A stretch of 56,154 nt of DNA from Pseudooceanicola sediminis (GTDB lineage Bacteria > Pseudomonadota > Alphaproteobacteria > Rhodobacterales > Rhodobacteraceae): contig NZ_QWJJ01000020.1 in assembly GCF_003575965.1 (NCBI RefSeq), positions 1 through 56,154 of the forward strand. Direction: 5' to 3'. Under the pieces are notes generated by a model. The model did no database searches and had not been told where the DNA came from. It was given only the letters and a program-made list of their open reading frames with translations. Made by a program: the position numbers and the translations under genes. Positions 1 through 56,154 of the stretch are shown piece after piece. Position 1 is the first letter of the stretch. Each line of letters starts with the position of its first letter.

Positions 1-58
1 CCTTGCTATCATTAATGTTGTTTCGTATCGCTGCACCATTATAGATGGAGTCGGCATC

Positions 59-712
59 ATGAAGCACGTGATCCACGGCGTGGCAACAGCCACGGCAATA
101 AGCATATCCGGACTAATGGCCTCGTCAGCTCCGGCTCAGGCCTATCAGGTGGATTGTGCGATCCTCCTCTGCCTTGCGGGCGGTTGGCCTGCCTCTGCGC
201 CCTGCGCGCATGCCAGAGCGGTCTTCATTCGGCGGATCACGCCATGGCCGATCGAGCCGCCCTTACAAATCTGGCGGTGCCCAATGGGTGTGTCGTTCAA
301 AGACCCCAGTCCAATGTCGCCTATGGAACGCCTTTATGACATCACGTTCCGCAATCCGCCCGAACCGCAGGCCTCGAATCCAATTCCCCTAGTCCGCGTC
401 CAAGCGGATGAGCAAGCCGACATCGACATTTCGGGCGACGCCTTTGATTTCGTGCGCAGCATTCGCGTCTATCACATCGAGTATAGCCAGTACGAGAACC
501 GAGATGGCACATGTCATCATAGCGATCTCACGCGATTGGGGTCCTACGGCGTGCAGGGCGATTACCGATGGACAAGATCCAACGTTGGCCAAGTGCCGGC
601 CGCAGCTGGCCTGAGCATCCCTGATCGGTGTGGCAGCTATTTATACCGATCCGTCTTCGTCGACTGGCGAGATAACGCAGGCAGCTACGGATTCGAAGAA
701 GTTCACTACTGA
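59..712 (+). CDS. Secreted protein of unknown function (copy 1)
   Basis: A 217-aa protein starting with a good signal peptide (basic MKH, hydrophobic stretch, likely cleavage after the APAQA near residue 28), so probably exported. I do not recognise a family. The C-terminal half (from about residue 110, QADEQADIDISG to the end GFEEVHY) is clearly the same as the truncated reading frame at 33981-34337, which supports this being a real gene. The middle contains WP/CP-rich segments with several cysteines. It sits immediately upstream of two hairpins and a winged-helix gene (945-1787), and the same gene pair recurs at 33981-35417. No function is proposed. Confidence 0.6.
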   Translation: MKHVIHGVATATAISISGLMASSAPAQAYQVDCAILLCLAGGWPASAPCAHARAVFIRRITPWPIEPPLQIWRCPMGVSFKDPSPMSPMERLYDITFRNPPEPQASNPIPLVRVQADEQADIDISGDAFDFVRSIRVYHIEYSQYENRDGTCHHSDLTRLGSYGVQGDYRWTRSNVGQVPAAAGLSIPDRCGSYLYRSVFVDWRDNAGSYGFEEVHY

Positions 713-813
713 CAAACCGGCCCGCGCTTCGTCGTTCTTGCCCTGACGACCAAGCGTGGCACCCCTTAACCCCCAAGAAAAGGATACGACGCCAGACCGT
801 GAAGCCTGACGCC

Positions 814-850
814 GCGCTAGAAAACTCCGTGAACAAGAGTTTCCTAGCGC
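814..850 (+). other. Hairpin 1 of a conserved pair, copy 1
   Basis: GCGCTAG at 814-820 pairs with CTAGCGC at 844-850, and the stem extends inward (AAACTC with GAGTTT). The hairpin at 34445-34483 has the same GCGC ends but a different interior that still pairs. It lies between the secreted-protein gene and the winged-helix gene. There is no T-run, so a terminator is not the obvious reading. Confidence 0.6.
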
Positions 851-869
851 ACCGCTAAAACACCTGCAA

Positions 870-890
870 CCAGCAAAGTTGTTTTGCTGG
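870..890 (+). other. Hairpin 2 of a conserved pair, copy 1
   Basis: CCAGCAAA (870-877) pairs perfectly with TTTGCTGG (883-890) around a 5-nt loop. The identical stem occurs at 34503-34523, in the same position upstream of the paralogous winged-helix gene. It is followed by a conserved CAAGAATGTTG. Confidence 0.6.
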
Positions 891-944
891 CAAGAATGTT
901 GTTGTCTCACGACATGGCGTCGGATCTCCAAGGAGACCTCGACT

Positions 945-1787
945 ATGGAACCTACGACCGGCCTGATCCTGCGACGGATTACACAGACAAATCTCTCTGT
1001 CGCAGCGCACAAGCTTGCCACCCTCATCCTCGACGCCATCGCCTGGAAGGATGGCTACAACGGTTTGTCGCGCGGAACGGCAGCCTTCACCCTCTCGGCC
1101 CTGGCGGAGAAGATGGGTGTCTCACGGCAGTATCTTACGGTTCTTCTGAACGAACTTGAGGCTTCGCAGTTGCAGCTCGAGCGGGCGAAGCCGAATGGCA
1201 AGTTCGCGCCCTGGATCTTTCGGTTTTCCGCCTTCGACGAGGAGCGTGAAACCCATGATCTCGTGTCAGGTGAAGGCGACACATCACTATCTAGAGATAA
1301 TAATAACAAAACTATCTTCTCAGGGCTGATCGATATCACCGCGAGTTCGAACGTTTTTCAGACCAGTTGGGCAGAGCTCATCAAAGCAGTGAAGGCCACG
1401 TTGCCCTGCTGGAACATCGACACCCAGGTCATCTGGGATCGCTTCCTCGCCTTCAACCGGTCGCGAGGCAACGGCAGGGTGCCGGCCGGCTTCCTGCTTG
1501 GCTTCATGCGCCGGTGGCGAAATTCGTCGGGAACTCCAACTCGTCCCGCGGTCAAGCCGCCCGCGAGACCAACAACGGACCCCAAAGAGCGCGAATTGCT
1601 GAGACAGATGCAAGCCGCACCAACGGCGAACCGCCAGTTCCACGCGTCCGACTTGTGTCGCTTGATTGGACACGCTGCCTACGAAGCGCGGGTCCTCGAT
1701 GTGATCCGCAAGTTTGAGTGCCAGAGGTTTTCAGCGACCTTGGCGGTGCACGGACTCGCGGTGCTGGCCGGCGAGATATCGAGATGA
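945..1787 (+). CDS. Winged-helix DNA-binding plasmid protein (copy 1)
   Basis: 280 aa from the ATG at 945, chosen because AAGGAG lies just upstream and because the paralogue at 34575-35417 has exactly the same start (MEPTTGLILRRIT) and length. Residues ~20-70 look like a Crp/MarR-type winged helix (TLSALAEKMGVSRQYLTVLLNELE). The C-terminal half has a conserved block (DTQVIWDRFLAFNRSRGNGR, then VPAGFLLGFMRRW) and ends with a second helical block. It could be a plasmid replication or transcription regulator; no catalytic motif is visible. The two hairpins directly upstream may control it. Family not recognised with confidence. Confidence 0.75.
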   Translation: MEPTTGLILRRITQTNLSVAAHKLATLILDAIAWKDGYNGLSRGTAAFTLSALAEKMGVSRQYLTVLLNELEASQLQLERAKPNGKFAPWIFRFSAFDEERETHDLVSGEGDTSLSRDNNNKTIFSGLIDITASSNVFQTSWAELIKAVKATLPCWNIDTQVIWDRFLAFNRSRGNGRVPAGFLLGFMRRWRNSSGTPTRPAVKPPARPTTDPKERELLRQMQAAPTANRQFHASDLCRLIGHAAYEARVLDVIRKFECQRFSATLAVHGLAVLAGEISR

Positions 1788-2128
1788 CTTGCGGGCCCAA
1801 TCCATTCTGGCCTGCCCTGCATCGCGGCAGACAGGCATTGAGTACCGAAGTGTTGGCCAACCAAAACGTGGTCACTCGCGGGCGCGCCGCCAACCCAACT
1901 GGCACCCAATATCCGGTCGAATGCAGCGCGCCCGTCAAACATCGCAGATAGTCATCGCAAAAGAATACCTGCGTGGTCGGCGATATGTCCGCCGACCTTG
2001 GTGGGCTCCGAACGGGTTCGCCGCCATCCCCACCTCCGCGCTTGATCCGGCCCACAGTCCGGCGTCTCCCGCGGTCCCCGCGCTTGAACTGGGTCCGGGT
2101 CCCCATCGTCAGATTGTTCCAGAATCCC
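1788..2128. other. Intergenic, no gene seen
   Basis: 341 bases between the winged-helix gene and the converging ParB/RepB-like gene. Short overlapping frames exist on both strands, but none has recognisable protein character. No strong terminator or repeat was noticed. Confidence 0.5.
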
Positions 2129-3064
2129 TTAATCGTCCGCCTCGTCGGGCCCTTCCGAAGACGGTTCCGGTCGAGACAGGCCCGCCACGATTCGACCTAA
2201 CTCGCCGAGGATCTCTCCATGGTTCTTTTCGAGATAGCGATTGATCCGTTCATTCGTGAGCAGCCGTTCGACGTAGCGACCCGCTACCACAAGGCGTAAA
2301 TGATCGGGGCCAAGCGTCCCCTCGATCAACTTGATGTTCTTCTGCAGGCTGGCCATTTCGGCCTTCATCCGCTCCGCCTGTTCGCGCGTAATGCCAGAGG
2401 TTTCTTTTTTCATTTCCGGATCGACAAGGTCTTCGGCATCGGTCGCGGTAAGGATGGCCTCGGTATAGGCCACCGTGTAGTTGTTCGCGGCGATCATAAG
2501 TTCCGCCGCTTGAATCTGCCGCAAGGGCTTCATCTTGCGCAGGGACCTGAAACTGTTGACCGGGCAATGCTTGTCCTTCAGGAGTTCAGCAGCCTCGGGG
2601 CAGATGCCGTTCAGCAATGTCCGCTTTCGCCGGATCAACGCCACATCCACATTCAGTGCAGCAGCAATACGGGCCTCTGGCACGCCACGCTCAATGGCCC
2701 GCAAGATCATCTTGTGTTCCTGAATTGTCGCGAGACGGCTGATGCGCTTGTTGTAGGTGAAAGACTCGTCGTCTGTGGCGACCAGGGAGGTGACGGTTTC
2801 CTCGCCCATTTCCTTCAAGACATGCAGACGGACATGACCATCGAGCAGGATGAACGTGCCGTCCTGACCAGGAGCGCGCGCAACCACGAGCGGTTCGATC
2901 AAGCCGGCCTCGCGGATCGATGCGGCGATCTGTGCATACTTCTGGCCCTTGGGAACCGTGATCGGCAGTTGCTTCACCGGCAGGATGGTGGCGATCGGGA
3001 TCTGACGCAGGGTCGGCTCAAATCCTGGCCCCTTGGGCGGGGGCGTTTTGCCCATATGTGTCAT
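2129..3064 (-). CDS. ParB-N / RepB-type partition-like protein A
   Basis: 311 aa. Residues ~18-110 form a ParB-N-like domain: an SIREAGLIEPLVVA segment, a LLDGHVRLHVLKEMG motif in place of the usual G-R-R motif, and NKRISRLATIQEH. A HTH-like region follows (EARIAAALNVDVALIRRKR), then a C-terminal region resembling the Pfam RepB partition domain. Its ATG overlaps the stop of the next ParB-like gene by 4 bases, so it is co-translated with that gene and the upstream serine recombinase. The usual ParA partner is absent from this three-gene operon, which argues for a role with the recombinase (DNA bridging or target choice) rather than plasmid partition; that is inference. Confidence 0.8.
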   Translation of the reverse strand: MTHMGKTPPPKGPGFEPTLRQIPIATILPVKQLPITVPKGQKYAQIAASIREAGLIEPLVVARAPGQDGTFILLDGHVRLHVLKEMGEETVTSLVATDDESFTYNKRISRLATIQEHKMILRAIERGVPEARIAAALNVDVALIRRKRTLLNGICPEAAELLKDKHCPVNSFRSLRKMKPLRQIQAAELMIAANNYTVAYTEAILTATDAEDLVDPEMKKETSGITREQAERMKAEMASLQKNIKLIEGTLGPDHLRLVVAGRYVERLLTNERINRYLEKNHGEILGELGRIVAGLSRPEPSSEGPDEADD

Positions 3065-3954
3065 GCCCGAGGTTCCTTGAGACCGTCGACCACCATGCTC
3101 GGCAGGGAATCCAACCCCTCGGCACGGAGCAAAGTGAGGAAATTCTCATCCTTGAGCAGGGACTGGAACGCTGCGTCGAGGAACAGCAGGTTGCCGCGCG
3201 TCGACTGGGCCCTGCGGATCATGTCCTGCTGGCGTTCTGCCTCGATACGATAGGCCCGGACCAGCGCCGCCGATGTCATCCGCACCCCAGATCGTTTTGT
3301 GCGTGTGGCACCCTTTTTCTTGCCGTGCCGGTGGCGCAGTTCCACCAGCCGCCGTGCTTCAAGCAGCTTCTTGCCGCGCAATTCACCCGAGGCATAGGCC
3401 GCTTCCAGCGCCTTCTGCACATCCTTCTCTTCCGCCCTCGTGATATACAGTGCGACGCTGAGGGGCATCTGACCGGTCTCGACCGCGATCAGCAGTCGTT
3501 CCTCGCCGTTGGCGATCAACTCGCCGATTTCGTGAACGTACGACCATGACAATCCGGTTTTCTCGGTGATGTCGTGGTCCGAGTATCCTCGGTCGCGCAG
3601 GATGGCGATGTCCTGCAGCAGCTCGAGCGGTCGCTGCTGACGGCGGGCGATATTCTCGATCACGCTACGCAGAAGTCGTTCGACCTCGTTCGCGTCCACG
3701 ACGATGGCCGGGATGTGGGTTTCGCCCAGTGCAACATAGGCCTCCATCCGCCCCTGACCGCAGACCAGCCGATAGGCATCCCCTGACGCCGTGTCATCCT
3801 GCGCGACGGTGATCGGCTTCTTCAGCCCGACCTTGCCGATACTGTCCACCAGCGCACGAAAGGTCTTTTCAGATCGTTCTCGCGGATTTTCCACGGTGAT
3901 GGCCGCAATGGGGATAATCTGAACCTCGGCGTGGGTTTCGATATCGCTCACCAT
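3061..3954 (-). CDS. ParB-N / RepB-type partition-like protein B
   Basis: 297 aa. The N-terminal ~100 residues carry ParB motifs: NPRERSEKTFRALVDSIGKVG, VCGQGRMEAYVALGE and ENIARRQQRPLELLQDIAIL (ParB box II). A HTH follows (YSDHDITEKTGLSWSYVHEIG), then a C-terminal RepB-family region of ~150 residues. It begins 7 bases inside the recombinase 3' end and overlaps the next gene by 4, so the three genes form a tightly coupled unit. It is not close to the RepB of the repABC locus at 40397. Its arginine-rich box II is intact, whereas protein A is more divergent, so the two ParB-like proteins may have different roles. Confidence 0.82.
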   Translation of the reverse strand: MVSDIETHAEVQIIPIAAITVENPRERSEKTFRALVDSIGKVGLKKPITVAQDDTASGDAYRLVCGQGRMEAYVALGETHIPAIVVDANEVERLLRSVIENIARRQQRPLELLQDIAILRDRGYSDHDITEKTGLSWSYVHEIGELIANGEERLLIAVETGQMPLSVALYITRAEEKDVQKALEAAYASGELRGKKLLEARRLVELRHRHGKKKGATRTKRSGVRMTSAALVRAYRIEAERQQDMIRRAQSTRGNLLFLDAAFQSLLKDENFLTLLRAEGLDSLPSMVVDGLKEPRA

Positions 3955-5546
3955 GGTGTCACCTCGGAAACGGAAACGCGCCGGGCCATGTCGAAGAAAA
4001 AGTTCAACGTTTCAAAGCGGAAGGCGTCCAGCATCAGGCCATTCTCCTCTGCAAGCCCCAGAGGTTTGCTCCGCATCTCGAATTGGGGCAGCAGGTAGTA
4101 ATCGAGCGCGTCAGTGTTCGTGCGGTTCATCCTGATGGCGATGGTGATGTCGGGCGCGAGTCCGGTGTCGAAGCGGATCTTCCAGCGCAGGCCGCCTGAG
4201 GAGGTTTCGCGGCAGCGGGCGACGACGACGGATGCCGTGAATTCGCCGTTGATGGTCAGCAGGTCCGTCGCAGGGTTCCTGATCACAGCACCGCCAAGCA
4301 GGGTGATTTCGTGGATCACGCGCTCAATCTCGTCGCCGTGAAATTGCCGCAACAGGCGGTTGGCTTCGATGTAGCGATAGTCGCGATCCGGGGTGAACCC
4401 GACAAGGGAATAGGCCCTGAGCAGGCTGCCGAAGCGATGGGCATAGGCGCCGCTGGACGGCATGCCATCTGCTTCGTCGATCACCAGCCCGGAAATGTAA
4501 CCATGACGCTGGAAGAGCCGGGCAAGGCGCTCCAGCATCACCTCATCCGAGAAGCGACGGTTGCGTGCCGCGATGATGGCCTGGGCCTTCTGAAACTGTT
4601 TCGGCTCGACGATGGCATCGAAGGCGCCGTCCGAGCGGATCCACATCTCCGGGCCGTTTGCGACCCGCTTTCGCTTCAGCTTGAACGAGCGCCGGTTGTA
4701 GACGTTGTTGCCGATGTATTTCTCATTGGTCAGGATCTGATGGACGGTCGCGCGGGTCCAGGCCCGCCCGAGATCGGTGAGGATGCCGCGCGCGTTCAGT
4801 TCTGTCGCAATTTCGGTTTCCGACAGGCCCTTCTTCAGAAACTGGCTGTAGATCCAGCGCACCGTCCGGACCTCATCGTCTGGTCCGGGAACCAGGACGA
4901 CGCGATCCGTCTGAAGGCTCTTGTGCTCACCGCGCTTCAGTTCGGTTTTTACTTCGCCCCGCTCATTGAGCAGGGCGCGACGCAACCCGAAGCCCGCCGG
5001 GCCGCCCTGACGATAGCCGAGCTCAATCAGACGGCATTGGCCCGCGAAGACCTTCACTGAAAGCTCACGGCTGTATTCGCCCGCCATTGCCCGCTTGACG
5101 CTTTTGACGATGGTAGAGGTCGGAGAACCATCGTTCTCGAATTGCTCGGCGCAATAGGCGACCTGCATTCCCGCCTTTCGGCAGCGATATTCGTAATAGG
5201 CAGATTCGTCGGTGTCCTGAAAACGTCCCCAGCGGGTGACGTCATAGACCAGAATCACGCTGAAGTCGGCCACGCCGGATTCGACATCGGCGATCATCTG
5301 CTGCAATGCCATCCTGCCGCCGATGATCAGGCCGCTTTTCGCATCATCCGAATAGGTTTTGACAATCCTGATGCCGCGGCGTTCGGCGTATTCGCGGATC
5401 GTCTGCGCCTGGTTCTGGGTTGAATACTGTTGATGCTCGGTCGACATCCGGACGTACTCCGCAGCCAGCAGCTGCGCGGACGGCTCGGTTTCTCCTTCGG
5501 ATAATGGTGCTTTTCCCCGAGCCACGCCCGCCTCCCAAGAAATCAT
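3948..5546 (-). CDS. Large serine recombinase
   Basis: 532 aa. The N-terminal resolvase catalytic domain (~residues 28-175) has YVRMST with the nucleophile near Ser35, then YSDDAKSG, RWGRFQD and the ESAYYEYRCRKAG helix. A recombinase DNA-binding domain follows (GLRRALLNERGE, EIATELNARGILTDLGRAWT, ILTNEKYIGNNVYNRRSFK), with a ~200-aa C-terminal extension containing no obvious zinc-ribbon cysteines. Large serine recombinases mediate integration or excision of mobile elements through attP/attB. It heads an operon with two ParB/RepB-like proteins (overlaps of 7 and 4 bases). I did not find att-site repeats for it. The start is the first ATG; an internal start nearer residue 34 is unlikely because it would remove part of the first strand. 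Confidence 0.88.
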   Translation of the reverse strand: MISWEAGVARGKAPLSEGETEPSAQLLAAEYVRMSTEHQQYSTQNQAQTIREYAERRGIRIVKTYSDDAKSGLIIGGRMALQQMIADVESGVADFSVILVYDVTRWGRFQDTDESAYYEYRCRKAGMQVAYCAEQFENDGSPTSTIVKSVKRAMAGEYSRELSVKVFAGQCRLIELGYRQGGPAGFGLRRALLNERGEVKTELKRGEHKSLQTDRVVLVPGPDDEVRTVRWIYSQFLKKGLSETEIATELNARGILTDLGRAWTRATVHQILTNEKYIGNNVYNRRSFKLKRKRVANGPEMWIRSDGAFDAIVEPKQFQKAQAIIAARNRRFSDEVMLERLARLFQRHGYISGLVIDEADGMPSSGAYAHRFGSLLRAYSLVGFTPDRDYRYIEANRLLRQFHGDEIERVIHEITLLGGAVIRNPATDLLTINGEFTASVVVARCRETSSGGLRWKIRFDTGLAPDITIAIRMNRTNTDALDYYLLPQFEMRSKPLGLAEENGLMLDAFRFETLNFFFDMARRVSVSEVTPW

Positions 5547-5649
5547 GTGGGCTGCTTCGAGCTGATGGCCCTCTACCGCAGATTGGGCGCAAATACGAAC
5601 TGCCGCTTTTCATGTCCTTCCCAGAGTATTATCGAAGGAGGACGCAGAG

Positions 5650-5952
5650 ATGCGGACCAAGACGGGCACATTTGTGCCGAAAACGGGCACAAATGTGCAC
5701 CTTGAAGCCGATGCCGCCGACTACCGGACCGCCATTGCCGCGGCGCTTCGGGACGAACTCGGCTTGACGCATCGAGCAGTCAAGACGGCGATGCGGTGGA
5801 CGGGCGCCAGCGAGCGAACCGTGAAATACTGGATTGCGGGCGAGCGTGGACCCAGCGGCGAGCATCTGATCGCACTGGCCAGGCACTCGGATATCGTGTT
5901 CCACATGGTCTTGCTGCTGGCCGATCGGCACGACGGCGCGGATGCCGAATAA
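5650..5952 (+). CDS. Small HTH-like DNA-binding protein
   Basis: 100 aa, divergent from the recombinase operon with a ~100-base shared promoter region. GAAGGAGG stands about 8 bases before the ATG. The core (TAIAAALRDELGLTHRAVKTAMRWTGASERTVKYWIAGERGPSGEHLIALARH) resembles a helix-turn-helix found in short mobile-element proteins. The first ~15 residues are a degenerate peptide repeat (TGTFVPK, TGTNV) encoded by two palindromic DNA sites. It could repress the recombinase promoter or itself. Function inferred from position only. Confidence 0.7.
   Translation: MRTKTGTFVPKTGTNVHLEADAADYRTAIAAALRDELGLTHRAVKTAMRWTGASERTVKYWIAGERGPSGEHLIALARHSDIVFHMVLLLADRHDGADAE
5664..5700. promoter_or_regulatory. 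Two 21-bp-spaced operator-like palindromes inside a start region
   Basis: GGGCACATTTGTGCC (5664-5678) and GGGCACAAATGTGCAC (5685-5700) are near-palindromes whose starts are 21 bases apart, two helical turns. They fall within the first 17 codons of the small HTH gene and ~120 bases from the divergent recombinase start, a layout that suits autorepression. Confidence 0.55.
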
Positions 5953-6064
5953 GGTCAAGCCGCCACTGAGGCGGCGGGGAGGCCAAATTGCTCCACCGCC
6001 GCCAGACTTGATGTGTAGTGTTTTTTGGTTATATTGAATACGCGCCAAGCATGAGGAGCCTTCC

Positions 6065-6319
6065 ATGTCCCGCACCACGACCATGACCGTCCGTCTGAGC
6101 GGTGCGCTCAGCGATTTCGTCGCGGCCAATGTCGGCGAGAACGGCTCCTACGAGAACATCAGCGAATACGTGCGCGACCTGATCCGGCGAGACAAGGAGC
6201 GGGCCGAGCAGGAGGCTTTCGACCGGCTGAAGGCCGAGCTGACCCGCGCCTTCGCAGCGCCCGAGACCAGCTACAGGCCGCTGACGGCCGCCGAAGTCAT
6301 CGCTCGCAACCGGGCCTGA
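6065..6319 (+). CDS. parD: ParD-family antitoxin
   Basis: 84 aa with a ribbon-helix-helix N-terminus (TMTVRLSGALSDFVAANV, then ENISEYVRDLIRRDKER) and an acidic/helical C-terminus ending LTAAEVIARNRA, the typical toxin-wrapping region of ParD. It is 4 bases upstream of a ParE-type toxin gene. A promoter with TATATT lies at about 6031-6036, and GAGGAG precedes the ATG. Expected to neutralise ParE and repress its own operon, adding plasmid stability. Confidence 0.9.
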   Translation: MSRTTTMTVRLSGALSDFVAANVGENGSYENISEYVRDLIRRDKERAEQEAFDRLKAELTRAFAAPETSYRPLTAAEVIARNRA

Positions 6320-6323
6320 CCAG

Positions 6324-6635
6324 ATGGCGATCCGGGTTCAGGAGGCGGCATCACTCCGCCTCGATGACATCTACCGCTATACGCGCGACCGATGGGGCGA
6401 GGTCCAGGCGGACCGCTACATCACCGGCATGTTCGAAGCGTTCGAACGGATCGAGGCCCATGGCGTCGCCTCAAAGCTGATCCCGGCAGAGTTCGGCGTC
6501 GAAGGGTTCTTCTTTCGGTACGAACACCACATCGTCTATTGGCGCCGACTGTCCGACGGCGATATCGGTATCGTCGCGATCCTGCATGAGCGCATGCATC
6601 AGATCGACAGATTCAAGGAAGATTTTCACGGCTGA
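6324..6635 (+). CDS. parE: ParE/RelE-superfamily toxin
   Basis: 103 aa starting 4 bases after the parD stop. Features of the RelE/ParE fold are visible: AASLRLDDIYRYTRDRWGE helix, RYITGMFEAFERIEAHG, FFRYEHHIVYWRRL strand, and the conserved tail IVAILHERMHQIDRFKEDF. ParE toxins poison DNA gyrase; the exact target here is inferred. No truncation seen. Confidence 0.9.
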   Translation: MAIRVQEAASLRLDDIYRYTRDRWGEVQADRYITGMFEAFERIEAHGVASKLIPAEFGVEGFFFRYEHHIVYWRRLSDGDIGIVAILHERMHQIDRFKEDFHG

Positions 6636-6734
6636 ACGCGCAGGTATCTGCGTCGGCGACGCCCACATAGATCAGCCTGATCGGTTTCCTTTGTTTGCGG
6701 AAGATATCTGTTCGCCTCGTGCCGCACGGGTCCG

Positions 6735-6925
6735 TCATACAAGGCGTTTCGCAGAGACTTTCAGCCAATCCAGCAATTGCGCCACTGCCGGGCGCATGCC
6801 ATGCCGCCCCAGATGTACGGCGTGGATCACGCTTGGCATGGGCGCCAGATCCAAGTTCAACACATCGAGGCGTCCGATCCCGGTCATGAAGTTCGAGGTG
6901 GGGGCGCGAGCCCCCAATCCCGGCC
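6735..6925 (-). pseudogene. LysR-type regulator C-terminal remnant
   Basis: On the minus strand about 60 codons read GPGLGARAPTSNFMTGIGRL, then LDLAPMPSVIHAVHLGRHG and MRPAVAQLLDWLK, resembling the end of a LysR effector-binding domain (position-specific strand, then the RR/H-P-V-x-x-L-L-D-W-L helix). No N-terminal HTH is present, so this is debris left by rearrangement. The assignment rests on a short stretch. Confidence 0.4.
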
Positions 6926-6994
6926 CTTGGTTCCAATTGAGTGGAGACGCCGAGCGCCGGCTGAAAAACTGGCCGCTGAAGAGGTGGCTGCTCA

Positions 6995-7103
6995 ATGCTC
7001 GACCTACTGCACGAGCTCGAGGTGTTCCCGACCGTGATCGGTCTCAAGCGGATCGACCCGGCCGTCAACATGCGGCGCTTCTACCGAATGAGCGTCCAGA
7101 GCG
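6995..7103 (+). pseudogene. WGR-domain N-terminal fragment
   Basis: The ~36 residues ending in LKRIDPAVNMRRFYRMSVQSD resemble the first strands of a WGR domain (x-R-x-D-P-x-x-N-x-x-R-F-Y pattern). The frame runs without a break into IS5-derived sequence at about 7104, so the gene is cut there. Too short to say more. Confidence 0.4.
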
Positions 7104-7614
7104 ATCCGGGCGGTCGAGGTCATCTCAAGCAATGTCGGCGACGCCCCGATGCTGCCGAACCTTCTCGCCCAGATCTCGGCGAACGAGGACATCGCCACTG
7201 TCTCGGCTGACGGTGCCTGCGCCACACGCGCCTGCCACGATGCCATTGCGGCCCGTGGAGCAACAGCGATCATTCCACCCCGTCGAAACGCCCGGCCTTG
7301 GAAGCCGGACACGGCAGGAGCTCGCGCACGCAACGAGATCCTGCGAGCATCGAAGCACCTGGGCCGGGCACTCTGGCGGAACTGGAGCGGGTACCGCCGG
7401 CGCAGCAGGGTCGAGACGAGAATGAACTGCGTGAAGCTGCTCGGCCAGCGGCTGATGTCCCGGGAATTCGACCGCCAGGTGGCGGAGGTCCAGATCCGGG
7501 TGGCGGTCCTCAACCGCTTCACGGCACTCGGCATCCCGATGACCGTGGCCGCAGGGTAAGTGTGCCCGGGGAAAGGGGGATTGCGCTCGCCAGCTGATTT
7601 ATCCAACAGCGCCC
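7104..7614 (+). mobile_element. IS5-family remnant (3' half of transposase and right end)
   Basis: Open frame 7104-7559 encodes RAVEVISSNVGDAPMLPNLL to the C-terminus, aligning with the second half of the IS5 transposases at 30023 and 32975. It keeps the ADGA segment (catalytic second Asp) and RSRVETRM (catalytic Glu), but the first ~170 residues are gone. The non-coding tail to ~7614 ends in GCTGTTGG..GGGC-type sequence like the right end near 31009. The element truncates the adjacent dctP. Not active by itself. Confidence 0.75.
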
Positions 7615-8096
7615 GACGGATAGGCCAGAACGCCCAGCACGCGCGCGTCGTTGCGCTCGGCGAAATGCGCGTCGAGAACCGGCGCCCAGGCTTCGGACAC
7701 GGCGCGGGCGCTGGCCAAGTCGGGGGCGATGCCGGCCAGGTCGATGGCTTCGCTCATCGGGTCGTCGGCAGCCAGGTAGCTCAGGATCGGCGTCGCTGCA
7801 TCAGCCACGCCTTGCTGCAGCAGGCGCAACAGCTCGGTGCCGTTGAGGCCGGCCTCGTTGAACGCGTTGAACGGGCGCACGTCGGCGGTGATGAGCCCGT
7901 CGGATTCCTCGGCCAGGGTCTGGGTCCAGAACGGCATCTCCCGCTCGGCATAGAGGGGCATGAAGCTGGCCGAGCCGATGATGTTGAGATGCCCTTCGAT
8001 CAGCTCCTGCGCCAGCGCGGGGCCGGTGAAGGCACCTGCGAACAGCACGGACGAAAGCGCGGTGGTGATAAGGGGCTTTCCGGTATGGCGGATCAT
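7615..8096 (-). pseudogene. TRAP transporter substrate-binding protein, 3'-truncated
   Basis: From ATG at 8096 the frame encodes a signal peptide (MIRHTGKPLITTALSSVLFA, cleavage after ALAQE region) and ~160 residues typical of DctP: IIGSASFMPLYAEREMPFW, LLQQGVADAATPILSYLAAD and LGVLAYPSG. It is then cut by the IS5 remnant; a stop inside IS sequence (7599-7601) closes the frame. About half of a usual 330-aa DctP is missing, and no dctQM partner remains. It is divergent from the IclR gene at 8188, which probably once controlled it. Confidence 0.8.
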
Positions 8097-8110
8097 ATTG
8101 ACCTCCCTTG

Positions 8111-8125
8111 TTCTATATTGTAGAA
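8111..8125. promoter_or_regulatory. Palindromic operator candidate between IclR gene and truncated dctP
   Basis: TTCTA-TATTG-TAGAA is a 5-bp inverted repeat with a 5-bp spacer, located 15 bases upstream of the dctP ATG and 63 upstream of the IclR start. Size and position fit an IclR-type operator; the factor is inferred. Confidence 0.5.
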
Positions 8126-8187
8126 AGCTTGTACCGTAATTTGCGACTAATTTTTCACATTTCTTTCCGTCAAGTAAGGCGTGCGGC

Positions 8188-9015
8188 ATGACCGACGAAA
8201 GCCCCGATCTGCCCAACAATAAGGCAGGTCTCGACAAGTCCTTCTCGAAGGGGCTGATCCTGTTGCGGCACCTAGCAACCTGCGAGGCGCCGGCGGGCAT
8301 CAGCGACCTGTCGGCGGCTCTCGGCATGACCAAGAGCAACGTGCACCGCCTGTTGCAAACCCTTGCGGCGTATGGATTCGTCCACAAGAACACCAAGTCC
8401 CGCTACAGCCCTTCGCTGCGCTACTGGGAGATGGGCTACGAGGTATGGCTGCACTCGCGCGCAGGACAACTTGCGCTGAATGACGCGGACGGGCTCGCGC
8501 TCAAGGCGAACTGCCTCGTGCACATCACTTTGGCAGCCGAGGAACGCCAGGAACTGACCCTCTATGATCGGATCGGTACGCCGATCGCCCATCCCATGCG
8601 CAGGCTTTGGCCCACGGGCACCCGCGTGCCGATCTGGCGAATCATCTACGGCTGGTCCGATTTCGTGGCCTTCCAGATCGCCTATATCGCCGCCAAGCCC
8701 GAGGTCGAGCTGACCTCGCGCCGCGATGAGATCAGCCGCCACCTGGAAGACAGCGGCCTGACCTACGAGGGTCTGGCCGAGCGCGTCACCGCCGCCCGCG
8801 ACCTGGGTTACGCCGAGAACCTCGGCAGCGGGCTGGAGAACATCGAGGGCACTGCCTGCGCCTTCCGCGACGAGACCGGCGCGCCGGTGGGCGTGCTCAG
8901 CACGATCTACGACCGCGACGGCAGCCGCGACGGCCGGCGCGAGGATACCGGGCGGCTCAACCGCCTCTATGCCCATTCCATATCCCGATCCCTGGGCTTC
9001 CGGGATCCAAACTGA
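8188..9015 (+). CDS. IclR-family transcriptional regulator
   Basis: 275 aa. Residues ~15-75 form the IclR winged helix (SFSKGLILLRHLATCEAPAG, then ISDLSAALGMTKSNVHRLLQTLAAYGF). Residues ~95-265 form the effector-binding domain (LALKANCLVHITLAAEERQE; AENLGSGLENIEGTACAFRD, with the typical G-x-x-x-I-A/T-x-P-I/A region; GAPVGVLSTIYD). IclR proteins commonly sense aromatic or small organic acids. It is divergent from the broken dctP and followed 10 bases later by an isochorismatase-family gene, so the two are probably co-transcribed. Confidence 0.9.
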   Translation: MTDESPDLPNNKAGLDKSFSKGLILLRHLATCEAPAGISDLSAALGMTKSNVHRLLQTLAAYGFVHKNTKSRYSPSLRYWEMGYEVWLHSRAGQLALNDADGLALKANCLVHITLAAEERQELTLYDRIGTPIAHPMRRLWPTGTRVPIWRIIYGWSDFVAFQIAYIAAKPEVELTSRRDEISRHLEDSGLTYEGLAERVTAARDLGYAENLGSGLENIEGTACAFRDETGAPVGVLSTIYDRDGSRDGRREDTGRLNRLYAHSISRSLGFRDPN

Positions 9016-9025
9016 GAGAAACTTC

Positions 9026-9649
9026 ATGGACGAACAAGCCTTCAAGGCCCGTGGCTTCGGGCAGACCATCGGTTTCGGCCGCCGCTCGGCGCTGGTGGTG
9101 ATCGATGTCATCAAGGGTTTCACCAATCCCGACCTGCCGCTGGGCGCGGACCTGTCGTCGCAGATCGTGGCGATCAACGCACTGATCGCCGATTTCGCGG
9201 CCCGCCGCGAGCCGGTGTTCTTTACCACCGTGCGCTACGACGAGCCGGATCTGTCGGACGCCGGGATCTGGCCGCTGAAACAGGGCGGATTGAAGACGCT
9301 GGCCGCCAGCGGCGACGGGGCCGAGCTGGACCCGAGGCTGAGCCTCGCGGCCGGAGAACGCACGCTGGTGAAGAAATACGCCTCGTCCTTCTTCGGCACC
9401 GATCTGTCGAGCCGCCTGGTAGCCGAGGGTGTCGACACGCTGGTGATCACCGGCTGCACGACCTCGGGCTGCGTGCGCGCGACGGCGGTGGACTCGCTGC
9501 AGAACGGCTTCCGTCCGATCGTGGTGCGCGAGGCGGTGGGCGACCGCAGCCAGCCCGCACATGAGCAGAGCCTGCTGGACCTGCAGGCAAAATATGCCGA
9601 CGTGGTCTCGCTCGACGCGGCGCTGATGCGCGAGATGGCGGGCGCCTGA
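9026..9649 (+). CDS. Isochorismatase-family cysteine hydrolase
   Basis: 207 aa. The fold's landmarks are visible: ALVVIDVIKGFTN (catalytic Asp), KKYASSFFGTDL (catalytic Lys) and LVITGCTTSGCVRATAVDSL, where the C in TSGC is the nucleophile after the usual cis-peptide region. The family includes N-carbamoylsarcosine amidase and other amide hydrolases; length and motifs fit that branch. The start at 9026 is preceded by GAGAGAAAC and lies 10 bases after the IclR stop. The substrate is unknown; in this cluster it may cleave an amide or enamide intermediate. Confidence 0.85.
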   Translation: MDEQAFKARGFGQTIGFGRRSALVVIDVIKGFTNPDLPLGADLSSQIVAINALIADFAARREPVFFTTVRYDEPDLSDAGIWPLKQGGLKTLAASGDGAELDPRLSLAAGERTLVKKYASSFFGTDLSSRLVAEGVDTLVITGCTTSGCVRATAVDSLQNGFRPIVVREAVGDRSQPAHEQSLLDLQAKYADVVSLDAALMREMAGA

Positions 9650-9685
9650 ACGGCGCCCTGCCCCACCAACCCGCCTGCGCCCCGG

Positions 9686-10207
9686 TCAGAAGCTCGACCG
9701 GGTCGCGGGCACCTTGATCCCCTGCTCGGCGGCGGCGTTCTCATCCGCCTCGAGATTGGTGATGATCGCCAGGAGACCCTTGCGCAGCACGCGCACCTCG
9801 TCCTCCTCCAGCCCCTTCAGCGAAATCAGGTTGACGTCATGCGCCATCGGCTCCAGCCGGTCGCGCAATTCCCAGCCCTTGGGCGTCAGGAAGATCTGCA
9901 AAGTCCGCTTGTTGCCGTCCATCTTCTGCCGCGTGATCACGCCCTGCTTCTCCAGCTTGGTCAGCGCGGCGTGCGCGGTGGGTTCGGTCAGATGCGCGCG
10001 CTGGCTCAGCTCGCGCTGCGACAACCCGTCATTGTACCAAAGGATGCGCAGGAAGATCCATTGGCCGAAGGTGATCCCCTCGTCCTGAAGGCGCATCTGC
10101 AGCGAGCGGTTGAAAGCCCTGGCGGCGAGACGAACGAGACGCGCGAGGCGTTCTTCGGTCAGCTTGGGATCGAAGTCTTCATGCCCCGAGGGCGCGGTTT
10201 CATCCAT
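9686..10207 (-). CDS. MarR-family transcriptional regulator
   Basis: 173 aa from the ATG at 10207 (MDETAPSGHEDFDPKLTEER); an upstream in-frame start is less likely because that stretch is Arg-rich and not MarR-like. The core is a MarR winged helix: GITFGQWIFLRILWYNDGLS, QRELSQRAHLTEPTAHAALT and KLEKQGVITRQKMDGNKRT. MarR proteins bind palindromes as dimers and release on binding phenolic or aromatic ligands. A TTAG-N4-CTTT site lies in its own promoter region (10311), and related sites precede the catabolic and transport genes, making this the best candidate for cluster control (inference). Confidence 0.9.
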   Translation of the reverse strand: MDETAPSGHEDFDPKLTEERLARLVRLAARAFNRSLQMRLQDEGITFGQWIFLRILWYNDGLSQRELSQRAHLTEPTAHAALTKLEKQGVITRQKMDGNKRTLQIFLTPKGWELRDRLEPMAHDVNLISLKGLEEDEVRVLRKGLLAIITNLEADENAAAEQGIKVPATRSSF

Positions 10208-10310
10208 GTGGAACGGTCTCAATCGGCCAGAAACGAAAGCCCCGTCGCCAGCGCGATGCCGGCGACGGGTCGCTTCCATTTGTGCTGATTTCCCGTGCAG
10301 GACACAAGGG

Positions 10311-10322
10311 TTAGATGTCTTT
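10311..10322. promoter_or_regulatory. TTAG-N4-CTTT site upstream of the MarR gene
   Basis: TTAGATGTCTTT lies ~104 bases upstream of the MarR start and is related to sites at 16742, 24902, 28342 and 31023. It is the weakest member (right half CTTT instead of CTAW). Autoregulation is inferred. Confidence 0.45.
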
Positions 10323-10378
10323 TCAACCGTTTCGTGTCACCCGTTGCCCATCCACGACGCCCCGCATAGCCATTCTGT

Positions 10379-12139
10379 TCAGCCGTCCTGTTCCGCGGTC
10401 ATGCCTTCGGCCATCTCCTTGACGTAGCCGCGCAGGATGCGGGCGTCGATCACCACCGACTTGCCCGCGCGCACCTGCGCCACGGCATCGGCCAGCGCGG
10501 CCTCGAAGGCGGCCACCGTCGCGACCGGGCCGATGCCCACCGCGCCCTGCGCCCGCGCGAGGCCGGCGATGTCGATATCCGGCTCGTCGATCGCCTGGCC
10601 GATATGCTTGTTCTCGACCGGGCGGTCGCGGTCGCGGGCGACGCGTTCCTGGTGGATCTCGTCGTTGAAGAACGAGCGGTTGTTGGCCACCACGATCAGC
10701 ATCGGCACGCTCTGATGCGTCCCGGTCCACAGCGCGGTCGCGCCCATGATGAAATCGCCGTCGCCCAAAACCGCGACCGGCATGCGGCCCGTGTCCTTCA
10801 GTGCCAGCGCCGCGCCCACGACCATGCCGGGGCCCGAGCTGATGCCTGCGCCGCCGTCATAGCCCAGATAATCGAGCGGCCCGGTGAAATCGCAATGGCG
10901 ACCGTCCCAACCCAGGGGCAGACGCACCAGCGTGTGCGGATCCTCGGCCAGCCCCGCGCGCAGCACATGCGAGAGCGCGTCGAGCGACAGCACGGCATCG
11001 GGCTCCTGCCCGTGCGGCGCGGGTGCCGTGCGGGGCGCGGGTGCGGCGGGTTCCAGCCCCAGCCGTTCGCACAGCGCCGCGACCAGCGCATCGGCCTCGG
11101 TCAGGATGGTGAGATCGCTCGCCACCACGTCCTGATGATCCATCGACCAGCCGTTCGTCAGCATCGGCTCGAGCGTGGCGTTGACCACCTTGGCCCCGGC
11201 GCCCAGCTTGCCCTGCGCCAGCGTGCCGGCCGGGTCCACCCAATCGAGGCACAGCACCAGATCCGCGCCCGACAGCGCCTCGACCGATTCAGCCGACAGG
11301 AAGAACCCGGGCGCGCCCGCGTGCAGTTTGTGGCGCGTCGGGAAGGCGGCGCCGGTCTTGATGTCGGTGATGACGCGGGCGCCGAAATACTCGGCCAGCG
11401 CCACGCGCCGCGCCCAGTCCCCTTCATCGCGCGAGACGCGGCCCATCAGGATCACCGGCGATTGCGCCTCGGCCAGCATGTCGGCCAGGGCCGAGACCTG
11501 CGCGGCACTCGCACCCGGGGCCTGAGGGGCTGCGAAACGCGCGGGATCGGGCAGCGCGGGCATGGCTTCGATGGCGGTTTCCTGCACCGTCACGTCGAAG
11601 CAGACATAGGTGGGCGCCATCGGGGCCGAGGTGGTAATCTGCATCGCCCGCATCAGCGACGACAGCGAGGCGGCCAGCGACGCCGGTTGATCATCCCATT
11701 TCACATAGGGCCGCACCACCGCCGCCTGATCGCGCGAGGTATGCAGCCAGTCGATCCAGGGCCGACGCTTGGCCGCGTCGACCGGGCCGGTCGCGCCGAG
11801 GATCAGCATCGGCACGCGGTCGCACCAGGCGTTGTAGATGGCCATCGCGGCGTGCATCAGGCCCACATTCGCGTGCAGCACCACGGTCATCGGCTTGCCG
11901 GTGATCTTGGCCCAGCCATGGGCGATGGAAACCGCGTGTTCCTCATGCAGGCACAGCAGCATGTGCGGATCCTGGTTGCCGAGGTAGTTGACCATGCTGT
12001 CATGAAGGCCCCGGAAGCTCGAGCCGGGGTTGAGCGCGACGTAGGGCGTGTCGAGCCGGCGCAGCATCTCGGCGATGGCGTCGCTGCCGTAGAGCGTCTT
12101 CACCTCGCAGGGTGTGGGGCGGTCGGTTTCCCTGGTCAT
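10379..12139 (-). CDS. Thiamine-pyrophosphate-dependent enzyme (acetolactate synthase-like)
   Basis: 586 aa with the three domains of the POX/IlvB superfamily. The N-terminal PYR domain has LCLHEEHAVSIAHGWAK, including the cofactor-activating Glu. The central domain contains PVILMGRVSRDEGDWARR. The C-terminal PP domain has GYDGGAGISSGPG and the ThDP/Mg motif GDGDFIMGATALWT then VANNRSFFND. Members are 2-oxoacid decarboxylases, carboligases or synthases; the exact reaction cannot be read from sequence. It follows an EamA permease in a minus-strand run that starts with the ring-hydroxylating reductase at 16703, so it probably serves the same catabolic route. Confidence 0.85.
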   Translation of the reverse strand: MTRETDRPTPCEVKTLYGSDAIAEMLRRLDTPYVALNPGSSFRGLHDSMVNYLGNQDPHMLLCLHEEHAVSIAHGWAKITGKPMTVVLHANVGLMHAAMAIYNAWCDRVPMLILGATGPVDAAKRRPWIDWLHTSRDQAAVVRPYVKWDDQPASLAASLSSLMRAMQITTSAPMAPTYVCFDVTVQETAIEAMPALPDPARFAAPQAPGASAAQVSALADMLAEAQSPVILMGRVSRDEGDWARRVALAEYFGARVITDIKTGAAFPTRHKLHAGAPGFFLSAESVEALSGADLVLCLDWVDPAGTLAQGKLGAGAKVVNATLEPMLTNGWSMDHQDVVASDLTILTEADALVAALCERLGLEPAAPAPRTAPAPHGQEPDAVLSLDALSHVLRAGLAEDPHTLVRLPLGWDGRHCDFTGPLDYLGYDGGAGISSGPGMVVGAALALKDTGRMPVAVLGDGDFIMGATALWTGTHQSVPMLIVVANNRSFFNDEIHQERVARDRDRPVENKHIGQAIDEPDIDIAGLARAQGAVGIGPVATVAAFEAALADAVAQVRAGKSVVIDARILRGYVKEMAEGMTAEQDG

Positions 12140-12174
12140 CTGTCTCTCTCCCGTTTCGGAATTCTTGTGTTATT

Positions 12175-13104
12175 TCAGGTGCGCACCAGCGCCAGCACGA
12201 TCACGCCTGCCATCGCCATCAGCGAAGCCAGCGCGAAGATCGGGCCGGGGCGATCCTCGGTGCGCAGGACCCAGGCGGCCAGCCAGGCCGCGAGGAACAT
12301 CTCGATCGTGCCGATGATCGCCACGGCGGTGACGGTGGTGAAACTGAGCGCCACGAATTGCGCGGTCTGGCCCAGCGATACGAAGGCGGCCGCCACCAGC
12401 TGCCAGCCGGTCGGGCGGCGGAACAGTTCGCTCAGGTGGCGGCGATAGGCGGCGCTGAACAGGGCTGCGACGGCGAACCACACGAAGGCGGCTACCGCGC
12501 CAATGAAGGCGCCGATCAGCGGATCGGGCAGCCAGCGCATGGCGAACTTGCGCGCCACGTAGGATCCGCCATAGCTCGCCGCCGACATCAGCGCCAGGAC
12601 ACGGCCGGTGTTGCGCTCGCCGGCCGCTCGCCGGGCGTCCTCGTCATCGGCGACGATCTGGCCCCTGTTCGACAACACCACCAGCGCCACGGCGGCGAAG
12701 ACCAGCACGAAGGCCAGCGCGCTGGCGATGGTCAGGCTCTCGCCCAGGAACAGGATCGCCAGCACGGCGGCGAACACCGGGATCAGCCGGCGGATGAGCC
12801 CGGTCTCGATGGCGCCGGCCAGCTCGATGGAGCGGAAGAAGAAGATCCGCCCCAGCACCGTGGCCAGCATGCCGGCGACGACGAAGATCGCCACGCCGAT
12901 CCAGAAGCCTGTGTCAATCGGCGGCAGCGACGGCCCCATGATCAGCCACAACCCGCCCGAGAACAGCGCCGTCAACACGATCGACAGCAGCACGGCATTG
13001 CCCCGCCCGCCCTTTTCGCGCGCGTTCTTGGTCGCGGCGACCGAGCCGAAGGCATAGCAAAAGGCGGCGAGGATGGCGAAGATCTCGCCGATAAAGGGGA
13101 TCAT
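12175..13104 (-). CDS. EamA/DMT-superfamily membrane transporter
   Basis: 309 aa, strongly hydrophobic, with about ten predicted membrane segments arranged as two EamA repeats (first starting IPFIGEIFAILAAFCYAFGS, second near LALMSAASYGGSYVARKFAM). These permeases export or import small metabolites in the inner membrane. It sits between the small gene at 13127 and the TPP enzyme, within the catabolic run, so a role in moving a pathway intermediate is plausible. Substrate not predictable. Confidence 0.88.
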   Translation of the reverse strand: MIPFIGEIFAILAAFCYAFGSVAATKNAREKGGRGNAVLLSIVLTALFSGGLWLIMGPSLPPIDTGFWIGVAIFVVAGMLATVLGRIFFFRSIELAGAIETGLIRRLIPVFAAVLAILFLGESLTIASALAFVLVFAAVALVVLSNRGQIVADDEDARRAAGERNTGRVLALMSAASYGGSYVARKFAMRWLPDPLIGAFIGAVAAFVWFAVAALFSAAYRRHLSELFRRPTGWQLVAAAFVSLGQTAQFVALSFTTVTAVAIIGTIEMFLAAWLAAWVLRTEDRPGPIFALASLMAMAGVIVLALVRT

Positions 13105-13126
13105 GGGGACCTGTCGTGTTTCGTGC

Positions 13127-13570
13127 TCAGGCCGGGGCCTGCAATTCCTGCAGCAACCTGGCTGAGGACATCACCTCGCGCAGCGGCAGGCTGTCCTGGA
13201 TCGCGTCCAGCTCGACCGAATAGCTCAGCCCTTGCCCGTCCCAGAACCACCAATAGACAATCTCGCCCTGCTTGTCGCGGATCGGCATGCGGAAGGTGGG
13301 GAACTTGCGCTCGTCCTCGGGCAGCGCGGCGCTGCCCGCCTTTTCATGCGCCAGCCCCAGCCGGTCCAGCGCCTGTTCCAGCGGGATCATCGCCGTCAGG
13401 CGCGGAGCCTGCGCGACATGCGCCTCCAGATCGGAGGGGCGGCTGTCGCTCAGCCCCCGGAACAGGCGCACGACGGGCGGGTAGCTTTCGTGCTCATGGG
13501 TCAGCTGGGCATAGGCGAGGCCCTGCTCCAGCCGGATCTCGACGATATCGCCGGGTTGGTAACGGCTCAT
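13127..13570 (-). CDS. Small conserved-looking protein of unknown function
   Basis: 147 aa from the ATG at 13570, which follows GGAGGC and is 13 bases from the stop of the decarboxylase-like gene. The N-terminus (YQPGDIVEIRLEQGLAYAQL, then PPVVRLFRGLS) looks like a small beta-barrel of the kind seen in Imm26-like or SH3-type proteins; the later part contains IRDKQGEIVYWWFWDG and LDAIQDSLPLREV. No catalytic residues stand out. Its conserved-looking position between catabolic genes suggests an accessory role. Function unknown. Confidence 0.65.
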   Translation of the reverse strand: MSRYQPGDIVEIRLEQGLAYAQLTHEHESYPPVVRLFRGLSDSRPSDLEAHVAQAPRLTAMIPLEQALDRLGLAHEKAGSAALPEDERKFPTFRMPIRDKQGEIVYWWFWDGQGLSYSVELDAIQDSLPLREVMSSARLLQELQAPA

Positions 13571-13583
13571 GGGGCCTCCTTGC

Positions 13584-14576
13584 TCACAGGCTGTAGGCTT
13601 CGAGGGTCGAGGGGTGGAACAGCTCGTCGACCTGCACCCGGCGCGGCGAGAGGCCCTGCGCGAAATGGTAGTCGAGGAATTTGTCGAGCACATGCGCATT
13701 GGCGCCGACGCCATAGCTCCAGGGATCGGGGCCCATCAGCGCGCGGGCACGGTTCAGCGTGTCCTCGACGAAGGGCATCGTCACCTTGGTGGCCGAGGTG
13801 TCGTTCAAGGCCTCTTCGGCCAGCTTCTTCGACTCCGAGAACGCCTTGAGCAGCGCTGCGGGCAGAAAGGGGTATTCCTCGACCAAGGTCCGGCGCACGC
13901 CCAGAACGTGCATCACCGGGAAGATGCGGGTCTGGCGGAAATACTCCTCGGCCGCGCCGATGCTGTCGCGGAACAGGCGGCCGACATGGGGATGGCCCTC
14001 GGCAAAGCAGCGCGGCCAGCGCGGGCCGATGAAGCCGTCGATCTCGCCCGCCGCCAGCATGCCGTTCAGCGTGGCACCCTCGGGCGCCTGCTCGATGGTG
14101 ATGTCGTCGGGCAGCGTCAGCGCGATCTTTTCCGGGCGGCCCGGCGTGTCCATGCCGCCGCGCACCCAGGTCACGTCCGAGGGTTTCACGCCGAAATGCT
14201 CTTCCAGGATGCCGCGCACCCAGACGTTGGCCGACAGCTGGTACTCGGCGATGCCGATGCGCTTGCCCTTCAGATCCTCGGGCCGGTCGATGCCGCGGTC
14301 GGTGCGGATATAGACCGAGGTATGACGGAACGCGCGGCTCAGGAACACCGGGATCGCGACGTAATGCGGGTTCCCGCGCGCGACCGAGATCGAATAGGAC
14401 GACAGCGACAGCTCCGAGATGTCGAAGGCCTCGTGCCGGAAGGCGCGGAAGAACATCTCTTCGGGCGACAGCAGCATCGGCACGGGATCGACGCCGTCGA
14501 TCTTGACCCGGCCGTCGACGATGGCCCGCGTGCGGTCGTAATTCCCCATGGCGAGGGAGAGTTTCAGATCGGACAC
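13584..14576 (-). CDS. 4,5-dihydroxyphthalate decarboxylase-like protein
   Basis: 330 aa from a GTG at 14576, chosen because AAGGAGG stands 7-8 bases upstream and because the next Met (in LSLAMGNYDRT) would remove the first beta-strand. The N-terminus LKLSLAMGNYDRTRAIVDGR then VKIDGVDPVPM and AFDISELSLSSYSISVARGN are hallmarks of the Pht5-type family, which has a periplasmic-binding-protein fold but decarboxylates 4,5-dihydroxyphthalate to protocatechuate. No signal peptide is present, which fits an enzyme rather than a transporter component. The dehydrogenase, reductase and oxygenase of the same pathway are adjacent. Substrate specificity is inferred from context. Confidence 0.78.
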   Translation of the reverse strand: MSDLKLSLAMGNYDRTRAIVDGRVKIDGVDPVPMLLSPEEMFFRAFRHEAFDISELSLSSYSISVARGNPHYVAIPVFLSRAFRHTSVYIRTDRGIDRPEDLKGKRIGIAEYQLSANVWVRGILEEHFGVKPSDVTWVRGGMDTPGRPEKIALTLPDDITIEQAPEGATLNGMLAAGEIDGFIGPRWPRCFAEGHPHVGRLFRDSIGAAEEYFRQTRIFPVMHVLGVRRTLVEEYPFLPAALLKAFSESKKLAEEALNDTSATKVTMPFVEDTLNRARALMGPDPWSYGVGANAHVLDKFLDYHFAQGLSPRRVQVDELFHPSTLEAYSL

Positions 14577-14587
14577 GTGTTCCTCCT

Positions 14588-15772
14588 TTACGTGATGCCG
14601 CATTGGCGCTGCAGATCCACCGGCTGGCCCGAGGCCGCCGATTCCAGGATCGCGTGACAGATTTCGAGGCTCGCGCGGCCCCAGGCGCCGGTCTGGGCGG
14701 GCGCGCGATCCTCGCGCACGGCGCCGACCAGCGCGTCGATGACAGGTCCGCGCGGGGCGGGGCCGAAGGGCACCTCGACGAAGCGGCGCTCGATGTCGCC
14801 GAAGACATCCAGCCCGGCAGGCGTCAGCCGCAGGTCGGCGCGGTCGCACAGCGCGATCACCGGGCCGAAATGCTCGTTGTTTTCCGCCTCGATAAGCCCG
14901 GCCCCGCTGCCGTAGGTGCGGGTCTGCTTGAGCGCGGCTTCGGCCTCGGCGTCGAGCCCCTGCAAGGCGCGACGCGCCTTGCCATAGGCGGCGGGGTCCT
15001 TGCGCTGGCCCAGCTCGCCCACATTATCCATCCAGACGTCGCTGTCGAAATGCGCGTAGCCGGAATAGGTCAGGCTGGCGAAGGATCCATTGGCAAAGGC
15101 GATGAGCGCGCTGAACGCGCCTTCCGTCGGGCGCGCGGGATCCCAGGCGCCGGTCATCGCGGTGACTCGGGTGGCAAGGCCACCGGCCAGCCGGCGCACC
15201 ACGTCGATCTGGTGGATCGCCTGGCTGAACAGGATGCCGCCGCCCTCTTCGGTGCGCAGTTCCTCGGGGCGCCGGGGGCGGTAGAGGAAATCGGTGTAGT
15301 TGAACGCCTGGATCATCCGCAGGGATCCCACCTCACCGCTCTCGATCAGGCGCGCCGCGGCCTCGACTGGCGGGTCGAAGCTGTGGCTGGGGCCTACGAT
15401 CAGATGCTTGCTCGAGGCCTCGGCGGCCGCGACCATGCGGTCGGCATCCGCCATCGAGATGGCGATCGGCTTGTCGACCAGCACATGCTTGCCGGCGGCC
15501 AGCGCGGTGCAGACGTGGTCGGCGTGCATCTGGTGCGGCGTGGCGATATAGACCGCCTCCACCTCAGGATCGGCGCAAAGCGGCACGATGTCGTCATAGG
15601 TCCGACCGCCGAACTCGGCCTCGAACGCCGCGCGGCTTTCGGCGCGGGGGGCGGCGGCGGCGACCAGTTTCACGCGCGGATCGGCGGTGAAGGTCGGGAT
15701 CATCAGCATGAAGCCGCGACCCAGCCCGACGACGCCTAGCCTGACGGGCATTTGCGCGGGCTCAGAGGTCAA
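14588..15772 (-). CDS. Gfo/Idh/MocA-family dehydrogenase (dihydrodiol-dehydrogenase-like)
   Basis: 394 aa from a TTG at 15772 that has GGGAGG 7 bases upstream and overlaps the reductase stop by 11 bases; an alternative ATG is at 15751. The N-terminal Rossmann fold carries VRLGVVGLGRGFMLMIPTF and the EAVYIATPHQMHADHV strand-loop, followed by GKHVLVDKPIAISMADADRM with the conserved E/D-K-P. The C-terminal domain has GGGILFSQAIHQIDVVRRLA with the usual H-x-x-D. Pht4 of the phthalate pathway (cis-4,5-dihydrodiol to 4,5-dihydroxyphthalate, NAD+) belongs to this family, and this gene sits between the decarboxylase-like and reductase genes, supporting that role. Confidence 0.85.
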   Translation of the reverse strand: MTSEPAQMPVRLGVVGLGRGFMLMIPTFTADPRVKLVAAAAPRAESRAAFEAEFGGRTYDDIVPLCADPEVEAVYIATPHQMHADHVCTALAAGKHVLVDKPIAISMADADRMVAAAEASSKHLIVGPSHSFDPPVEAAARLIESGEVGSLRMIQAFNYTDFLYRPRRPEELRTEEGGGILFSQAIHQIDVVRRLAGGLATRVTAMTGAWDPARPTEGAFSALIAFANGSFASLTYSGYAHFDSDVWMDNVGELGQRKDPAAYGKARRALQGLDAEAEAALKQTRTYGSGAGLIEAENNEHFGPVIALCDRADLRLTPAGLDVFGDIERRFVEVPFGPAPRGPVIDALVGAVREDRAPAQTGAWGRASLEICHAILESAASGQPVDLQRQCGIT

Positions 15773-16703
15773 GGACCAGCCTCCCGCCCGAACAGGCGCG
15801 CGAGACGCAGATCATGATCTTGTCGGCCTTTTCCTCGTCCATCAGCACCATGTCGCGGTGATCGGCCTCGCCCTCCAGGAGTCGCGTCTTGCAGGTGCCG
15901 CAGGTGCCGCTCTCGCACGAGCTGACGGTCGGGAACCCGGCATCGCGCATAGCCTCGAGGATCGAACGGTCGGCGGGCACGGTCAGCGTGATGCCGGTCT
16001 TCTTCAGCTCGACCTCGAAGGCCTCGTCATCGGCGCGCACAACGTCGACGGGCTTGAAATCCTCGAAGTTGACGCGGCCTTCCGGCCAATGGCCCGAGAT
16101 CGCCTCGATCTCGTCCATCAGGGGCTTTGGCCCGCAGCAATAGACATTCAGCTTCTGCGGCTCGGCAAAATGGTCCCAGAAATCGTAGATCTTCTCGGGG
16201 TCGCCCTCGTCGTGATGGGCCAGGACACGGTCGCCGTAAGCGGTGGTCAGGTCTTCCAGGTAGGCCGCCTCTTCCGCGCTGCGGCTGAGGTAGATGATGT
16301 TGAAATCCTTGCCTTCGCGCTCAAGATGCGCGGCCATGGCCGAGATCGGCGTGACCCCGATGCCGCCCGCGATAAGCAGGTAGCGCGGCGCGTCGGCCAT
16401 GGGGAAGTCGTTTTCCGGCGCCTCGACGTTCAGCTCGAACCCCTCGACCGCCTCGTCATGCATCGAGGCCGAGCCGCCCCGGCTGGCCGGCTCGCGCTTC
16501 ACGGCGATCTTGTAATGGTCCGGCGCGGTGCCGTCGTTGACCAGCGAATAGCGCCGCATTGCCCCCGAGGGCGTCTCGACCGTGACATGCGCGCCGGGCG
16601 TGAATCCGGGCAGCGCGCCCTCTTCCATCGGAACCAGCGTGAATTCGGTGATCTGCGGGGTCAGCGCGCGTCTTGCACCGACGCGCATCCTGATGAGCTC
16701 CAT
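15762..16703 (-). CDS. Oxygenase reductase component (flavin, NADH, [2Fe-2S])
   Basis: 313 aa arranged FMN-binding domain (FTPGAHVTVETPSGAMRRYS with the R-x-Y-S flavin motif), NAD-binding domain (YLLIAGGIGVTPISAMAAHL; YCCGPKPLMDEI) and a C-terminal plant-type ferredoxin with Cys263, Cys268, Cys271 and Cys299 (CESGTCGTC ... C). This is the phthalate dioxygenase reductase layout (class IA). It passes electrons from NADH to the Rieske oxygenase encoded divergently at 16816. A promoter with TTGACA (complement of 16762-16767) and a TTAG-N4-CTAA site in its spacer precedes it. Confidence 0.92.
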   Translation of the reverse strand: MELIRMRVGARRALTPQITEFTLVPMEEGALPGFTPGAHVTVETPSGAMRRYSLVNDGTAPDHYKIAVKREPASRGGSASMHDEAVEGFELNVEAPENDFPMADAPRYLLIAGGIGVTPISAMAAHLEREGKDFNIIYLSRSAEEAAYLEDLTTAYGDRVLAHHDEGDPEKIYDFWDHFAEPQKLNVYCCGPKPLMDEIEAISGHWPEGRVNFEDFKPVDVVRADDEAFEVELKKTGITLTVPADRSILEAMRDAGFPTVSSCESGTCGTCKTRLLEGEADHRDMVLMDEEKADKIMICVSRACSGGRLVLDL

Positions 16704-16741
16704 TCGCCCCTCCCAAAAAACGTGTATCTGCCCTTGCTCGT

Positions 16742-16753
16742 TTAGATAGCTAA
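16742..16753. promoter_or_regulatory. TTAG-N4-CTAA operator candidate in a divergent promoter
   Basis: TTAGATAGCTAA is an inverted repeat between the reductase (minus) and Rieske oxygenase (plus) genes. On the minus strand TTGACA ends 8 bases before it and the site covers the spacer and -10 region, an arrangement repeated at 31010-31034. A repressor bound here could silence the reductase promoter. Confidence 0.65.
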
Positions 16754-16815
16754 GTATATGTTGTCAAGCATTCGAGATTGGCCTTCACGGGCCCGGGCCG
16801 CAGGAGGAGTACGAG

Positions 16816-18093
16816 ATGCTGACCCCCGAAGAGAACGAAGTCCTGACCCGCGTGACGGGTGACGCGCCGATGGCGAAACTGATGCGTCAGCACTGGACGC
16901 CGGTCTGCCTGATGGAAGAAGTGGCGGAGAACGACGGCAAGCCGCTGCGCGTCGAAGTGCTTGGCGAATCCTACGTCGCGTTCCGTGATACCAAGGGCCG
17001 TCTCGGCATGCTCGACGAGCTCTGCCCGCACCGCAAAGCCTCGCTGGTCTACGGTCGCAACGAGGATTGCGGCCTGCGCTGCCTGTACCACGGATGGAAG
17101 ATGGATGTGGACGGCAACGTCGTCGCCATGTCGTCCGAGCCCGAGGGAAGCCCGCTGATGGACAAGGTCAAGGCCCGTTCCTACCCGGTGCGCGAATGGG
17201 GCGGTTTCGTCTGGGCGTGGCTCGGCGACAAGACCGACATGCCGGAGTTCCAGCCCCCCGCCTTCGCCCCAACCGAAGACACCCCGGTCGCCATCCTGAA
17301 GATCCGTGTCCCCGCCAACTGGGCGCAGATCCACGAAGGACAGATCGACAGCGCGCATTCCTCGTCGCTGCATTCATCAACGATGAAACCGGCCCGCGTG
17401 GAAAGTGCCGCAGCCGATGACAAATCGTGGTACCGCCCGTCGACCGACAAATCGCCGCGCATGCAGACCGAGACCACCAGCTACGGCTTCCACTACGCAG
17501 CGATCCGCAAGCCGATCAAGAACGCAGCAACGCATCATTACCTGCGCATCACCGAGTTCGTGGCGCCATACTACTCGCTGATCCCGCCCAACAACGCCTA
17601 CAAGGTCGCCAGCGTCATCGTGCCGATCAACGACGACGAGACTGCGTTCCACTTCCTCGCCTTCGGCGGCCCGAAAGTGCCCTCGACCGAGGAATGGCGC
17701 GCCTTCAACCACGCTGTTCCGGGCAAGGACCTGGATGAGAAGTGGCGCACGCTTCGGACGCTGGACAACGACTTCAAGCAGGACCGCGAGCTGATGAAGG
17801 AAGGCCACTTCACCGGCGTTCCGGGCATCCCGAACGAGGACATCATCATGTGGGTGTCGATGGGCAGCCGCGTGCAGCGCCATACCGACGTGCTGGGCGC
17901 CTCGGACCTCGCCATCGTCGAGTTCCGCCGACTGATGACCGACGCCGCGCAGAAGGTGGCCGAGGGCGGCCCGGCGATCGGCACCGCGAGCTTCGCGCTG
18001 CAGTCGCGCATCGCCTCGCACGAGGGGGTCTATCCCAAGGATGTCGACTGGCGCACGCTGGTCGCCCATGACCCGGCCGAAGCGGCCGAGTGA
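16816..18093 (+). CDS. Rieske ring-hydroxylating oxygenase, phthalate-dioxygenase type
   Basis: 425 aa; AGGAGG precedes the ATG by 7 bases. The Rieske [2Fe-2S] centre is C70-x-H72 (CPHRKASLVYGR) and C89-x2-H92 (CLYHGW). The mononuclear iron ligands are probably H181 and H186 in QIDSAHSSSLHSST with a later Asp/Glu. The single-subunit layout and N-terminus (MLTPEENEVLTRV, LMRQHWTPV) match the phthalate 4,5-dioxygenase oxygenase group (Pht3-like), which uses a flavin/ferredoxin reductase such as the one encoded divergently. Predicted to dihydroxylate an aromatic acid; o-phthalate is the best guess because dehydrogenase and decarboxylase homologues of that pathway are next door. A strong terminator follows. 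Confidence 0.88.
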   Translation: MLTPEENEVLTRVTGDAPMAKLMRQHWTPVCLMEEVAENDGKPLRVEVLGESYVAFRDTKGRLGMLDELCPHRKASLVYGRNEDCGLRCLYHGWKMDVDGNVVAMSSEPEGSPLMDKVKARSYPVREWGGFVWAWLGDKTDMPEFQPPAFAPTEDTPVAILKIRVPANWAQIHEGQIDSAHSSSLHSSTMKPARVESAAADDKSWYRPSTDKSPRMQTETTSYGFHYAAIRKPIKNAATHHYLRITEFVAPYYSLIPPNNAYKVASVIVPINDDETAFHFLAFGGPKVPSTEEWRAFNHAVPGKDLDEKWRTLRTLDNDFKQDRELMKEGHFTGVPGIPNEDIIMWVSMGSRVQRHTDVLGASDLAIVEFRRLMTDAAQKVAEGGPAIGTASFALQSRIASHEGVYPKDVDWRTLVAHDPAEAAE

Positions 18094-18130
18094 CGCGCTG
18101 GCGCTTTCCTCCCAAGGCGCACGCAGGGAA

Positions 18131-18162
18131 GGCCCGCACGAGCAATCGTGCGGGCCTTTTTT
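18131..18162. terminator. Rho-independent terminator after the Rieske oxygenase gene
   Basis: GGCCCGCACGA, loop GCAA, TCGTGCGGGCC, then a run of six or more T. It ends the oxygenase transcript; the convergent IclR gene ends just beyond. Confidence 0.9.
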
Positions 18163-18193
18163 CATGGTCTTGTTCAGAGTTGCGCGCGCCTCT

Positions 18194-18985
18194 TCAGACG
18201 GTTTCGAGGCGCGCCGCCAGCTCCGCCGACGTCCGGCGCAGCAGCTCGGAGAGTTCATCCGCGCGGCGTGATATGCGCTCCGTCGGCCCATGAATCCCGA
18301 TGCCCAGCGGGCGTGCGTGCCCCGGCGGCACCGGGATCAGCGTCGACATCATAGACGCATCCCAATGCACCGTGCGGTGCGTCGGAATGTCCAGCAGGTC
18401 GCGCGCGTGCAGGATCGACACGTCGGTATCACGATTGGCGTCGAGCACCGCCTCGAAGGCCGCCTGGGGGTAGTCGCGCGGCGAGATCAGCCCCTCGGCC
18501 ACGGTGCGACGGTAGATCTGCAGCGCCACCGGCCGCGGCGCGCGCGCCAGCATCAGCCAGCCGGTGCCGTTCTGCACCATCAGCCGCCGGTCGCCCGCGC
18601 GGATATGGGTGTTGCGCCCCTCCTGCCGGTGCAGCGAGGTGACGTAATCGACATGCAGGTCGGCGGGCGCGGCCAGCACCACCGGCTCGCCCGCAGCCTC
18701 GCGCAGACGGCACAGGGCATCGAACAGCACGGTCTGCTCATAATCGTCGACCTGCATCCAGCCCGTCAACGTCTGCAGCCGGGGCGCGGGGAGATAGGCA
18801 TGGGTCGCGGGATCGAGCGTCATGTAACCCATGTCCAGCATGGTACGCAAAAGCGCGGTCAGGCTGGAAACCGGATAGCCGAGCGCGGCGCCCAGTTCGT
18901 GCAGCCGGGCAGGCTGTCGGTGACTGGCGAAGAACTCGAGGATCTCAAACACCCGCGCAGCGGATTTCACCTTGTCTGCGGTCAT
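18194..18985 (-). CDS. IclR-family transcriptional regulator (second)
   Basis: 263 aa. The winged helix is at ~5-65 (KSAARVFEILEFFASHRQPA, LHELGAALGYPVSSLTALLR, MLDMGYM). The effector domain follows (QVDDYEQTVLFDALCRLREA; the last section contains LIPVPPGHARPLGIGIHGP, the usual conserved G-I/V-x-G/P region). It is convergent with the oxygenase gene and divergent from the hydroxyacyl-CoA dehydrogenase gene at 19325. It is distinct in sequence from the IclR at 8188 and may respond to a different metabolite. Confidence 0.88.
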   Translation of the reverse strand: MTADKVKSAARVFEILEFFASHRQPARLHELGAALGYPVSSLTALLRTMLDMGYMTLDPATHAYLPAPRLQTLTGWMQVDDYEQTVLFDALCRLREAAGEPVVLAAPADLHVDYVTSLHRQEGRNTHIRAGDRRLMVQNGTGWLMLARAPRPVALQIYRRTVAEGLISPRDYPQAAFEAVLDANRDTDVSILHARDLLDIPTHRTVHWDASMMSTLIPVPPGHARPLGIGIHGPTERISRRADELSELLRRTSAELAARLETV

Positions 18986-19324
18986 CTCCCCTGCCCTTCC
19001 GATTCACACGGCTCGGCGACCCGTACCGGCCCGCTCCGCCCTGTCACAATCTAGGCGAATCGGGGCGCTGCGGAAAGGGTTCGCGACGCGGCCCCGGCGG
19101 ATGTCCCGCAGCCGGCGCGCGGGCCTTCGGGCAGAATTCACATCCTCGAAATATCCGCCATGCGGGGCGGTTCGCGTTGACCGGGGGCCCGATTTCGCAA
19201 GGCTGTCGGCAAGGGAGACGGCAGGATGCGCGCGCGATTGCGCAGTGGCACGGCCCTCCCCGTTCATCCCTTTCGGCAGGCGGCGGGCACGCCCCGACCG
19301 CGCCCTGACACCAGACGAGGTTCC
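18986..19324. other. Divergent intergenic region
   Basis: 339 bases between the second IclR gene and the hydroxyacyl-CoA dehydrogenase gene. An in-frame extension of the latter to 19226 exists but its Arg/Pro-rich composition does not look like protein. No TTAG-N4-CTAW site was found here. It presumably holds both promoters. Confidence 0.5.
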
Positions 19325-20311
19325 ATGCCCGACACCGCCCCCTCCATCCCCCTCCCGCCGTCGTCCGGCACGATCTGCGTCGTCGGCGCGGGCTTCATGG
19401 GCTGCGTGATCGCCACGCTCTATGCCCACCACGGCCATGATGTCGCGCTGTGCGACATGAATACCGAGTTGCTGGCCAGCTTTGCCGAGCGCGCGCGCCC
19501 GATCGCCGCGACCTTCGCAGACGACTCGGCCGCCGTCGACGCGATGCTGGCACGCGTGCGCACCGAGCCCTCGCTGGCCGAGGCCGTGAAGGGCGCCTTC
19601 ATGGTGCATGAGGCGGTGCAGGAGAAGCTCGAGACCAAGCAGGCGCTGTTCGCCGAGTTGGACGCGCTCTGCCCGTCGGAGGTGGTTCTGGCCACCAACA
19701 CCTCGTCGCTGTTGCTGTCGGACATCGGCGCCAGGGTGAACGGCAAGGAGCGGATACTGGGCCTGCACTATATCACGCCCGGGCACATCATCCGCTCGAT
19801 CGAGGTGATCCACGCCGATTTCACCCCGGCGTCGCTGGTGGAATGGGGCCGGGCCTTCGTCGAATCCATCGATCACGTGGGCGTCGCCTGCGGTGAGCGG
19901 CCGGGCTTCCTGATCAACAAGATCCAGTTCGCCATGCTGACCGAGATCTATCGCCTGATGGACGAGGGCATCGCCAGCCGCGACGATATCGACGCGGCCG
20001 TGCGGCTGAGCATCGGGCCGCGCCTCGCGCTGTGGGGGCCGCTGCTGACCGAAGATCTGATCGTGTCGAAGGCGACGGCGCTGGCGGTCACGGACTCGCT
20101 GTACCACCAGACCGGGGACGAGAACTACAAGGGCCGCAAGGCGCTGCGCGACCTGGCCGAGGCCGGGCACATGGGCGCGATCACCGGACGCGGCTGGTAC
20201 GAGTACGACGCGCCCTATGCCGAGATCGTCGAGGAGCGCGACCGCCAGCTGACAGACCTCCTGGACTGGCTGCGGGAGCGCGACCCGGTGGGCCGGCTGG
20301 CGCCCCGCTGA
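19325..20311 (+). CDS. 3-hydroxyacyl-CoA dehydrogenase-family protein
   Basis: 328 aa; GAGG precedes the ATG by 5 bases. The N-terminal Rossmann fold has ICVVGAGFMGCVIATLYAHH (GxGxxG). The catalytic region includes HEAVQEKLETKQALFAELDA, LATNTSSLLLSDI and LHYITPGHIIRSIEVI, with His at the usual position before a P. The C-terminal dimerisation domain has RPGFLINKIQFAMLTEIYRL and GPRLALWGPLL. It oxidises a 3-hydroxyacyl (CoA or free acid) substrate with NAD+. It converges on the aldehyde dehydrogenase gene across a bidirectional terminator. Exact substrate unknown. Confidence 0.88.
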   Translation: MPDTAPSIPLPPSSGTICVVGAGFMGCVIATLYAHHGHDVALCDMNTELLASFAERARPIAATFADDSAAVDAMLARVRTEPSLAEAVKGAFMVHEAVQEKLETKQALFAELDALCPSEVVLATNTSSLLLSDIGARVNGKERILGLHYITPGHIIRSIEVIHADFTPASLVEWGRAFVESIDHVGVACGERPGFLINKIQFAMLTEIYRLMDEGIASRDDIDAAVRLSIGPRLALWGPLLTEDLIVSKATALAVTDSLYHQTGDENYKGRKALRDLAEAGHMGAITGRGWYEYDAPYAEIVEERDRQLTDLLDWLRERDPVGRLAPR

Positions 20312-20318
20312 GACACGA

Positions 20319-20346
20319 AAAAGGGGGCGGATGATCCGCCCCCTTT
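20319..20346. terminator. Bidirectional terminator between convergent genes
   Basis: AAAAAGGGGGCGG and CCGCCCCCTTT flank ATGAT, giving an A-run/T-run hairpin that can stop transcripts from both sides. Confidence 0.85.
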
Positions 20347-20372
20347 CCTTTTCCCACAGTCCGGATAAAGGC

Positions 20373-21833
20373 TTACTGGCCGCCCAGGTTGATGTGGATG
20401 TTCTTCTCCTGCGTGAACGAGATCAGCTCGCCGATCCCCTCCTCGCGCCCCAAGCCCGACTGCTTGTAGCCGCCGAAGGGCGCACCCAGGAAGTGCCGCC
20501 CGACCTCGTTGATCCAGACGAAGCCGGCCTCCGCGCGGGCCGCCGCGCGATGCGCCGTGGCCAGGTCCTTCGACCAGATCGAGCAGGTCAGGCCCACGTC
20601 GAGGCCGTTCACCTCGTCCATCATCGCCCCCTCTTCCGACCAGCGGCGCAGCACCAGAACCGGGCCGAAGATCTCTTCCCGGGCGACGCGCATGTCGGGC
20701 GTGACATCGGCAAAGATCGTCGGTTCGACGAAGCAGCCGTCCGCCATCGCGCCCTCGGTCACCGCGTTGCCGCCGGTGACGACGCGCGCGCCCTCTGCCT
20801 TGCCCGAGGCGATGTAGCCCATCACCCGGTCGAAATGCTCGCGCCCGACCAGCGCGCCCATCGTCGTCGCGGGATCGGTCGGCATGCCCGGCTTGAAGCG
20901 CGACACATCCGCCTCCAGCCGCTCGACGACCGCGTCGTGCAGGTCGTCATGCAGGAAGGCGCGGCTGGTCGAGCCGCAGCTCTGCCCGCACCAGCTGAAG
21001 TTCATGCCCGCGACGATGGCGTTGGCCACCTTGTCGGGGTCGCTGTCCGGATAGGCGATCAGGGCGTTCTTGCCGCCCAGTTCCAGCAGCACCGGCTTCA
21101 GCGTGTCGCTGGCCGCGCGCATCACCGCGCGCCCGGCCCCCACCGAACCGATCAGCGTGACCTTGTCGATACCCTTGTGCGAGGCCAGCGCCGCGCCCGC
21201 CTCCGTCCCGCCGGGGAGCACGGTGAAGACACCCTTGGGCAGCAGGCCGTCGATCAGCTCGGCCAGCCTCAGCGCCGAGAGCGGCGCCTGCACCGGAGGC
21301 TTGATGATGACCGCGTTGCCCGCAGCCAGCGGTGCGCCCATCTTGCCGCCGCAGAACATCAGCGGGTGGTTGAACGCCAGGATCCGCGCCACCACGCCCA
21401 ACGGCTCGCGCAGGGTCATGTTGATGCGCTCGGGGCCCATCGGGATGGTGTCGCCCTTCATCTCGGTGACGAGGCCGGCAAAGAATTCCATCTGCGCCGC
21501 GGCGACGCCCGCGTCGCCGCGCATTTCGGTATAGGGGTTGCCGCAATTGGCGGAATCCAGCAGCGCCAGCTCGTCGCCGTGCTTGCGGATGATGGCGGCG
21601 ATCTCCTTGAGCACGCGCGCGCGCTCCAGGGGCGCCACGTCGCGCCATTCGCGGAACCCCGCGCGGGCGCTTGCCACGGCCGCGTCGACATCCGCCTCGC
21701 CCGCCGTGGCCACCTGGGCCAGCACCTTGCCGGTTGCCGGGTCGAAGGTCGGATCGGTGCGCCCGGATTGCGGCGCGTGCCAAGCATTGCCGTAGTAGAG
21801 GCCCAGGTTGTCGGGCAGGATCGGTTCGAGCAT
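20373..21833 (-). CDS. NAD(P)+-dependent aldehyde dehydrogenase
   Basis: 486 aa from the ATG at 21833 (MLEPILPDNLGLYYGNAWH) with AAGGAGG upstream. Family landmarks: N155 in ILAFNHPLMF, cofactor Lys in IIKPP, GSVGAGRAV, E251 in LELGGKN and nucleophile C286 in WCGQSCGSTSRAF; the end has GAPFGGYKQSGLGREEG. It is 56 bases downstream of dctM, so dctPQM-aldh is one operon. It oxidises an aldehyde to the acid; the substrate may be the product of transport or esterase action. Confidence 0.93.
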   Translation of the reverse strand: MLEPILPDNLGLYYGNAWHAPQSGRTDPTFDPATGKVLAQVATAGEADVDAAVASARAGFREWRDVAPLERARVLKEIAAIIRKHGDELALLDSANCGNPYTEMRGDAGVAAAQMEFFAGLVTEMKGDTIPMGPERINMTLREPLGVVARILAFNHPLMFCGGKMGAPLAAGNAVIIKPPVQAPLSALRLAELIDGLLPKGVFTVLPGGTEAGAALASHKGIDKVTLIGSVGAGRAVMRAASDTLKPVLLELGGKNALIAYPDSDPDKVANAIVAGMNFSWCGQSCGSTSRAFLHDDLHDAVVERLEADVSRFKPGMPTDPATTMGALVGREHFDRVMGYIASGKAEGARVVTGGNAVTEGAMADGCFVEPTIFADVTPDMRVAREEIFGPVLVLRRWSEEGAMMDEVNGLDVGLTCSIWSKDLATAHRAAARAEAGFVWINEVGRHFLGAPFGGYKQSGLGREEGIGELISFTQEKNIHINLGGQ

Positions 21834-21889
21834 GGAGCCCTCCTTGTCTTGCAGGGGGCGGGCGACCGGGGCCGCCGCGCCGAGGGTTG

Positions 21890-23200
21890 TCACAGCATCG
21901 ACGGCAGCAGCGTCGTCAGCCCGGGAACCAGCGCCAGCACGATCATGCCCAGCAGGTACAGCAGCACGAAGGGCCAGGCCGAGGAGAAGACCTTGCCGAG
22001 GCTGGCATCCTCCCACGCGCTTTTCAGCGCGAACAGCGTGTAGCCGAAGGGCGGGGTCATGCCCCCCACGGTGATGTTCACCAAGAACAGCAGCCAGAAC
22101 CAGATCGGATCGAATTGCAGCTCCTCGATGATCGGCAGGTAGATCGGGATGACGATCAGCATCAGCGCGATCTGGTCGATGAACATGCACAGCACGAAGG
22201 GCAGCAGCATCAGCAGGATCAGCATCACCCAGCGTGACTGTTCCAGCCCCACGACCCATTCGGTCATCGCCGAGGCGCCGCCGGTAAAGGCCAGCAGCTG
22301 GCTGAACAGCTTCGAGCTGGCCATGATGAACAGGATCATCGCCGCCACCTTGGCCGAGGAGACCAGCGACTCGCCGATCATCTTCAGGGACAGGTTGCGA
22401 TAGATCGCGGCGGTGATGAGCGAGCCGATGACCCCCATCGCGCCCGCCTCGGTCGGCGTGGCGATCCCGGCCAGGATCAGACCCATCACCATCAGGATGA
22501 TGATCGAGAACGGCACCACCCGCAGCAGCGCCCAGCCCTTGTCGGCCAGCGTGGCACGGGTGCCGTCGTCGGGCTCGTCGGGCGCCAGCGAGGGGTTGAG
22601 CCAGACCCGGATGAAGCAATAGCCCAGGAAGATGCCCGCGAACATCAGCCCCGGGATGATCCCCGCGATCAGCAGCCCGGCGATCGACACGCCGGCCAGC
22701 GTGCCAATGATGATGACCAGGACGCTAGGCGGGATCAGCGGCGCCAGGCTGGCGCCGGCCAGGATCGTGCCGGCCGACAGCCGCGCGTCGTACCCGCGCG
22801 CGATCATACCCGGCAGCAGCGAGCGGCCCAGCATGGCCGCCACGCCCATCGCAGCACCCGACAGGGTGCTGAACACCGTGGCCAGCAGGATCGACAGCAC
22901 GTACTGGCGCCCCTTCACCCGACCGACCAGCGTGTCGATGGACCGGAACAGCACCTCGACCGAGTTCGAGCGGAACAGGATCTCGCCCATCAGGATGAAC
23001 AGCGGGATGGTGACCAGCGATTGCGTGGTCGTCGTCTCGTAGAGCGAGTTGACGAACATGCCGTAGCCCATCGGTCCCATGATGACCGCGACGGCCAGCA
23101 GGTTGACCAGCAGGAAGGCCGCGAAGACGGGCAGGCCTACGGCCATGAAGCCCAGAAGCAGCCCCACGCCGGTCGCGACGGCGGCGATACCTTCAACCAT
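21890..23200 (-). CDS. dctM: TRAP transporter large permease (DctM)
   Basis: 436 aa, about 12 hydrophobic segments; motifs of DctM include GMFVNSLYETTTTQSLVTIP, LLATVFSTLSGAAMGVAAML, ILAGASLAPLIPPSVLVIII and VGGMTPPFGYTLFALK. The inner-membrane subunit forms the Na+-coupled channel with DctQ. It overlaps dctQ by 8 bases. Start AUG follows the dctQ 3' end directly. Confidence 0.94.
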   Translation of the reverse strand: MVEGIAAVATGVGLLLGFMAVGLPVFAAFLLVNLLAVAVIMGPMGYGMFVNSLYETTTTQSLVTIPLFILMGEILFRSNSVEVLFRSIDTLVGRVKGRQYVLSILLATVFSTLSGAAMGVAAMLGRSLLPGMIARGYDARLSAGTILAGASLAPLIPPSVLVIIIGTLAGVSIAGLLIAGIIPGLMFAGIFLGYCFIRVWLNPSLAPDEPDDGTRATLADKGWALLRVVPFSIIILMVMGLILAGIATPTEAGAMGVIGSLITAAIYRNLSLKMIGESLVSSAKVAAMILFIMASSKLFSQLLAFTGGASAMTEWVVGLEQSRWVMLILLMLLPFVLCMFIDQIALMLIVIPIYLPIIEELQFDPIWFWLLFLVNITVGGMTPPFGYTLFALKSAWEDASLGKVFSSAWPFVLLYLLGMIVLALVPGLTTLLPSML

Positions 23201-23702
23201 GGGTCACCTCGGGTTGGGAGTCGGTCTCGGAAAGCGCCTGGCCGAAGGCGAGGCGCAGAAAATACAGGCCGGAATTGGCCACGCCATAGGTGATGAAGGC
23301 CACCAGGATCCATTTCGGAATGCGCACGGTGGTCAGGGTCGCCGTCCCGCGCGAGGCCAGGTGCTGCACCTCGCCGATGCAAAGCCAGGCAGCCCAGAGA
23401 CAGGTCGCCGCCGCCACCAGGAAGCCCGCGCGCAGGATCACCTGGCGCAGCCGGCCGACCAGGTCGGGCAGGATAGTCACGGCCACGTGCCCGCCTTCGC
23501 GGGTCAGCCAGGGCGCGGTGCTGAACACCGTGATCAGCAGCAGGAAGGAAACGAAATCGCTCGCCCAGAGGGTCGGCGCGCCGAAGGCATAGCGCGAGAC
23601 GACCTCGAAGGCGTAGATGAGCACGATGGCTGCCAGCGCACCGACGCCGATGAAGAACATCAGCCGGGTCAGCACGTCCTGAAGCGTCAGGATCGGTCGC
23701 AT
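23193..23702 (-). CDS. dctQ: TRAP transporter small permease (DctQ)
   Basis: 169 aa with four hydrophobic segments (MFFIGVGALAAIVLIYAFEV; FVSFLLLITVFSTAPWLTRE; VILRAGFLVAAATCLWAAWL; WILVAFITYGVANSGLYFLR) and the DctQ-type R-Y-A-F-G-x-P-T-L-W-A region after helix 1. The gene overlaps dctM and is 114 bases downstream of dctP. Confidence 0.93.
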   Translation of the reverse strand: MRPILTLQDVLTRLMFFIGVGALAAIVLIYAFEVVSRYAFGAPTLWASDFVSFLLLITVFSTAPWLTREGGHVAVTILPDLVGRLRQVILRAGFLVAAATCLWAAWLCIGEVQHLASRGTATLTTVRIPKWILVAFITYGVANSGLYFLRLAFGQALSETDSQPEVTHG

Positions 23703-23816
23703 GGAGGGAAGCTCCTGGAACGGAAAGGCCGAAGAGAATGGGCCGAGAAGGACGACCGGGGGACGGAAAGACGCGCGGCACCAAGCGGCCGCGCGTCGGA
23801 AGGGGCCGGGCCCCGA

Positions 23817-24818
23817 TCAGCCGTCGAGATCGGCTTCGGTTGCCAGACGGCGAATTTCCTCGATCGCCTCGCCCGATTGCGTGGCCGCGAGGTCCATCAC
23901 GCCCGAGAACCAGGCCGAGCTGAGCGTGCCCGCCAGTTCCTCGGACAGCTCGGTCACGCTCATGCCCTCTGCTTCCAGGGCGGCGCTCTCTTCGGCGACT
24001 AGCGTGTCGAACAGGCCATTGGCCTCGATCTCGAACTCGCGCGCGGCGGTCTCGATCTCGGCCCGGGTTTCCTCGGACAGGTCGTTCCAGGTGTCAAGGT
24101 TCATCAACACCAGATGGCCGACCTGGCCGAAGGTCGGGCGCATCATGTAGTCGGCGACCTCGAACCAGCGGTAGGACAGAGCGCCGATGGTCGGCCAGGC
24201 CGCACCGTCGATCACACCGCGTTCCAGCGCCGGGTAGATCTCGCCGCCCGGCAGCACCACGGGCGAGCCACCCAGCACGTTGATCGCCGGGTGGTAGATC
24301 GGCGTGCCGCGCACGCGACGTCCTTCGAGGCCGTTCTCGCCGACCGGCTCGTTCAGCATGATGTGGTAGCCATTCAGGTCGTAAAGCACAGCGATCAGCT
24401 TCAACCCCTGCTCCTGGTAATCGGCATCCACCGCGTCCCAAATTCCGGCTTCGCGCAAGGCCTCGGTATCGCCCGACAGGCCGTCCAGCGCCATTCCCAC
24501 CGAAGTCTGGTTGAAGTGATAGGCACCATTGGTGAACAGCAGGTCGAACAGGCCGCGCGACACCGGGTCGAACTGCTCGAACGGGGGCACGGTCTCGGGG
24601 CCCATGACGTTGACGCCGAAGCCCTCGGTTACGGCTTCGTCGAGCGTCTCGATGAACGACGTCAGCACGTCGACCGCAACATAGCTGGAATCCCAGCCCG
24701 ACAGCAGGCGGAAGTCGCGTGCCTCGGCGGCACCAGTCAGGCCCAGCGTCGCGGCCGACAGCGCCGAAGCGCCCGCAAGGGCACGCAGTTTGTTGGTGAA
24801 TGTGGTGGATGAAGTCAT
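23817..24818 (-). CDS. dctP: TRAP transporter substrate-binding protein (DctP)
   Basis: 333 aa with a signal peptide (MTSSTTFTNKLRALAGASAL, cleavage near GAAEA-R), then the DctP fold: ISQ-type strand, FDLLFTNGAYHFNQTSVGMA, ALEGRRVRGTPIYHPAINVL, LPGGEIYPALERGVIDGAAW and WNDLSEETRAEIETAARE. The Arg in GRRVRG is the conserved carboxylate ligand position, so an organic acid is likely. First gene of the dctPQM-aldehyde dehydrogenase operon; a TTAG-type site lies ~85 bases upstream. Confidence 0.92.
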   Translation of the reverse strand: MTSSTTFTNKLRALAGASALSAATLGLTGAAEARDFRLLSGWDSSYVAVDVLTSFIETLDEAVTEGFGVNVMGPETVPPFEQFDPVSRGLFDLLFTNGAYHFNQTSVGMALDGLSGDTEALREAGIWDAVDADYQEQGLKLIAVLYDLNGYHIMLNEPVGENGLEGRRVRGTPIYHPAINVLGGSPVVLPGGEIYPALERGVIDGAAWPTIGALSYRWFEVADYMMRPTFGQVGHLVLMNLDTWNDLSEETRAEIETAAREFEIEANGLFDTLVAEESAALEAEGMSVTELSEELAGTLSSAWFSGVMDLAATQSGEAIEEIRRLATEADLDG

Positions 24819-24901
24819 GTCGCTCGCTCCTCCCGTAGCGTTCCGACTGCGCCGCCCCTGGGCGGACAGTCTGGTCTGGATTGGCTGCTCAACCTAAAGG
24901 G

Positions 24902-24913
24902 TAAGCTATCTAA
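24902..24913. promoter_or_regulatory. TTAG-N4-CTTA operator candidate upstream of dctPQM
   Basis: TAAGCTATCTAA on the plus strand reads TTAGATAGCTTA toward dctP, ~85 bases before its ATG. It shares the AGATAGCT core with the site at 16742. Confidence 0.6.
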
Positions 24914-25007
24914 GCTTATTTGGCGGAGAGCACCTTGTCTTGATTGCCGGCGGGATCATTGCGACATTTCACATATATGAAATCGTACCGCCCTGCCCGT
25001 TCCGGCT

Positions 25008-25283
25008 TCAGCGCGCAGCCAGCCAGCGCCCCAACTTCCTGTTCAGGAATGGCAGGATCAGCCCGACATTCAATCCGGTCAGCAGCAGCGCCACGATGAA
25101 CAGCGAGACCGCCATTGGCATGCCCTGGGTGAAGGGCCGCGTGGCCAGCACCAGGACGATAAGCGCGGGATAGACGGCCAGCATGCTGACCGCCCAGCGC
25201 TTCCAGAACTTCGGTTGTTGCGGCGGCACGGCGGAGGGGCTCTGCGTCGTGAGTCGCTCTGCGGTCTGGGTCGGATGGGTCAC
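25008..25283 (-). CDS. Small two-helix membrane protein
   Basis: 91 aa: a polar N-terminal ~28 residues then two membrane helices (WAVSMLAVYPALIVLVLATR; VSLFIVALLLTGLNVGLILP) and a basic tail. It follows the fused TRAP permease by 78 bases on the same strand. Small two-helix proteins of this type accompany some TRAP/TAXI loci, perhaps as accessory subunits; function inferred from position only. Confidence 0.7.
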   Translation of the reverse strand: MTHPTQTAERLTTQSPSAVPPQQPKFWKRWAVSMLAVYPALIVLVLATRPFTQGMPMAVSLFIVALLLTGLNVGLILPFLNRKLGRWLAAR

Positions 25284-25361
25284 GTCGGTCTCTCTTGCAA
25301 AAGGACGCGCGGCCCGGAGGGGTCCGGGCCGCGCGATCTGTTAGGCTGCGCCAGGGTGGCA

Positions 25362-27269
25362 TCAGCCGGCGGCGTTCTGTTGCACGCTGGCCCGGCGCCC
25401 CGCCACCAGGTGCCGTGCCAACATGGCTGCCCCGAGCGCGATGCCCGCGACCGCGAGCAGCTGGAAGGGCGCGACCGCCGCAACCGCACTGCCTAGCAGA
25501 AGTACCCGCTCCGCCGGCGATACCGGCTTGCTGGCGAAGGCCTCGACCGCGGTGGCCACGGACAGCGTGGCAATCACGCCCCCAACCACGGCCAAAGTAT
25601 TCGACAGCGGGTCGGCCAGCAGCATCAGTGCCGGGTTCCAGACGAAGGCGAAGGGCAGCATGAAGCCGATCGAGGCCAGTTTCACCGAGGTGAAGGCGAT
25701 CTTGAACGGGTCTTCATGCGCAATCGCCGCCGCCGACAGGGCCGCCACCGCAATCGGCGGGGTCAGCGCCGAGAGAACGGCAAAGTACAGCAGGAACATG
25801 TGGCTCTGCAGCACCGGATAGCCCAGTTGCGCCAGCGCCGGACCGACCAGCACGGCAGCCAGGATGTAGGCGCTCGGGGTCGGCATGCCGAGACCCAGGA
25901 TGATCGTCACGACAGCGGCGATAACCAGCGTCAGGATCGGCTGCGAGTTGCTAATCACCAGGATCAGGTTCGCGGCCTTCATACCCAGCCCCGTCATCGA
26001 CAGGCCCCCGATCACCAGACCCGCGGCGGCACAGGCGCCAGCCACCGGCAGGATGCGCAGCGTGGTCTCGCCCAAGCCCTCGATCACCTGCCACGGCGAC
26101 AGGCGCGTCGCCTTCAGCAGCGTCGAGGCGATGATGACACCCATCACGCCGATCCCGGCGGTGAAGGTCGGAGAATAGCCCGAGAGCAGCGCCACCACGA
26201 TGCCGATGATCGGCAGCAGGAAGACCCAGCCCGTGCGGAACGTCTGCGCTACGGTCGGCATCTCGTCCTCGGACGGGCGCAGGTCTTCGCGCACGGCGCG
26301 CAGGTGGACCTGACTAAAGACGCCGAGGTAGTAGAGCAGTGCGGGCACCACGGCGGCGACGACCACCGCCTTGTAATCCACGCCGGTATATTCGGCGAGA
26401 ATGAAAGCGGCCGACCCCATCACCGGAGGCATCGCGCTGCCCCCCGTCGAGGCCGCGACCTCGACCGCGCCGGCGAAGCGCGCGCTGTAGCCCAGTCGCT
26501 TCATCACCGGGATGGTGATCGAGCCCGTCGCCACCACGTCCGAGGTCGGGCTGCCCGACATCGTGCCGTAGAGCCCTGAGGAAATCACCGCGATCTTCGC
26601 CGGACCGCCGCGGGTGCGCCCGGTCAGAAGCGCCGCGAGGTTGAAGAAGAACTCGCCCCCACCCGCTTTCGACAGAAAAGTGCCGAACATCACGAACAGG
26701 AAGACGTAGCTGGCGACCACCTGGATCGGCACCCCGAACACGCCATCCGTGGTGAAGACCAAGATATCGAGCAGGTAGGTGAAATCGTCGACGCCATGCC
26801 CGAAGGGCGGCGGCAGCAGGTAGCCGAACCAGTTGTACGCCAGGAAGGCCACGACCACGATGGTAAGTCCCATGCCCGTGGTCCGGCGCGTCGCTTCGAG
26901 GGTCAGGAGCAGTAGCGAGATGCCGAAGAAGAGCTGCGCGGGCGTGAACGGATCCAGCAGGCTGATGCGGTCCGCAATGGCGGTGGCGTTCACGAAGAAG
27001 AAGATGCCCGCTGCCAGGCTGAGCAGCGACAGGGCGATATCATAGAACGGGATGCGGTCGGGAGCGTTCGGCGTGGCACCGATCGCCGCGAACATGATCG
27101 CGTAGATCCCCGAAACGAAGAGGATGCCCAGAACTAGCGGATCCGAGATGGTGAAGAGGTTGGCGTAGATCACCCAGGCCGAGAAGATCGCGGCCACCAC
27201 GACGATGGCCCGTTGCTGGCCGGCCGCAAGATCCCTCCTGCGGCCAGTGGAGACGAGTGTCCCGATCAT
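25362..27269 (-). CDS. TAXI-TRAP transporter fused permease (DctQM)
   Basis: 635 aa with ~16 hydrophobic segments: an N-terminal 4-helix DctQ-like part (to about residue 115) fused to a DctM-like part containing GEFFFNLAALLTGRTRGGPA, VISSGLYGTMSGSPTSDVVA, AASTGGSAMPPVMGSAAFIL and LGLGMPTPSAYILAAVLVGP. This fused form pairs with TAXI-type binding proteins; here the TAXI gene overlaps it by 4 bases upstream. Start chosen at that ATGA overlap. Confidence 0.93.
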   Translation of the reverse strand: MIGTLVSTGRRRDLAAGQQRAIVVVAAIFSAWVIYANLFTISDPLVLGILFVSGIYAIMFAAIGATPNAPDRIPFYDIALSLLSLAAGIFFFVNATAIADRISLLDPFTPAQLFFGISLLLLTLEATRRTTGMGLTIVVVAFLAYNWFGYLLPPPFGHGVDDFTYLLDILVFTTDGVFGVPIQVVASYVFLFVMFGTFLSKAGGGEFFFNLAALLTGRTRGGPAKIAVISSGLYGTMSGSPTSDVVATGSITIPVMKRLGYSARFAGAVEVAASTGGSAMPPVMGSAAFILAEYTGVDYKAVVVAAVVPALLYYLGVFSQVHLRAVREDLRPSEDEMPTVAQTFRTGWVFLLPIIGIVVALLSGYSPTFTAGIGVMGVIIASTLLKATRLSPWQVIEGLGETTLRILPVAGACAAAGLVIGGLSMTGLGMKAANLILVISNSQPILTLVIAAVVTIILGLGMPTPSAYILAAVLVGPALAQLGYPVLQSHMFLLYFAVLSALTPPIAVAALSAAAIAHEDPFKIAFTSVKLASIGFMLPFAFVWNPALMLLADPLSNTLAVVGGVIATLSVATAVEAFASKPVSPAERVLLLGSAVAAVAPFQLLAVAGIALGAAMLARHLVAGRRASVQQNAAG

Positions 27270-28249
27270 TGCGACAGCCCTGCCTCACTGTAGGCACGGG
27301 CGGCGCCGGGGTGGAACTCGAGCACGCTGGGCGTGGCGAGCAACTCGGGCGTCAGGGATTGCATCGCGCTGTGAACCGCGCGCACCTCGTCGATGTTGGT
27401 GATTAGGGCGTTGGTCAAGGCATAGGCGTCGTCGTCGCTCATCGCGTCGGTCGCGGCCAGCAGCGCCCCCAGCGTCACGGTGTTCACGTCCGCCTGCTGG
27501 TTCGAATAGCTGCCAGCGGGAATGACCATCTGGCCGGTGCCGAAGCGCTCGTTGGTGGCGTCGATGACCTCCTGCGGGACCGACAGCAGCACAACGTCAG
27601 CATTCGTGTCCACCGCGCGAAACGACGAGTGGTTGATGAAGATGCCGTTGGTAATCATGTCGAGCCGTCCGTCCTGCAGCAGCTCGCCCTGCTCATTGGC
27701 GCCGGCGCGCACGAACTGGCCGCCAGCTTCGGCCAGGGATTCGTCGGTCACCCCCACCAGCTCGAACATCATCAGCGCGATGTTCGAGGTGATGTTCCCC
27801 GAGCGATTGATGCCGATGCGGATCGGCGCGCCGCTGCCGGCGATGTCGTCCAGGCTGTCGATGCCGTATTGCTCGGCCATCGAGCGGTCGAGGAAGAAGT
27901 GCATCGGCGCCCAGTTGTACATGTAGCCGATGGCCCGCATGTTCGTGATCGGCCCGCGGAAGGGCTCTTCGCCTCCCAGCGCGAGCTGCGCCTCGGCGTC
28001 GTGCACCAGGCCCAGATCCGTGCGCCCGGCGCCCAGCAGGCCGATGTTGGCGAACCCGCCGCCCGTAGCCTGATAGGTCACCACGGCCGAGGTGTCCGCC
28101 ACCTGCGCGGCGCGGTCGATGCCGGCGCCCAGCAGCGACCAAAGGCCGCCCGGGTTCCCGCCTGAAAGAGTGAGGTTGAGCGATTGGCCGTGACCAGCCG
28201 TCGCCGAGACGGCGAGGCCGGCAGCCATCGCGATTGCAGTGAAACGCAT
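27266..28249 (-). CDS. TAXI-family TRAP substrate-binding protein
   Basis: 327 aa from the ATG at 28249, which has GGAGG 8 bases upstream; another ATG at 28255 lies too close to that site. A signal peptide (MRFTAIAMAAGLAVSATAGH) leads into the TAXI fold: LTLSGGNPGGLWSLLGAGI, YQATGGGFANIGLLGAGRTD, LGLVHDAEAQLAL and IRIGINRSGNITSNIALMM. It delivers a substrate (type unknown, often acidic) to the fused permease. A TTAG-N4-CTAT site lies ~95 bases upstream. Confidence 0.9.
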   Translation of the reverse strand: MRFTAIAMAAGLAVSATAGHGQSLNLTLSGGNPGGLWSLLGAGIDRAAQVADTSAVVTYQATGGGFANIGLLGAGRTDLGLVHDAEAQLALGGEEPFRGPITNMRAIGYMYNWAPMHFFLDRSMAEQYGIDSLDDIAGSGAPIRIGINRSGNITSNIALMMFELVGVTDESLAEAGGQFVRAGANEQGELLQDGRLDMITNGIFINHSSFRAVDTNADVVLLSVPQEVIDATNERFGTGQMVIPAGSYSNQQADVNTVTLGALLAATDAMSDDDAYALTNALITNIDEVRAVHSAMQSLTPELLATPSVLEFHPGAARAYSEAGLSQ

Positions 28250-28341
28250 AATCATGTCCTCCCGTTTGGCCCTGCGTCGCGCCCCTCTCCCGTCCGACAT
28301 CCGGAACACGGGGGCCGGATCGGTGGTTTGCGAAACATAGC

Positions 28342-28353
28342 TTAGACATCTAT
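28342..28353. promoter_or_regulatory. TTAG-N4-CTAT operator candidate in a divergent promoter
   Basis: TTAGACATCTAT lies between the TAXI gene (minus) and a truncated VOC-family gene (plus). Toward TAXI, TTGACA and TTAAAG spaced 17 bases precede it, placing the site just downstream of the -10. Confidence 0.6.
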
Positions 28354-28497
28354 CTTTAAAGCCCTCGCTAGGAGATTGTCAACGATTAGATACCAAAGCT
28401 TGCTATCCCCCCACTCAAGCTCGACGCGGAAGGCGTTACGGTCCCCCGCGGCGCTGGAAACCGGGTAATGCCGACACTCACGAAGGCAACATACATC

Positions 28498-28614
28498 ATG
28501 ACGAAGACCCTGTGCGGGCGGGCGCCCTCGCCCATCCTGCAGCAGCACTATTGCGCCTACCGGTGCTACGACGCCGAGGCGGGCCGCGCATTTCATGAGG
28601 ATTTGCGGCTTTGA
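28498..28614 (+). pseudogene. VOC-superfamily (glyoxalase/extradiol dioxygenase-like) gene, 5' fragment
   Basis: The 38 codons include SPILQQHYCAYRCYDAEAGR and AFHEDL, the opening strand and helix of a VOC-fold protein (H-x-A/C-Y-R-C-x-D-A-E ... F-x-E-D-L). The frame changes character at ~28606, where IS1111 sequence begins, and ends at a TGA. So a VOC gene divergent from the TAXI operon was disrupted by insertion; no 3' part was found after the IS elements. Confidence 0.6.
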
Positions 28615-28682
28615 TGGTGTGCCCCCCCGACGGCATCGATGTGCCAAGGTGGGTCTGCAAGGATCCACAAAGGAGAGCGGTC

Positions 28683-29710
28683 ATGTCGGAGATTATCACG
28701 GTCGGGCTCGATCTGGCGAAGAATGTGTTTCAGGTCCACGGTGCCGACGCTACGGGCCGGGCGGTGCTGCGCAAGAAGCTGCGAAGAGATCAGGTCTGGC
28801 ATTCTTTGGACAGCTGCCGGCCTGCGTCGTCGCGATGGAAGCCTGCGGTGGCGCCCATTTCTGGGGGCGCGAGATCGGGAAGATCGGGCATGACGTGCGG
28901 TTGGTCCCACCCGCCTACGTGAAGCCATTCGTGAAGCGCCAGAAGAATGATATGGCTGATGCCGAGGCGATCTGCGAGGCGGCGACGCGCCCGACGATGC
29001 GCTTCGTGCCGGTGAAGAGCGAGGAGACCCAAGGCGCGGCGATGGTCTTTCGCATCCGCGAGTTGCTTATCCGGCAGCGAACCCAGACCATCAATGCCCT
29101 GCGCGGGCATCTGGGCGAGTTCGGAATGATCGTTCCGCAGCGCGCGGCCAACATGTCGAAGCTGATTGCCATTGTGGAAGACCCGGAAAGCGGTCTGCCT
29201 GCCGATGCCATCCCCACGCTCAAGGTGTTGGTGGCGTCACTCGCCCATCTCGGAGCGGAAATCGGCAAGCTCGATGCCGAGATCGCCCGGTGTGCCAAGG
29301 AGAATGAGGTGGCGCGGCGCCTGATGACAGTCCCGGGGATAGGTCCTCTGATTGCCACGGCCATAGCGGTTCTGGCTCCGCCCCCCGAGACGTTCCGCAA
29401 AGCGCGCGACTTCGCGGCCTGGCTCGGGCTCACGCCCCGTCAGCATTCCACAGGAGGCAAGCAGCGTCTCGGGGCCAACACGAAGATGGGCGAACGGTCG
29501 TTGCGGCGATTGCTGATCATCGGGGCCAACAGCGTCATCATCAAGCGGCATGTTCATGCCGCTGCCCGGCCGGGCACATGGCTTGGCGAGATGCTGACGC
29601 GCAAGCCGCCGATGCTGGTGCGGGTCGCGCTGGCGAACAAAATGGCGCGGATCGTCTGGGCGCTGATGGCCCGAGGCGGCGCCTACCAGTCTCCGACCGC
29701 TGCGGCGTAA
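28683..29710 (+). pseudogene. IS1111-type DEDD transposase, frameshifted
   Basis: From ATG 28683 the frame gives MSEIITVGLDLAKNVFQVHG with the first catalytic Asp, then loses frame at ~28797 where one base (a C of an expected CC before TGG) is missing. The rest continues in another frame: VVAMEACGGAHFWGREIG (Glu), KRQKNDMADAEAICEAA (Asp), VPGIGPLIATAIA and TPRQHSTGGKQRLG with the C-terminal domain Ser. With one base restored the protein is full length (~342 aa). The break means no functional product unless frameshifting occurs or the base is a sequencing error. Confidence 0.85.
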
Positions 29711-29964
29711 GCCGTCACTGGTCGCGAGGACGTCGGAGCGGAAGAGGGCAAGGAGACGTTTGGCGCACGGTCGTGAGACGGGATCGGGAGGACCAGAGCG
29801 CAACAGAGTGCCATCGAGCACGCGGCTTTGATCTGGACCCGACCTGCGAACACCATACGGGCCCGCGGCGTGATGATGGCCGCAACAGAGGCCGGATACA
29901 TGTCAGCACCCGACACCGCGCGAAACTGATCCAGAAACCCTCTTGCGCAAGGGGCGGTTATACA
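29711..29964 (+). ncRNA. 3' non-coding region of the IS1111-like element (candidate bridge RNA)
   Basis: IS110-family elements encode a bridge RNA in a non-coding end; in the IS1111 group this is downstream of the transposase. This 254-base stretch without a gene matches that position. I did not fold it or define target/donor loops, so this is placement only. Confidence 0.3.
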
Positions 29965-31009
29965 TGTTGCGCAAATGCTGTGAAGGTTTCACCTTGCGAA
30001 TCCAGTCTGTTAGTCAGGCTGCATGAGCAGACCCATACCCCCGACCTACAAGACCAGGAACTGGCCAGCCTACAATGAAGCAGTCAAGCGCCGGGGCTCG
30101 CTGACGATCTGGTTTGACCCCGAGATGAGCTGGGATGCCGCGCCGACAGGCAGGCGTGGCCGCCAGCAGACCTACAGCGATGCCGCTATCCAGACGTGCC
30201 TCTCGATGAAAGTGCTGTTCGGCATGGCGCTCCGGCAGACGACCGGGTTCGTCGAGAGCCTGCTACGGCTGGTCGGCCTGAACTGGACGGTGCCCGACTT
30301 CAGCACGCTATCTCGCCGCCAGAAGACCTTGGCCGTGAACATCCCCTACCGCGGCTCCAAGGGGCCGTTGCACCTGCTGATCGACAGCACCGGGATCAAG
30401 GTCGAAGGTGAAGGCGAGTGGCACGCACGCAAGCATGGCGGCCCGAAACGGCGCGTCTGGCGCAAGCTCCACCTTGGGATCGATGAAGAAACGTTGGAGA
30501 TCCGGGCCGTCGAAGTCACCGGGAGCCACATCGGTGATGCGCCCATCCTACCCACCTTCTCGACCAAATCCCGCAGGACCAGGAAATCGGTAGCGTTACG
30601 GCTGATGGCGCCTACGACACGCGCAAATGCCACGATGCGATTGCAGATCGCGGTGCCCATGCCGTCATCCCGCCCCGCAAGAACGCGAAGCCCTGGAAGA
30701 CGATCACCGCCGGAGCCGTGGCGCGAAATGAGGCCCTGCGCGCGGCGAAATACCTGGGCCGCGCGCTCTGGCGACGATGGAGTGGATACCACCGCCGAAG
30801 CCGCGTCGAGACAAAGATGCATTGTATCAAGTTGCTGGGCCAGCGGCTCATGGCACGGGACTTCGACCGACAGGTCGCCGAACTCCAGGTCCGCATCGCC
30901 GTCCTGAACGGCTACACCGCGCTCGGAATACCCGTCACGGAAGCTGTGGGATAAGTCCGTCCGGGGAAAGGGGAACCTCGGCCTTAAGCCGATTTGTGCA
31001 TCAGAGCCC
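29959..31009 (+). mobile_element. IS5-family element (inactivated)
   Basis: The ends share TGTTGCGCAAAT (29965-29976) and, inverted, ATTTGTGCATCA (30992-31003); the right edge GAGCCC abuts a promoter TTGACA at 31010. The outer six left-end bases are not matched, so the left edge may have been altered by the neighbouring IS1111 element. It carries the frameshifted transposase. Confidence 0.7.
30023..30954 (+). pseudogene. IS5-family DDE transposase, frameshifted
   Basis: The N-terminal frame (MSRPIPPTYKTRNWPAYNEA, LIDSTGIKVEGEGEW with the first Asp) breaks at ~30553; a missing base in CCC(G)ACCTTCTC restores QIPQDQEIGSVTADGAYDTR and the C-terminal frame with RSRVETKM (Glu) to the stop at 30954. 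The intact homologue at 32975 and the remnant at 7104 confirm the reading. So the second catalytic Asp and Glu are out of frame with the N-terminus. Confidence 0.88.
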
Positions 31010-31038
31010 TTGACACTAATAATTAGCTATCTATGTTT
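31010..31038 (+). promoter_or_regulatory. Promoter with TTAG-N4-CTAT operator, esterase gene
   Basis: TTGACA at 31010-31015 with TATGTT at 31032-31037 (16-base spacer); TTAGCTATCTAT (31023-31034) covers the spacer and part of the -10. The same TTGACA-to-site distance (7-8 bases) occurs at the reductase promoter. The -35 starts directly at the IS5 right edge. Confidence 0.65.
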
Positions 31039-31104
31039 TTTCCCGGCGATGGTTCCCCGGAAGAGGAGCCGGATTTCATCGCTGCATCAAACTGGAGGAA
31101 ATTC

Positions 31105-32544
31105 ATGTCACGGACAGCCAATTTGGCCGGCCCGCGTTCGCGGACCGGAATGGTGGTGCTTTGCCTCGCTCTGACCGCGGGCTTCGCCCCGCTCGCGTCG
31201 GCGCAGGAGCAGCCCGCCTTCAACGAACATGCGGGAACCCTGCCGGACGGGACGGCATGGCTGATCCGCGTGCCCGAGAACTGGAATGGTCGACTACTCA
31301 GGGATCTGGATTTCGCCAGCAACGTTTCGGTCGCGTCAGCGGTCCAGCGGTATGACGACCTGCTCGGTCGTGGCTATGCCTTCGCCGGGCTCGCCCGGCA
31401 CCCGCTGCGCCTGTGGCAATACGATCCGCAGCGTGAAATCCTGAATCTACAAGCTGTTCAGGACATTTTCACGGACCTGGAGCGCGCTCCTGACATGGTG
31501 CTGCAATACGGCTGTTCTGGCGGAGGGCTCGACAGCCTCGCTTCGGCCGAGGATTACCCGGACAGGATCGACGGTGCCGCCGTGCTTGCCGCCCATACGC
31601 CGGTCTGGATCATGAGCAGTTTCCTGGATGGCTGGTTCGCCATGCAGACCCTGCTGGGCGAAAGCTATGAGGCCGCTGGGCACGGTCCGGCCAGCGATCT
31701 CGCCATCGTCGGCCTGCCCAATGCCGGAGCGGGTGGCGAGCGCAGCCTTGACGCGATCCGTGCGTCCTGGATGGCCGCCATCGAAACGGCGGGCGAAAGC
31801 CCGGAGGGCCGCGCGCGGCTGGCGCTTGCCTTCGCCATCGGACAGTGGTCGCCGTGGATGGTCGAGGGGACCGAACTACCCGACACCGCGGATGCCGGCG
31901 CCATGGCCGACATGATCGTGGCCTCGGCGCTGCGCATCGGCGGTAATGTTGGCGGGTCCTCGCGGCTTCTGTTCGAAAACGCCGCATCGGGGCAGCAACT
32001 TTCCGGGAACGAGGGGGTCGACTATGCCGCCTTCTACCAGAATGCCGCACCCGCGATGGCGCGGACGGTTGAGGCGCTCTACGAACAGGCCGGTTTGGAC
32101 CTTCAGGCCGACATTGCCAGGATCGACGCCGCCCCCCGCATCGCGGCCTCGGATTATGCGCGCGATTTCTGGGCCGCAGACGGGCGCACGACGACCGGCG
32201 ATCTGCAGGTTCCGGCGATCCGCATCCACATGCTGGGCGACTGGGCCATTCCCTACACGCTGATGGAAGGCTACGGCGCGCTGGTGCAGGAGCAGGGTAC
32301 CGGCGATCTGTATCGGCAGTCGCTGGTCCAGGGCACGGGCCATTGCGAGTTCACGGCTGCCGAAAGCACGGCCATCGTCGAGACCCTGGTCGAACGGATC
32401 GAAACGGGCGCCTGGCCCGAGACATCGCCCGAGGCGCTGAACGCCGCAGCCGAGGCGCTGGAAACCGGGAGCGCCCCCCGGTTCATCGAACACGGTGATT
32501 GGCGCGTGGCAGCCTATAACCGGCCCTGGGTTCCGGCAGAATGA
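31105..32544 (+). CDS. Secreted tannase-like alpha/beta hydrolase (esterase)
   Basis: 479 aa; GGAGG precedes the ATG at 31105. The signal peptide (to about LASAQ) indicates export. The nucleophile motif YGCSGGGLDSLASAEDYPDR resembles the GCSTGG of tannase/feruloyl-esterase proteins and is followed by DGAAVLAAHTPVW; the acid is probably in IHMLGDWAIPYTL and the His in VQGTGHCEFTAAES. The family cleaves aromatic carboxylic esters. With a phthalate-type pathway and transporters nearby, a plausible role is releasing an aromatic acid from an ester outside the cytoplasm. It shares the TTAG-type operator with the catabolic genes, although two IS elements now separate it from them. Confidence 0.8.
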   Translation: MSRTANLAGPRSRTGMVVLCLALTAGFAPLASAQEQPAFNEHAGTLPDGTAWLIRVPENWNGRLLRDLDFASNVSVASAVQRYDDLLGRGYAFAGLARHPLRLWQYDPQREILNLQAVQDIFTDLERAPDMVLQYGCSGGGLDSLASAEDYPDRIDGAAVLAAHTPVWIMSSFLDGWFAMQTLLGESYEAAGHGPASDLAIVGLPNAGAGGERSLDAIRASWMAAIETAGESPEGRARLALAFAIGQWSPWMVEGTELPDTADAGAMADMIVASALRIGGNVGGSSRLLFENAASGQQLSGNEGVDYAAFYQNAAPAMARTVEALYEQAGLDLQADIARIDAAPRIAASDYARDFWAADGRTTTGDLQVPAIRIHMLGDWAIPYTLMEGYGALVQEQGTGDLYRQSLVQGTGHCEFTAAESTAIVETLVERIETGAWPETSPEALNAAAEALETGSAPRFIEHGDWRVAAYNRPWVPAE

Positions 32545-32550
32545 GCCGAT

Positions 32551-32576
32551 GGGGAACTGGCGCTGCGCCGGTTCCC
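32551..32576 (+). terminator. Hairpin after the esterase gene
   Basis: GGGGAACTGGC pairs with GCCGGTTCCCC (one mismatch) just after the stop. No T-run follows, so termination efficiency is uncertain. Confidence 0.5.
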
Positions 32577-32920
32577 CCACAGGTCCGGTGGCGCAAGTCA
32601 TTGGTGGACCGTCGCCAACGCGCAGTGGGCATCTCTGGCGAGGGCAAGTGTTCCCATGTCTGGACGACCCCTGCTGCGCAAGCTGGGAATTGACGCGCCT
32701 ATGCCGAAAGCAGTCATGTCTACGGCCTTTGTGGTGCGGTCTAGCCGCTGGCCCAGATGAAGTCCGCGGATCGGGTCCCAATCAAAATTGCGCGCTTTCT
32801 GCGCCTTGACCCCCTGGGGTGTCCCGATCCCCGGTTCGACCGGTTTGTCATCTCTTCTCAGCTTCACGCATTCCGTCAGCGGTTCCGCGCTCAGGAGACA
32901 GGGGCCGCGTAGATCTCGTT
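32577..32920. other. Intergenic/unassigned sequence left of the intact IS5
   Basis: About 344 bases. A minus-strand frame (32598-32978) runs into the IS end and shows no recognisable family; it may be debris from a deletion next to the IS. It does not contain the missing 5' part of the gene cut at 33973. Confidence 0.5.
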
Positions 32921-33973
32921 GGCGTTGTTGCAGAAAGTCGGCCTGAGTTGTGAGTGCCCCTTTCCCATTCAGTTTCATGCCACGCGGACGACGTGGGCGG
33001 TGCCGAGCGCGTTGAAGCGATTGACAAGGGCGACCCGGATGTGGATTTCGGCGGTTTGGCGATCTGGATCCCGCGCGGCGATGCGCTCACCGAAGGCCTT
33101 CAGGCATCGCATCTTGGCCTCCACTCGGCTACGGGCGTGGTATCCGGTCCACCGCTTCCAGAATGCCCGACCGTAGTGACGCGTGGCGCGCAGGGTTTCG
33201 TTGCGCGCCTTGGCAGCCGGGCAGTCCTCTTTCCAAGCTCGACCGTTCCTTCGGGTCGGTATGATTGCCGTGCCACCGCGTGCGATGACGGCGCCGTGGC
33301 AGCGGCGGGTATCGTAGGCACCATCCGCGGTCACGGTGCCGATGTCCTCGTCCTCGGGGATCTGGCCCAACAGGTCCGGCAGGACTGGGCTGTCGCCTTC
33401 CCGGCTAGGGGTGAACTCGACGGCCCGGATATCCGAGGTGGCGATATCCATCGCCAGATGCACCTTGCGCCATTGGCGGCGGCCCTGAACGCCATGCTTG
33501 CGGGCCTGCCATTCGCCGTCGCCAAGAAACTTGATGCCGGTGCTGTCCACCAGAAGATTCAGCGGCCCTTCGGCACGGCGATAGGGGATCTGCACCTTGA
33601 GGGTCTTCTGTCTGCGGCACAGCGTCGAGTAGTCCGGAACGGGCCAGTCTAGCCCTGCCAGGCGCAGGAGGCTCGCGACCATTCCGGCTGTCTGCCTGAG
33701 CGGTAGCTTGAACAGAACCTTGAGCGACAGGCAAAACTGGATCGCGGCATTCGAAAAGACCGGCGGGCGCCCTGGGCGTCCCTCATGCGGCGCGTGCCAG
33801 GTCATCTCCTTGTCCAGCCAGATCAGCAGCGATCCGCGCTTCCTGAGCGCATCGTTGTAGCTGGACCAGTTCGTCGTGCGGTAGCGGGCGGGCTTGGGCT
33901 TGCTCATGCAGATCGTCTAACCGCATGGATTCCCGATGTGAATCCTTCACCGACTGAGTTCTGCAACAACGCC
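32921..33973 (-). mobile_element. Intact IS5-family insertion sequence
   Basis: Terminal inverted repeats GGCGTTGTTGCAGAA (left) and its complement TTCTGCAACAACGCC (right), 1053 bases, one intact transposase. The flanks show no obvious 4-base target duplication, and the gene to the right is 5'-truncated, so one side was probably lost by deletion. Confidence 0.9.
32975..33907 (-). CDS. IS5-family DDE transposase
   Basis: 310 aa, intact. The catalytic triad lies in LLVDSTGIKFLGDGEW, VTADGAYDTRRCHG and YHARSRVEAKMRCLKAF; the N-terminal region (NWSSYNDALRKRGSLLIWLD) and C-terminal NRFNALGT match the family. The gene spans most of the element between the inverted repeats. It is probably active and may also mobilise or repress the related broken copies. 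Confidence 0.93.
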   Translation of the reverse strand: MSKPKPARYRTTNWSSYNDALRKRGSLLIWLDKEMTWHAPHEGRPGRPPVFSNAAIQFCLSLKVLFKLPLRQTAGMVASLLRLAGLDWPVPDYSTLCRRQKTLKVQIPYRRAEGPLNLLVDSTGIKFLGDGEWQARKHGVQGRRQWRKVHLAMDIATSDIRAVEFTPSREGDSPVLPDLLGQIPEDEDIGTVTADGAYDTRRCHGAVIARGGTAIIPTRRNGRAWKEDCPAAKARNETLRATRHYGRAFWKRWTGYHARSRVEAKMRCLKAFGERIAARDPDRQTAEIHIRVALVNRFNALGTAHVVRVA

Positions 33974-33980
33974 CGTCCGG

Positions 33981-34337
33981 CCTGAGATCAGCCTCCCGGA
34001 TGCGACAGGTCCGTTCGTGTTGGCGCAGGCCGATGAACGCGCCGATATCGACATCTCTGGCAGCGCCTTCGACTTCGTTCGGAGCATCCGCGTCTACCAT
34101 GTCCAGTTCAGCCAACATCAGGATCGTGACGGTGATTGCATCCGCTACGACTCGACTAGGCTCGGCTCCTACGGTGTGCAGGGCGATTATCGCTGGCAGA
34201 GATCGAGCGTGGGAGCTGTTCCACCTGCCTCGCTTCTGCCCCGTCCCGAGCACTGTGGTTGGGTGAGTTATCGCTCGGTCTTCGTCGATTGGCGCGACCA
34301 TGAAGGAAACTACGGCTTCGAAGAGGTTCGATACTGA
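33981..34337 (+). pseudogene. Secreted-protein gene copy 2, 5'-truncated by IS5
   Basis: The frame opens at the IS edge (PEISLPDATGPFVLAQADER) and continues ADIDISGSAFDFVRSIRVYH to GNYGFEEVRY, matching residues ~101-217 of the protein at 59-712. The signal peptide and first ~100 residues are missing. Downstream hairpins and winged-helix gene are preserved as in copy 1. Confidence 0.75.
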
Positions 34338-34444
34338 ACCCCATGCGGGCCAGCGTAGCACTGGCCCGCTCCGATCAACTTGCACCGGAGGCAGTGCATC
34401 ACCCCAAAAAAGGGAAACGACGCCAGACCGAGAAGCCTGACGCC

Positions 34445-34483
34445 GCGCTAGAAAAAAACCCCTGAACACGGTCTTTTTAGCGC
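34445..34483 (+). other. Hairpin 1 of a conserved pair, copy 2
   Basis: GCGCTAGAAAAA pairs with TTTTTAGCGC. Compared with 814-850 the interior of the stem differs but still pairs, i.e. the structure rather than the sequence is kept. Confidence 0.6.
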
Positions 34484-34502
34484 AGTGTCCGAACCCCTGC
34501 AA

Positions 34503-34523
34503 CCAGCAAAGTGTTTTTGCTGG
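34503..34523 (+). other. Hairpin 2 of a conserved pair, copy 2
   Basis: CCAGCAAA (34503-34510) with TTTGCTGG (34516-34523), identical stem to 870-890, followed by CAAGAATGTTG. Confidence 0.6.
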
Positions 34524-34574
34524 CAAGAATGTTGTTTGCTCTCGACATGGCATCGTCTCTTAGGAGATACGACC

Positions 34575-35417
34575 ATGGAACCAACGACCGGCCTGATCCT
34601 CAGGCGAATCACGCAGACAGACCTCTCCGTTTCGGCGCACAAGCTGGCCACGCTCATCCTCGACGGAATTGCGTGGAAGGATGGGTATAACGGCCTGCCC
34701 CGCGGCACGGCTGCCTTCACCCTGTCCTCTCTGGCGGCGAAGATGGGCGTCTCGCGCCAGTACCTGAGCGTTCTGCTGAGTGAGCTTGAAACTTCTGAAC
34801 TGAAGCTTGAGCGCGAGAAATCGAACGGCAAGTTCGCCCCCTGGCTTTTCCGCTTCGCGGCCTTTGACGACGGCGAACAGACCCACGATCTCGTGTCAGG
34901 CGGAGGCGACACATCACTATCTAGAGAAGAATCTAACAAAACTATATTCACAGGACAGATCAACATTGACGGTTGCTCGAACGTGTTCCGAACATGCTGG
35001 GCCGAGCTGATCAAGGCCGCGAAGAGCGCCCTACCCTGCTGGAACGTCGATACGCAAGTGATCTGGGAACGCTTCCTTGCCTTCAACCGGGCCCGTGGGA
35101 ACAGCAAGGTTCCGGCCGGTTTCCTGCTCGGCTTCATGCGCCGGTGGCGCACCTCGCTTGGAGAAGCGACGCGCCCACCGGCTCTCCCCGCACCACAGCC
35201 GGTTCAAGAGCCACGAGAGCGCGAGCTGCACGAACAGATCAAGGCTGCGCCAAGCTCGAACCGCCAGTTTCACGCGTCAGACCTGTGTCGCGTCATAGGG
35301 CAAGCGGCGTACGATGCGCGCATTGTCGCCGTGATCCGGCAGTTCGGTTGCCCGAGGTTCACTGCTACGCTTGCAGTCCACGGGCGTGCAGTCCTGGCGG
35401 GCGAAATCTCGCGGTGA
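34575..35417 (+). CDS. Winged-helix DNA-binding plasmid protein (copy 2)
   Basis: 280 aa, intact, same start (MEPTTGLILRRIT) and length as 945-1787 and similar through most of the sequence: LSSLAAKMGVSRQYLSVLLS (winged helix), WAELIKAAKSALPCWNVDTQ, VIWERFLAFNRARGN, KVPAGFLLGFMRRWR and the C-terminal CPRFTATLAVHGRAVLAGEI. AGGAG precedes the ATG. Differences are scattered, so this is an old duplication or a second plasmid's version rather than a recent copy. Role as in copy 1: probably a plasmid regulator or initiator-like protein, not identified. Confidence 0.75.
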   Translation: MEPTTGLILRRITQTDLSVSAHKLATLILDGIAWKDGYNGLPRGTAAFTLSSLAAKMGVSRQYLSVLLSELETSELKLEREKSNGKFAPWLFRFAAFDDGEQTHDLVSGGGDTSLSREESNKTIFTGQINIDGCSNVFRTCWAELIKAAKSALPCWNVDTQVIWERFLAFNRARGNSKVPAGFLLGFMRRWRTSLGEATRPPALPAPQPVQEPRERELHEQIKAAPSSNRQFHASDLCRVIGQAAYDARIVAVIRQFGCPRFTATLAVHGRAVLAGEISR

Positions 35418-35475
35418 TGATGGATCGGGTGCCACAACTCTGGCCAGAACGTATTCAGTCAGGGCAGTTCTGGGA

Positions 35476-36045
35476 TCAAAGCAGGTCGGCGAATTGCTCC
35501 AGGTCGGCAACCGTGGCGACCAACCCCTGCTGTGTCAGGATCGCGAGATACTCGTCGACGCTTTTGAGCGGATTCTTGAGGCGCGCGCGAACTTTCCGCA
35601 GCGCGGAACAGACCAGACCGGGCGCGAGAGACAGTTGGTTCCGGAAAAAGTCGTCAGGGTGTTGGGTCTCGATGCCAAAGGGCGCAAGTGCCGCTGGTGG
35701 GAAGTCCTTCAGGTTCTGCGTGACGATCGCGTCACAGCGCCCAACGATTGCCGCCGCCAGAACGTGCCGATCGTCAGGGTCCGGCAGTGTTAGGGCCGGC
35801 ACCAATGCCTCGTAGCCGGTGACCAGACAGTCGCGTGTGGCCCTGTCCATCAAGTCGCGAGTTCGTTCCAGCGCGGCGCGCTCCCGATGAGGTTCATTGC
35901 GCAGAAGCGCATCAATCCACTCCCGATGGATATCGGCCGTCCACTTGGCCTTGAAAAGGTCTGTGACCGCCAACTGCATCAGTGCATCGCGCATCGGCGC
36001 GGGATAAAGGACGTTCGCATCGAACAGGACCGTGTACTGGCTCAT
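35476..36045 (-). CDS. PIN-domain toxin
   Basis: 189 aa. The N-terminus YTVLFDANVLYPAPMRDALM has the first PIN acidic residue (Asp), the middle TADIHREWIDALLRNEPHRE the Glu, and LPDPDDRHVLAAAIVGRCDA, IVTQNLKDFP the last acidic residues. PIN toxins are Mg-dependent RNases. The gene overlaps the upstream antitoxin-like gene by 4 bases. The ~60-aa C-terminal extension is typical of the longer PIN group paired with excisionase-type HTH antitoxins. Confidence 0.88.
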   Translation of the reverse strand: MSQYTVLFDANVLYPAPMRDALMQLAVTDLFKAKWTADIHREWIDALLRNEPHRERAALERTRDLMDRATRDCLVTGYEALVPALTLPDPDDRHVLAAAIVGRCDAIVTQNLKDFPPAALAPFGIETQHPDDFFRNQLSLAPGLVCSALRKVRARLKNPLKSVDEYLAILTQQGLVATVADLEQFADLL

Positions 36046-36506
36046 TTCGAGCGGTAGCCCATGTCCTGCTCTTGAGCGTCGGCGGCCAGTTGATCGAGCG
36101 CAGCTTCACGCTCGGTATCGATCGCGGCCTTGTAGGACATCACGTCTTCCATGCGGACGCGGCGATGCTTGCCGACCTTCCGATGCGGTATGGCACCATC
36201 CTCGAGCAGCTTGATCAGGAACGGACGCGAGACGTTCAGAACCTCAGCGGCCTGTACGGTCGAGAGTTCGGCGTTCTCGGGGATGATGGTGACCCCCCGC
36301 CCCGCTGCCATCGCCTCGAGGATCTCCATGAGCAGCGATACGGCGCCCGCAGGAAGCTCGATCGGCTCCATCTGCTCGGAGTCCGTCACACGAAGTTTCA
36401 ACGGCGCGCGCGCCTGGGCGAAGCGTGACAATGCCTGGCCAGAGACGCGCGCAATCGCTGCGTCCTGCGGCGTGGGCGGAAGATGTCGGTGTGCCAGCAT
36501 GTTCAT
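36042..36506 (-). CDS. HTH (excisionase/MerR-like) antitoxin
   Basis: 154 aa. The helix-turn-helix lies at ~80-130 (LSTVQAAEVLNVSRPFLIKL, LEDGAIPHRKVGKHRRVRME), the excisionase-type fold that reads AELLNVSRPTL. It overlaps the PIN toxin by 4 bases and is first in the operon. It should repress the operon and block the PIN active site. The promoter region 36507-36655 contains AT-rich direct and inverted short repeats. Confidence 0.85.
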   Translation of the reverse strand: MNMLAHRHLPPTPQDAAIARVSGQALSRFAQARAPLKLRVTDSEQMEPIELPAGAVSLLMEILEAMAAGRGVTIIPENAELSTVQAAEVLNVSRPFLIKLLEDGAIPHRKVGKHRRVRMEDVMSYKAAIDTEREAALDQLAADAQEQDMGYRSK

Positions 36507-36655
36507 GGTGGTCTCCTCTCCGGTTTCTGTTCTCTACCACCATATATGAAATAAGTGCAACAAATGCATTAAGTGTTGGTGAGTTTCTGCGCGCCCTGCC
36601 GCGTGCTCGCGGTTATCGCTGCTGTCGAGTGAGCGGGTGAGACCCACGCTAACCT

Positions 36656-37723
36656 TCAGTTTGTCGCCTTCCACATCCTGAACCGCCCCTGTCCTGTCAC
36701 CTCGCGGATCAGACCCCGCTCTTGCATCCATGCAAGGTTGCGCTGAACAGCGGCGCGACTGGCACTCGTCAGGGCCTGGGCCATTGGCGCAGAGACGAGC
36801 GGCCATTCGGTCAGCACTGCGCGCAAGGCCGGCGGCGTCCTGCCCGAGAGCAATGTCATTTCGGCTTCCGCCCGCGCCGACCATGCCTCGATATCGTCAA
36901 GGTGCCGCACCGCGGTCAGGCACGCGGCTTCCATCCCGTATAGCCAGCGTTCCAGACGTTCGAACGGTGAACCACCGGCTCGTAGTCCCCCTGCCCCGCC
37001 CATGGCCAGAGGCGTGAAGACTGCGCCTCTTCCATCGCTGGCCGCGATCCGCGCAGCTGCGACAGCCGCTTCCATACGGTCGTCGTGCTGCCCGAGCCCC
37101 GCGAGGCGCCAGAGGTGAAAGCCCGCGCAAGCGCGAGTGATCGGGTGCAGGTCCGTGGCCTGCCCCATCAGATCCAGCCAACCGCTCGCGCGATCCACGA
37201 ACGGCTCGGTCTCATCACTGATGTTCTCGGGGTCGCGACGGTCGAGGAAGGCGGAAAGGTCCTGCTCCGGTCCCGGTCCACCCGTCAGTCGCCGAATCGC
37301 CCATCCGACTCGCGCCAGCGCCGCCGTGTCGTCCTGGACACCGGACAGGCGCAGCGAGATCCAGAGCGCCAGCCGGTCTTGGCTGATGCGGTCACCGGTG
37401 TGCCAGCTCAAATCTGCGGCCTCCATCAGCGCAAGCCGATGCCGCCATCCTTCCGGTCCGCGCTTCAACCGGTCGTCCAGCGCGCCGACGCGACCGGCCA
37501 CACGGGCAAGACGCGCGGCCTGCCCGCCCTCTGCCTTCCGCCATTCGTCGAGGACCTCGGTTTCACGCGGTTCGGCCCGTGGTCCCGGCGGCAAATAGTC
37601 CGGCTCGTCGTCCATCGGACCGGGCAGAAACCACAGGTCGTCCTCAGACGCCTGTTCGACCTCCTCAGCATAAATGCCGAGCGCGTCGGATTCATCATAC
37701 AATGCGGGGGTTCCAGGCCTCAT
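36656..37723 (-). CDS. DUF1612-like protein with C-terminal HTH
   Basis: 355 aa. The N-terminal part (LYDESDALGIYAEEVEQASE then ALMEAADLSWHTGDRISQDR) and the end LVSAPMAQALTSASRAAVQR, then IREVTGQGRFRMWKA match the DUF1612/HTH arrangement common on alphaproteobacterial repABC plasmids. The function of the family is unknown; the HTH suggests DNA binding. It is divergent from the resolvase gene at 37950. Confidence 0.7.
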   Translation of the reverse strand: MRPGTPALYDESDALGIYAEEVEQASEDDLWFLPGPMDDEPDYLPPGPRAEPRETEVLDEWRKAEGGQAARLARVAGRVGALDDRLKRGPEGWRHRLALMEAADLSWHTGDRISQDRLALWISLRLSGVQDDTAALARVGWAIRRLTGGPGPEQDLSAFLDRRDPENISDETEPFVDRASGWLDLMGQATDLHPITRACAGFHLWRLAGLGQHDDRMEAAVAAARIAASDGRGAVFTPLAMGGAGGLRAGGSPFERLERWLYGMEAACLTAVRHLDDIEAWSARAEAEMTLLSGRTPPALRAVLTEWPLVSAPMAQALTSASRAAVQRNLAWMQERGLIREVTGQGRFRMWKATN

Positions 37724-37949
37724 ATGCGCAAAATACAGCTATTTTGAGCTTTACCCAAGGGTTTTATCAGAGTGCGTTTGTACACCTTACATAGCACGCG
37801 CGCGCGATGGTCCGCGAGACCTCCCTGATCGCGCTCTGCGTATGGAAACCAAGGGCTTTCTGATGAACAGCGCCACAGAGCGCGCCCTTGCATTCATTTA
37901 CAAACGGTCGTTTATTGGTGGTACATAAAATTGCAAACGGCCCAGTTTC
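37724..37949. promoter_or_regulatory. Possible resolvase res/promoter region
   Basis: 226 bases, AT-rich at its right end, with the near-palindrome AAACGGTCGTTT (about 37901-37913) and a second AAACGG at 37935. Small serine resolvases usually act at a res site beside their gene, so this is the likely place; subsites were not defined. Confidence 0.35.
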
Positions 37950-38831
37950 ATGCCGCTGATTGGCTATGCGCGCGTCTCCACCGAGGATCAGACCCCCCTG
38001 CCCCAGTCTGAGGCACTGCAGTCTGCGGGATGCGCCGAGATCTTTGAAGAGCACGCCTCGGGCGGCAATCGCGCGCGGCCCGTGCTTGCACGTGTGCTGG
38101 AGCGGATTGTCAAGGGCGACACGCTGGTCGTCGTGCGGATCGACCGGCTTGCGCGGTCTTTGTCGCACCTACTTGAGGTGATCGAAAGACTGGAAGGCAA
38201 GGGGGCGTTCTTCCGCTCGCTCCAGGACCCGATCGATACTGCCTCGCCCCAGGGCAAGTTCACGTTGCAGGTTCTGGGCGCTGCGGCTGAGTTCGAACGC
38301 GCTCTGATCCGCGAGCGTACCAAAGCCGGACTTGCCTCGGCACACTCAAAGGGCCGCGTAGGCGGCAACCCAGGTCTTCGCGCCAAGGACCCTGAAGCGC
38401 TGCGCAAGGTGCGGGTGGCTCGACAGGACGGCTACATGGAGCGCTTGAACGAGACAGCGCAGGATTGGGTGCCCCATGTGCGCCGCTTGCGCCCCGATAT
38501 GGCTTGGGAAGACGTCCTCCGGATTATCAATGGCCCCCTGCCCCCAGATCGCCATTGGACCCAAAGCCGCCTGCTCCGCGCCGTGAAGGCATATGTGCGC
38601 GACGGCTTTCTGCCTGATGAAGTTCTTGGCCGCGCCGGACGACGCGAAACTGACGATCGCCTGCCTGCGATAGTCGCTGCGATCAAAGGTGCTGACCCCG
38701 AGATCACCTTGCAGGCAATCTGCGACCGACTGGAATCCATGCGTGAGCGCACCCCTCGCGGTCGTACCAGCTGGCAGCCTTCCTCAGTCAGAATGCTGCT
38801 GGAGCGGGCAGAGCGTCTCGGCCTTTTGTAG
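37950..38831 (+). CDS. Serine resolvase/invertase
   Basis: 293 aa. Catalytic domain IGYARVSTEDQTPLPQ (Ser10), VVRIDRLARSLSHLLEVIER and FTLQVLGAAAEFERALIRER; the E-helix leads into a longer than usual C-terminal region (~150 aa) with two HTH-like blocks, the last being RTSWQPSSVRMLLERAERLG. Family members resolve plasmid multimers. Position next to repABC supports that role. Confidence 0.88.
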   Translation: MPLIGYARVSTEDQTPLPQSEALQSAGCAEIFEEHASGGNRARPVLARVLERIVKGDTLVVVRIDRLARSLSHLLEVIERLEGKGAFFRSLQDPIDTASPQGKFTLQVLGAAAEFERALIRERTKAGLASAHSKGRVGGNPGLRAKDPEALRKVRVARQDGYMERLNETAQDWVPHVRRLRPDMAWEDVLRIINGPLPPDRHWTQSRLLRAVKAYVRDGFLPDEVLGRAGRRETDDRLPAIVAAIKGADPEITLQAICDRLESMRERTPRGRTSWQPSSVRMLLERAERLGLL

Positions 38832-39197
38832 GCGCCAATGGTCGGCAAACCACTCTGTTCGCTCGGCCCAAATCTTCCAGAATCATCACCTCAATTGGAC
38901 GAAAGCCACGTAAATATCCAACAAAGCCTTGGGGTTAGTTCGCGCGAGCAGAAAATATCTCGAAGGGTATCGGCTTCGCCAGAAACGGTCTTTATCGTTG
39001 TTAATCAATGCGTTATCTGTCGCAAGCCCCGCGCGACCAAATTGGTGCTGTGGATAACTTTTCCACTACATCTAGATTCTTCTTGCCGGACACAGATGTT
39101 CGTGGCATCTCCATTCTGACGGCAAAACGCGTCAGACGCGGCTTCGACCGTCAGAACGACAAAGAGCCTTAGCAAAGGCCATGAGAGGCGGCAGAAC
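38832..39197. promoter_or_regulatory. repA upstream region with a DnaA box
   Basis: 366 bases without a gene, lower in GC. TGTGGATAA at 39049-39057 is a perfect DnaA box (complement TTATCCACA), immediately followed by TTTTCCAC, giving GTGGA...TCCAC. It holds the repABC promoter(s) and may hold accessory origin or centromere sites. Confidence 0.5.
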
Positions 39198-40397
39198 ATG
39201 GATGATCGAAATACGGGCTACACGCAAGGTATAGGCTCTTCCGACATCGGAGCATTCGCAGACAGTCTTGCTGAGTCGCTTGACCGGCAGATGAAAGTTG
39301 CGTTCGAGCCAGAAGAACGCAAGTCCTTGCGCCGCTTCAGCTCGACCGAGGTCGCCGAGTTGCTGCGCGTTAGTACGTCGAACCTGCGCAACCGCCACAA
39401 AGATGGCAGCTTCCCAGAAGTTCACACTGACGGTCGCGGTCATAGGTTCTACACGGCCGAAGAAGTTGACGACCTCCGCAACATTTTGGCGCGGACAGGC
39501 AAAAATGCTGACGCGTACAGACCTGGCCGCCGAGACGGCGACCGTCTTCAGGTCATTTCGGTCGTGAATTTCAAAGGCGGTAGCTCGAAGACAACAGCGA
39601 CGATCCATTTGGCACACAGGTATGCCCTGCGTGGCTACCGCGTGCTTGTGCTGGACCTCGACCCACAAGCCAGTTTGACGACATTTTTCGGCTACCGGCC
39701 TGAGCTCGAATTTGCCGAAGGCGGCACAATCTACGACGCATTGAGATACGATGATCAAGTTCCGCTCTCGGAGGTCATCCAGAAAACATACTTCCACAAG
39801 CTCGACATGGTCCCGGCTGGCTTGATGTTGTCCGAGTACGAAACCGAGACAGCGAATGCCCTTGCGCGTAGGGTTCAGCCGATTTTTGCAGAGCGTCTTG
39901 CTCTGGCGCTAGAGGAAGTCGACTCAGACTATGACATCGTGCTGATTGATTGCCCTCCGCAGTTGGGCTTCCTGACATTGACAGCATTGGCAGCGTCCAC
40001 GGGCTTACTTGTGACGGTCGTCCCCGGCATGCTCGACATCGCTTCGATGAGCCAGTTCCTCAAACTCGCTTCGGAAACGGTCAAAGCCGTCGAAGAGGCG
40101 ATTGGACGACATGTCACTTGGGACTTCGTAAAGTTCCTGATCACACGCTACGAGCCGTCGGACGGACCACAAACGCAAATGGCCGGGTACCTGCGTTCAA
40201 TCCTTGCGGGCCAAGTCATGACTGAACCGATGCTGAAGTCGACAGCCATTTCTGACGCCGGCATGACTCAGCAAACCATCTATGAGGTAGACCCGAGCCA
40301 GCTCATTCGGAAGACCATTGATCGGGCTTTGACCAGCGTGAACAGCGTTGCCGATGAGCTGGAGCAGACAATCCAAATGGCATGGGGGCGTCGCTGA
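39198..40397 (+). CDS. repA: RepA, ParA-type partition ATPase
   Basis: 399 aa. An N-terminal DNA-binding segment (RRFSSTEVAELLRVSTSNLR, MerR-like) leads to the ATPase with deviant Walker A KGGSSKTT at 126-133, VLVLDLDPQASL and VLIDCPPQLGF. RepA of repABC drives segregation and represses the operon. GGCAGAAC lies before the ATG; the stop overlaps the repB ATG (TGATG). Confidence 0.95.
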   Translation: MDDRNTGYTQGIGSSDIGAFADSLAESLDRQMKVAFEPEERKSLRRFSSTEVAELLRVSTSNLRNRHKDGSFPEVHTDGRGHRFYTAEEVDDLRNILARTGKNADAYRPGRRDGDRLQVISVVNFKGGSSKTTATIHLAHRYALRGYRVLVLDLDPQASLTTFFGYRPELEFAEGGTIYDALRYDDQVPLSEVIQKTYFHKLDMVPAGLMLSEYETETANALARRVQPIFAERLALALEEVDSDYDIVLIDCPPQLGFLTLTALAASTGLLVTVVPGMLDIASMSQFLKLASETVKAVEEAIGRHVTWDFVKFLITRYEPSDGPQTQMAGYLRSILAGQVMTEPMLKSTAISDAGMTQQTIYEVDPSQLIRKTIDRALTSVNSVADELEQTIQMAWGRR

Positions 40398-41365
40398 TGG
40401 CTCGAAATATCTTCAACCAGCCACCGAAAGACGAGAAAGAGTCGGCAGCCTCCTCCCCTGCCCCGGTCAAATCCTCGAAGCTACCTGGCTCGGTTGGCGG
40501 ATTGCGGGATTCTCTCCGGGAAATCACTGCCAACTCAATCCGAGATATCGAACCCGACCGGATCGATATGGATGGTCTCCGGGATCGCCTGATCCTGGAA
40601 GATAGTAGCATTGAAGATCTCGCCGAAAGCATTCGCAAGCATGGTCAGCAAGTGCCGATCATGGTTCGCCCCTCTGACCAACCGGATCGATACCGCATCA
40701 TCTACGGGCGTCGTAGACTTGCAGCCATTCGAAGAGTTGGTGGAACCGTCAAAGCGATCGTTCGAACGCTCGATGATGATGCTTCTCTGATCGCGCAAGG
40801 TCAGGAAAACAACCTGCGGCTGGATCCGTCCTTCATTGAAAAATCTCTTTTTATCAAAGAGATGCAGGAGGCCGGTTACAAGCCTGGCGTCATTCAGGAC
40901 GCCCTAGGCCTCACCCGGCAAGGTGTGTCGAACCATCGTGTAGTCATCGAGCAGCTGCCTGACGAACTTGTCCGGCTTATCGGCCCGGCTCATGGCGTAG
41001 GTCGACGCCAATGGGGTGATCTTGCTGCACTTTCAGAGAAGGTTCCGCTTGTCGACATTGCGCTTGAGACACTTGCCTCTCTGCCTGACACCACTCCAAG
41101 CACGGACAAGTTTCAAGCCGTCTATGTTGCTTGCTCCAGCAAGGCGCGTGGCGCAGCCAACCAAAGCGCCCGTGGCCAAACGACCGTGGTAAAGGACAAT
41201 AGTGGTAGCCCTGTCGGCACACTTTCAGTCGATGGCAAGTCGATCGCTATCAAGATCACCCGCAAGGACAACCCGGAATTCGGCCAATGGCTCGAAGAGC
41301 GCGCGGAAACCACGCTGCGACAGCTTTTTGAACAATGGCAGAATGAGAGAGGCTCGGGGAGCTGA
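40397..41365 (+). CDS. repB: RepB, ParB-type centromere-binding protein
   Basis: 322 aa from ATG 40397, overlapping repA's stop. ParB-N motifs: EDLAESIRKHGQQVPIMVRP, YRIIYGRRRLAAIRRVGG and GQENNLRLDPSFIEKSLFIK (box II region), then HTH YKPGVIQDALGLTRQGVSNH. The C-terminus (VGTLSVDGKSIAIKITRKDN, then EERAETTLRQLFEQW) is the RepB dimerisation region. Binds the plasmid parS and stimulates RepA. Confidence 0.95.
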   Translation: MARNIFNQPPKDEKESAASSPAPVKSSKLPGSVGGLRDSLREITANSIRDIEPDRIDMDGLRDRLILEDSSIEDLAESIRKHGQQVPIMVRPSDQPDRYRIIYGRRRLAAIRRVGGTVKAIVRTLDDDASLIAQGQENNLRLDPSFIEKSLFIKEMQEAGYKPGVIQDALGLTRQGVSNHRVVIEQLPDELVRLIGPAHGVGRRQWGDLAALSEKVPLVDIALETLASLPDTTPSTDKFQAVYVACSSKARGAANQSARGQTTVVKDNSGSPVGTLSVDGKSIAIKITRKDNPEFGQWLEERAETTLRQLFEQWQNERGSGS

Positions 41366-41399
41366 TCCCCGGTCATAACCAAAAACACGAGCAGAGGAG

Positions 41400-41530
41400 A
41401 AAGGCGAAGACCGAAAAGAAAAGAGCCCCCCAAGGTTTCCCCCGGAGAGCCCTCATCATCTGATTTGCACCTGTGATGTAGCAATCTCCGACATGCCGGT
41501 CAAGAGTCACCGATTCGGTGGACGTCTTTT
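41400..41530 (-). ncRNA. Possible antisense ctRNA in the repB-repC spacer
   Basis: In repABC operons the repB-repC spacer usually encodes a small counter-transcribed RNA that limits repC. This 240-base spacer is of the right size; on the minus strand a G/C-rich block followed by TCTTTTCTTTT lies at its repB-proximal end. I could not draw a convincing terminator stem, so only position supports the call. Confidence 0.35.
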
Positions 41531-41605
41531 TGTTGCCTTTTCTCGCCAAAAACAGCGAGAAGAGCCGGGGAAGTTGTGGGCCGCAACGGTCGTCGTTCAA
41601 CAAAC

Positions 41606-42661
41606 ATGGCATTCACAAAGCTTTCCGTTCAGACCTTTGGCGTCGGCAAGGGCACCCCCCCCACGACCACACCTGAAACCGACATCTGGGCAGTCTTCCG
41701 CGCGCTCAGAGATAGTCGCTGCCTGTTCGGTCTCCGTCCAGGACATGTTCAAACGCTCCAAGCGATGCTGAGCTTTCTCAAGCCTGGGCATGGCGACACA
41801 GTCTTCGCTTCCAACGACGAGATCTGCCGTCGAGTTGGCGGGATCGATGAACGAACCCTCCGTAGGCACATCGATCGCTTTGTTGAACTCGGTTTTATGA
41901 AGCGCCACGACAGCCCAAATCGCAAAAGATACCGAGTGAAGTCGTCCGAAGGTCAGTCCATTAGCTATGGCTTGTCGCTGGCTCCGTTGCTCGCGCGTGC
42001 CGGCGAACTACTTGCAACAGCCCAAGCGATGGAAAACGCTCGTCGGGATCGCGTGTTTTTGCGAAAGCAAATCCTAACCAAACTTGCGCAGATCGACGAA
42101 GCTGACCCCGAGAACGAACTCACTCATCAGGTACGCCGAGTTCTTCGGAGGAAGCTCTCGATCACGGAGTATCGTGCTTTGCTCGGCGAACTGGAAGCTC
42201 AATGCAAACAGATGTCCACCGCGGTGGACGCACCAGAAACAATGAAACTGCCCGCCAATGACGGGCAAACTGTCCGCCACCATTCTAAGTCTAAAAAAGA
42301 ACAAAAAGATTTAGAAAGCGGGACCGACAGCGAAACACTTCCCCTGCAAACACTCACAACCGTTTGTGATCAAGCTACATCGTTCGCGACGAACTCACTT
42401 AGAAACTGGCACGATGTCGAAAGCCACGCCAGAACGCTCGCTCCAATGATGGGAATCCACGAAAGCACCTTCGAAAAGGCTGCTAGAAAGATAGGCTCTC
42501 AAAAAGCATCGTGCGCCATCTTCATAATTCTCCAGATGAGCAACCGCATCCGAGACTTCGGAGCGTATTTCCACAGCATCACGCTCGGTCGCAGAGAAAC
42601 TGACTTCAACCCATCAGTGTTGTTGGAGAGGCTTTCTCGTTCTGGGGCAGCTACTGCGTGA
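41606..42661 (+). CDS. repC: RepC replication initiator
   Basis: 351 aa from ATG 41606 (MAFTKLSVQTFGV). The N-terminal winged-helix region includes CLFGLRPGHVQTLQAMLSFL, FASNDEICRRVGGIDERTLR and RHIDRFVELGFMKRHDSPN; the C-terminus has ARTLAPMMGIHESTFEKAAR and IILQMSNRIRDFGAYFHSIT, as in RepC. It opens the origin located inside repC. The last codons overlap a perfect palindrome, and another copy lies in-frame at 42214. Confidence 0.93.
   Translation: MAFTKLSVQTFGVGKGTPPTTTPETDIWAVFRALRDSRCLFGLRPGHVQTLQAMLSFLKPGHGDTVFASNDEICRRVGGIDERTLRRHIDRFVELGFMKRHDSPNRKRYRVKSSEGQSISYGLSLAPLLARAGELLATAQAMENARRDRVFLRKQILTKLAQIDEADPENELTHQVRRVLRRKLSITEYRALLGELEAQCKQMSTAVDAPETMKLPANDGQTVRHHSKSKKEQKDLESGTDSETLPLQTLTTVCDQATSFATNSLRNWHDVESHARTLAPMMGIHESTFEKAARKIGSQKASCAIFIILQMSNRIRDFGAYFHSITLGRRETDFNPSVLLERLSRSGAATA
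42214..42229. repeat. Perfect 16-bp palindrome inside repC (candidate parS)
   Basis: GTCCACCGCGGTGGAC, identical to the core at 42663-42678. Repeated long palindromes near repABC are typical parS sites bound by RepB. Confidence 0.65.
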
Positions 42662-42680
42662 TGTCCACCGCGGTGGACAT
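42661..42680. repeat. Perfect 20-bp palindrome at the repC stop (candidate parS)
   Basis: ATGTCCACCGCGGTGGACAT, starting at the last base of the repC TGA. Same core as 42214-42229, 449 bases apart. Confidence 0.65.
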
Positions 42681-42712
42681 GTTGAGAGGTAGAGATGGGC
42701 TGTGAAAGGGTT

Positions 42713-42762
42713 GACGGGAAGTGAGATCGGGAGAGTGGCTTCCGGCGCCCGTCGTGGAGAAT
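42713..42762 (+). promoter_or_regulatory. Structured 5' leader, type 1 (copy A)
   Basis: Outer stem GACGGG (42713-42718) with CCCGTC (42748-42753); inner hairpin GGGAG-AGTGG-CTTCC (42729-42743). The Shine-Dalgarno GGAG follows the 3' strand. Same architecture as 49884-49929 and 55371-55408. Resembles radC-motif RNAs as I remember them. Confidence 0.65.
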
Positions 42763-42767
42763 ATCTG

Positions 42768-44936
42768 ATGGCGAAATCTACCCAGAAAGTCACCCTGTCC
42801 CCGTCCCGGGATATCCCCTTCGACAAACTCGTTCTGAGCCAGTCCAACGTCCGGCGCATCAAGGCTGGCATCTCGGTTGAGGAACTGGCCGAAGACATCG
42901 CCCGCCGCGGGTTGCTGCAGAGCCTGAGCGTTCGGCCCGTTCTGGCGGATGATGGATCCGAGACCGGCAAGTTCGAAATCCCCGCTGGTGGTCGGCGCTT
43001 CCAGGCCCTGTCTATCCTCGTGAAGCAGAAGCGTCTGGCCAAGACGACGCCCATTCCCTGCATCGTACGGGATGCCACTTCCGCGATCCTCGCCGAAGAC
43101 GACTCGCTCGCTGAGAACATGCAGCGCGCAGCCCTGCATCCGCTCGATCAGTTCCGCGCCTTCGTTGCTTTGCGGGAGAAGGGTCAAGGCGATGAAGAGA
43201 TCGCGGCCGCTTTCTTCGTCACGCCGCAGGTGGTCAAACAGCGCCTGAAACTCGCCGCCGTGGCCCCTGCCCTGCTCGAGCTCTATGCCGAGGACGAGAT
43301 GACGCTGGAGCAGCTGATGGCCTTTACGGTCAATCCGGATCACGAGCGCCAAGTTCAGGTCTGGGAGGCAATTCGTTCGTCCTGGAATAAAGAGCCCTAT
43401 CAGATCCGGCGCATGTTGACAGAAACCTCGGTGCGGGCCTCTGACCGTCGTGCTGTCTTTGTCGGCGTCGAGGCGTACGAGACGGCTGGTGGCACCATGT
43501 TGCATGACCTCTTTCAGGGCGATGACGGCGGCTGGCTGGAAAACCCTGCCCTGCTCGATCGTCTGGTCAGCGAGAAGCTTCAGGCTGAAGCCGAAGCGAT
43601 TGCGACCGAAGGTTGGAAATGGATCGAGGTCTCGCTCGACCTGCCCTATGGCTATAGCCACGGTTTGCGGCGGCTGAGCGGAGACCCGGCGCCGATGACA
43701 GATGACGAAGGCGCGGCCCATGCCAAGCTGCTTGCCGAGTACCGGGCGCTCGAGGAGGAATACGAGGGCCAGGATGAATTCCCCGAAGAGATCGACGCGC
43801 GTCTTGGCGAGTTGGAAGTCGCGATGGAGAAACTCGATGCCCGGCCGCTGATTTTCGACGCGGAGGAGATCGCACGGGCAGGGGCGTTTGTGACGCTTGA
43901 CCGCTATGGCGAGCTTGCAGTTTATCGGGGCTTCGTGCGGCCTGAGGATGAGCCTCGGGAAGACGCCAATGTCCACAGCGGTGAACTGGCGGCAGACGGG
44001 CAGCGCGCTGAGCTTTCAGCGCCGAACAGCGTAGATGGTATCGGCAATGGCACGGTGATCACTGCTGCCGGTCAAGCCCTCGGCGCGAACGTGCCCGAAG
44101 ACGAGGACGACGGTGCCTTGAAGCCCTTGCCTGAGCGGCTGGTCATGGAGCTGACGGCGCACCGGACATTGGCACTGCGCGAAGCTGTCGGTCGCTCCCC
44201 TGACGTCGCGTTGACGCTTCTGCTCCTGAGGCTCGTCAATGATACCTTCCGGACGTCCAGTTCGGTCGGCAGCTGCCTCGAGGTCTCGGTACGTCACGTC
44301 TACATGTCCGCGCAGGCGAGCGATCTGAAAGACAGCGTGGTGGCCAAGCTGGTGGACGATCGCCACGCGGAGTGGGAGGCCGAGTTGCCGCTCGGCGACG
44401 ATGCCGCGCTCTGGGACTTCCTGACCTCCCTTGATCAAGGGAGCCGGCTGTCGCTGCTCGCGCATTGCCTCAGCTTCGGGATCAACGCGCTCCACGAGAA
44501 GGTGAACCCCTATGGTGCCGGTATCACCGCCAGCGGTTTGACCAAGCGGATGACTCAGTCCGACTTGGTTGCACAGGCGGTCGAACTCGACATGGTCGAG
44601 GCAGGTTGGGAGCCGACTGCCGATACCTACCTGAACCGCGTGCCCAAGGCCCGGATCCTCGAGGCCGTGCGCGAGGCGAAAGGGGAAGGCACTGCCCAAC
44701 TCCTCGATCACCTGAAGAAGGGCGAGATGGCGACTGAAGCCGAGCGTCTGCTGAAAGACAGCGGCTGGTTGCCGGAGGTTCTTCGCCGTCACGATCCGGC
44801 GGTACTGGACGGTGCAGAAGGGCAGGGGGCGTCTGAACCCGTTTCCGACATCGACCAGACCGAGGATGTCGACCTTCCCGCCTTCCTCACCGCTGACCTG
44901 CCGGGTGATGATGCGTCGATGATGGCTGCGGAGTGA
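42768..44936 (+). CDS. Large ParB-domain plasmid protein
   Basis: 722 aa from ATG 42768, preceded by TGGAG and the type-1 leader; an upstream in-frame start at 42702 would place the leader inside the gene. ParB-N is at ~15-130 (DKLVLSQSNVRRIKAGISVE, EDIARRGLLQSLSVRPV, FEIPAGGRRFQALSIL, EDDSLAENMQRAALHPLDQF) with a KorB-like HTH (AAAFFVTPQVVKQRLKLAAV). The remaining ~500 residues are acidic/helical and unassigned. Such proteins are common on large plasmids and may act as global DNA-binding or antirestriction-linked factors; no ParA partner here. Confidence 0.88.
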   Translation: MAKSTQKVTLSPSRDIPFDKLVLSQSNVRRIKAGISVEELAEDIARRGLLQSLSVRPVLADDGSETGKFEIPAGGRRFQALSILVKQKRLAKTTPIPCIVRDATSAILAEDDSLAENMQRAALHPLDQFRAFVALREKGQGDEEIAAAFFVTPQVVKQRLKLAAVAPALLELYAEDEMTLEQLMAFTVNPDHERQVQVWEAIRSSWNKEPYQIRRMLTETSVRASDRRAVFVGVEAYETAGGTMLHDLFQGDDGGWLENPALLDRLVSEKLQAEAEAIATEGWKWIEVSLDLPYGYSHGLRRLSGDPAPMTDDEGAAHAKLLAEYRALEEEYEGQDEFPEEIDARLGELEVAMEKLDARPLIFDAEEIARAGAFVTLDRYGELAVYRGFVRPEDEPREDANVHSGELAADGQRAELSAPNSVDGIGNGTVITAAGQALGANVPEDEDDGALKPLPERLVMELTAHRTLALREAVGRSPDVALTLLLLRLVNDTFRTSSSVGSCLEVSVRHVYMSAQASDLKDSVVAKLVDDRHAEWEAELPLGDDAALWDFLTSLDQGSRLSLLAHCLSFGINALHEKVNPYGAGITASGLTKRMTQSDLVAQAVELDMVEAGWEPTADTYLNRVPKARILEAVREAKGEGTAQLLDHLKKGEMATEAERLLKDSGWLPEVLRRHDPAVLDGAEGQGASEPVSDIDQTEDVDLPAFLTADLPGDDASMMAAE

Positions 44937-44948
44937 TCTGAGTCATCC

Positions 44949-44970
44949 GAGGGCGGGAAAACCCGCCCTC
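44949..44970. terminator. Hairpin terminator after the ParB-like gene
   Basis: GAGGGCGGG-AAAA-CCCGCCCTC, a perfect 9-bp stem, 13 bases past the stop. No long T-run. Confidence 0.7.
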
Positions 44971-45035
44971 AATCTCATAAATCTCAACAATATCAACTAG
45001 ATGAATGAAAAATCACGCATTCAGGATGAGGAATC

Positions 45036-45509
45036 ATGTCTGCAACGACCATTCTCGACACCGCGCCCCTGGGGGCGCTCATTCGCTACACCGACAACAG
45101 TCCGAAACCGCCCGCGCGGTTCACAAAGAAGCTCGCGGCCTGGGAGCGCTCGAACGGCGTCGGCCGTCTTGTCAAGAAGGAGCCACCGCGACCCTATCCG
45201 ACCTGGACTGCGCCGGCGTCGTTCACGCTGCACGAGGGGAATTTCTCTTCGGACGGGGTCATTCTCGTGACGATCATGCGAACGCATTCGGCTGACAGCG
45301 CCTTGACCTTCGAGGTCGCTGAGGAACCACAGCCCGGGCAGGTTCGCGTCCTTTTGGATTTCGGCGGTTGCACGGAGCTGCTCCACCTGGCCGAGTCTGT
45401 CACGGCTGCCGAGCTCTGGATCGCCAAAGAAGGCTATCGCAATGCGCGGCTGGAGATTGTCGGCGAAGAAGGCGCTGCTAGGGCAGGGGGCGCGGAGCTT
45501 GCCGCCTGA
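45036..45509 (+). CDS. Hypothetical plasmid protein
   Basis: 157 aa; GAGGAATC precedes the ATG. Sequence reads as a real protein (SATTILDTAPLGALIRYTDN; VRVLLDFGGCTELLHLAESV; AELWIAKEGYRNARLEIVG) with no membrane segment or known motif. It sits in the maintenance block between the large ParB-like gene and small genes. Unknown function. Confidence 0.65.
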   Translation: MSATTILDTAPLGALIRYTDNSPKPPARFTKKLAAWERSNGVGRLVKKEPPRPYPTWTAPASFTLHEGNFSSDGVILVTIMRTHSADSALTFEVAEEPQPGQVRVLLDFGGCTELLHLAESVTAAELWIAKEGYRNARLEIVGEEGAARAGGAELAA

Positions 45510-45528
45510 GCCTACGTAGAACCCAAGG

Positions 45529-45549
45529 GGCCCGCCAAAGCGCGGGCCT
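45529..45549. terminator. Hairpin after the 157-aa gene
   Basis: GGGGCCCGC-CAAA-GCGCGGGCCTC forms a GC-rich stem 20 bases past the stop. No T-run. Confidence 0.55.
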
Positions 45550-45847
45550 CTCACCCATCACGACCCTGTCCCGCGAGATCGCGGGGCACCATAGGTTCCA
45601 ATCCAACACGGAACTAGATCTGGTACCAAATGTCTGCCGGGAGGCTGGCAGCGATGACATCAGTGGAACATACGGCTCCAGTCAGCGGTCGCACCATCCC
45701 CCGCTCGCCATTCCCTTCCTTGCCCCGAATCCTGTCTTCGAGATCAACCCGCGAGGGGGCGGACTACGGGCGAACCCGTGCCGCCGGGTGGATTCGGACG
45801 AGCCGAACGCACCCGGTGATGTCAGCCAGTCTTCGGGCCTGCGAGGT
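45550..45847. other. Intergenic, no gene supported
   Basis: About 300 bases leading to the leader of the 54-aa gene. An upstream in-frame extension of that gene passes through here, but its composition (Ser/Arg/Pro-rich) and the leader structure argue against translation. Confidence 0.45.
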
Positions 45848-45890
45848 CCTGTCGCGCGGGGGATGGTCCCCCGCCTCCAAGACAGGAGCC
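45848..45890 (+). promoter_or_regulatory. Structured 5' leader, type 2 (copy A)
   Basis: Outer stem CCTGTC (45848-45853) with GACAGG (45881-45886); inner perfect hairpin GGGGGA-TGG-TCCCCC (45858-45872). The 3' strand runs into the Shine-Dalgarno AGGAG, so folding could mask it. Same layout before ssb. Confidence 0.6.
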
Positions 45891-45896
45891 AAACAG

Positions 45897-46061
45897 ATGT
45901 CCCGCAAAGATGCTCACGCCTTCGCCGCCTCCCTCGCCGCCACGCTCATGGTTTCGATCGTCGTCTTCCAGGCCGGGGATGGAACCTATGGCGCTGTCCC
46001 CGCCGATGAGATCGACGGCGACGAGGTCGTGATCGTCTCGGAATACGATCCTTTCGGGTGA
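45897..46061 (+). CDS. 54-aa small protein
   Basis: Starts at ATG 45897, 8 bases after AGGAG at the foot of the type-2 leader. Sequence: a helix with hydrophobic face (HAFAASLAATLMVSIVVFQA) then an acidic tail (DEIDGDEVVIVSEYDPFG). Possibly membrane-associated; no family recognised. Followed by a hairpin (46095-46109). Confidence 0.6.
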   Translation: MSRKDAHAFAASLAATLMVSIVVFQAGDGTYGAVPADEIDGDEVVIVSEYDPFG

Positions 46062-46094
46062 GGCTTCGGCCTCACGTTTCAGACGGCTCGGGTT

Positions 46095-46109
46095 CGGAGC
46101 AAGGCTCCG
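46095..46109. terminator. Hairpin after the 54-aa gene
   Basis: CGGAGC-AAG-GCTCCG with flanking partial pairing and CCTTTC behind it. Confidence 0.45.
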
Positions 46110-46316
46110 ATCCGGGCCTTTCGCCTGTCCACCGTTCCGGCTGACCGGCAAAATGAGCCGACGATGGTCGGCATGCCTTTGCATAAAAACGAGCTCGAGC
46201 GTCAGCCAATCTGGCTTTGCCCAGACATCAGCGGTCAATTGCAGTGCCATGAAGACCGCTTGAATATCGTCAGGGTTCGTCGGAAACTGCGTCGTATTTG
46301 GTTCAGGTCACGTCGC

Positions 46317-47369
46317 ATGCTCTACAAATCATTGATTTCCTTATACGGTTCATCGCTTGCGGGTAGATCGGCTCCTGCTGACGACCTTGTTTGGCACTTT
46401 GCGCCGTCCGAAGATCTGAGGCGCTTTCGCGAGTATGCGCTCGATGCCCTGCAGCAAGCGAAAGTGTACCTGCTCGACCATATGGCTGCAGCCTATGCCG
46501 ATACGCTTCATGACGCAGTCGCCAAGCAGGCTTCGGAAACCGGTCTTCCCGCAATGGCCATTCTGGGTGAGGTAAAGCTCCCTGCCGACGTTGTTTGGGT
46601 CGAATTCGACGATCGAGAGCTGGGTGTCGCGCGCTTTGAACGGGCTTCACCTGTAACGAGACATGACGACAAACCCGTAGGCACTGGTCTACGCGGCTAT
46701 CTCATCGATGATCGTAACAAGGGCCACTTGCGCATCACGATGTTCCATCGCCGCGAGAATTCGCGGGTCGTCGATCCAATCTGCGCTTTGCTCGTGAAGC
46801 GAATTCCGACAGGCGAGTTGAACTACGACAACGTCGAAGTCGAGTTGAGCCGTTCCATGGTCGAATTCCGTGTGCGGAGCGGTGATACGATGGAAATGAT
46901 CAACGGTCGGCGCACGGTGCACCAAGTTGAAACAGGCTACGACCTGTTCATCCCTTACGCGCTCTTTGCGATGCTGGTTTCCCCGGACTTGGGTGGCATC
47001 ATTCCCACGGAAAACGAGACGTTCACAGCCAAGGATGCCAAGACCGCTCGAAAATTCGGGAAGTCCTGGATTCTAGGTGCGCAGAAATCCCATCTTACAA
47101 TCCGCATTGGTCCGCAGGCCGCGGCTCACATGCAGGAGCGGCAGGCTCGCCTTGAGTTCGAGCGTCAGGTCCAGGACGGGCGAAGCGGCCCTGTTCGCCA
47201 TTGGGTGAGCGAACATGAGCGGCGCTATCGCAGCGGTAAAGTTGTGTTGGTGAAGGGGCACCACAGAGGGCAATTGCCTGCGCCTAATCTGCCAACGCGT
47301 GTGATGGGGCCGAAACCCGAGGCAACGATTTTCGAGTTGGACGCAGTTGATCGGTCCGACCCAGACTGA
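46317..47369 (+). CDS. Unknown plasmid protein with weak AcrVA2-like features
   Basis: 350 aa if started at ATG 46317 (MLYKSLISLYGSSLAGR); an upstream start at 46164 (401 aa) is possible but its extra residues are poor. Blocks: LPADVVWVEFDDRELGVARF, GLRGYLIDDRNKGHLRITMF, DLFIPYALFAMLVSPDLGGI and a basic end RHWVSEHERRYRSGKVVLVK-GHHRGQ. This order of an aromatic-rich beta domain, an 'IPYxLFxMLVxPDL' segment and a terminal basic GH-x-R block recalls the AcrVA2 anti-CRISPR group, which has many uncharacterised plasmid relatives. Sequence similarity judged by eye only. Function unknown. Confidence 0.6.
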   Translation: MLYKSLISLYGSSLAGRSAPADDLVWHFAPSEDLRRFREYALDALQQAKVYLLDHMAAAYADTLHDAVAKQASETGLPAMAILGEVKLPADVVWVEFDDRELGVARFERASPVTRHDDKPVGTGLRGYLIDDRNKGHLRITMFHRRENSRVVDPICALLVKRIPTGELNYDNVEVELSRSMVEFRVRSGDTMEMINGRRTVHQVETGYDLFIPYALFAMLVSPDLGGIIPTENETFTAKDAKTARKFGKSWILGAQKSHLTIRIGPQAAAHMQERQARLEFERQVQDGRSGPVRHWVSEHERRYRSGKVVLVKGHHRGQLPAPNLPTRVMGPKPEATIFELDAVDRSDPD

Positions 47370-48076
47370 ACCCGGAGTTTGCCGCGCGGTCATGTCGTCA
47401 GCCGTCAATCTATCGCCGCCACATCGACGAACCCCCGTAGTTTTCGGCCGTGACCTGACCAGGTCGGCGCCAAGAGCTCAGGGAGCCGGAAATCCAACAA
47501 TGTTGGCGCAAAGCGGTATCCGCTCTCCCCGATCAGCTCGGCCAGGAAGTGGCCCATACCATGGCGATGGCTTCCGCCTTCGCGCAACCTTTCGCCATCT
47601 GCCAATCCAAGACCGTGAAGAATGCCCCGGCGACTTCCTTCTGCATTTTCTGTCCGCGTTAAGCGACAACGTCCCGAGATCCCACTCAGCTAGTGGGTGC
47701 GGTCCGTGTCCTGAATATTCCGGTATCGATAGCCTGTCGCGGCAAGGCCCTGCATTTCCCAGCGGGGAAGGGCAGGGGGGCGAGAGCCGGTGATGGACAC
47801 TTGCGCCGCTGGTGGGGAGTTGGGCTTTGGGTCAAACAGTCCCGATTGGCAAGGGGACATGGTCTAGCAAGGGCTCCCCGCATCTCTCTGTCTTCTGGGC
47901 CATCCCTTCGACTGACAATCCCCTAATCCCGTTCGGGCTCTCGCGCGCAACCCCGCGTCAGTCCGGGCCGTGTTGGCCGCCTTTGGCGTCCTGCCCGCTC
48001 CACCCCGGTCCTTTGGGGGTTTCCGGTGTCCATGCTGTCCACCGTGCACGCGTCACCCGACGGGCTTTTTCAGGGT
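47370..48076. other. Long gap, at most one small gene
   Basis: About 700 bases. The best frame is minus-strand 47405-47605 (66 aa, including MGHFLAELIGESGYRFAPTL, LDFRLPELLAPTW), which reads like protein but has no family. Several GC-rich hairpins occur. Otherwise nothing recognised; this is the promoter side of ssb. Confidence 0.4.
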
Positions 48077-48105
48077 CTTGTCGAAGGGACGGTCCCGAAG
48101 ACAGG
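48077..48105 (+). promoter_or_regulatory. Structured 5' leader, type 2 (copy B, ssb)
   Basis: Outer stem CTTGTC (48077-48082) with GACAGG (48100-48105), inner GGGA-CGG-TCCC (48086-48096), 17 bases before the ssb ATG. The first stem has U-G where copy A has C-G. Confidence 0.6.
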
Positions 48106-48122
48106 ACACACAGGAGCTTATC

Positions 48123-48527
48123 ATGCAGAACATCGTCATCCTCGCCGGCAACATCGGTCAGACCCCCGAAGTCCGCACCACCCAGAGCGGCACCAAGATC
48201 ACCAACTTCAGCCTCGCCACCTCGCGCCCCCGCCTCTCGGAAGGCCGTGTGATGCGCGACGAGAACGGCTACCGGGTCATGGACACCGAATGGCACCGCA
48301 TCACCTGCTTCAACGGTCTCGGCAAGACGGTCGCTGAGCATTGCGAAAAGGGCATGAAGGTCCTCGTCCACGGCCGCATCCACTACACCAAGTGGATCGA
48401 CAGCATGGGGAACGACCGCTACGGCTGCGAGATCATTGCCGAGAAGGTCGACTTCCTGAGCCGCCCGAAGTCGGCCGAGAACGAAAACCCCGAACTGGTC
48501 GACCGCGACGATGAGATCCCGTTCTGA
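48123..48527 (+). CDS. ssb: Single-stranded DNA-binding protein
   Basis: 134 aa. OB-fold features: MQNIVILAGNIGQTPEVRTT, TKITNFSLATSRP, DTEWHRITCFNGLGKTVAEH and KGMKVLVHGRIHYTKWIDSM; the C-terminal tail DDEIPF is the partner-binding peptide. AGGAG precedes the ATG by 7 bases. Plasmid-borne SSBs support replication and conjugative entry. Confidence 0.95.
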   Translation: MQNIVILAGNIGQTPEVRTTQSGTKITNFSLATSRPRLSEGRVMRDENGYRVMDTEWHRITCFNGLGKTVAEHCEKGMKVLVHGRIHYTKWIDSMGNDRYGCEIIAEKVDFLSRPKSAENENPELVDRDDEIPF

Positions 48528-48551
48528 GGAACGGGGTCTCCCCCCCTCAGG

Positions 48552-48573
48552 CCCGGCGGGGAAACCCGCCGGG
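48552..48573. terminator. Hairpin after ssb
   Basis: CCCGGCGGG-GAAA-CCCGCCGGG, perfect 9-bp stem with a GNRA loop, no T-run. Confidence 0.6.
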
Positions 48574-48630
48574 TTCGCTGCACTGCTACAATGTAGCTTC
48601 GAGCCCACTTTGGCCGATGATGCAATGCAG

Positions 48631-49704
48631 CTATCTGCCGAGCAGTGCACGCATTAACGGGTTCGTCATGGCAATGTCGGGCATGCTTTCCGGTCGGTAT
48701 GGAATATTGAATTTGATCAGGTCGTCGGACTCGCGCGACGCTTCGACACCAATGCTCTCAGCCATGTCCTCTAAGATATCGCCGATTGCCTCGAAGGCAT
48801 CCAAATTCTTCCATCTCCCAAACTCGTTCCAAAGCGCCTCCTGCATTTCAATCAAGCGTTCGTAGAACGGAGAAAACCACCCAAACTCAGCCTCATCGGT
48901 GAGAGCAGGCGGATGCGTTTCTGGGGTTTCCTGCGCTGCTGCAGCACCCACAAAGTAAGATGAATACTTCAGCAGATCGCCGAGCTTCCCATATACTTCC
49001 CCTACAATCTGCCCAACATCCCCGTGGGTCCGATATGCCTTAATCAGCTCACAGCATTGGCCCCTGGTATCGCCCAACACCTTGACCAAGGTTTCGAGGT
49101 AACCCTCTACGGGATCATCTCCAATGGAGCCGGCGATGCGGCATACAGCATACTCATCCCACGTTGCCAGAATAACCTGCCAGCGCATGTTATCTAGGAT
49201 ATTGCTGTGTGTTTTCTGAAGAAGAAACCCGGGGAACGACTTGTCAAATGCTGCTGTCACCTCCACATGCGCGCATTCGTGTGCAATTAGGTGAAGTGAT
49301 TGCCAAAAGTATTCGGTTTCCTCCCCAGGTCCTTCTAGGATGCTGAGCGCGTAGTTCGCGTTAAGTACTAGATGCGTTTTGATCACACCGTCGCGAATTA
49401 CCGTGGGCGCCATTGCAACACCGATGGCGACACCTTTGGTGGCGGTGAGTGTGTAGGTTGTCTCATATCCACGATCAAGATCAGCCAGTGCTTCGTCGTA
49501 GTCGAAGGCGACCGTCACGCCATCCAGGTTAGTTAGGTCGATGGATTGACTGATGACGCTGAGAACGGAATGCAACTTGTACATCGCCTCCTTGGCGTAG
49601 TCCTCGTCTGGAAACATTCTGGCGGAAAACTGAAGGTCGCTCGGAATCGTAATGCCTTGTGGCAGTTCGTCGGTCTTGCCCTCTTCATCCTGCAACTTGC
49701 TCAC
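48631..49704 (-). CDS. Putative zinc metalloprotease-like protein (HECAH)
   Basis: 357 aa, of lower GC than its neighbours. HECAH at 142-146 (SLHLIAHECAHVEVTAAF) is an HExxH zinc-protease motif, and WDEYAVCRIAG (Glu184) could give the third ligand as in gluzincins. The rest is helical and acidic, ending IAMTNPLMRALLGR. No signal peptide. It is oriented against its neighbours and looks like an acquired cargo gene. Known possibilities include stress- or defence-linked metallopeptidases, but no family was recognised. Confidence 0.65.
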   Translation of the reverse strand: MSKLQDEEGKTDELPQGITIPSDLQFSARMFPDEDYAKEAMYKLHSVLSVISQSIDLTNLDGVTVAFDYDEALADLDRGYETTYTLTATKGVAIGVAMAPTVIRDGVIKTHLVLNANYALSILEGPGEETEYFWQSLHLIAHECAHVEVTAAFDKSFPGFLLQKTHSNILDNMRWQVILATWDEYAVCRIAGSIGDDPVEGYLETLVKVLGDTRGQCCELIKAYRTHGDVGQIVGEVYGKLGDLLKYSSYFVGAAAAQETPETHPPALTDEAEFGWFSPFYERLIEMQEALWNEFGRWKNLDAFEAIGDILEDMAESIGVEASRESDDLIKFNIPYRPESMPDIAMTNPLMRALLGR

Positions 49705-49883
49705 CTTTCACCCCCTAAGTCTGAGATTCCCACGCACATCTAGAGATGGACACATACTGCGCTGGAACAACCGAATCTGGGTAGGAAATTCGGCGATTGC
49801 GCAATCGCAGCGAGCGCCCGCTTCGTCCCGCATTGCCGCCGCTCGTGCCTCTTTTGAAGAGTGAGAGAAAGGCTGATTGCTTT

Positions 49884-49929
49884 CGCGACAGGTTAAAGGC
49901 TGGGAGAGTGGCTCCCGGCGCCTGTCGCG
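49884..49929 (+). promoter_or_regulatory. Structured 5' leader, type 1 (copy B)
   Basis: Outer stem CGCGACAGG (49884-49892) with CCTGTCGCG (49921-49929), inner hairpin GGGAG-AGTGG-CTCCC (49902-49916), plus an upstream GAAAG...CTTTC. The Shine-Dalgarno GGAGG overlaps the end of the stem. Confidence 0.75.
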
Positions 49930-49940
49930 GAGGAATGCCG

Positions 49941-51140
49941 ATGGGCGTTGTGGAAGTTCTGGATCCGGTACAGCCGACGCGGGCTGGTGGCTGGAAGGTG
50001 GATGTGAGCCGGGGTGAGCGGAACGGGCGGGTGTCGTCCGAATGGTTCAACCGGCCCGATGACGAGCGGTATCTGTCGCTCGACGATCTCTGGGCGAGCG
50101 TGAAGGGTCGCTCCGAGCGCAGCCGCAGCCGCGTGGTGCAGACAGCGGACATCCGCGTCGAGGCCGCGCGCGACAGCGCCGAGCGATTGCATCTGGTCCT
50201 GCCGAAGGCGCATGAGCCGGTCGTGCCTACCCATTGGGCGTTTGGCCAGCTTGCCAGCATTGTCGGCGCTCCGGCCTCCTACCTGCGGCAGCTGCCCGCG
50301 CCGCTGGCGGGGATCAACCTGCAGTACGGTCTGACAAACCACCGTGCCGAGCAGGTTAAGACCTTCGAGACTGAGGATGGCCGCACGGAACTGCGCGCCG
50401 TCACCGGTCCCGACTACGGCCGCATCCACGACTTCGAGCTTGTCGAGGCGGTGCAGCGCATCGCGGGCAATGGCACGAGCGATACGCGCTGGAAGGTGCC
50501 GGGTGTGCTGGATTGGTCGACCGGGGTCTACAACCCCGATGTCGAGATCAGCCGCGACACGACCACGCTCTACGCCTCGGACCGCGACGTCTTCCTGTTC
50601 CTCGTCGACGATCGCAATCCGATCGAGGCGGGCAAGCTGGCGGACGGCTCTCCCGACCTCTACTTTCGGGGGTTTTACTGCTGGAACTCCGAGGTTGGGG
50701 CGAAGACCCTCGGTATGGCGAGCTTTTACCTTCGGGCGGTGTGCCAGAACCGCAACCTTTGGGGCGTCGAGGATTTCCAGGAGATCAAAATCCGCCACTC
50801 GAAATACGCGGCCTCGCGCTTCGCCCATGAGGCGGCCCCGGCGCTGACGCGGTTTGCCAACTCCTCGCCGCAGGGGTTCGTGAATGGGATCAGGGCGGCA
50901 CGGCAGCAAGTCGTGGCGCGCAGCGACGAGGACCGCGCGGATTTCCTGCGCAAGCGCGGCTTCTCGAAGGCCGAATCCGGCAAGATCATCGAGAAGGTGC
51001 TGATGGAGGAAGGCCGACCGCCGGAAAGCATCTTCGACTTCGTGCAGGGCATCACGCGGCTCGCGCGAGACAAGACCCAGCAGGATGCCCGCCTTGATAT
51101 GGAAGGGCGCGCCAAGAAGCTCCTCGACCGGGTCGGCTGA
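49941..51140 (+). CDS. DUF932-family protein
   Basis: 399 aa from ATG 49941 (7 bases after GGAGG; the ATG at 49935 is too close). DUF932 character: LPKAHEPVVPTHWAFGQLAS, IVGAPASYLRQLPAPLAGIN, LRAVTGPDYGRIHDFELVEA, YASDRDVFLFLVDDRNPIEA and YFRGFYCWNSEVGAKTLGMA. DUF932 proteins are widespread on plasmids and phages next to radC and antirestriction genes; their biochemical role is not settled. The gene follows a type-1 leader. Confidence 0.9.
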   Translation: MGVVEVLDPVQPTRAGGWKVDVSRGERNGRVSSEWFNRPDDERYLSLDDLWASVKGRSERSRSRVVQTADIRVEAARDSAERLHLVLPKAHEPVVPTHWAFGQLASIVGAPASYLRQLPAPLAGINLQYGLTNHRAEQVKTFETEDGRTELRAVTGPDYGRIHDFELVEAVQRIAGNGTSDTRWKVPGVLDWSTGVYNPDVEISRDTTTLYASDRDVFLFLVDDRNPIEAGKLADGSPDLYFRGFYCWNSEVGAKTLGMASFYLRAVCQNRNLWGVEDFQEIKIRHSKYAASRFAHEAAPALTRFANSSPQGFVNGIRAARQQVVARSDEDRADFLRKRGFSKAESGKIIEKVLMEEGRPPESIFDFVQGITRLARDKTQQDARLDMEGRAKKLLDRVG

Positions 51141-51264
51141 CGCGAAGCCCGGCACAGCGACCGCCTGCATCCGCGGCGGTCGCGTTTTCCTCTTCCACAT
51201 GCACGCCACCGGCCCCGCCCCGAGAGGGAAGGGGCGTCGAGGTGGGTAACTCAGCGAGACCCCC

Positions 51265-51548
51265 ATGACCCCCCAGGAAGAAACCGTCATCCTCGAGGCC
51301 CGAGACATCCTCGGCCGCTATCTCAGCCGAAACCCCGTCATCGACAGCTGGCAGGCGCTTCTTGACTATTGCGCGCTGACGGTGCGCGGGCCGATCGAGC
51401 GGTTCCACGTTCTCTATCTCGACCGCAAGAACTGCATCATCGCCGATGAGCTCTTGTCGATCGGCACGGTCGACCATGTCCCGGTCTATCCGCGCGAGGT
51501 GATCAAACGGGCTCTGATGCTGAACGCCAGCGCCCTGATCCTGGTCCA
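51265..51548 (+). pseudogene. radC: radC, 5' part interrupted by a RIT element
   Basis: The frame encodes EEARDILGRYLSRNPVIDSW, GPIERFHVLYLDRKNCIIAD and YPREVIKRALMLNASALILV-H, the first ~95 residues of a RadC/JAB-domain protein (N-terminal HhH missing, as in plasmid versions). It is cut just before the JAMM motif H-x-H; the remainder resumes at 55153. The open frame continues into the element to 51657 but that part is not RadC. Confidence 0.9.
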
Positions 51549-51572
51549 TTATGTGGCGCGCCACATAATGGA
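51545..51572. repeat. 28-bp perfect palindrome at the RIT left junction
   Basis: Core TTATGTGGCGCGCCACATAA (51549-51568), extended by four matching bases on each side. The half TTATGTGGC recurs within the terminal repeats. Likely a recombinase site or the product of end-joining. Confidence 0.7.
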
Positions 51573-51712
51573 TCTTTTGTGCCCCGTTTTCTTATGTGCC
51601 CCGCCGTCAAGATCAGTAGCTCTTTCAATGGCTTCTGAGCTAAAGCCCGGCACATAACGGCAAACGTCGTGCAACATGACAGCTCCTGCAATTTTCCAGA
51701 AGGATGCTTGTC

Positions 51713-52972
51713 ATGTTGGAACGCCATTTCAGGTCGCTCAAGGTGATCGACCGTATCAGAGCCCAGTGGCTTGGGCCGCAGATCGAGCGCTACGTTCAAT
51801 CGCTTGATGAGTTACATACCGGTACCGCTACTATTCAGCAGAATGTTCGGGCCCTCGGACACTTCAACGAGTTCGTCGTTGGACGTGGTGTTCAACGCCT
51901 TGATCAGCTTCCAGATCACGTAGATGCGTTTGTAAGCCACTGGTTTGCTAAACACGGCAAGTGGTGCAAGAGCGCACAGGACCGGGCGGCAATCGCTTCC
52001 CAAAGCCGTTTGCCTGTGGAGCGAATGCTTTGCCTAGCTCTGCCTGGTTTCACACGTCCGAGCCATCGTCCCCGCATGCCCTTCTGTGTCAGCGCACCTG
52101 GTTTTTTCCCTTTCCTTCTCAACGAGAAAGGACTGCGCCAAGCCACGCTACACAAATACACCTACACCCTGCGCCCGTTCGAGTCATACTTGGCGCAGAC
52201 GGGCATAACCCTGTCGGCGCTTACCCCGGCGTCCATCACTGATTTCATTAACACCCGCGCGGAGACGTTGCACAAGTCCGGCATGCTCGGCACGACCGGC
52301 GCCTTGCGCGTCTTCCTCGCCTATCTGCACCGTGAAGGCATCATTGCGAACGATCTCACACGCAGTCTTCCGCGCGGCCGCGCCTATCGACAAGCATCCA
52401 TTCCACGTGCCATTTCATGGCCTGATGTCGAGCGCCTGCTGGCCAGCGTCGATTGCCGCTCCGACGTGGGCAAACGCGACTATGCCATTCTGACATTGCT
52501 GGCCAGCTACGGATTGCGTGCAAGAGAGATCGCGGCCCTGTGCCTCGATGATATTGATTGGGTGCATGACCAGATCAGCATCCCAATGCGCAAAGGCGGC
52601 CATTCGACCCGATATCCGCTGTCAGCGACCGTCGGCGAAGCCATAATCGCCTATTTGCACGTTCGGCGCACGGATATCGCCGATCGCCAAGTCTTCTTGG
52701 CCGCAAGATCGCCATATACACCTATGAGGCATACGGGGGTGTCGTGCATGGTTTCTGGCCGCATGCGCAGTATTGGCATTCAGGTTGCACGTGCCGGCTC
52801 GCACACATTGCGCCATGCCTGCGTTCAGCACCTTGTAGAAGCCGACCTGCCCTTCAAAGTCATTGGCGATTACGTCGGTCATCGCCACCCCGCATCCACA
52901 TTGGTCTATGGCAAGGTGGCGGTGCACAAGCTGCGAGAGATGGTCATTGCCCAAGGGGAGGACGTGCTATGA
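51713..52972 (+). CDS. RIT tyrosine recombinase A
   Basis: 419 aa from ATG 51713 (AAGGA 8 bases upstream; ATG 51704 is too close to it). The catalytic domain has LLASYGLRAREIAALCLDDI (Arg I), AGSHTLRHACVQHLVEADLP (H-x-x-R) and GHRHPASTLVYGKV (His, Tyr nucleophile). The N-terminal part is a core-binding domain (LHKYTYTLRPFESYLAQTGI). First of three co-translated recombinases. Confidence 0.93.
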   Translation: MLERHFRSLKVIDRIRAQWLGPQIERYVQSLDELHTGTATIQQNVRALGHFNEFVVGRGVQRLDQLPDHVDAFVSHWFAKHGKWCKSAQDRAAIASQSRLPVERMLCLALPGFTRPSHRPRMPFCVSAPGFFPFLLNEKGLRQATLHKYTYTLRPFESYLAQTGITLSALTPASITDFINTRAETLHKSGMLGTTGALRVFLAYLHREGIIANDLTRSLPRGRAYRQASIPRAISWPDVERLLASVDCRSDVGKRDYAILTLLASYGLRAREIAALCLDDIDWVHDQISIPMRKGGHSTRYPLSATVGEAIIAYLHVRRTDIADRQVFLAARSPYTPMRHTGVSCMVSGRMRSIGIQVARAGSHTLRHACVQHLVEADLPFKVIGDYVGHRHPASTLVYGKVAVHKLREMVIAQGEDVL

Positions 52973-53961
52973 CCGCCCCCTGGAACAGCTTTCAAAGCAT
53001 CCTGGCCCCTCAGATCGAACAATACCTGCGTGCAAAACGCGCCATGGGATGCAAGTTCGCCTGCGAAGATCGCCAACTTCGGCTGCTCGATCGATTTCTC
53101 AACAACCGCGGCGTGGAAAGCATTGAGGCGATTGACGCACAGTGCCTGCAGGACTTCTTGGATTCCCGCAACCGAACCAACCCGCGGAGCTACAATAATC
53201 TGCTCGGAGATGTTCGACGGTTGTTCGACTGGATCGCCAGCCAACAAATCCTTGGTGCCTCACCGGTAACGATCAAGCCTCAGCCGCAAACAGCGCGACA
53301 GCTGCCTTACCTGTTTTCTGACAAGACTATCCGGCTACTGCTGACTTTGGCCGCAGCATTGCCAGATAATTCACGCGCACCACAGCGCGGCATTCTCTAC
53401 GAGATGATCTTTGCCTTGCTCGCTGGCCTTGGGCTGAGGGTCGGGGAGGTCGCTCGCCTTCAGTGGGGCGATGTGGACCTGACCCGCGAAGTGTTGGAGA
53501 TCCGCAATACCAAGTTTGGCAAGGATCGACTTGTGCCCTTTGGCCCCAAGTTGGCCGCCAGGCTACGCAGCTACCTGACGCAACGCGAGCAACATGGGTT
53601 CGCCTGCTCGGGCACCAATTACCTATTTTCCTGGAATGGCCGTACACCGATCAGCACCAACAGCATCCGGAACACTTTTCGCGATGACCTGTTGCCGCAA
53701 CTCGCCCTTGTGATCCCGCCTGGAGTTTTCGGTCCCCACGTTCATGGCCTGCGCCATTCATTCGCGGTGCGCACCCTGCTGAACTGGTACCGCCAAGGGA
53801 TCACGCCGGCAGACCGCCTCCATCATCTGTCCACATTTCTGGGGCACCTCAATCCCAGCAGCACCGCAGTTTATCTGACCATCACTAACGATCTTTTCGA
53901 TGCCGCCAATCAGCGTTTCGAGGCCTTCGCACCGACGCTGAGCGGTGGAGGCCAAGCATGA
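52969..53961 (+). CDS. RIT tyrosine recombinase B
   Basis: 330 aa, ATG overlapping the previous stop (ATGA). Catalytic residues in LLAGLGLRVGEVARLQWGDV (Arg), VHGLRHSFAVRTLLNWYRQG (H-x-x-R) and FLGHLNPSSTAVYLTITNDL (His, Tyr). N-terminal core-binding segment GVESIEAIDAQCLQDFLDSR. An upstream in-frame extension from 52744 overlaps recombinase A and is not used. Confidence 0.93.
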   Translation: MTAPWNSFQSILAPQIEQYLRAKRAMGCKFACEDRQLRLLDRFLNNRGVESIEAIDAQCLQDFLDSRNRTNPRSYNNLLGDVRRLFDWIASQQILGASPVTIKPQPQTARQLPYLFSDKTIRLLLTLAAALPDNSRAPQRGILYEMIFALLAGLGLRVGEVARLQWGDVDLTREVLEIRNTKFGKDRLVPFGPKLAARLRSYLTQREQHGFACSGTNYLFSWNGRTPISTNSIRNTFRDDLLPQLALVIPPGVFGPHVHGLRHSFAVRTLLNWYRQGITPADRLHHLSTFLGHLNPSSTAVYLTITNDLFDAANQRFEAFAPTLSGGGQA

Positions 53962-54968
53962 CACAGCTGAACCTTCCCACCGCCGTTCACCATTACTTTC
54001 TGGAGTATCTGCCGCGCCACAAAGGCCTGCAATCCAGCACGATCCGCAGTTATCGAGACAGCCTGCGTCTATTCCTGATCTTCGTTGCGGATGCCAATCG
54101 GATCGGGGTCAGTGGCCTCGGGTTCGAGCATTTGGACTACTCTGCTGTGCAGGCATTCCTAAACAACATGGAGGTCAAGCGCGGCAACGCCATCAGTACG
54201 CGCAACCAGCGCCTGACGGCCCTGCACGTTTTCTTCGAATATCTCTGCCGGACCGCACCAGAGATGTTGCCGGTCAGCGCCAAGGTTGCAGCCATACCGA
54301 TGAAGCGCCATCAGCGCCCAGAGATGAAGTTTCTGGCACGTGATGAGGTCGAGGCGCTCTTTGCCTGCATCCCCGCCCAGGATCGTCTTTCGCTGCGCGA
54401 CCGCGCGCTCCTCATGCTGCTCTACAACACCGGTGCGCGCGTCTCAGAGGTCGCGCAACTGAAGGTGGGCCAACTCGATTTAGCCTCACCGGCGCGGGTC
54501 AGGCTGCTCGGCAAAGGGTCAAAGTGGCGAACCTGCCCTCTTTGGAGCCAGACCGCCAAGGCGTTGCAGGACATGCTGGATGAACGCGCCACAGTTCTTT
54601 CGCCAGATACCATTGTGTTCGTCGGCGGCACAGGCGGCGGGATGACCCGTTTCGGCATCTACAAGCGTATTCGCCATCACGCCAAACTCTGGGAGGCGGC
54701 GGGCGTACAAGCCTCACGCACCCACATCACGCCCCACGTGTTTCGGCACACAACGGCGGTCCATCTCCTCGAGTCAGGGGTGGAGGTTAACGTCATTCGG
54801 GGCTGGTTGGGGCATGTCAATCTGGAGACGACCAATCGCTACGCCGAGATAACCATACGCATGAAGGCGGAAGCCCTGAAACTGCTTGAGCCGGTTGCTG
54901 GTGGCAAAGCACGAAAATCCGCATGGCGAGATGACGCGGCCATGCTGGCGTGGCTCTCATCCCTGTAG
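53958..54968 (+). CDS. RIT tyrosine recombinase C
   Basis: 336 aa, ATGA overlap with recombinase B. Catalytic motifs: LLYNTGARVSEVAQLKVGQL (Arg), HVFRHTTAVHLLESG (H-x-x-R) and WLGHVNLETTNRYAEITIRM (His, Tyr). N-terminal core-binding region LQSSTIRSYRDSLRLFLIFV. The basic tail GKARKSAWRDDAAMLAWLSS ends 184 bases before the right terminus. Confidence 0.93.
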   Translation: MTQLNLPTAVHHYFLEYLPRHKGLQSSTIRSYRDSLRLFLIFVADANRIGVSGLGFEHLDYSAVQAFLNNMEVKRGNAISTRNQRLTALHVFFEYLCRTAPEMLPVSAKVAAIPMKRHQRPEMKFLARDEVEALFACIPAQDRLSLRDRALLMLLYNTGARVSEVAQLKVGQLDLASPARVRLLGKGSKWRTCPLWSQTAKALQDMLDERATVLSPDTIVFVGGTGGGMTRFGIYKRIRHHAKLWEAAGVQASRTHITPHVFRHTTAVHLLESGVEVNVIRGWLGHVNLETTNRYAEITIRMKAEALKLLEPVAGGKARKSAWRDDAAMLAWLSSL

Positions 54969-55152
54969 CGATATGACACTGGGCGGCATGATTGGCCGCC
55001 CAGTGTCTCGACAATCATCTGTCGCCCAAAACCAGAAACACCTGATGCCAACAAGCATGCACCGTTATGTGCCCAGCCTTGCCTCAGAAGCCATTGATAG
55101 AGCTACCGATCTTGACTTCGGGGCACATAAGAAAACGGGGCACAAAAGATCC

Positions 55153-55310
55153 ACAACCACCCGTCGGGAGATCCAACGCCGTCGGAGGCCGATCTCAGCA
55201 TGACCAAGGAGATCCAGAAGGGTTGTCGCTATCTCGGCCTCACGCTGCACGACCACATCATCGTCGGCGCCGGGACGGAACTGAGCCTGCGGGCCCTGGG
55301 CAAGCTCTGA
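55153..55310 (+). pseudogene. radC: radC, 3' part after the RIT element
   Basis: Joined in frame to 51548 this gives ILV-HNHPSGDPTPSEADLSM (complete JAMM motif H-x-H-x7-S-x2-D) then GCRYLGLTLHDHIIVGAGTE to LRALGKL. So the gene is broken only by the element, and precise excision would restore it. Confidence 0.9.
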
Positions 55311-55370
55311 CGCGCCTTTCGTACCCGCCGCCGTCGCCCCTTCGAGGAAGAGGGCGGCGGTTCGGTCTTT

Positions 55371-55410
55371 GACGGTTTGAAGCGGTGAGAGAGGCTTTCC
55401 GCACCGTCGG
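55371..55410 (+). promoter_or_regulatory. Structured 5' leader, type 1 (copy C)
   Basis: Outer stem GACGGT (55371-55376) with ACCGTC (55403-55408); inner hairpin GAGAG-AGG-CTTTC (55387-55399); GGAG at the foot of the stem. Third copy, with compensatory base changes relative to A and B. Confidence 0.65.
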
Positions 55411-55420
55411 AGATATGCCC

Positions 55421-55939
55421 ATGTTCGACCTTCCTTGCCAAACTCAGCCGGAAACGCAGAACACAAGTTTGCCGCCGAGCCTCCTGACCGATTTTAAAGA
55501 TCAAGACTTGCCGTTTGCGCTCACGACGACTTGCCATACGCCCGGGGCTCTCATGTCCGGGCAGGCACACCCCATGGTACTGGAGCGGTTTGCCACGCTG
55601 GCCGAGGCCATGCAGGGGGCAATCGTTCACGCCGAAGATATCACACCTGAAGACGCTCCGCGCATCCTGGCAATCCTCGATCGGGAGGGCCGTCTCGTTC
55701 TGGCCGGAGCTACCTGTGATGGCGGGGTCGCATGGTGCCACCCGGTCTCGGATGCCGCCGAAGCCCGCGCCGTCGTGTCCGAGGCAAGCCAGACCCGCGC
55801 GCAGGCCATGCGGGCGGCCGAATGGCATGAACATGGCCTCGCGCGACGGCTGCGGCACCACGCCGACGTTCTCGATGCCCGTCTTGTCGATCCGCTCTGG
55901 CGTGTCTTCGCGTCTCGCGCCCTGCAGATCGCGGCGTGA
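55421..55939 (+). CDS. Hypothetical plasmid protein
   Basis: 172 aa from ATG 55421 (GGAG 8 bases upstream; ATG 55415 is too close). Reads LVLAGATCDGGVAWCHPVSD and AEWHEHGLARRLRHHADVLD; no membrane segment, no known domain. It follows radC and the type-1 leader, so it probably belongs to the same maintenance block. Confidence 0.6.
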   Translation: MFDLPCQTQPETQNTSLPPSLLTDFKDQDLPFALTTTCHTPGALMSGQAHPMVLERFATLAEAMQGAIVHAEDITPEDAPRILAILDREGRLVLAGATCDGGVAWCHPVSDAAEARAVVSEASQTRAQAMRAAEWHEHGLARRLRHHADVLDARLVDPLWRVFASRALQIAA

Positions 55940-56036
55940 CGCCCGAGAGTCAGAGAAGGGCTGGGGAGGATGTGAGCCTAGGAGGACGAGAGAGAGCCTC
56001 GGGGTTCAGATCCATTCCCTCATTTCGGAGTTTCCA

Positions 56037-56154
56037 ATGTCCAAGATCGAACCCACTCTGGCCGCGCCGATGGCGCCGTCCAGGATTGATTTCGCCGCCG
56101 TGCTGGCTCGGCAGTCCGAGCGTGACGCGCGGATCGCAGCTTTGCGTCCGGCCA
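56037..56154 (+). CDS. Start of an unidentified gene, cut by the window edge
   Basis: ATG 56037 preceded by CGGAG at about 9 bases. The 39 codons read MSKIEPTLAAPMAPSRIDFA, AVLARQSERDARIAALRPA. Too short to assign. Confidence 0.5.
   Translation, partial: MSKIEPTLAAPMAPSRIDFAAVLARQSERDARIAALRPA

Follow-up and report, generated by a model that had tools for sequence, protein, structure and literature searches.

The leaders described here are a new RNA family of an already known general kind. On balance, comparison of many copies favors the view that they are cis-acting RNA operators, common to several transcription units of a maintenance or establishment module of mobile elements. The window analyzed is the whole 56,154-nt contig NZ_QWJJ01000020.1 of Pseudooceanicola sediminis. 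Three leaders are present at the positions given in a preliminary description, and a direct reading of the sequence shows that each has an outer and an inner helix, an AGNGG loop and a GGAG Shine-Dalgarno (SD) sequence (Table 1). The coordinates proposed there cover the hairpins, but the conserved unit begins ~25 nt further 5′, and a fourth, longer leader has to be added. The placement that had been described, a structured leader that ends at the SD and precedes plasmid maintenance and entry-type genes, is borne out. The N-terminal part of the ParB-like protein is related to Spo0J/ParB/Noc by PDB sequence matches.

Table 1. Leader elements and adjoining genes in the window
Feature	Position	Strand	Basis
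Leader 1, AGAG tag AGAGGTAGAGA	42685..42695	+	sequence; position conserved in 110 non-redundant leaders
Leader 1, hairpin: outer helix GACGGG 42713-42718/CCCGTC 42748-42753, inner G-rich hairpin, AGTGG loop, SD GGAG 42756-42759, partly occluded	42710..42760	+	covariance models, accessibility
ParB-like gene, 722 aa, ParB_N domain; start codon 42768	42768..44936	+	Pfam PF02195; PDB sequence matches
Leader 2, AGAG tag AGAGTGAGAGA	49858..49868	+	exact pattern match
Leader 2, hairpin: outer helix GACAGG 49887-49892/CCTGTC 49921-49926, SD GGAGG 49929-49933, predicted to pair with CUUUC 49880-49884	49884..49933	+	covariance model, fold
DUF932 gene, 399 aa; start codon 49941	49941..51140	+	Pfam PF06067, E 2.9e-4, under curated cut-off; relative annotated DUF932
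Leader 3, tag-like GAGGAAGAGG, in possible upstream hairpin	55344..55353	+	sequence; differs from tag pattern
Leader 3, hairpin: outer helix GACGGT 55371-55376/ACCGTC 55403-55408, SD GGAG 55409-55412, predicted to pair with UCUUU flank	55368..55415	+	covariance models, fold
p172, 172-aa gene, no Pfam or NCBIfam family; start codon 55421	55421..55939	+	family searches
Leader 4 (class B): tag AGAGTCAGAGA, long hairpin, GAGAGAG apex, SD GGAG 56027-56030	55946..56034	+	sequence, fold, alignment
DUF6878-type gene, downstream of leader 4	starts 56037, cut by contig end	+	DUF6878 gene of locus L014 is PF21798

Conservation and covariation of the leader hairpin

Comparison between genomes settles that the leader is more than a chance structure. 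The core GGGAGAGNGGCT, with at most 2 mismatches, is found at 176 of 177 places upstream of homologues of the three genes. Three alignments were used. A8 (85 distinct leaders, 44 loci) and A5 (38 loci) were drawn from loci hand-picked for diversity and were fitted to a covariance model; the lowest of a small number of weak matches kept in A8 scores 24.6 bits. A3 was not fitted. Of the 53 representatives of ParB and DUF932 leaders it contains 47, six having been dropped at selection and 28 p172 leaders omitted deliberately. In A8, 96.7% of 1350 pair cells are paired and 14 of the 16 pairs show changes on both sides, so that the compensatory stem changes first described from the window are upheld in this wider set. 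Controls in which the A8 pairing was slid gave 33-52% paired, and none of 500 shuffles reached any of five measures. In A3, 95.6% are paired and 7 of 16 pairs are double-changed; slid controls gave 38-48%, and 6 of 500 shuffles reached two of the five measures. The values for A5 are 96.5% and 9 of 16.

G·U pairs exceed A·C pairs by 178 to 24 in A8, 104 to 18 in A3 and 166 to 22 in A5. The folded strand is thus the coding one. The outer helix is also conserved in sequence (GUGACGGG).

Leader 1, a training sequence of both covariance models, scores 62.6 bits with R1 and 61.1 bits with R2, and leader 2, a training sequence of R1, scores 73.1 bits with R1. Leader 3 scores 52.4 bits with R2, which was trained on it. 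R1, trained without any 172-aa leader, nevertheless recovers it (37.3 bits, E 1.2e-6), and the next-best match of R1, on the reverse strand of the DUF932 leader, reaches 17 bits.

Patterns and folds taken from the window by itself are less telling. Exact matches to the short core GAGAGNGNCTYYC are found in the window only at the three leaders. With one mismatch allowed there are 6 matches against 5.6 expected, which is close to chance, and thus the short pattern alone proves nothing. A first structural descriptor was rejected as too permissive, with many chance places in the window. Single-sequence folding was likewise rejected as proof of the element, as the DUF932 leader alone clearly stands out (z -4.7, -38.8 kcal/mol); z is -2.7 for the 172-aa leader and -1.3 for the ParB leader, and folding of longer segments gives -4.6, -1.4 and -1.1, respectively.

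Predicted occlusion of the Shine-Dalgarno sequence

The SD is predicted to be hidden by the fold in most class-A copies. In 62 leaders, which are related sequences, the mean predicted probability that GGAG is unpaired is 0.20 with the real 5′ flank and 0.40 when the last 9 bases of the flank are shuffled (Wilcoxon p 9e-8). This probability is below 0.2 in 35 of the 62 leaders and at least 0.2 in 27; for leader 2 it is 0.02. The SD is paired in the predicted fold of the class-A set, as in an SD-occluding operator, but occlusion is incomplete in several ParB leaders, with 0.41 unpaired in that of the window and up to 0.9 in others.

The AGAG tag and class-B leaders

An AGAG-NN-AGAG tag is conserved ~15-25 nt 5′ of the hairpin at a nearly fixed distance in 110 non-redundant leaders, and no conserved pairing partner was found for it. 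The exact pattern has 2 matches in the window, at leaders 2 and 4, against 0.04 expected. In the broader form RGAG-NN-RRAG, searched at -110 to -40, it precedes ParB in 23 of 26 places, DUF932 in 64 of 83 (leaving 19 without), DUF6878 in 66 of 68 and the helicase in 30 of 31; the background rate is 1.35% of random 70-mers. None of the 68 p172 leaders carries it. It should be noted that ten other module genes lack the tag altogether, with 0 matches before p157 (29 places), RadC (60), SSB (59), hyp54 (37), primase (12), DUF2493 (4), WGR (3) and three small genes (68, 59 and 59).

The apical loop is G-AGNGG-C in 59 of 85 distinct leaders. The idea that its variable base reflects co-evolution inside a given element was examined and rejected, since the base follows the gene: mostly T in ParB and DUF932 leaders and mostly A in p172 leaders.

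DUF6878 and helicase leaders share the layout of tag, hairpin with a GAGAG-type apex and SD, although the hairpins themselves differ. The hairpin of these class-B leaders does not include the SD. In the one class-B leader that was folded by itself (z -1.8), the minimum-energy structure weakly pairs the GG of the SD with the tag, so the single-strandedness of the tag is not certain. Covariation in the class-B alignment A6 (RNAalifold; the window leader together with 30 of 33 DUF6878 representatives that have the tag, two tagless representatives being left out) is weak, with 4 of 16 pairs double-changed, perhaps because sub-types are misaligned.

Genes and loci associated with the leaders

In other genomes the leaders precede ParB-like, DUF932, ArdC (identified by ArdcN, PF08401), helicase, DUF6878, p172 and nuclease-like genes. 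They are found in 51 of 196 genomes of the order and 27 of 385 genomes of the class. In locus L014 the gaps before ParB, p172 and DUF6878 are 106, 108 and 101 nt, approximately the length of a leader. The DUF932 and helicase genes of that locus come after genes on the opposite strand; thus their leaders are not intercistronic and require promoters of their own. Tagged leaders precede first genes and not the genes behind them. The gene that most often accompanies the leaders is ParB (17 of 20 class loci), but the loci were chosen by leader matches that often lie before ParB, so this co-occurrence is biased and is only a hint that a protein encoded by these genes may control folding. In the window, a radC gene lies nearby, at 51265.

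Relation to known elements

SD-occluding translational operators place a hairpin over the SD, and lambda nut-like sites combine a linear box with a hairpin (boxA and boxB). The leaders resemble both in these respects; to our knowledge they are unrelated to either in sequence. The radC motif (RF01754), which is associated with DNA-handling genes, is of the cis-regulatory type in Rfam, as the leaders appear to be, and the leaders likewise lie in the 5′ leader of DNA-handling genes (ParB, ArdC, helicase, DUF932). That the leaders are a variant of it, as had been proposed from a likeness in gene neighborhood, is very unlikely, even with a radC gene adjacent. At E up to 5 the radC model matches nothing in 38000-56154, and at E up to 0.5 it has no match in nine leader loci. 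In 149 genomes of the order none of its matches exceeds the cut-off, and the two weaker ones lie elsewhere and have another layout. Size and helix plan also differ: the motif has 149 positions and several helices, and the leaders have two nested helices in ~50 nt. As the covariance-model comparison is already negative, this proposal could be revived only through a shared three-dimensional core or ligand. No Rfam family at all matches at the gathering score in the window or in 7 leader loci; the library presumably includes a STAXI model. Literature searches turned up no published description of this leader.

The radC motif is placed in Proteobacteria (PMC2864571), and the STAXI motif near SSB, antirestriction, integrase and topoisomerase genes. 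STAXI is described there as repeated pseudoknots, possibly of single-stranded DNA (PMC2864571), a structure unlike the leaders, which have no Rfam match. A close parallel is EGeRS1 of Bacillus pLS20-family plasmids, found via ardC: a conserved, highly structured sequence that is repeated directly 5′ of the RBS in a number of establishment operons, including ardC, with the choice between RNA and ssDNA form left open (PMC8708921). The leaders share with it the arrangement of one conserved structured sequence before several operons including ardC, and their genes, too, probably act in establishment. EGeRS1 is outlined as ~325 nt of conserved sequence in five copies, with a branch of four ramifications (PMC8708921), and the leaders as ~90 nt with two helices plus tag; this separation is one of description. 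The Frpo/ssi hairpins of F-like plasmids, upstream of leading-region anti-defense genes, contain -35/-10 elements and arise in single-stranded DNA (PMC11541004). A duplex scan reveals no such elements at the leaders of the window, in which it is the coding strand that folds.

Possible function and alternatives

Since the same leader recurs ahead of genes for partition, anti-restriction and related functions across many Alphaproteobacteria, it has the look of a previously undescribed switch, one that would control these genes jointly. In class-A leaders the 5′ flank (CUUC, UUUCC, UCUUU) is predicted to lengthen the outer helix across GGAG, and with such pairing translation would be off by default. 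A factor, most simply an RNA-binding protein, may read the repeated AGAG elements of the tag and loop and open or stabilize the hairpin. ParB, DUF932, ArdC, helicase and other genes could then be translated jointly on demand, such as just after entry into a new cell. Such a factor could be encoded by the element, with the ParB-like protein as the commonest companion, or it could be a host protein. ParB proteins bind CTP. In a bolder version, the reader of the AGAG elements is the ParB-like protein itself, a ParB-fold protein that would govern its own translation, switch ArdC, DUF932, helicase and others jointly, and so act throughout the Alphaproteobacteria as the one RNA-reading master regulator of mobile-element establishment. 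This version is improbable.

Should such operators exist, one compact RNA module before unrelated families (ParB-like, DUF932, ArdC anti-restriction, Strawberry-notch helicase, DUF6878, nuclease-like) would display post-transcriptional coordination of entry and maintenance functions. It would bear on the way in which plasmids without Frpo-type promoters turn on their establishment genes after transfer, and the covariance model and tag provide a sequence handle for further regulon members and the tag-reading protein.

An RNA thermometer or a purely ribosome-driven hairpin, opened by heat or by upstream translation without a dedicated factor, is not very likely. It would account for the predicted SD occlusion and the closing G·U pairs, and the purine-rich tag could serve as a standby site that keeps 30S subunits near the hidden SD; in the window the upstream stop codon lies 23 nt (leader 1) and 6 nt (leader 4) before the tag. 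However, melting needs neither the conserved AGNGG apex nor an outer helix conserved in sequence, and the tag is not AGGAGG-like. Unlikely, too, is processive antitermination or another control of transcription, with tag and hairpin as a nut/put-like site at operon starts that loads RNA polymerase with a protein instead of acting on the ribosome. The hairpin borders directly on the SD, to which its 5′ flank is complementary, neither of which antitermination requires, and three leaders occupy ~100-nt gaps between co-directional genes; the linear box plus hairpin, the restriction of tagged leaders to first genes and the stable hairpin just upstream of some leaders are in its favor.

A role at the DNA level should also be considered, either as an operator palindrome for the ParB-like protein or as a Frpo-like single-stranded-DNA promoter in plasmid entry. 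ParB proteins bind palindromes, and here an inverted repeat precedes plasmid genes of the early-after-entry kind. Yet the ~7 to 1 excess of G·U over A·C in the coding strand is unexpected for a duplex operator or for template-strand folding. A duplex consensus scan places no sigma-70-like pair at any leader of the window, its two promoter-like sites in 42300-56154 lying outside the leaders, and conservation is 0.02-0.28 bits per position across the 55 nt upstream of the tag. Such a role is quite improbable.

Upstream hairpins

A universal second hairpin containing the tag was tried and rejected by swaps of the 5′ arm among 97 of the 110 leaders, which made no difference overall (Wilcoxon p 0.75 for folding energy and 0.14 for duplex energy). 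Fourteen of the 97 lie within the top 5% of duplex swaps, and a subset, by inspection the p172 and some ParB leaders, may have an upstream hairpin. A stable hairpin is found immediately upstream of some leaders.

Leaders in the contig and their covariation

The stems and Shine-Dalgarno (SD) sequences that the preliminary description placed before the ParB-like, DUF932 and 172-aa (p172) genes are all present on direct reading of the sequence. In isolation they are modest evidence. Only the DUF932 leader has a fold well clear of its shuffled versions (z -4.7, with -2.7 for the 172-aa leader and -1.3 for the ParB leader), and the short core sequence, with one mismatch, is found 6 times in the window, at chance level (5.6 expected).

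The 110 nt 5′ of homologues of the three genes were compared across 89 loci, made up of the window, two further loci of its genome, four plasmids, 80 genome contigs and two loci from a radC search. They gave 26 ParB, 83 DUF932 and 68 p172 places. The core GGGAGAGNGGCT, with up to two mismatches, is found at 176 of these 177 upstream places. In alignment A3, which consists of 47 ParB and DUF932 leaders and was not fitted to a model, 95.6% of cells are paired under a two-helix structure, with double-sided changes in 7 of 16 pairs; pairing is 38–48% when the partners are slid. Out of 500 shuffles, 6 reach two of the five measures and none reaches the remaining three. A wider sampling, A8 (87 matches, 85 distinct), has 96.7% of 1350 cells paired, double changes in 14 of 16 pairs and no shuffle in 500 reaching any of the five measures, but A8, and likewise A5, lean towards the structure because they were fitted to the model. 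The compensatory stem changes reported from the three copies are thus borne out by both A3 and A8.

G·U cells outnumber A·C cells in every alignment (104 vs 18 in A3, 166 vs 22 in A5, 178 vs 24 in A8), which indicates that it is the coding strand that folds, as expected for RNA. A covariance model built from A3 alone (R1) detects the window's 172-aa leader, absent from its training set, at 37.3 bits (E 1.2e-6); the remaining two leader matches in the window, ParB and DUF932, are training sequences. The next-best place in the window is the reverse strand of the DUF932 leader, at 17 bits.

Anatomy of the leaders

Class A leaders, the two-helix type, are ordered 5′ to 3′ as a linear tag (AGAG-NN-AGAG), a 5′ flank, an outer helix (GUGACGGG/CCCGUCRC), 6–8 nt, an inner helix, GGAG and the start codon. 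The inner helix is capped by the pentaloop AGNGG, in the form G-AGNGG-C in 59 of the 85 distinct A8 rows. In an information profile of 110 non-redundant leaders out of 127, most tag positions have 0.5–1.15 bits, and the 55 bases that precede them 0.02–0.28 bits each. Because information falls off there, tag and hairpin make up a single unit whose 5′ boundary is sharp. The repeated hairpin CCCCTTCTGCGGGGAGACCCCGCAACGCCCC or a variant lies directly 5′ of the tag in leaders of ArdC and in some of those of DUF932.

Most class A leaders have a 5′ flank complementary to their SD. The predicted mean probability that GGAG is unpaired is 0.20, vs 0.40 once the final nine bases of the flank are shuffled (p 9e-8 over 62 leaders, an optimistic value because these leaders are related), and it lies below 0.2 in 35 of the 62, vs 8 for shuffled means. 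In the window it is 0.02 for DUF932 and 0.41 for ParB, the 172-aa leader being outside this set; some ParB leaders elsewhere reach 0.9.

A tag search revealed leaders of like plan before DUF6878 and helicase genes, whose hairpin is different, longer and capped by a GAGAG-type apex (class B). The structure of the window's copy is less well supported: folded alone it has z -1.8, its minimum-energy fold weakly pairing the GG of the SD with the tag, and an automatic consensus has double changes in 4 of 16 pairs. In four helicase leaders (L187, L188, L189, L202), CUCUCCC just 5′ of the SD could pair with the apex or the tag as a possible pseudoknot; it is absent from most helicase leaders compared.

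Genes that carry the leader

The tag pattern RGAG-NN-RRAG was surveyed at -110 to -40 in fifteen gene families of the module, against a background of 1.35% in 20,000 random 70-mers drawn from the loci. It is present before ParB (23/26), DUF932 (64/83), DUF6878 (66/68) and helicase (30/31) genes. In this region none was found for p157 (29), RadC (60), SSB (59), hyp54 (37), primase (12), DUF2493 (4), WGR (3), three small genes (68, 59, 59) or p172 (68), the last having GAGGAAGAGG instead. The core with two mismatches precedes all ParB (26) and DUF932 (83) genes, 67/68 p172, 20/68 DUF6878, 18/31 helicase, 6/60 RadC and 1/3 WGR genes, and no other family.

In other genomes, 55 leaders precede ParB (19), DUF932 (18), ArdC-like genes (8) and another gene (1, L181), the rest having downstream ORFs read out of frame (3) or no ORF of 100 aa (6). 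Downstream genes in the order sample (38 leaders in 20 regions, and one in L093) are ParB (17), DUF932 (16), p172-like (3) and ArdC-like (2), with one leader lacking an ORF. The class sample, drawn from twenty 20-kb regions that surround class matches (partly the same places), has 41 tag matches with SD and ORF: ParB 16 (one a chance match within the gene), ArdC 7, helicase 6, DUF932 4, an SNase-like 173-aa protein 3, DUF6878 1, a 126-aa protein 1 and apparent chance matches 3. ArdC identity is backed by ArdcN PF08401 and zincin PF18818, and that of the 173-aa protein by SNase PF00565. Since the SNase-like gene carries a like-planned leader, the regulon may reach past DNA maintenance genes.

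Tagless hairpins of another kind stand 5′ of SSB and of a 54-aa gene, such as CCTGTC...GACAGG enclosing an inner stem; they may represent additional leader families within the module.

Relation to known RNAs and possible mechanism

Membership in the radC motif, as earlier proposed, is not borne out. Rfam 15 at gathering score gave no match in the window or in seven leader loci, permissive Rfam scans found neither radC nor another family at the leaders, and two weak radC-model matches in the order are located elsewhere with a different layout. As far as the excerpted sources go, radC is listed and STAXI described by Weinberg et al. 2010 (PMC2864571), and a 2021 structured-RNA survey gives cco and cysS motifs for Rhodobacterales (PMC8632094). 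The nearest concept in such excerpts is EGeRS1 of Bacillus pLS20 plasmids, conserved structured sequences directly 5′ of the RBS in several establishment operons, found through ardC and with the mechanism left open by its authors (PMC8708921).

The leader is most likely a translational operator, in which an extended outer helix would hide the SD in most class A copies and the tag and loop would be read by a factor. The other known route to early expression of such genes, Frpo promoters, needs -35/-10 elements according to the part of the source consulted (PMC11541004), whereas a promoter scan finds none at these leaders. Two of the window's tags begin 23 nt past the repC stop codon (ParB leader) and 6 nt past the p172 stop codon (DUF6878 leader). 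In the relative L014, ParB, p172 and DUF6878 are preceded by gaps of 106, 108 and 101 nt, leaving scant space for an intergenic promoter, which favours an intercistronic, translational element there; the argument does not extend to its DUF932 and helicase leaders, because both genes follow opposite-strand genes.

As the factor read by such an operator, the ParB-like protein is a first candidate, not more, because its gene is the commonest neighbour (25/29 loci; 17/20 class loci, with helicase in 11/20 and primase in 10/20), carries the leader itself and encodes an N-terminal part related to Spo0J/ParB/Noc; the count is biased, the loci having been picked by leaders that often precede ParB. A host protein may serve instead, and the leader may have a standby-site, thermometer or nut-like role.

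Distribution and gene neighbourhood

R1 at E ≤0.01 matches 51 of the 196 order genomes, spread over 37 of 88 genera. A second model, R2, at E ≤0.001 matches 27 of 385 class genomes and, in a phylum draw, 33 of 398, all 33 in the window's class (Alphaproteobacteria, judging by its named relatives), the share of the 398 outside it not being given. Almost all of the 80 named contigs bear Rhodobacterales-type names, with a few Hyphomicrobiales; the outlying labels of two module-bearing contigs (L034 and L095: Enemella evansiae and a gammaproteobacterial MAG) may reflect contamination, mislabelling or transfer. The own genome has six matches below E 0.001, divided equally between the window contig and contig C22. 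Those on C22 (loci L002, L009, L100, L102, L104) are second, diverged copies, with DUF932 and p172 genes, and the window's last bases are the reverse complement of C22's first bases.

The window, 56,154 bases, is the entire contig C18 of a 4.44-Mb genome. Over repA–DUF932 the nearest plasmid record is CP021117.1 (Aestuarium zhoushanense, Rhodobacterales; coverage 100%, identity 95.5%). A repABC antisense RNA is expected between repB and repC, where a weak match lies. Downstream of repC follow the 722-aa ParB-like gene, a 157-aa gene, SSB (named through alignment to CP021117.1), DUF932, radC, p172 and DUF6878; relatives continue with a 1458-aa helicase/methylase, primase, DUF2493 and WGR genes. 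In the window radC is split by three consecutive tyrosine recombinases bounded by inverted repeats; set against the intact L014, there is a possible overlap of 6 bp (target duplication). The insertion looks like a recombinase-in-trio element.

Coordinates of features in the window and in comparison loci
Feature	Position	Remark
repA	39198	repABC replication gene
repB	40382	repABC replication gene
repC	41576	repABC replication gene
ctRNA_p42d match	41413-41456, minus strand	25.8 bits, cut-off 50
Region of the insertion in radC	51549-55147	
Recombinase trio	51704-54968	
Inverted repeats	51569-51660 / 55062-55153	92 bp, 90% alike
Class B leader	55946-56034	tag search
SNase-like gene	L205 3806-4324	also L204 and L206
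Tagless hairpins, SSB and 54-aa gene	L014 5′ of 23924; L015 5′ of 18184	
Repeated hairpin 5′ of tag	L144, L157, L158, L159, L169, L170, L179, L184, L121
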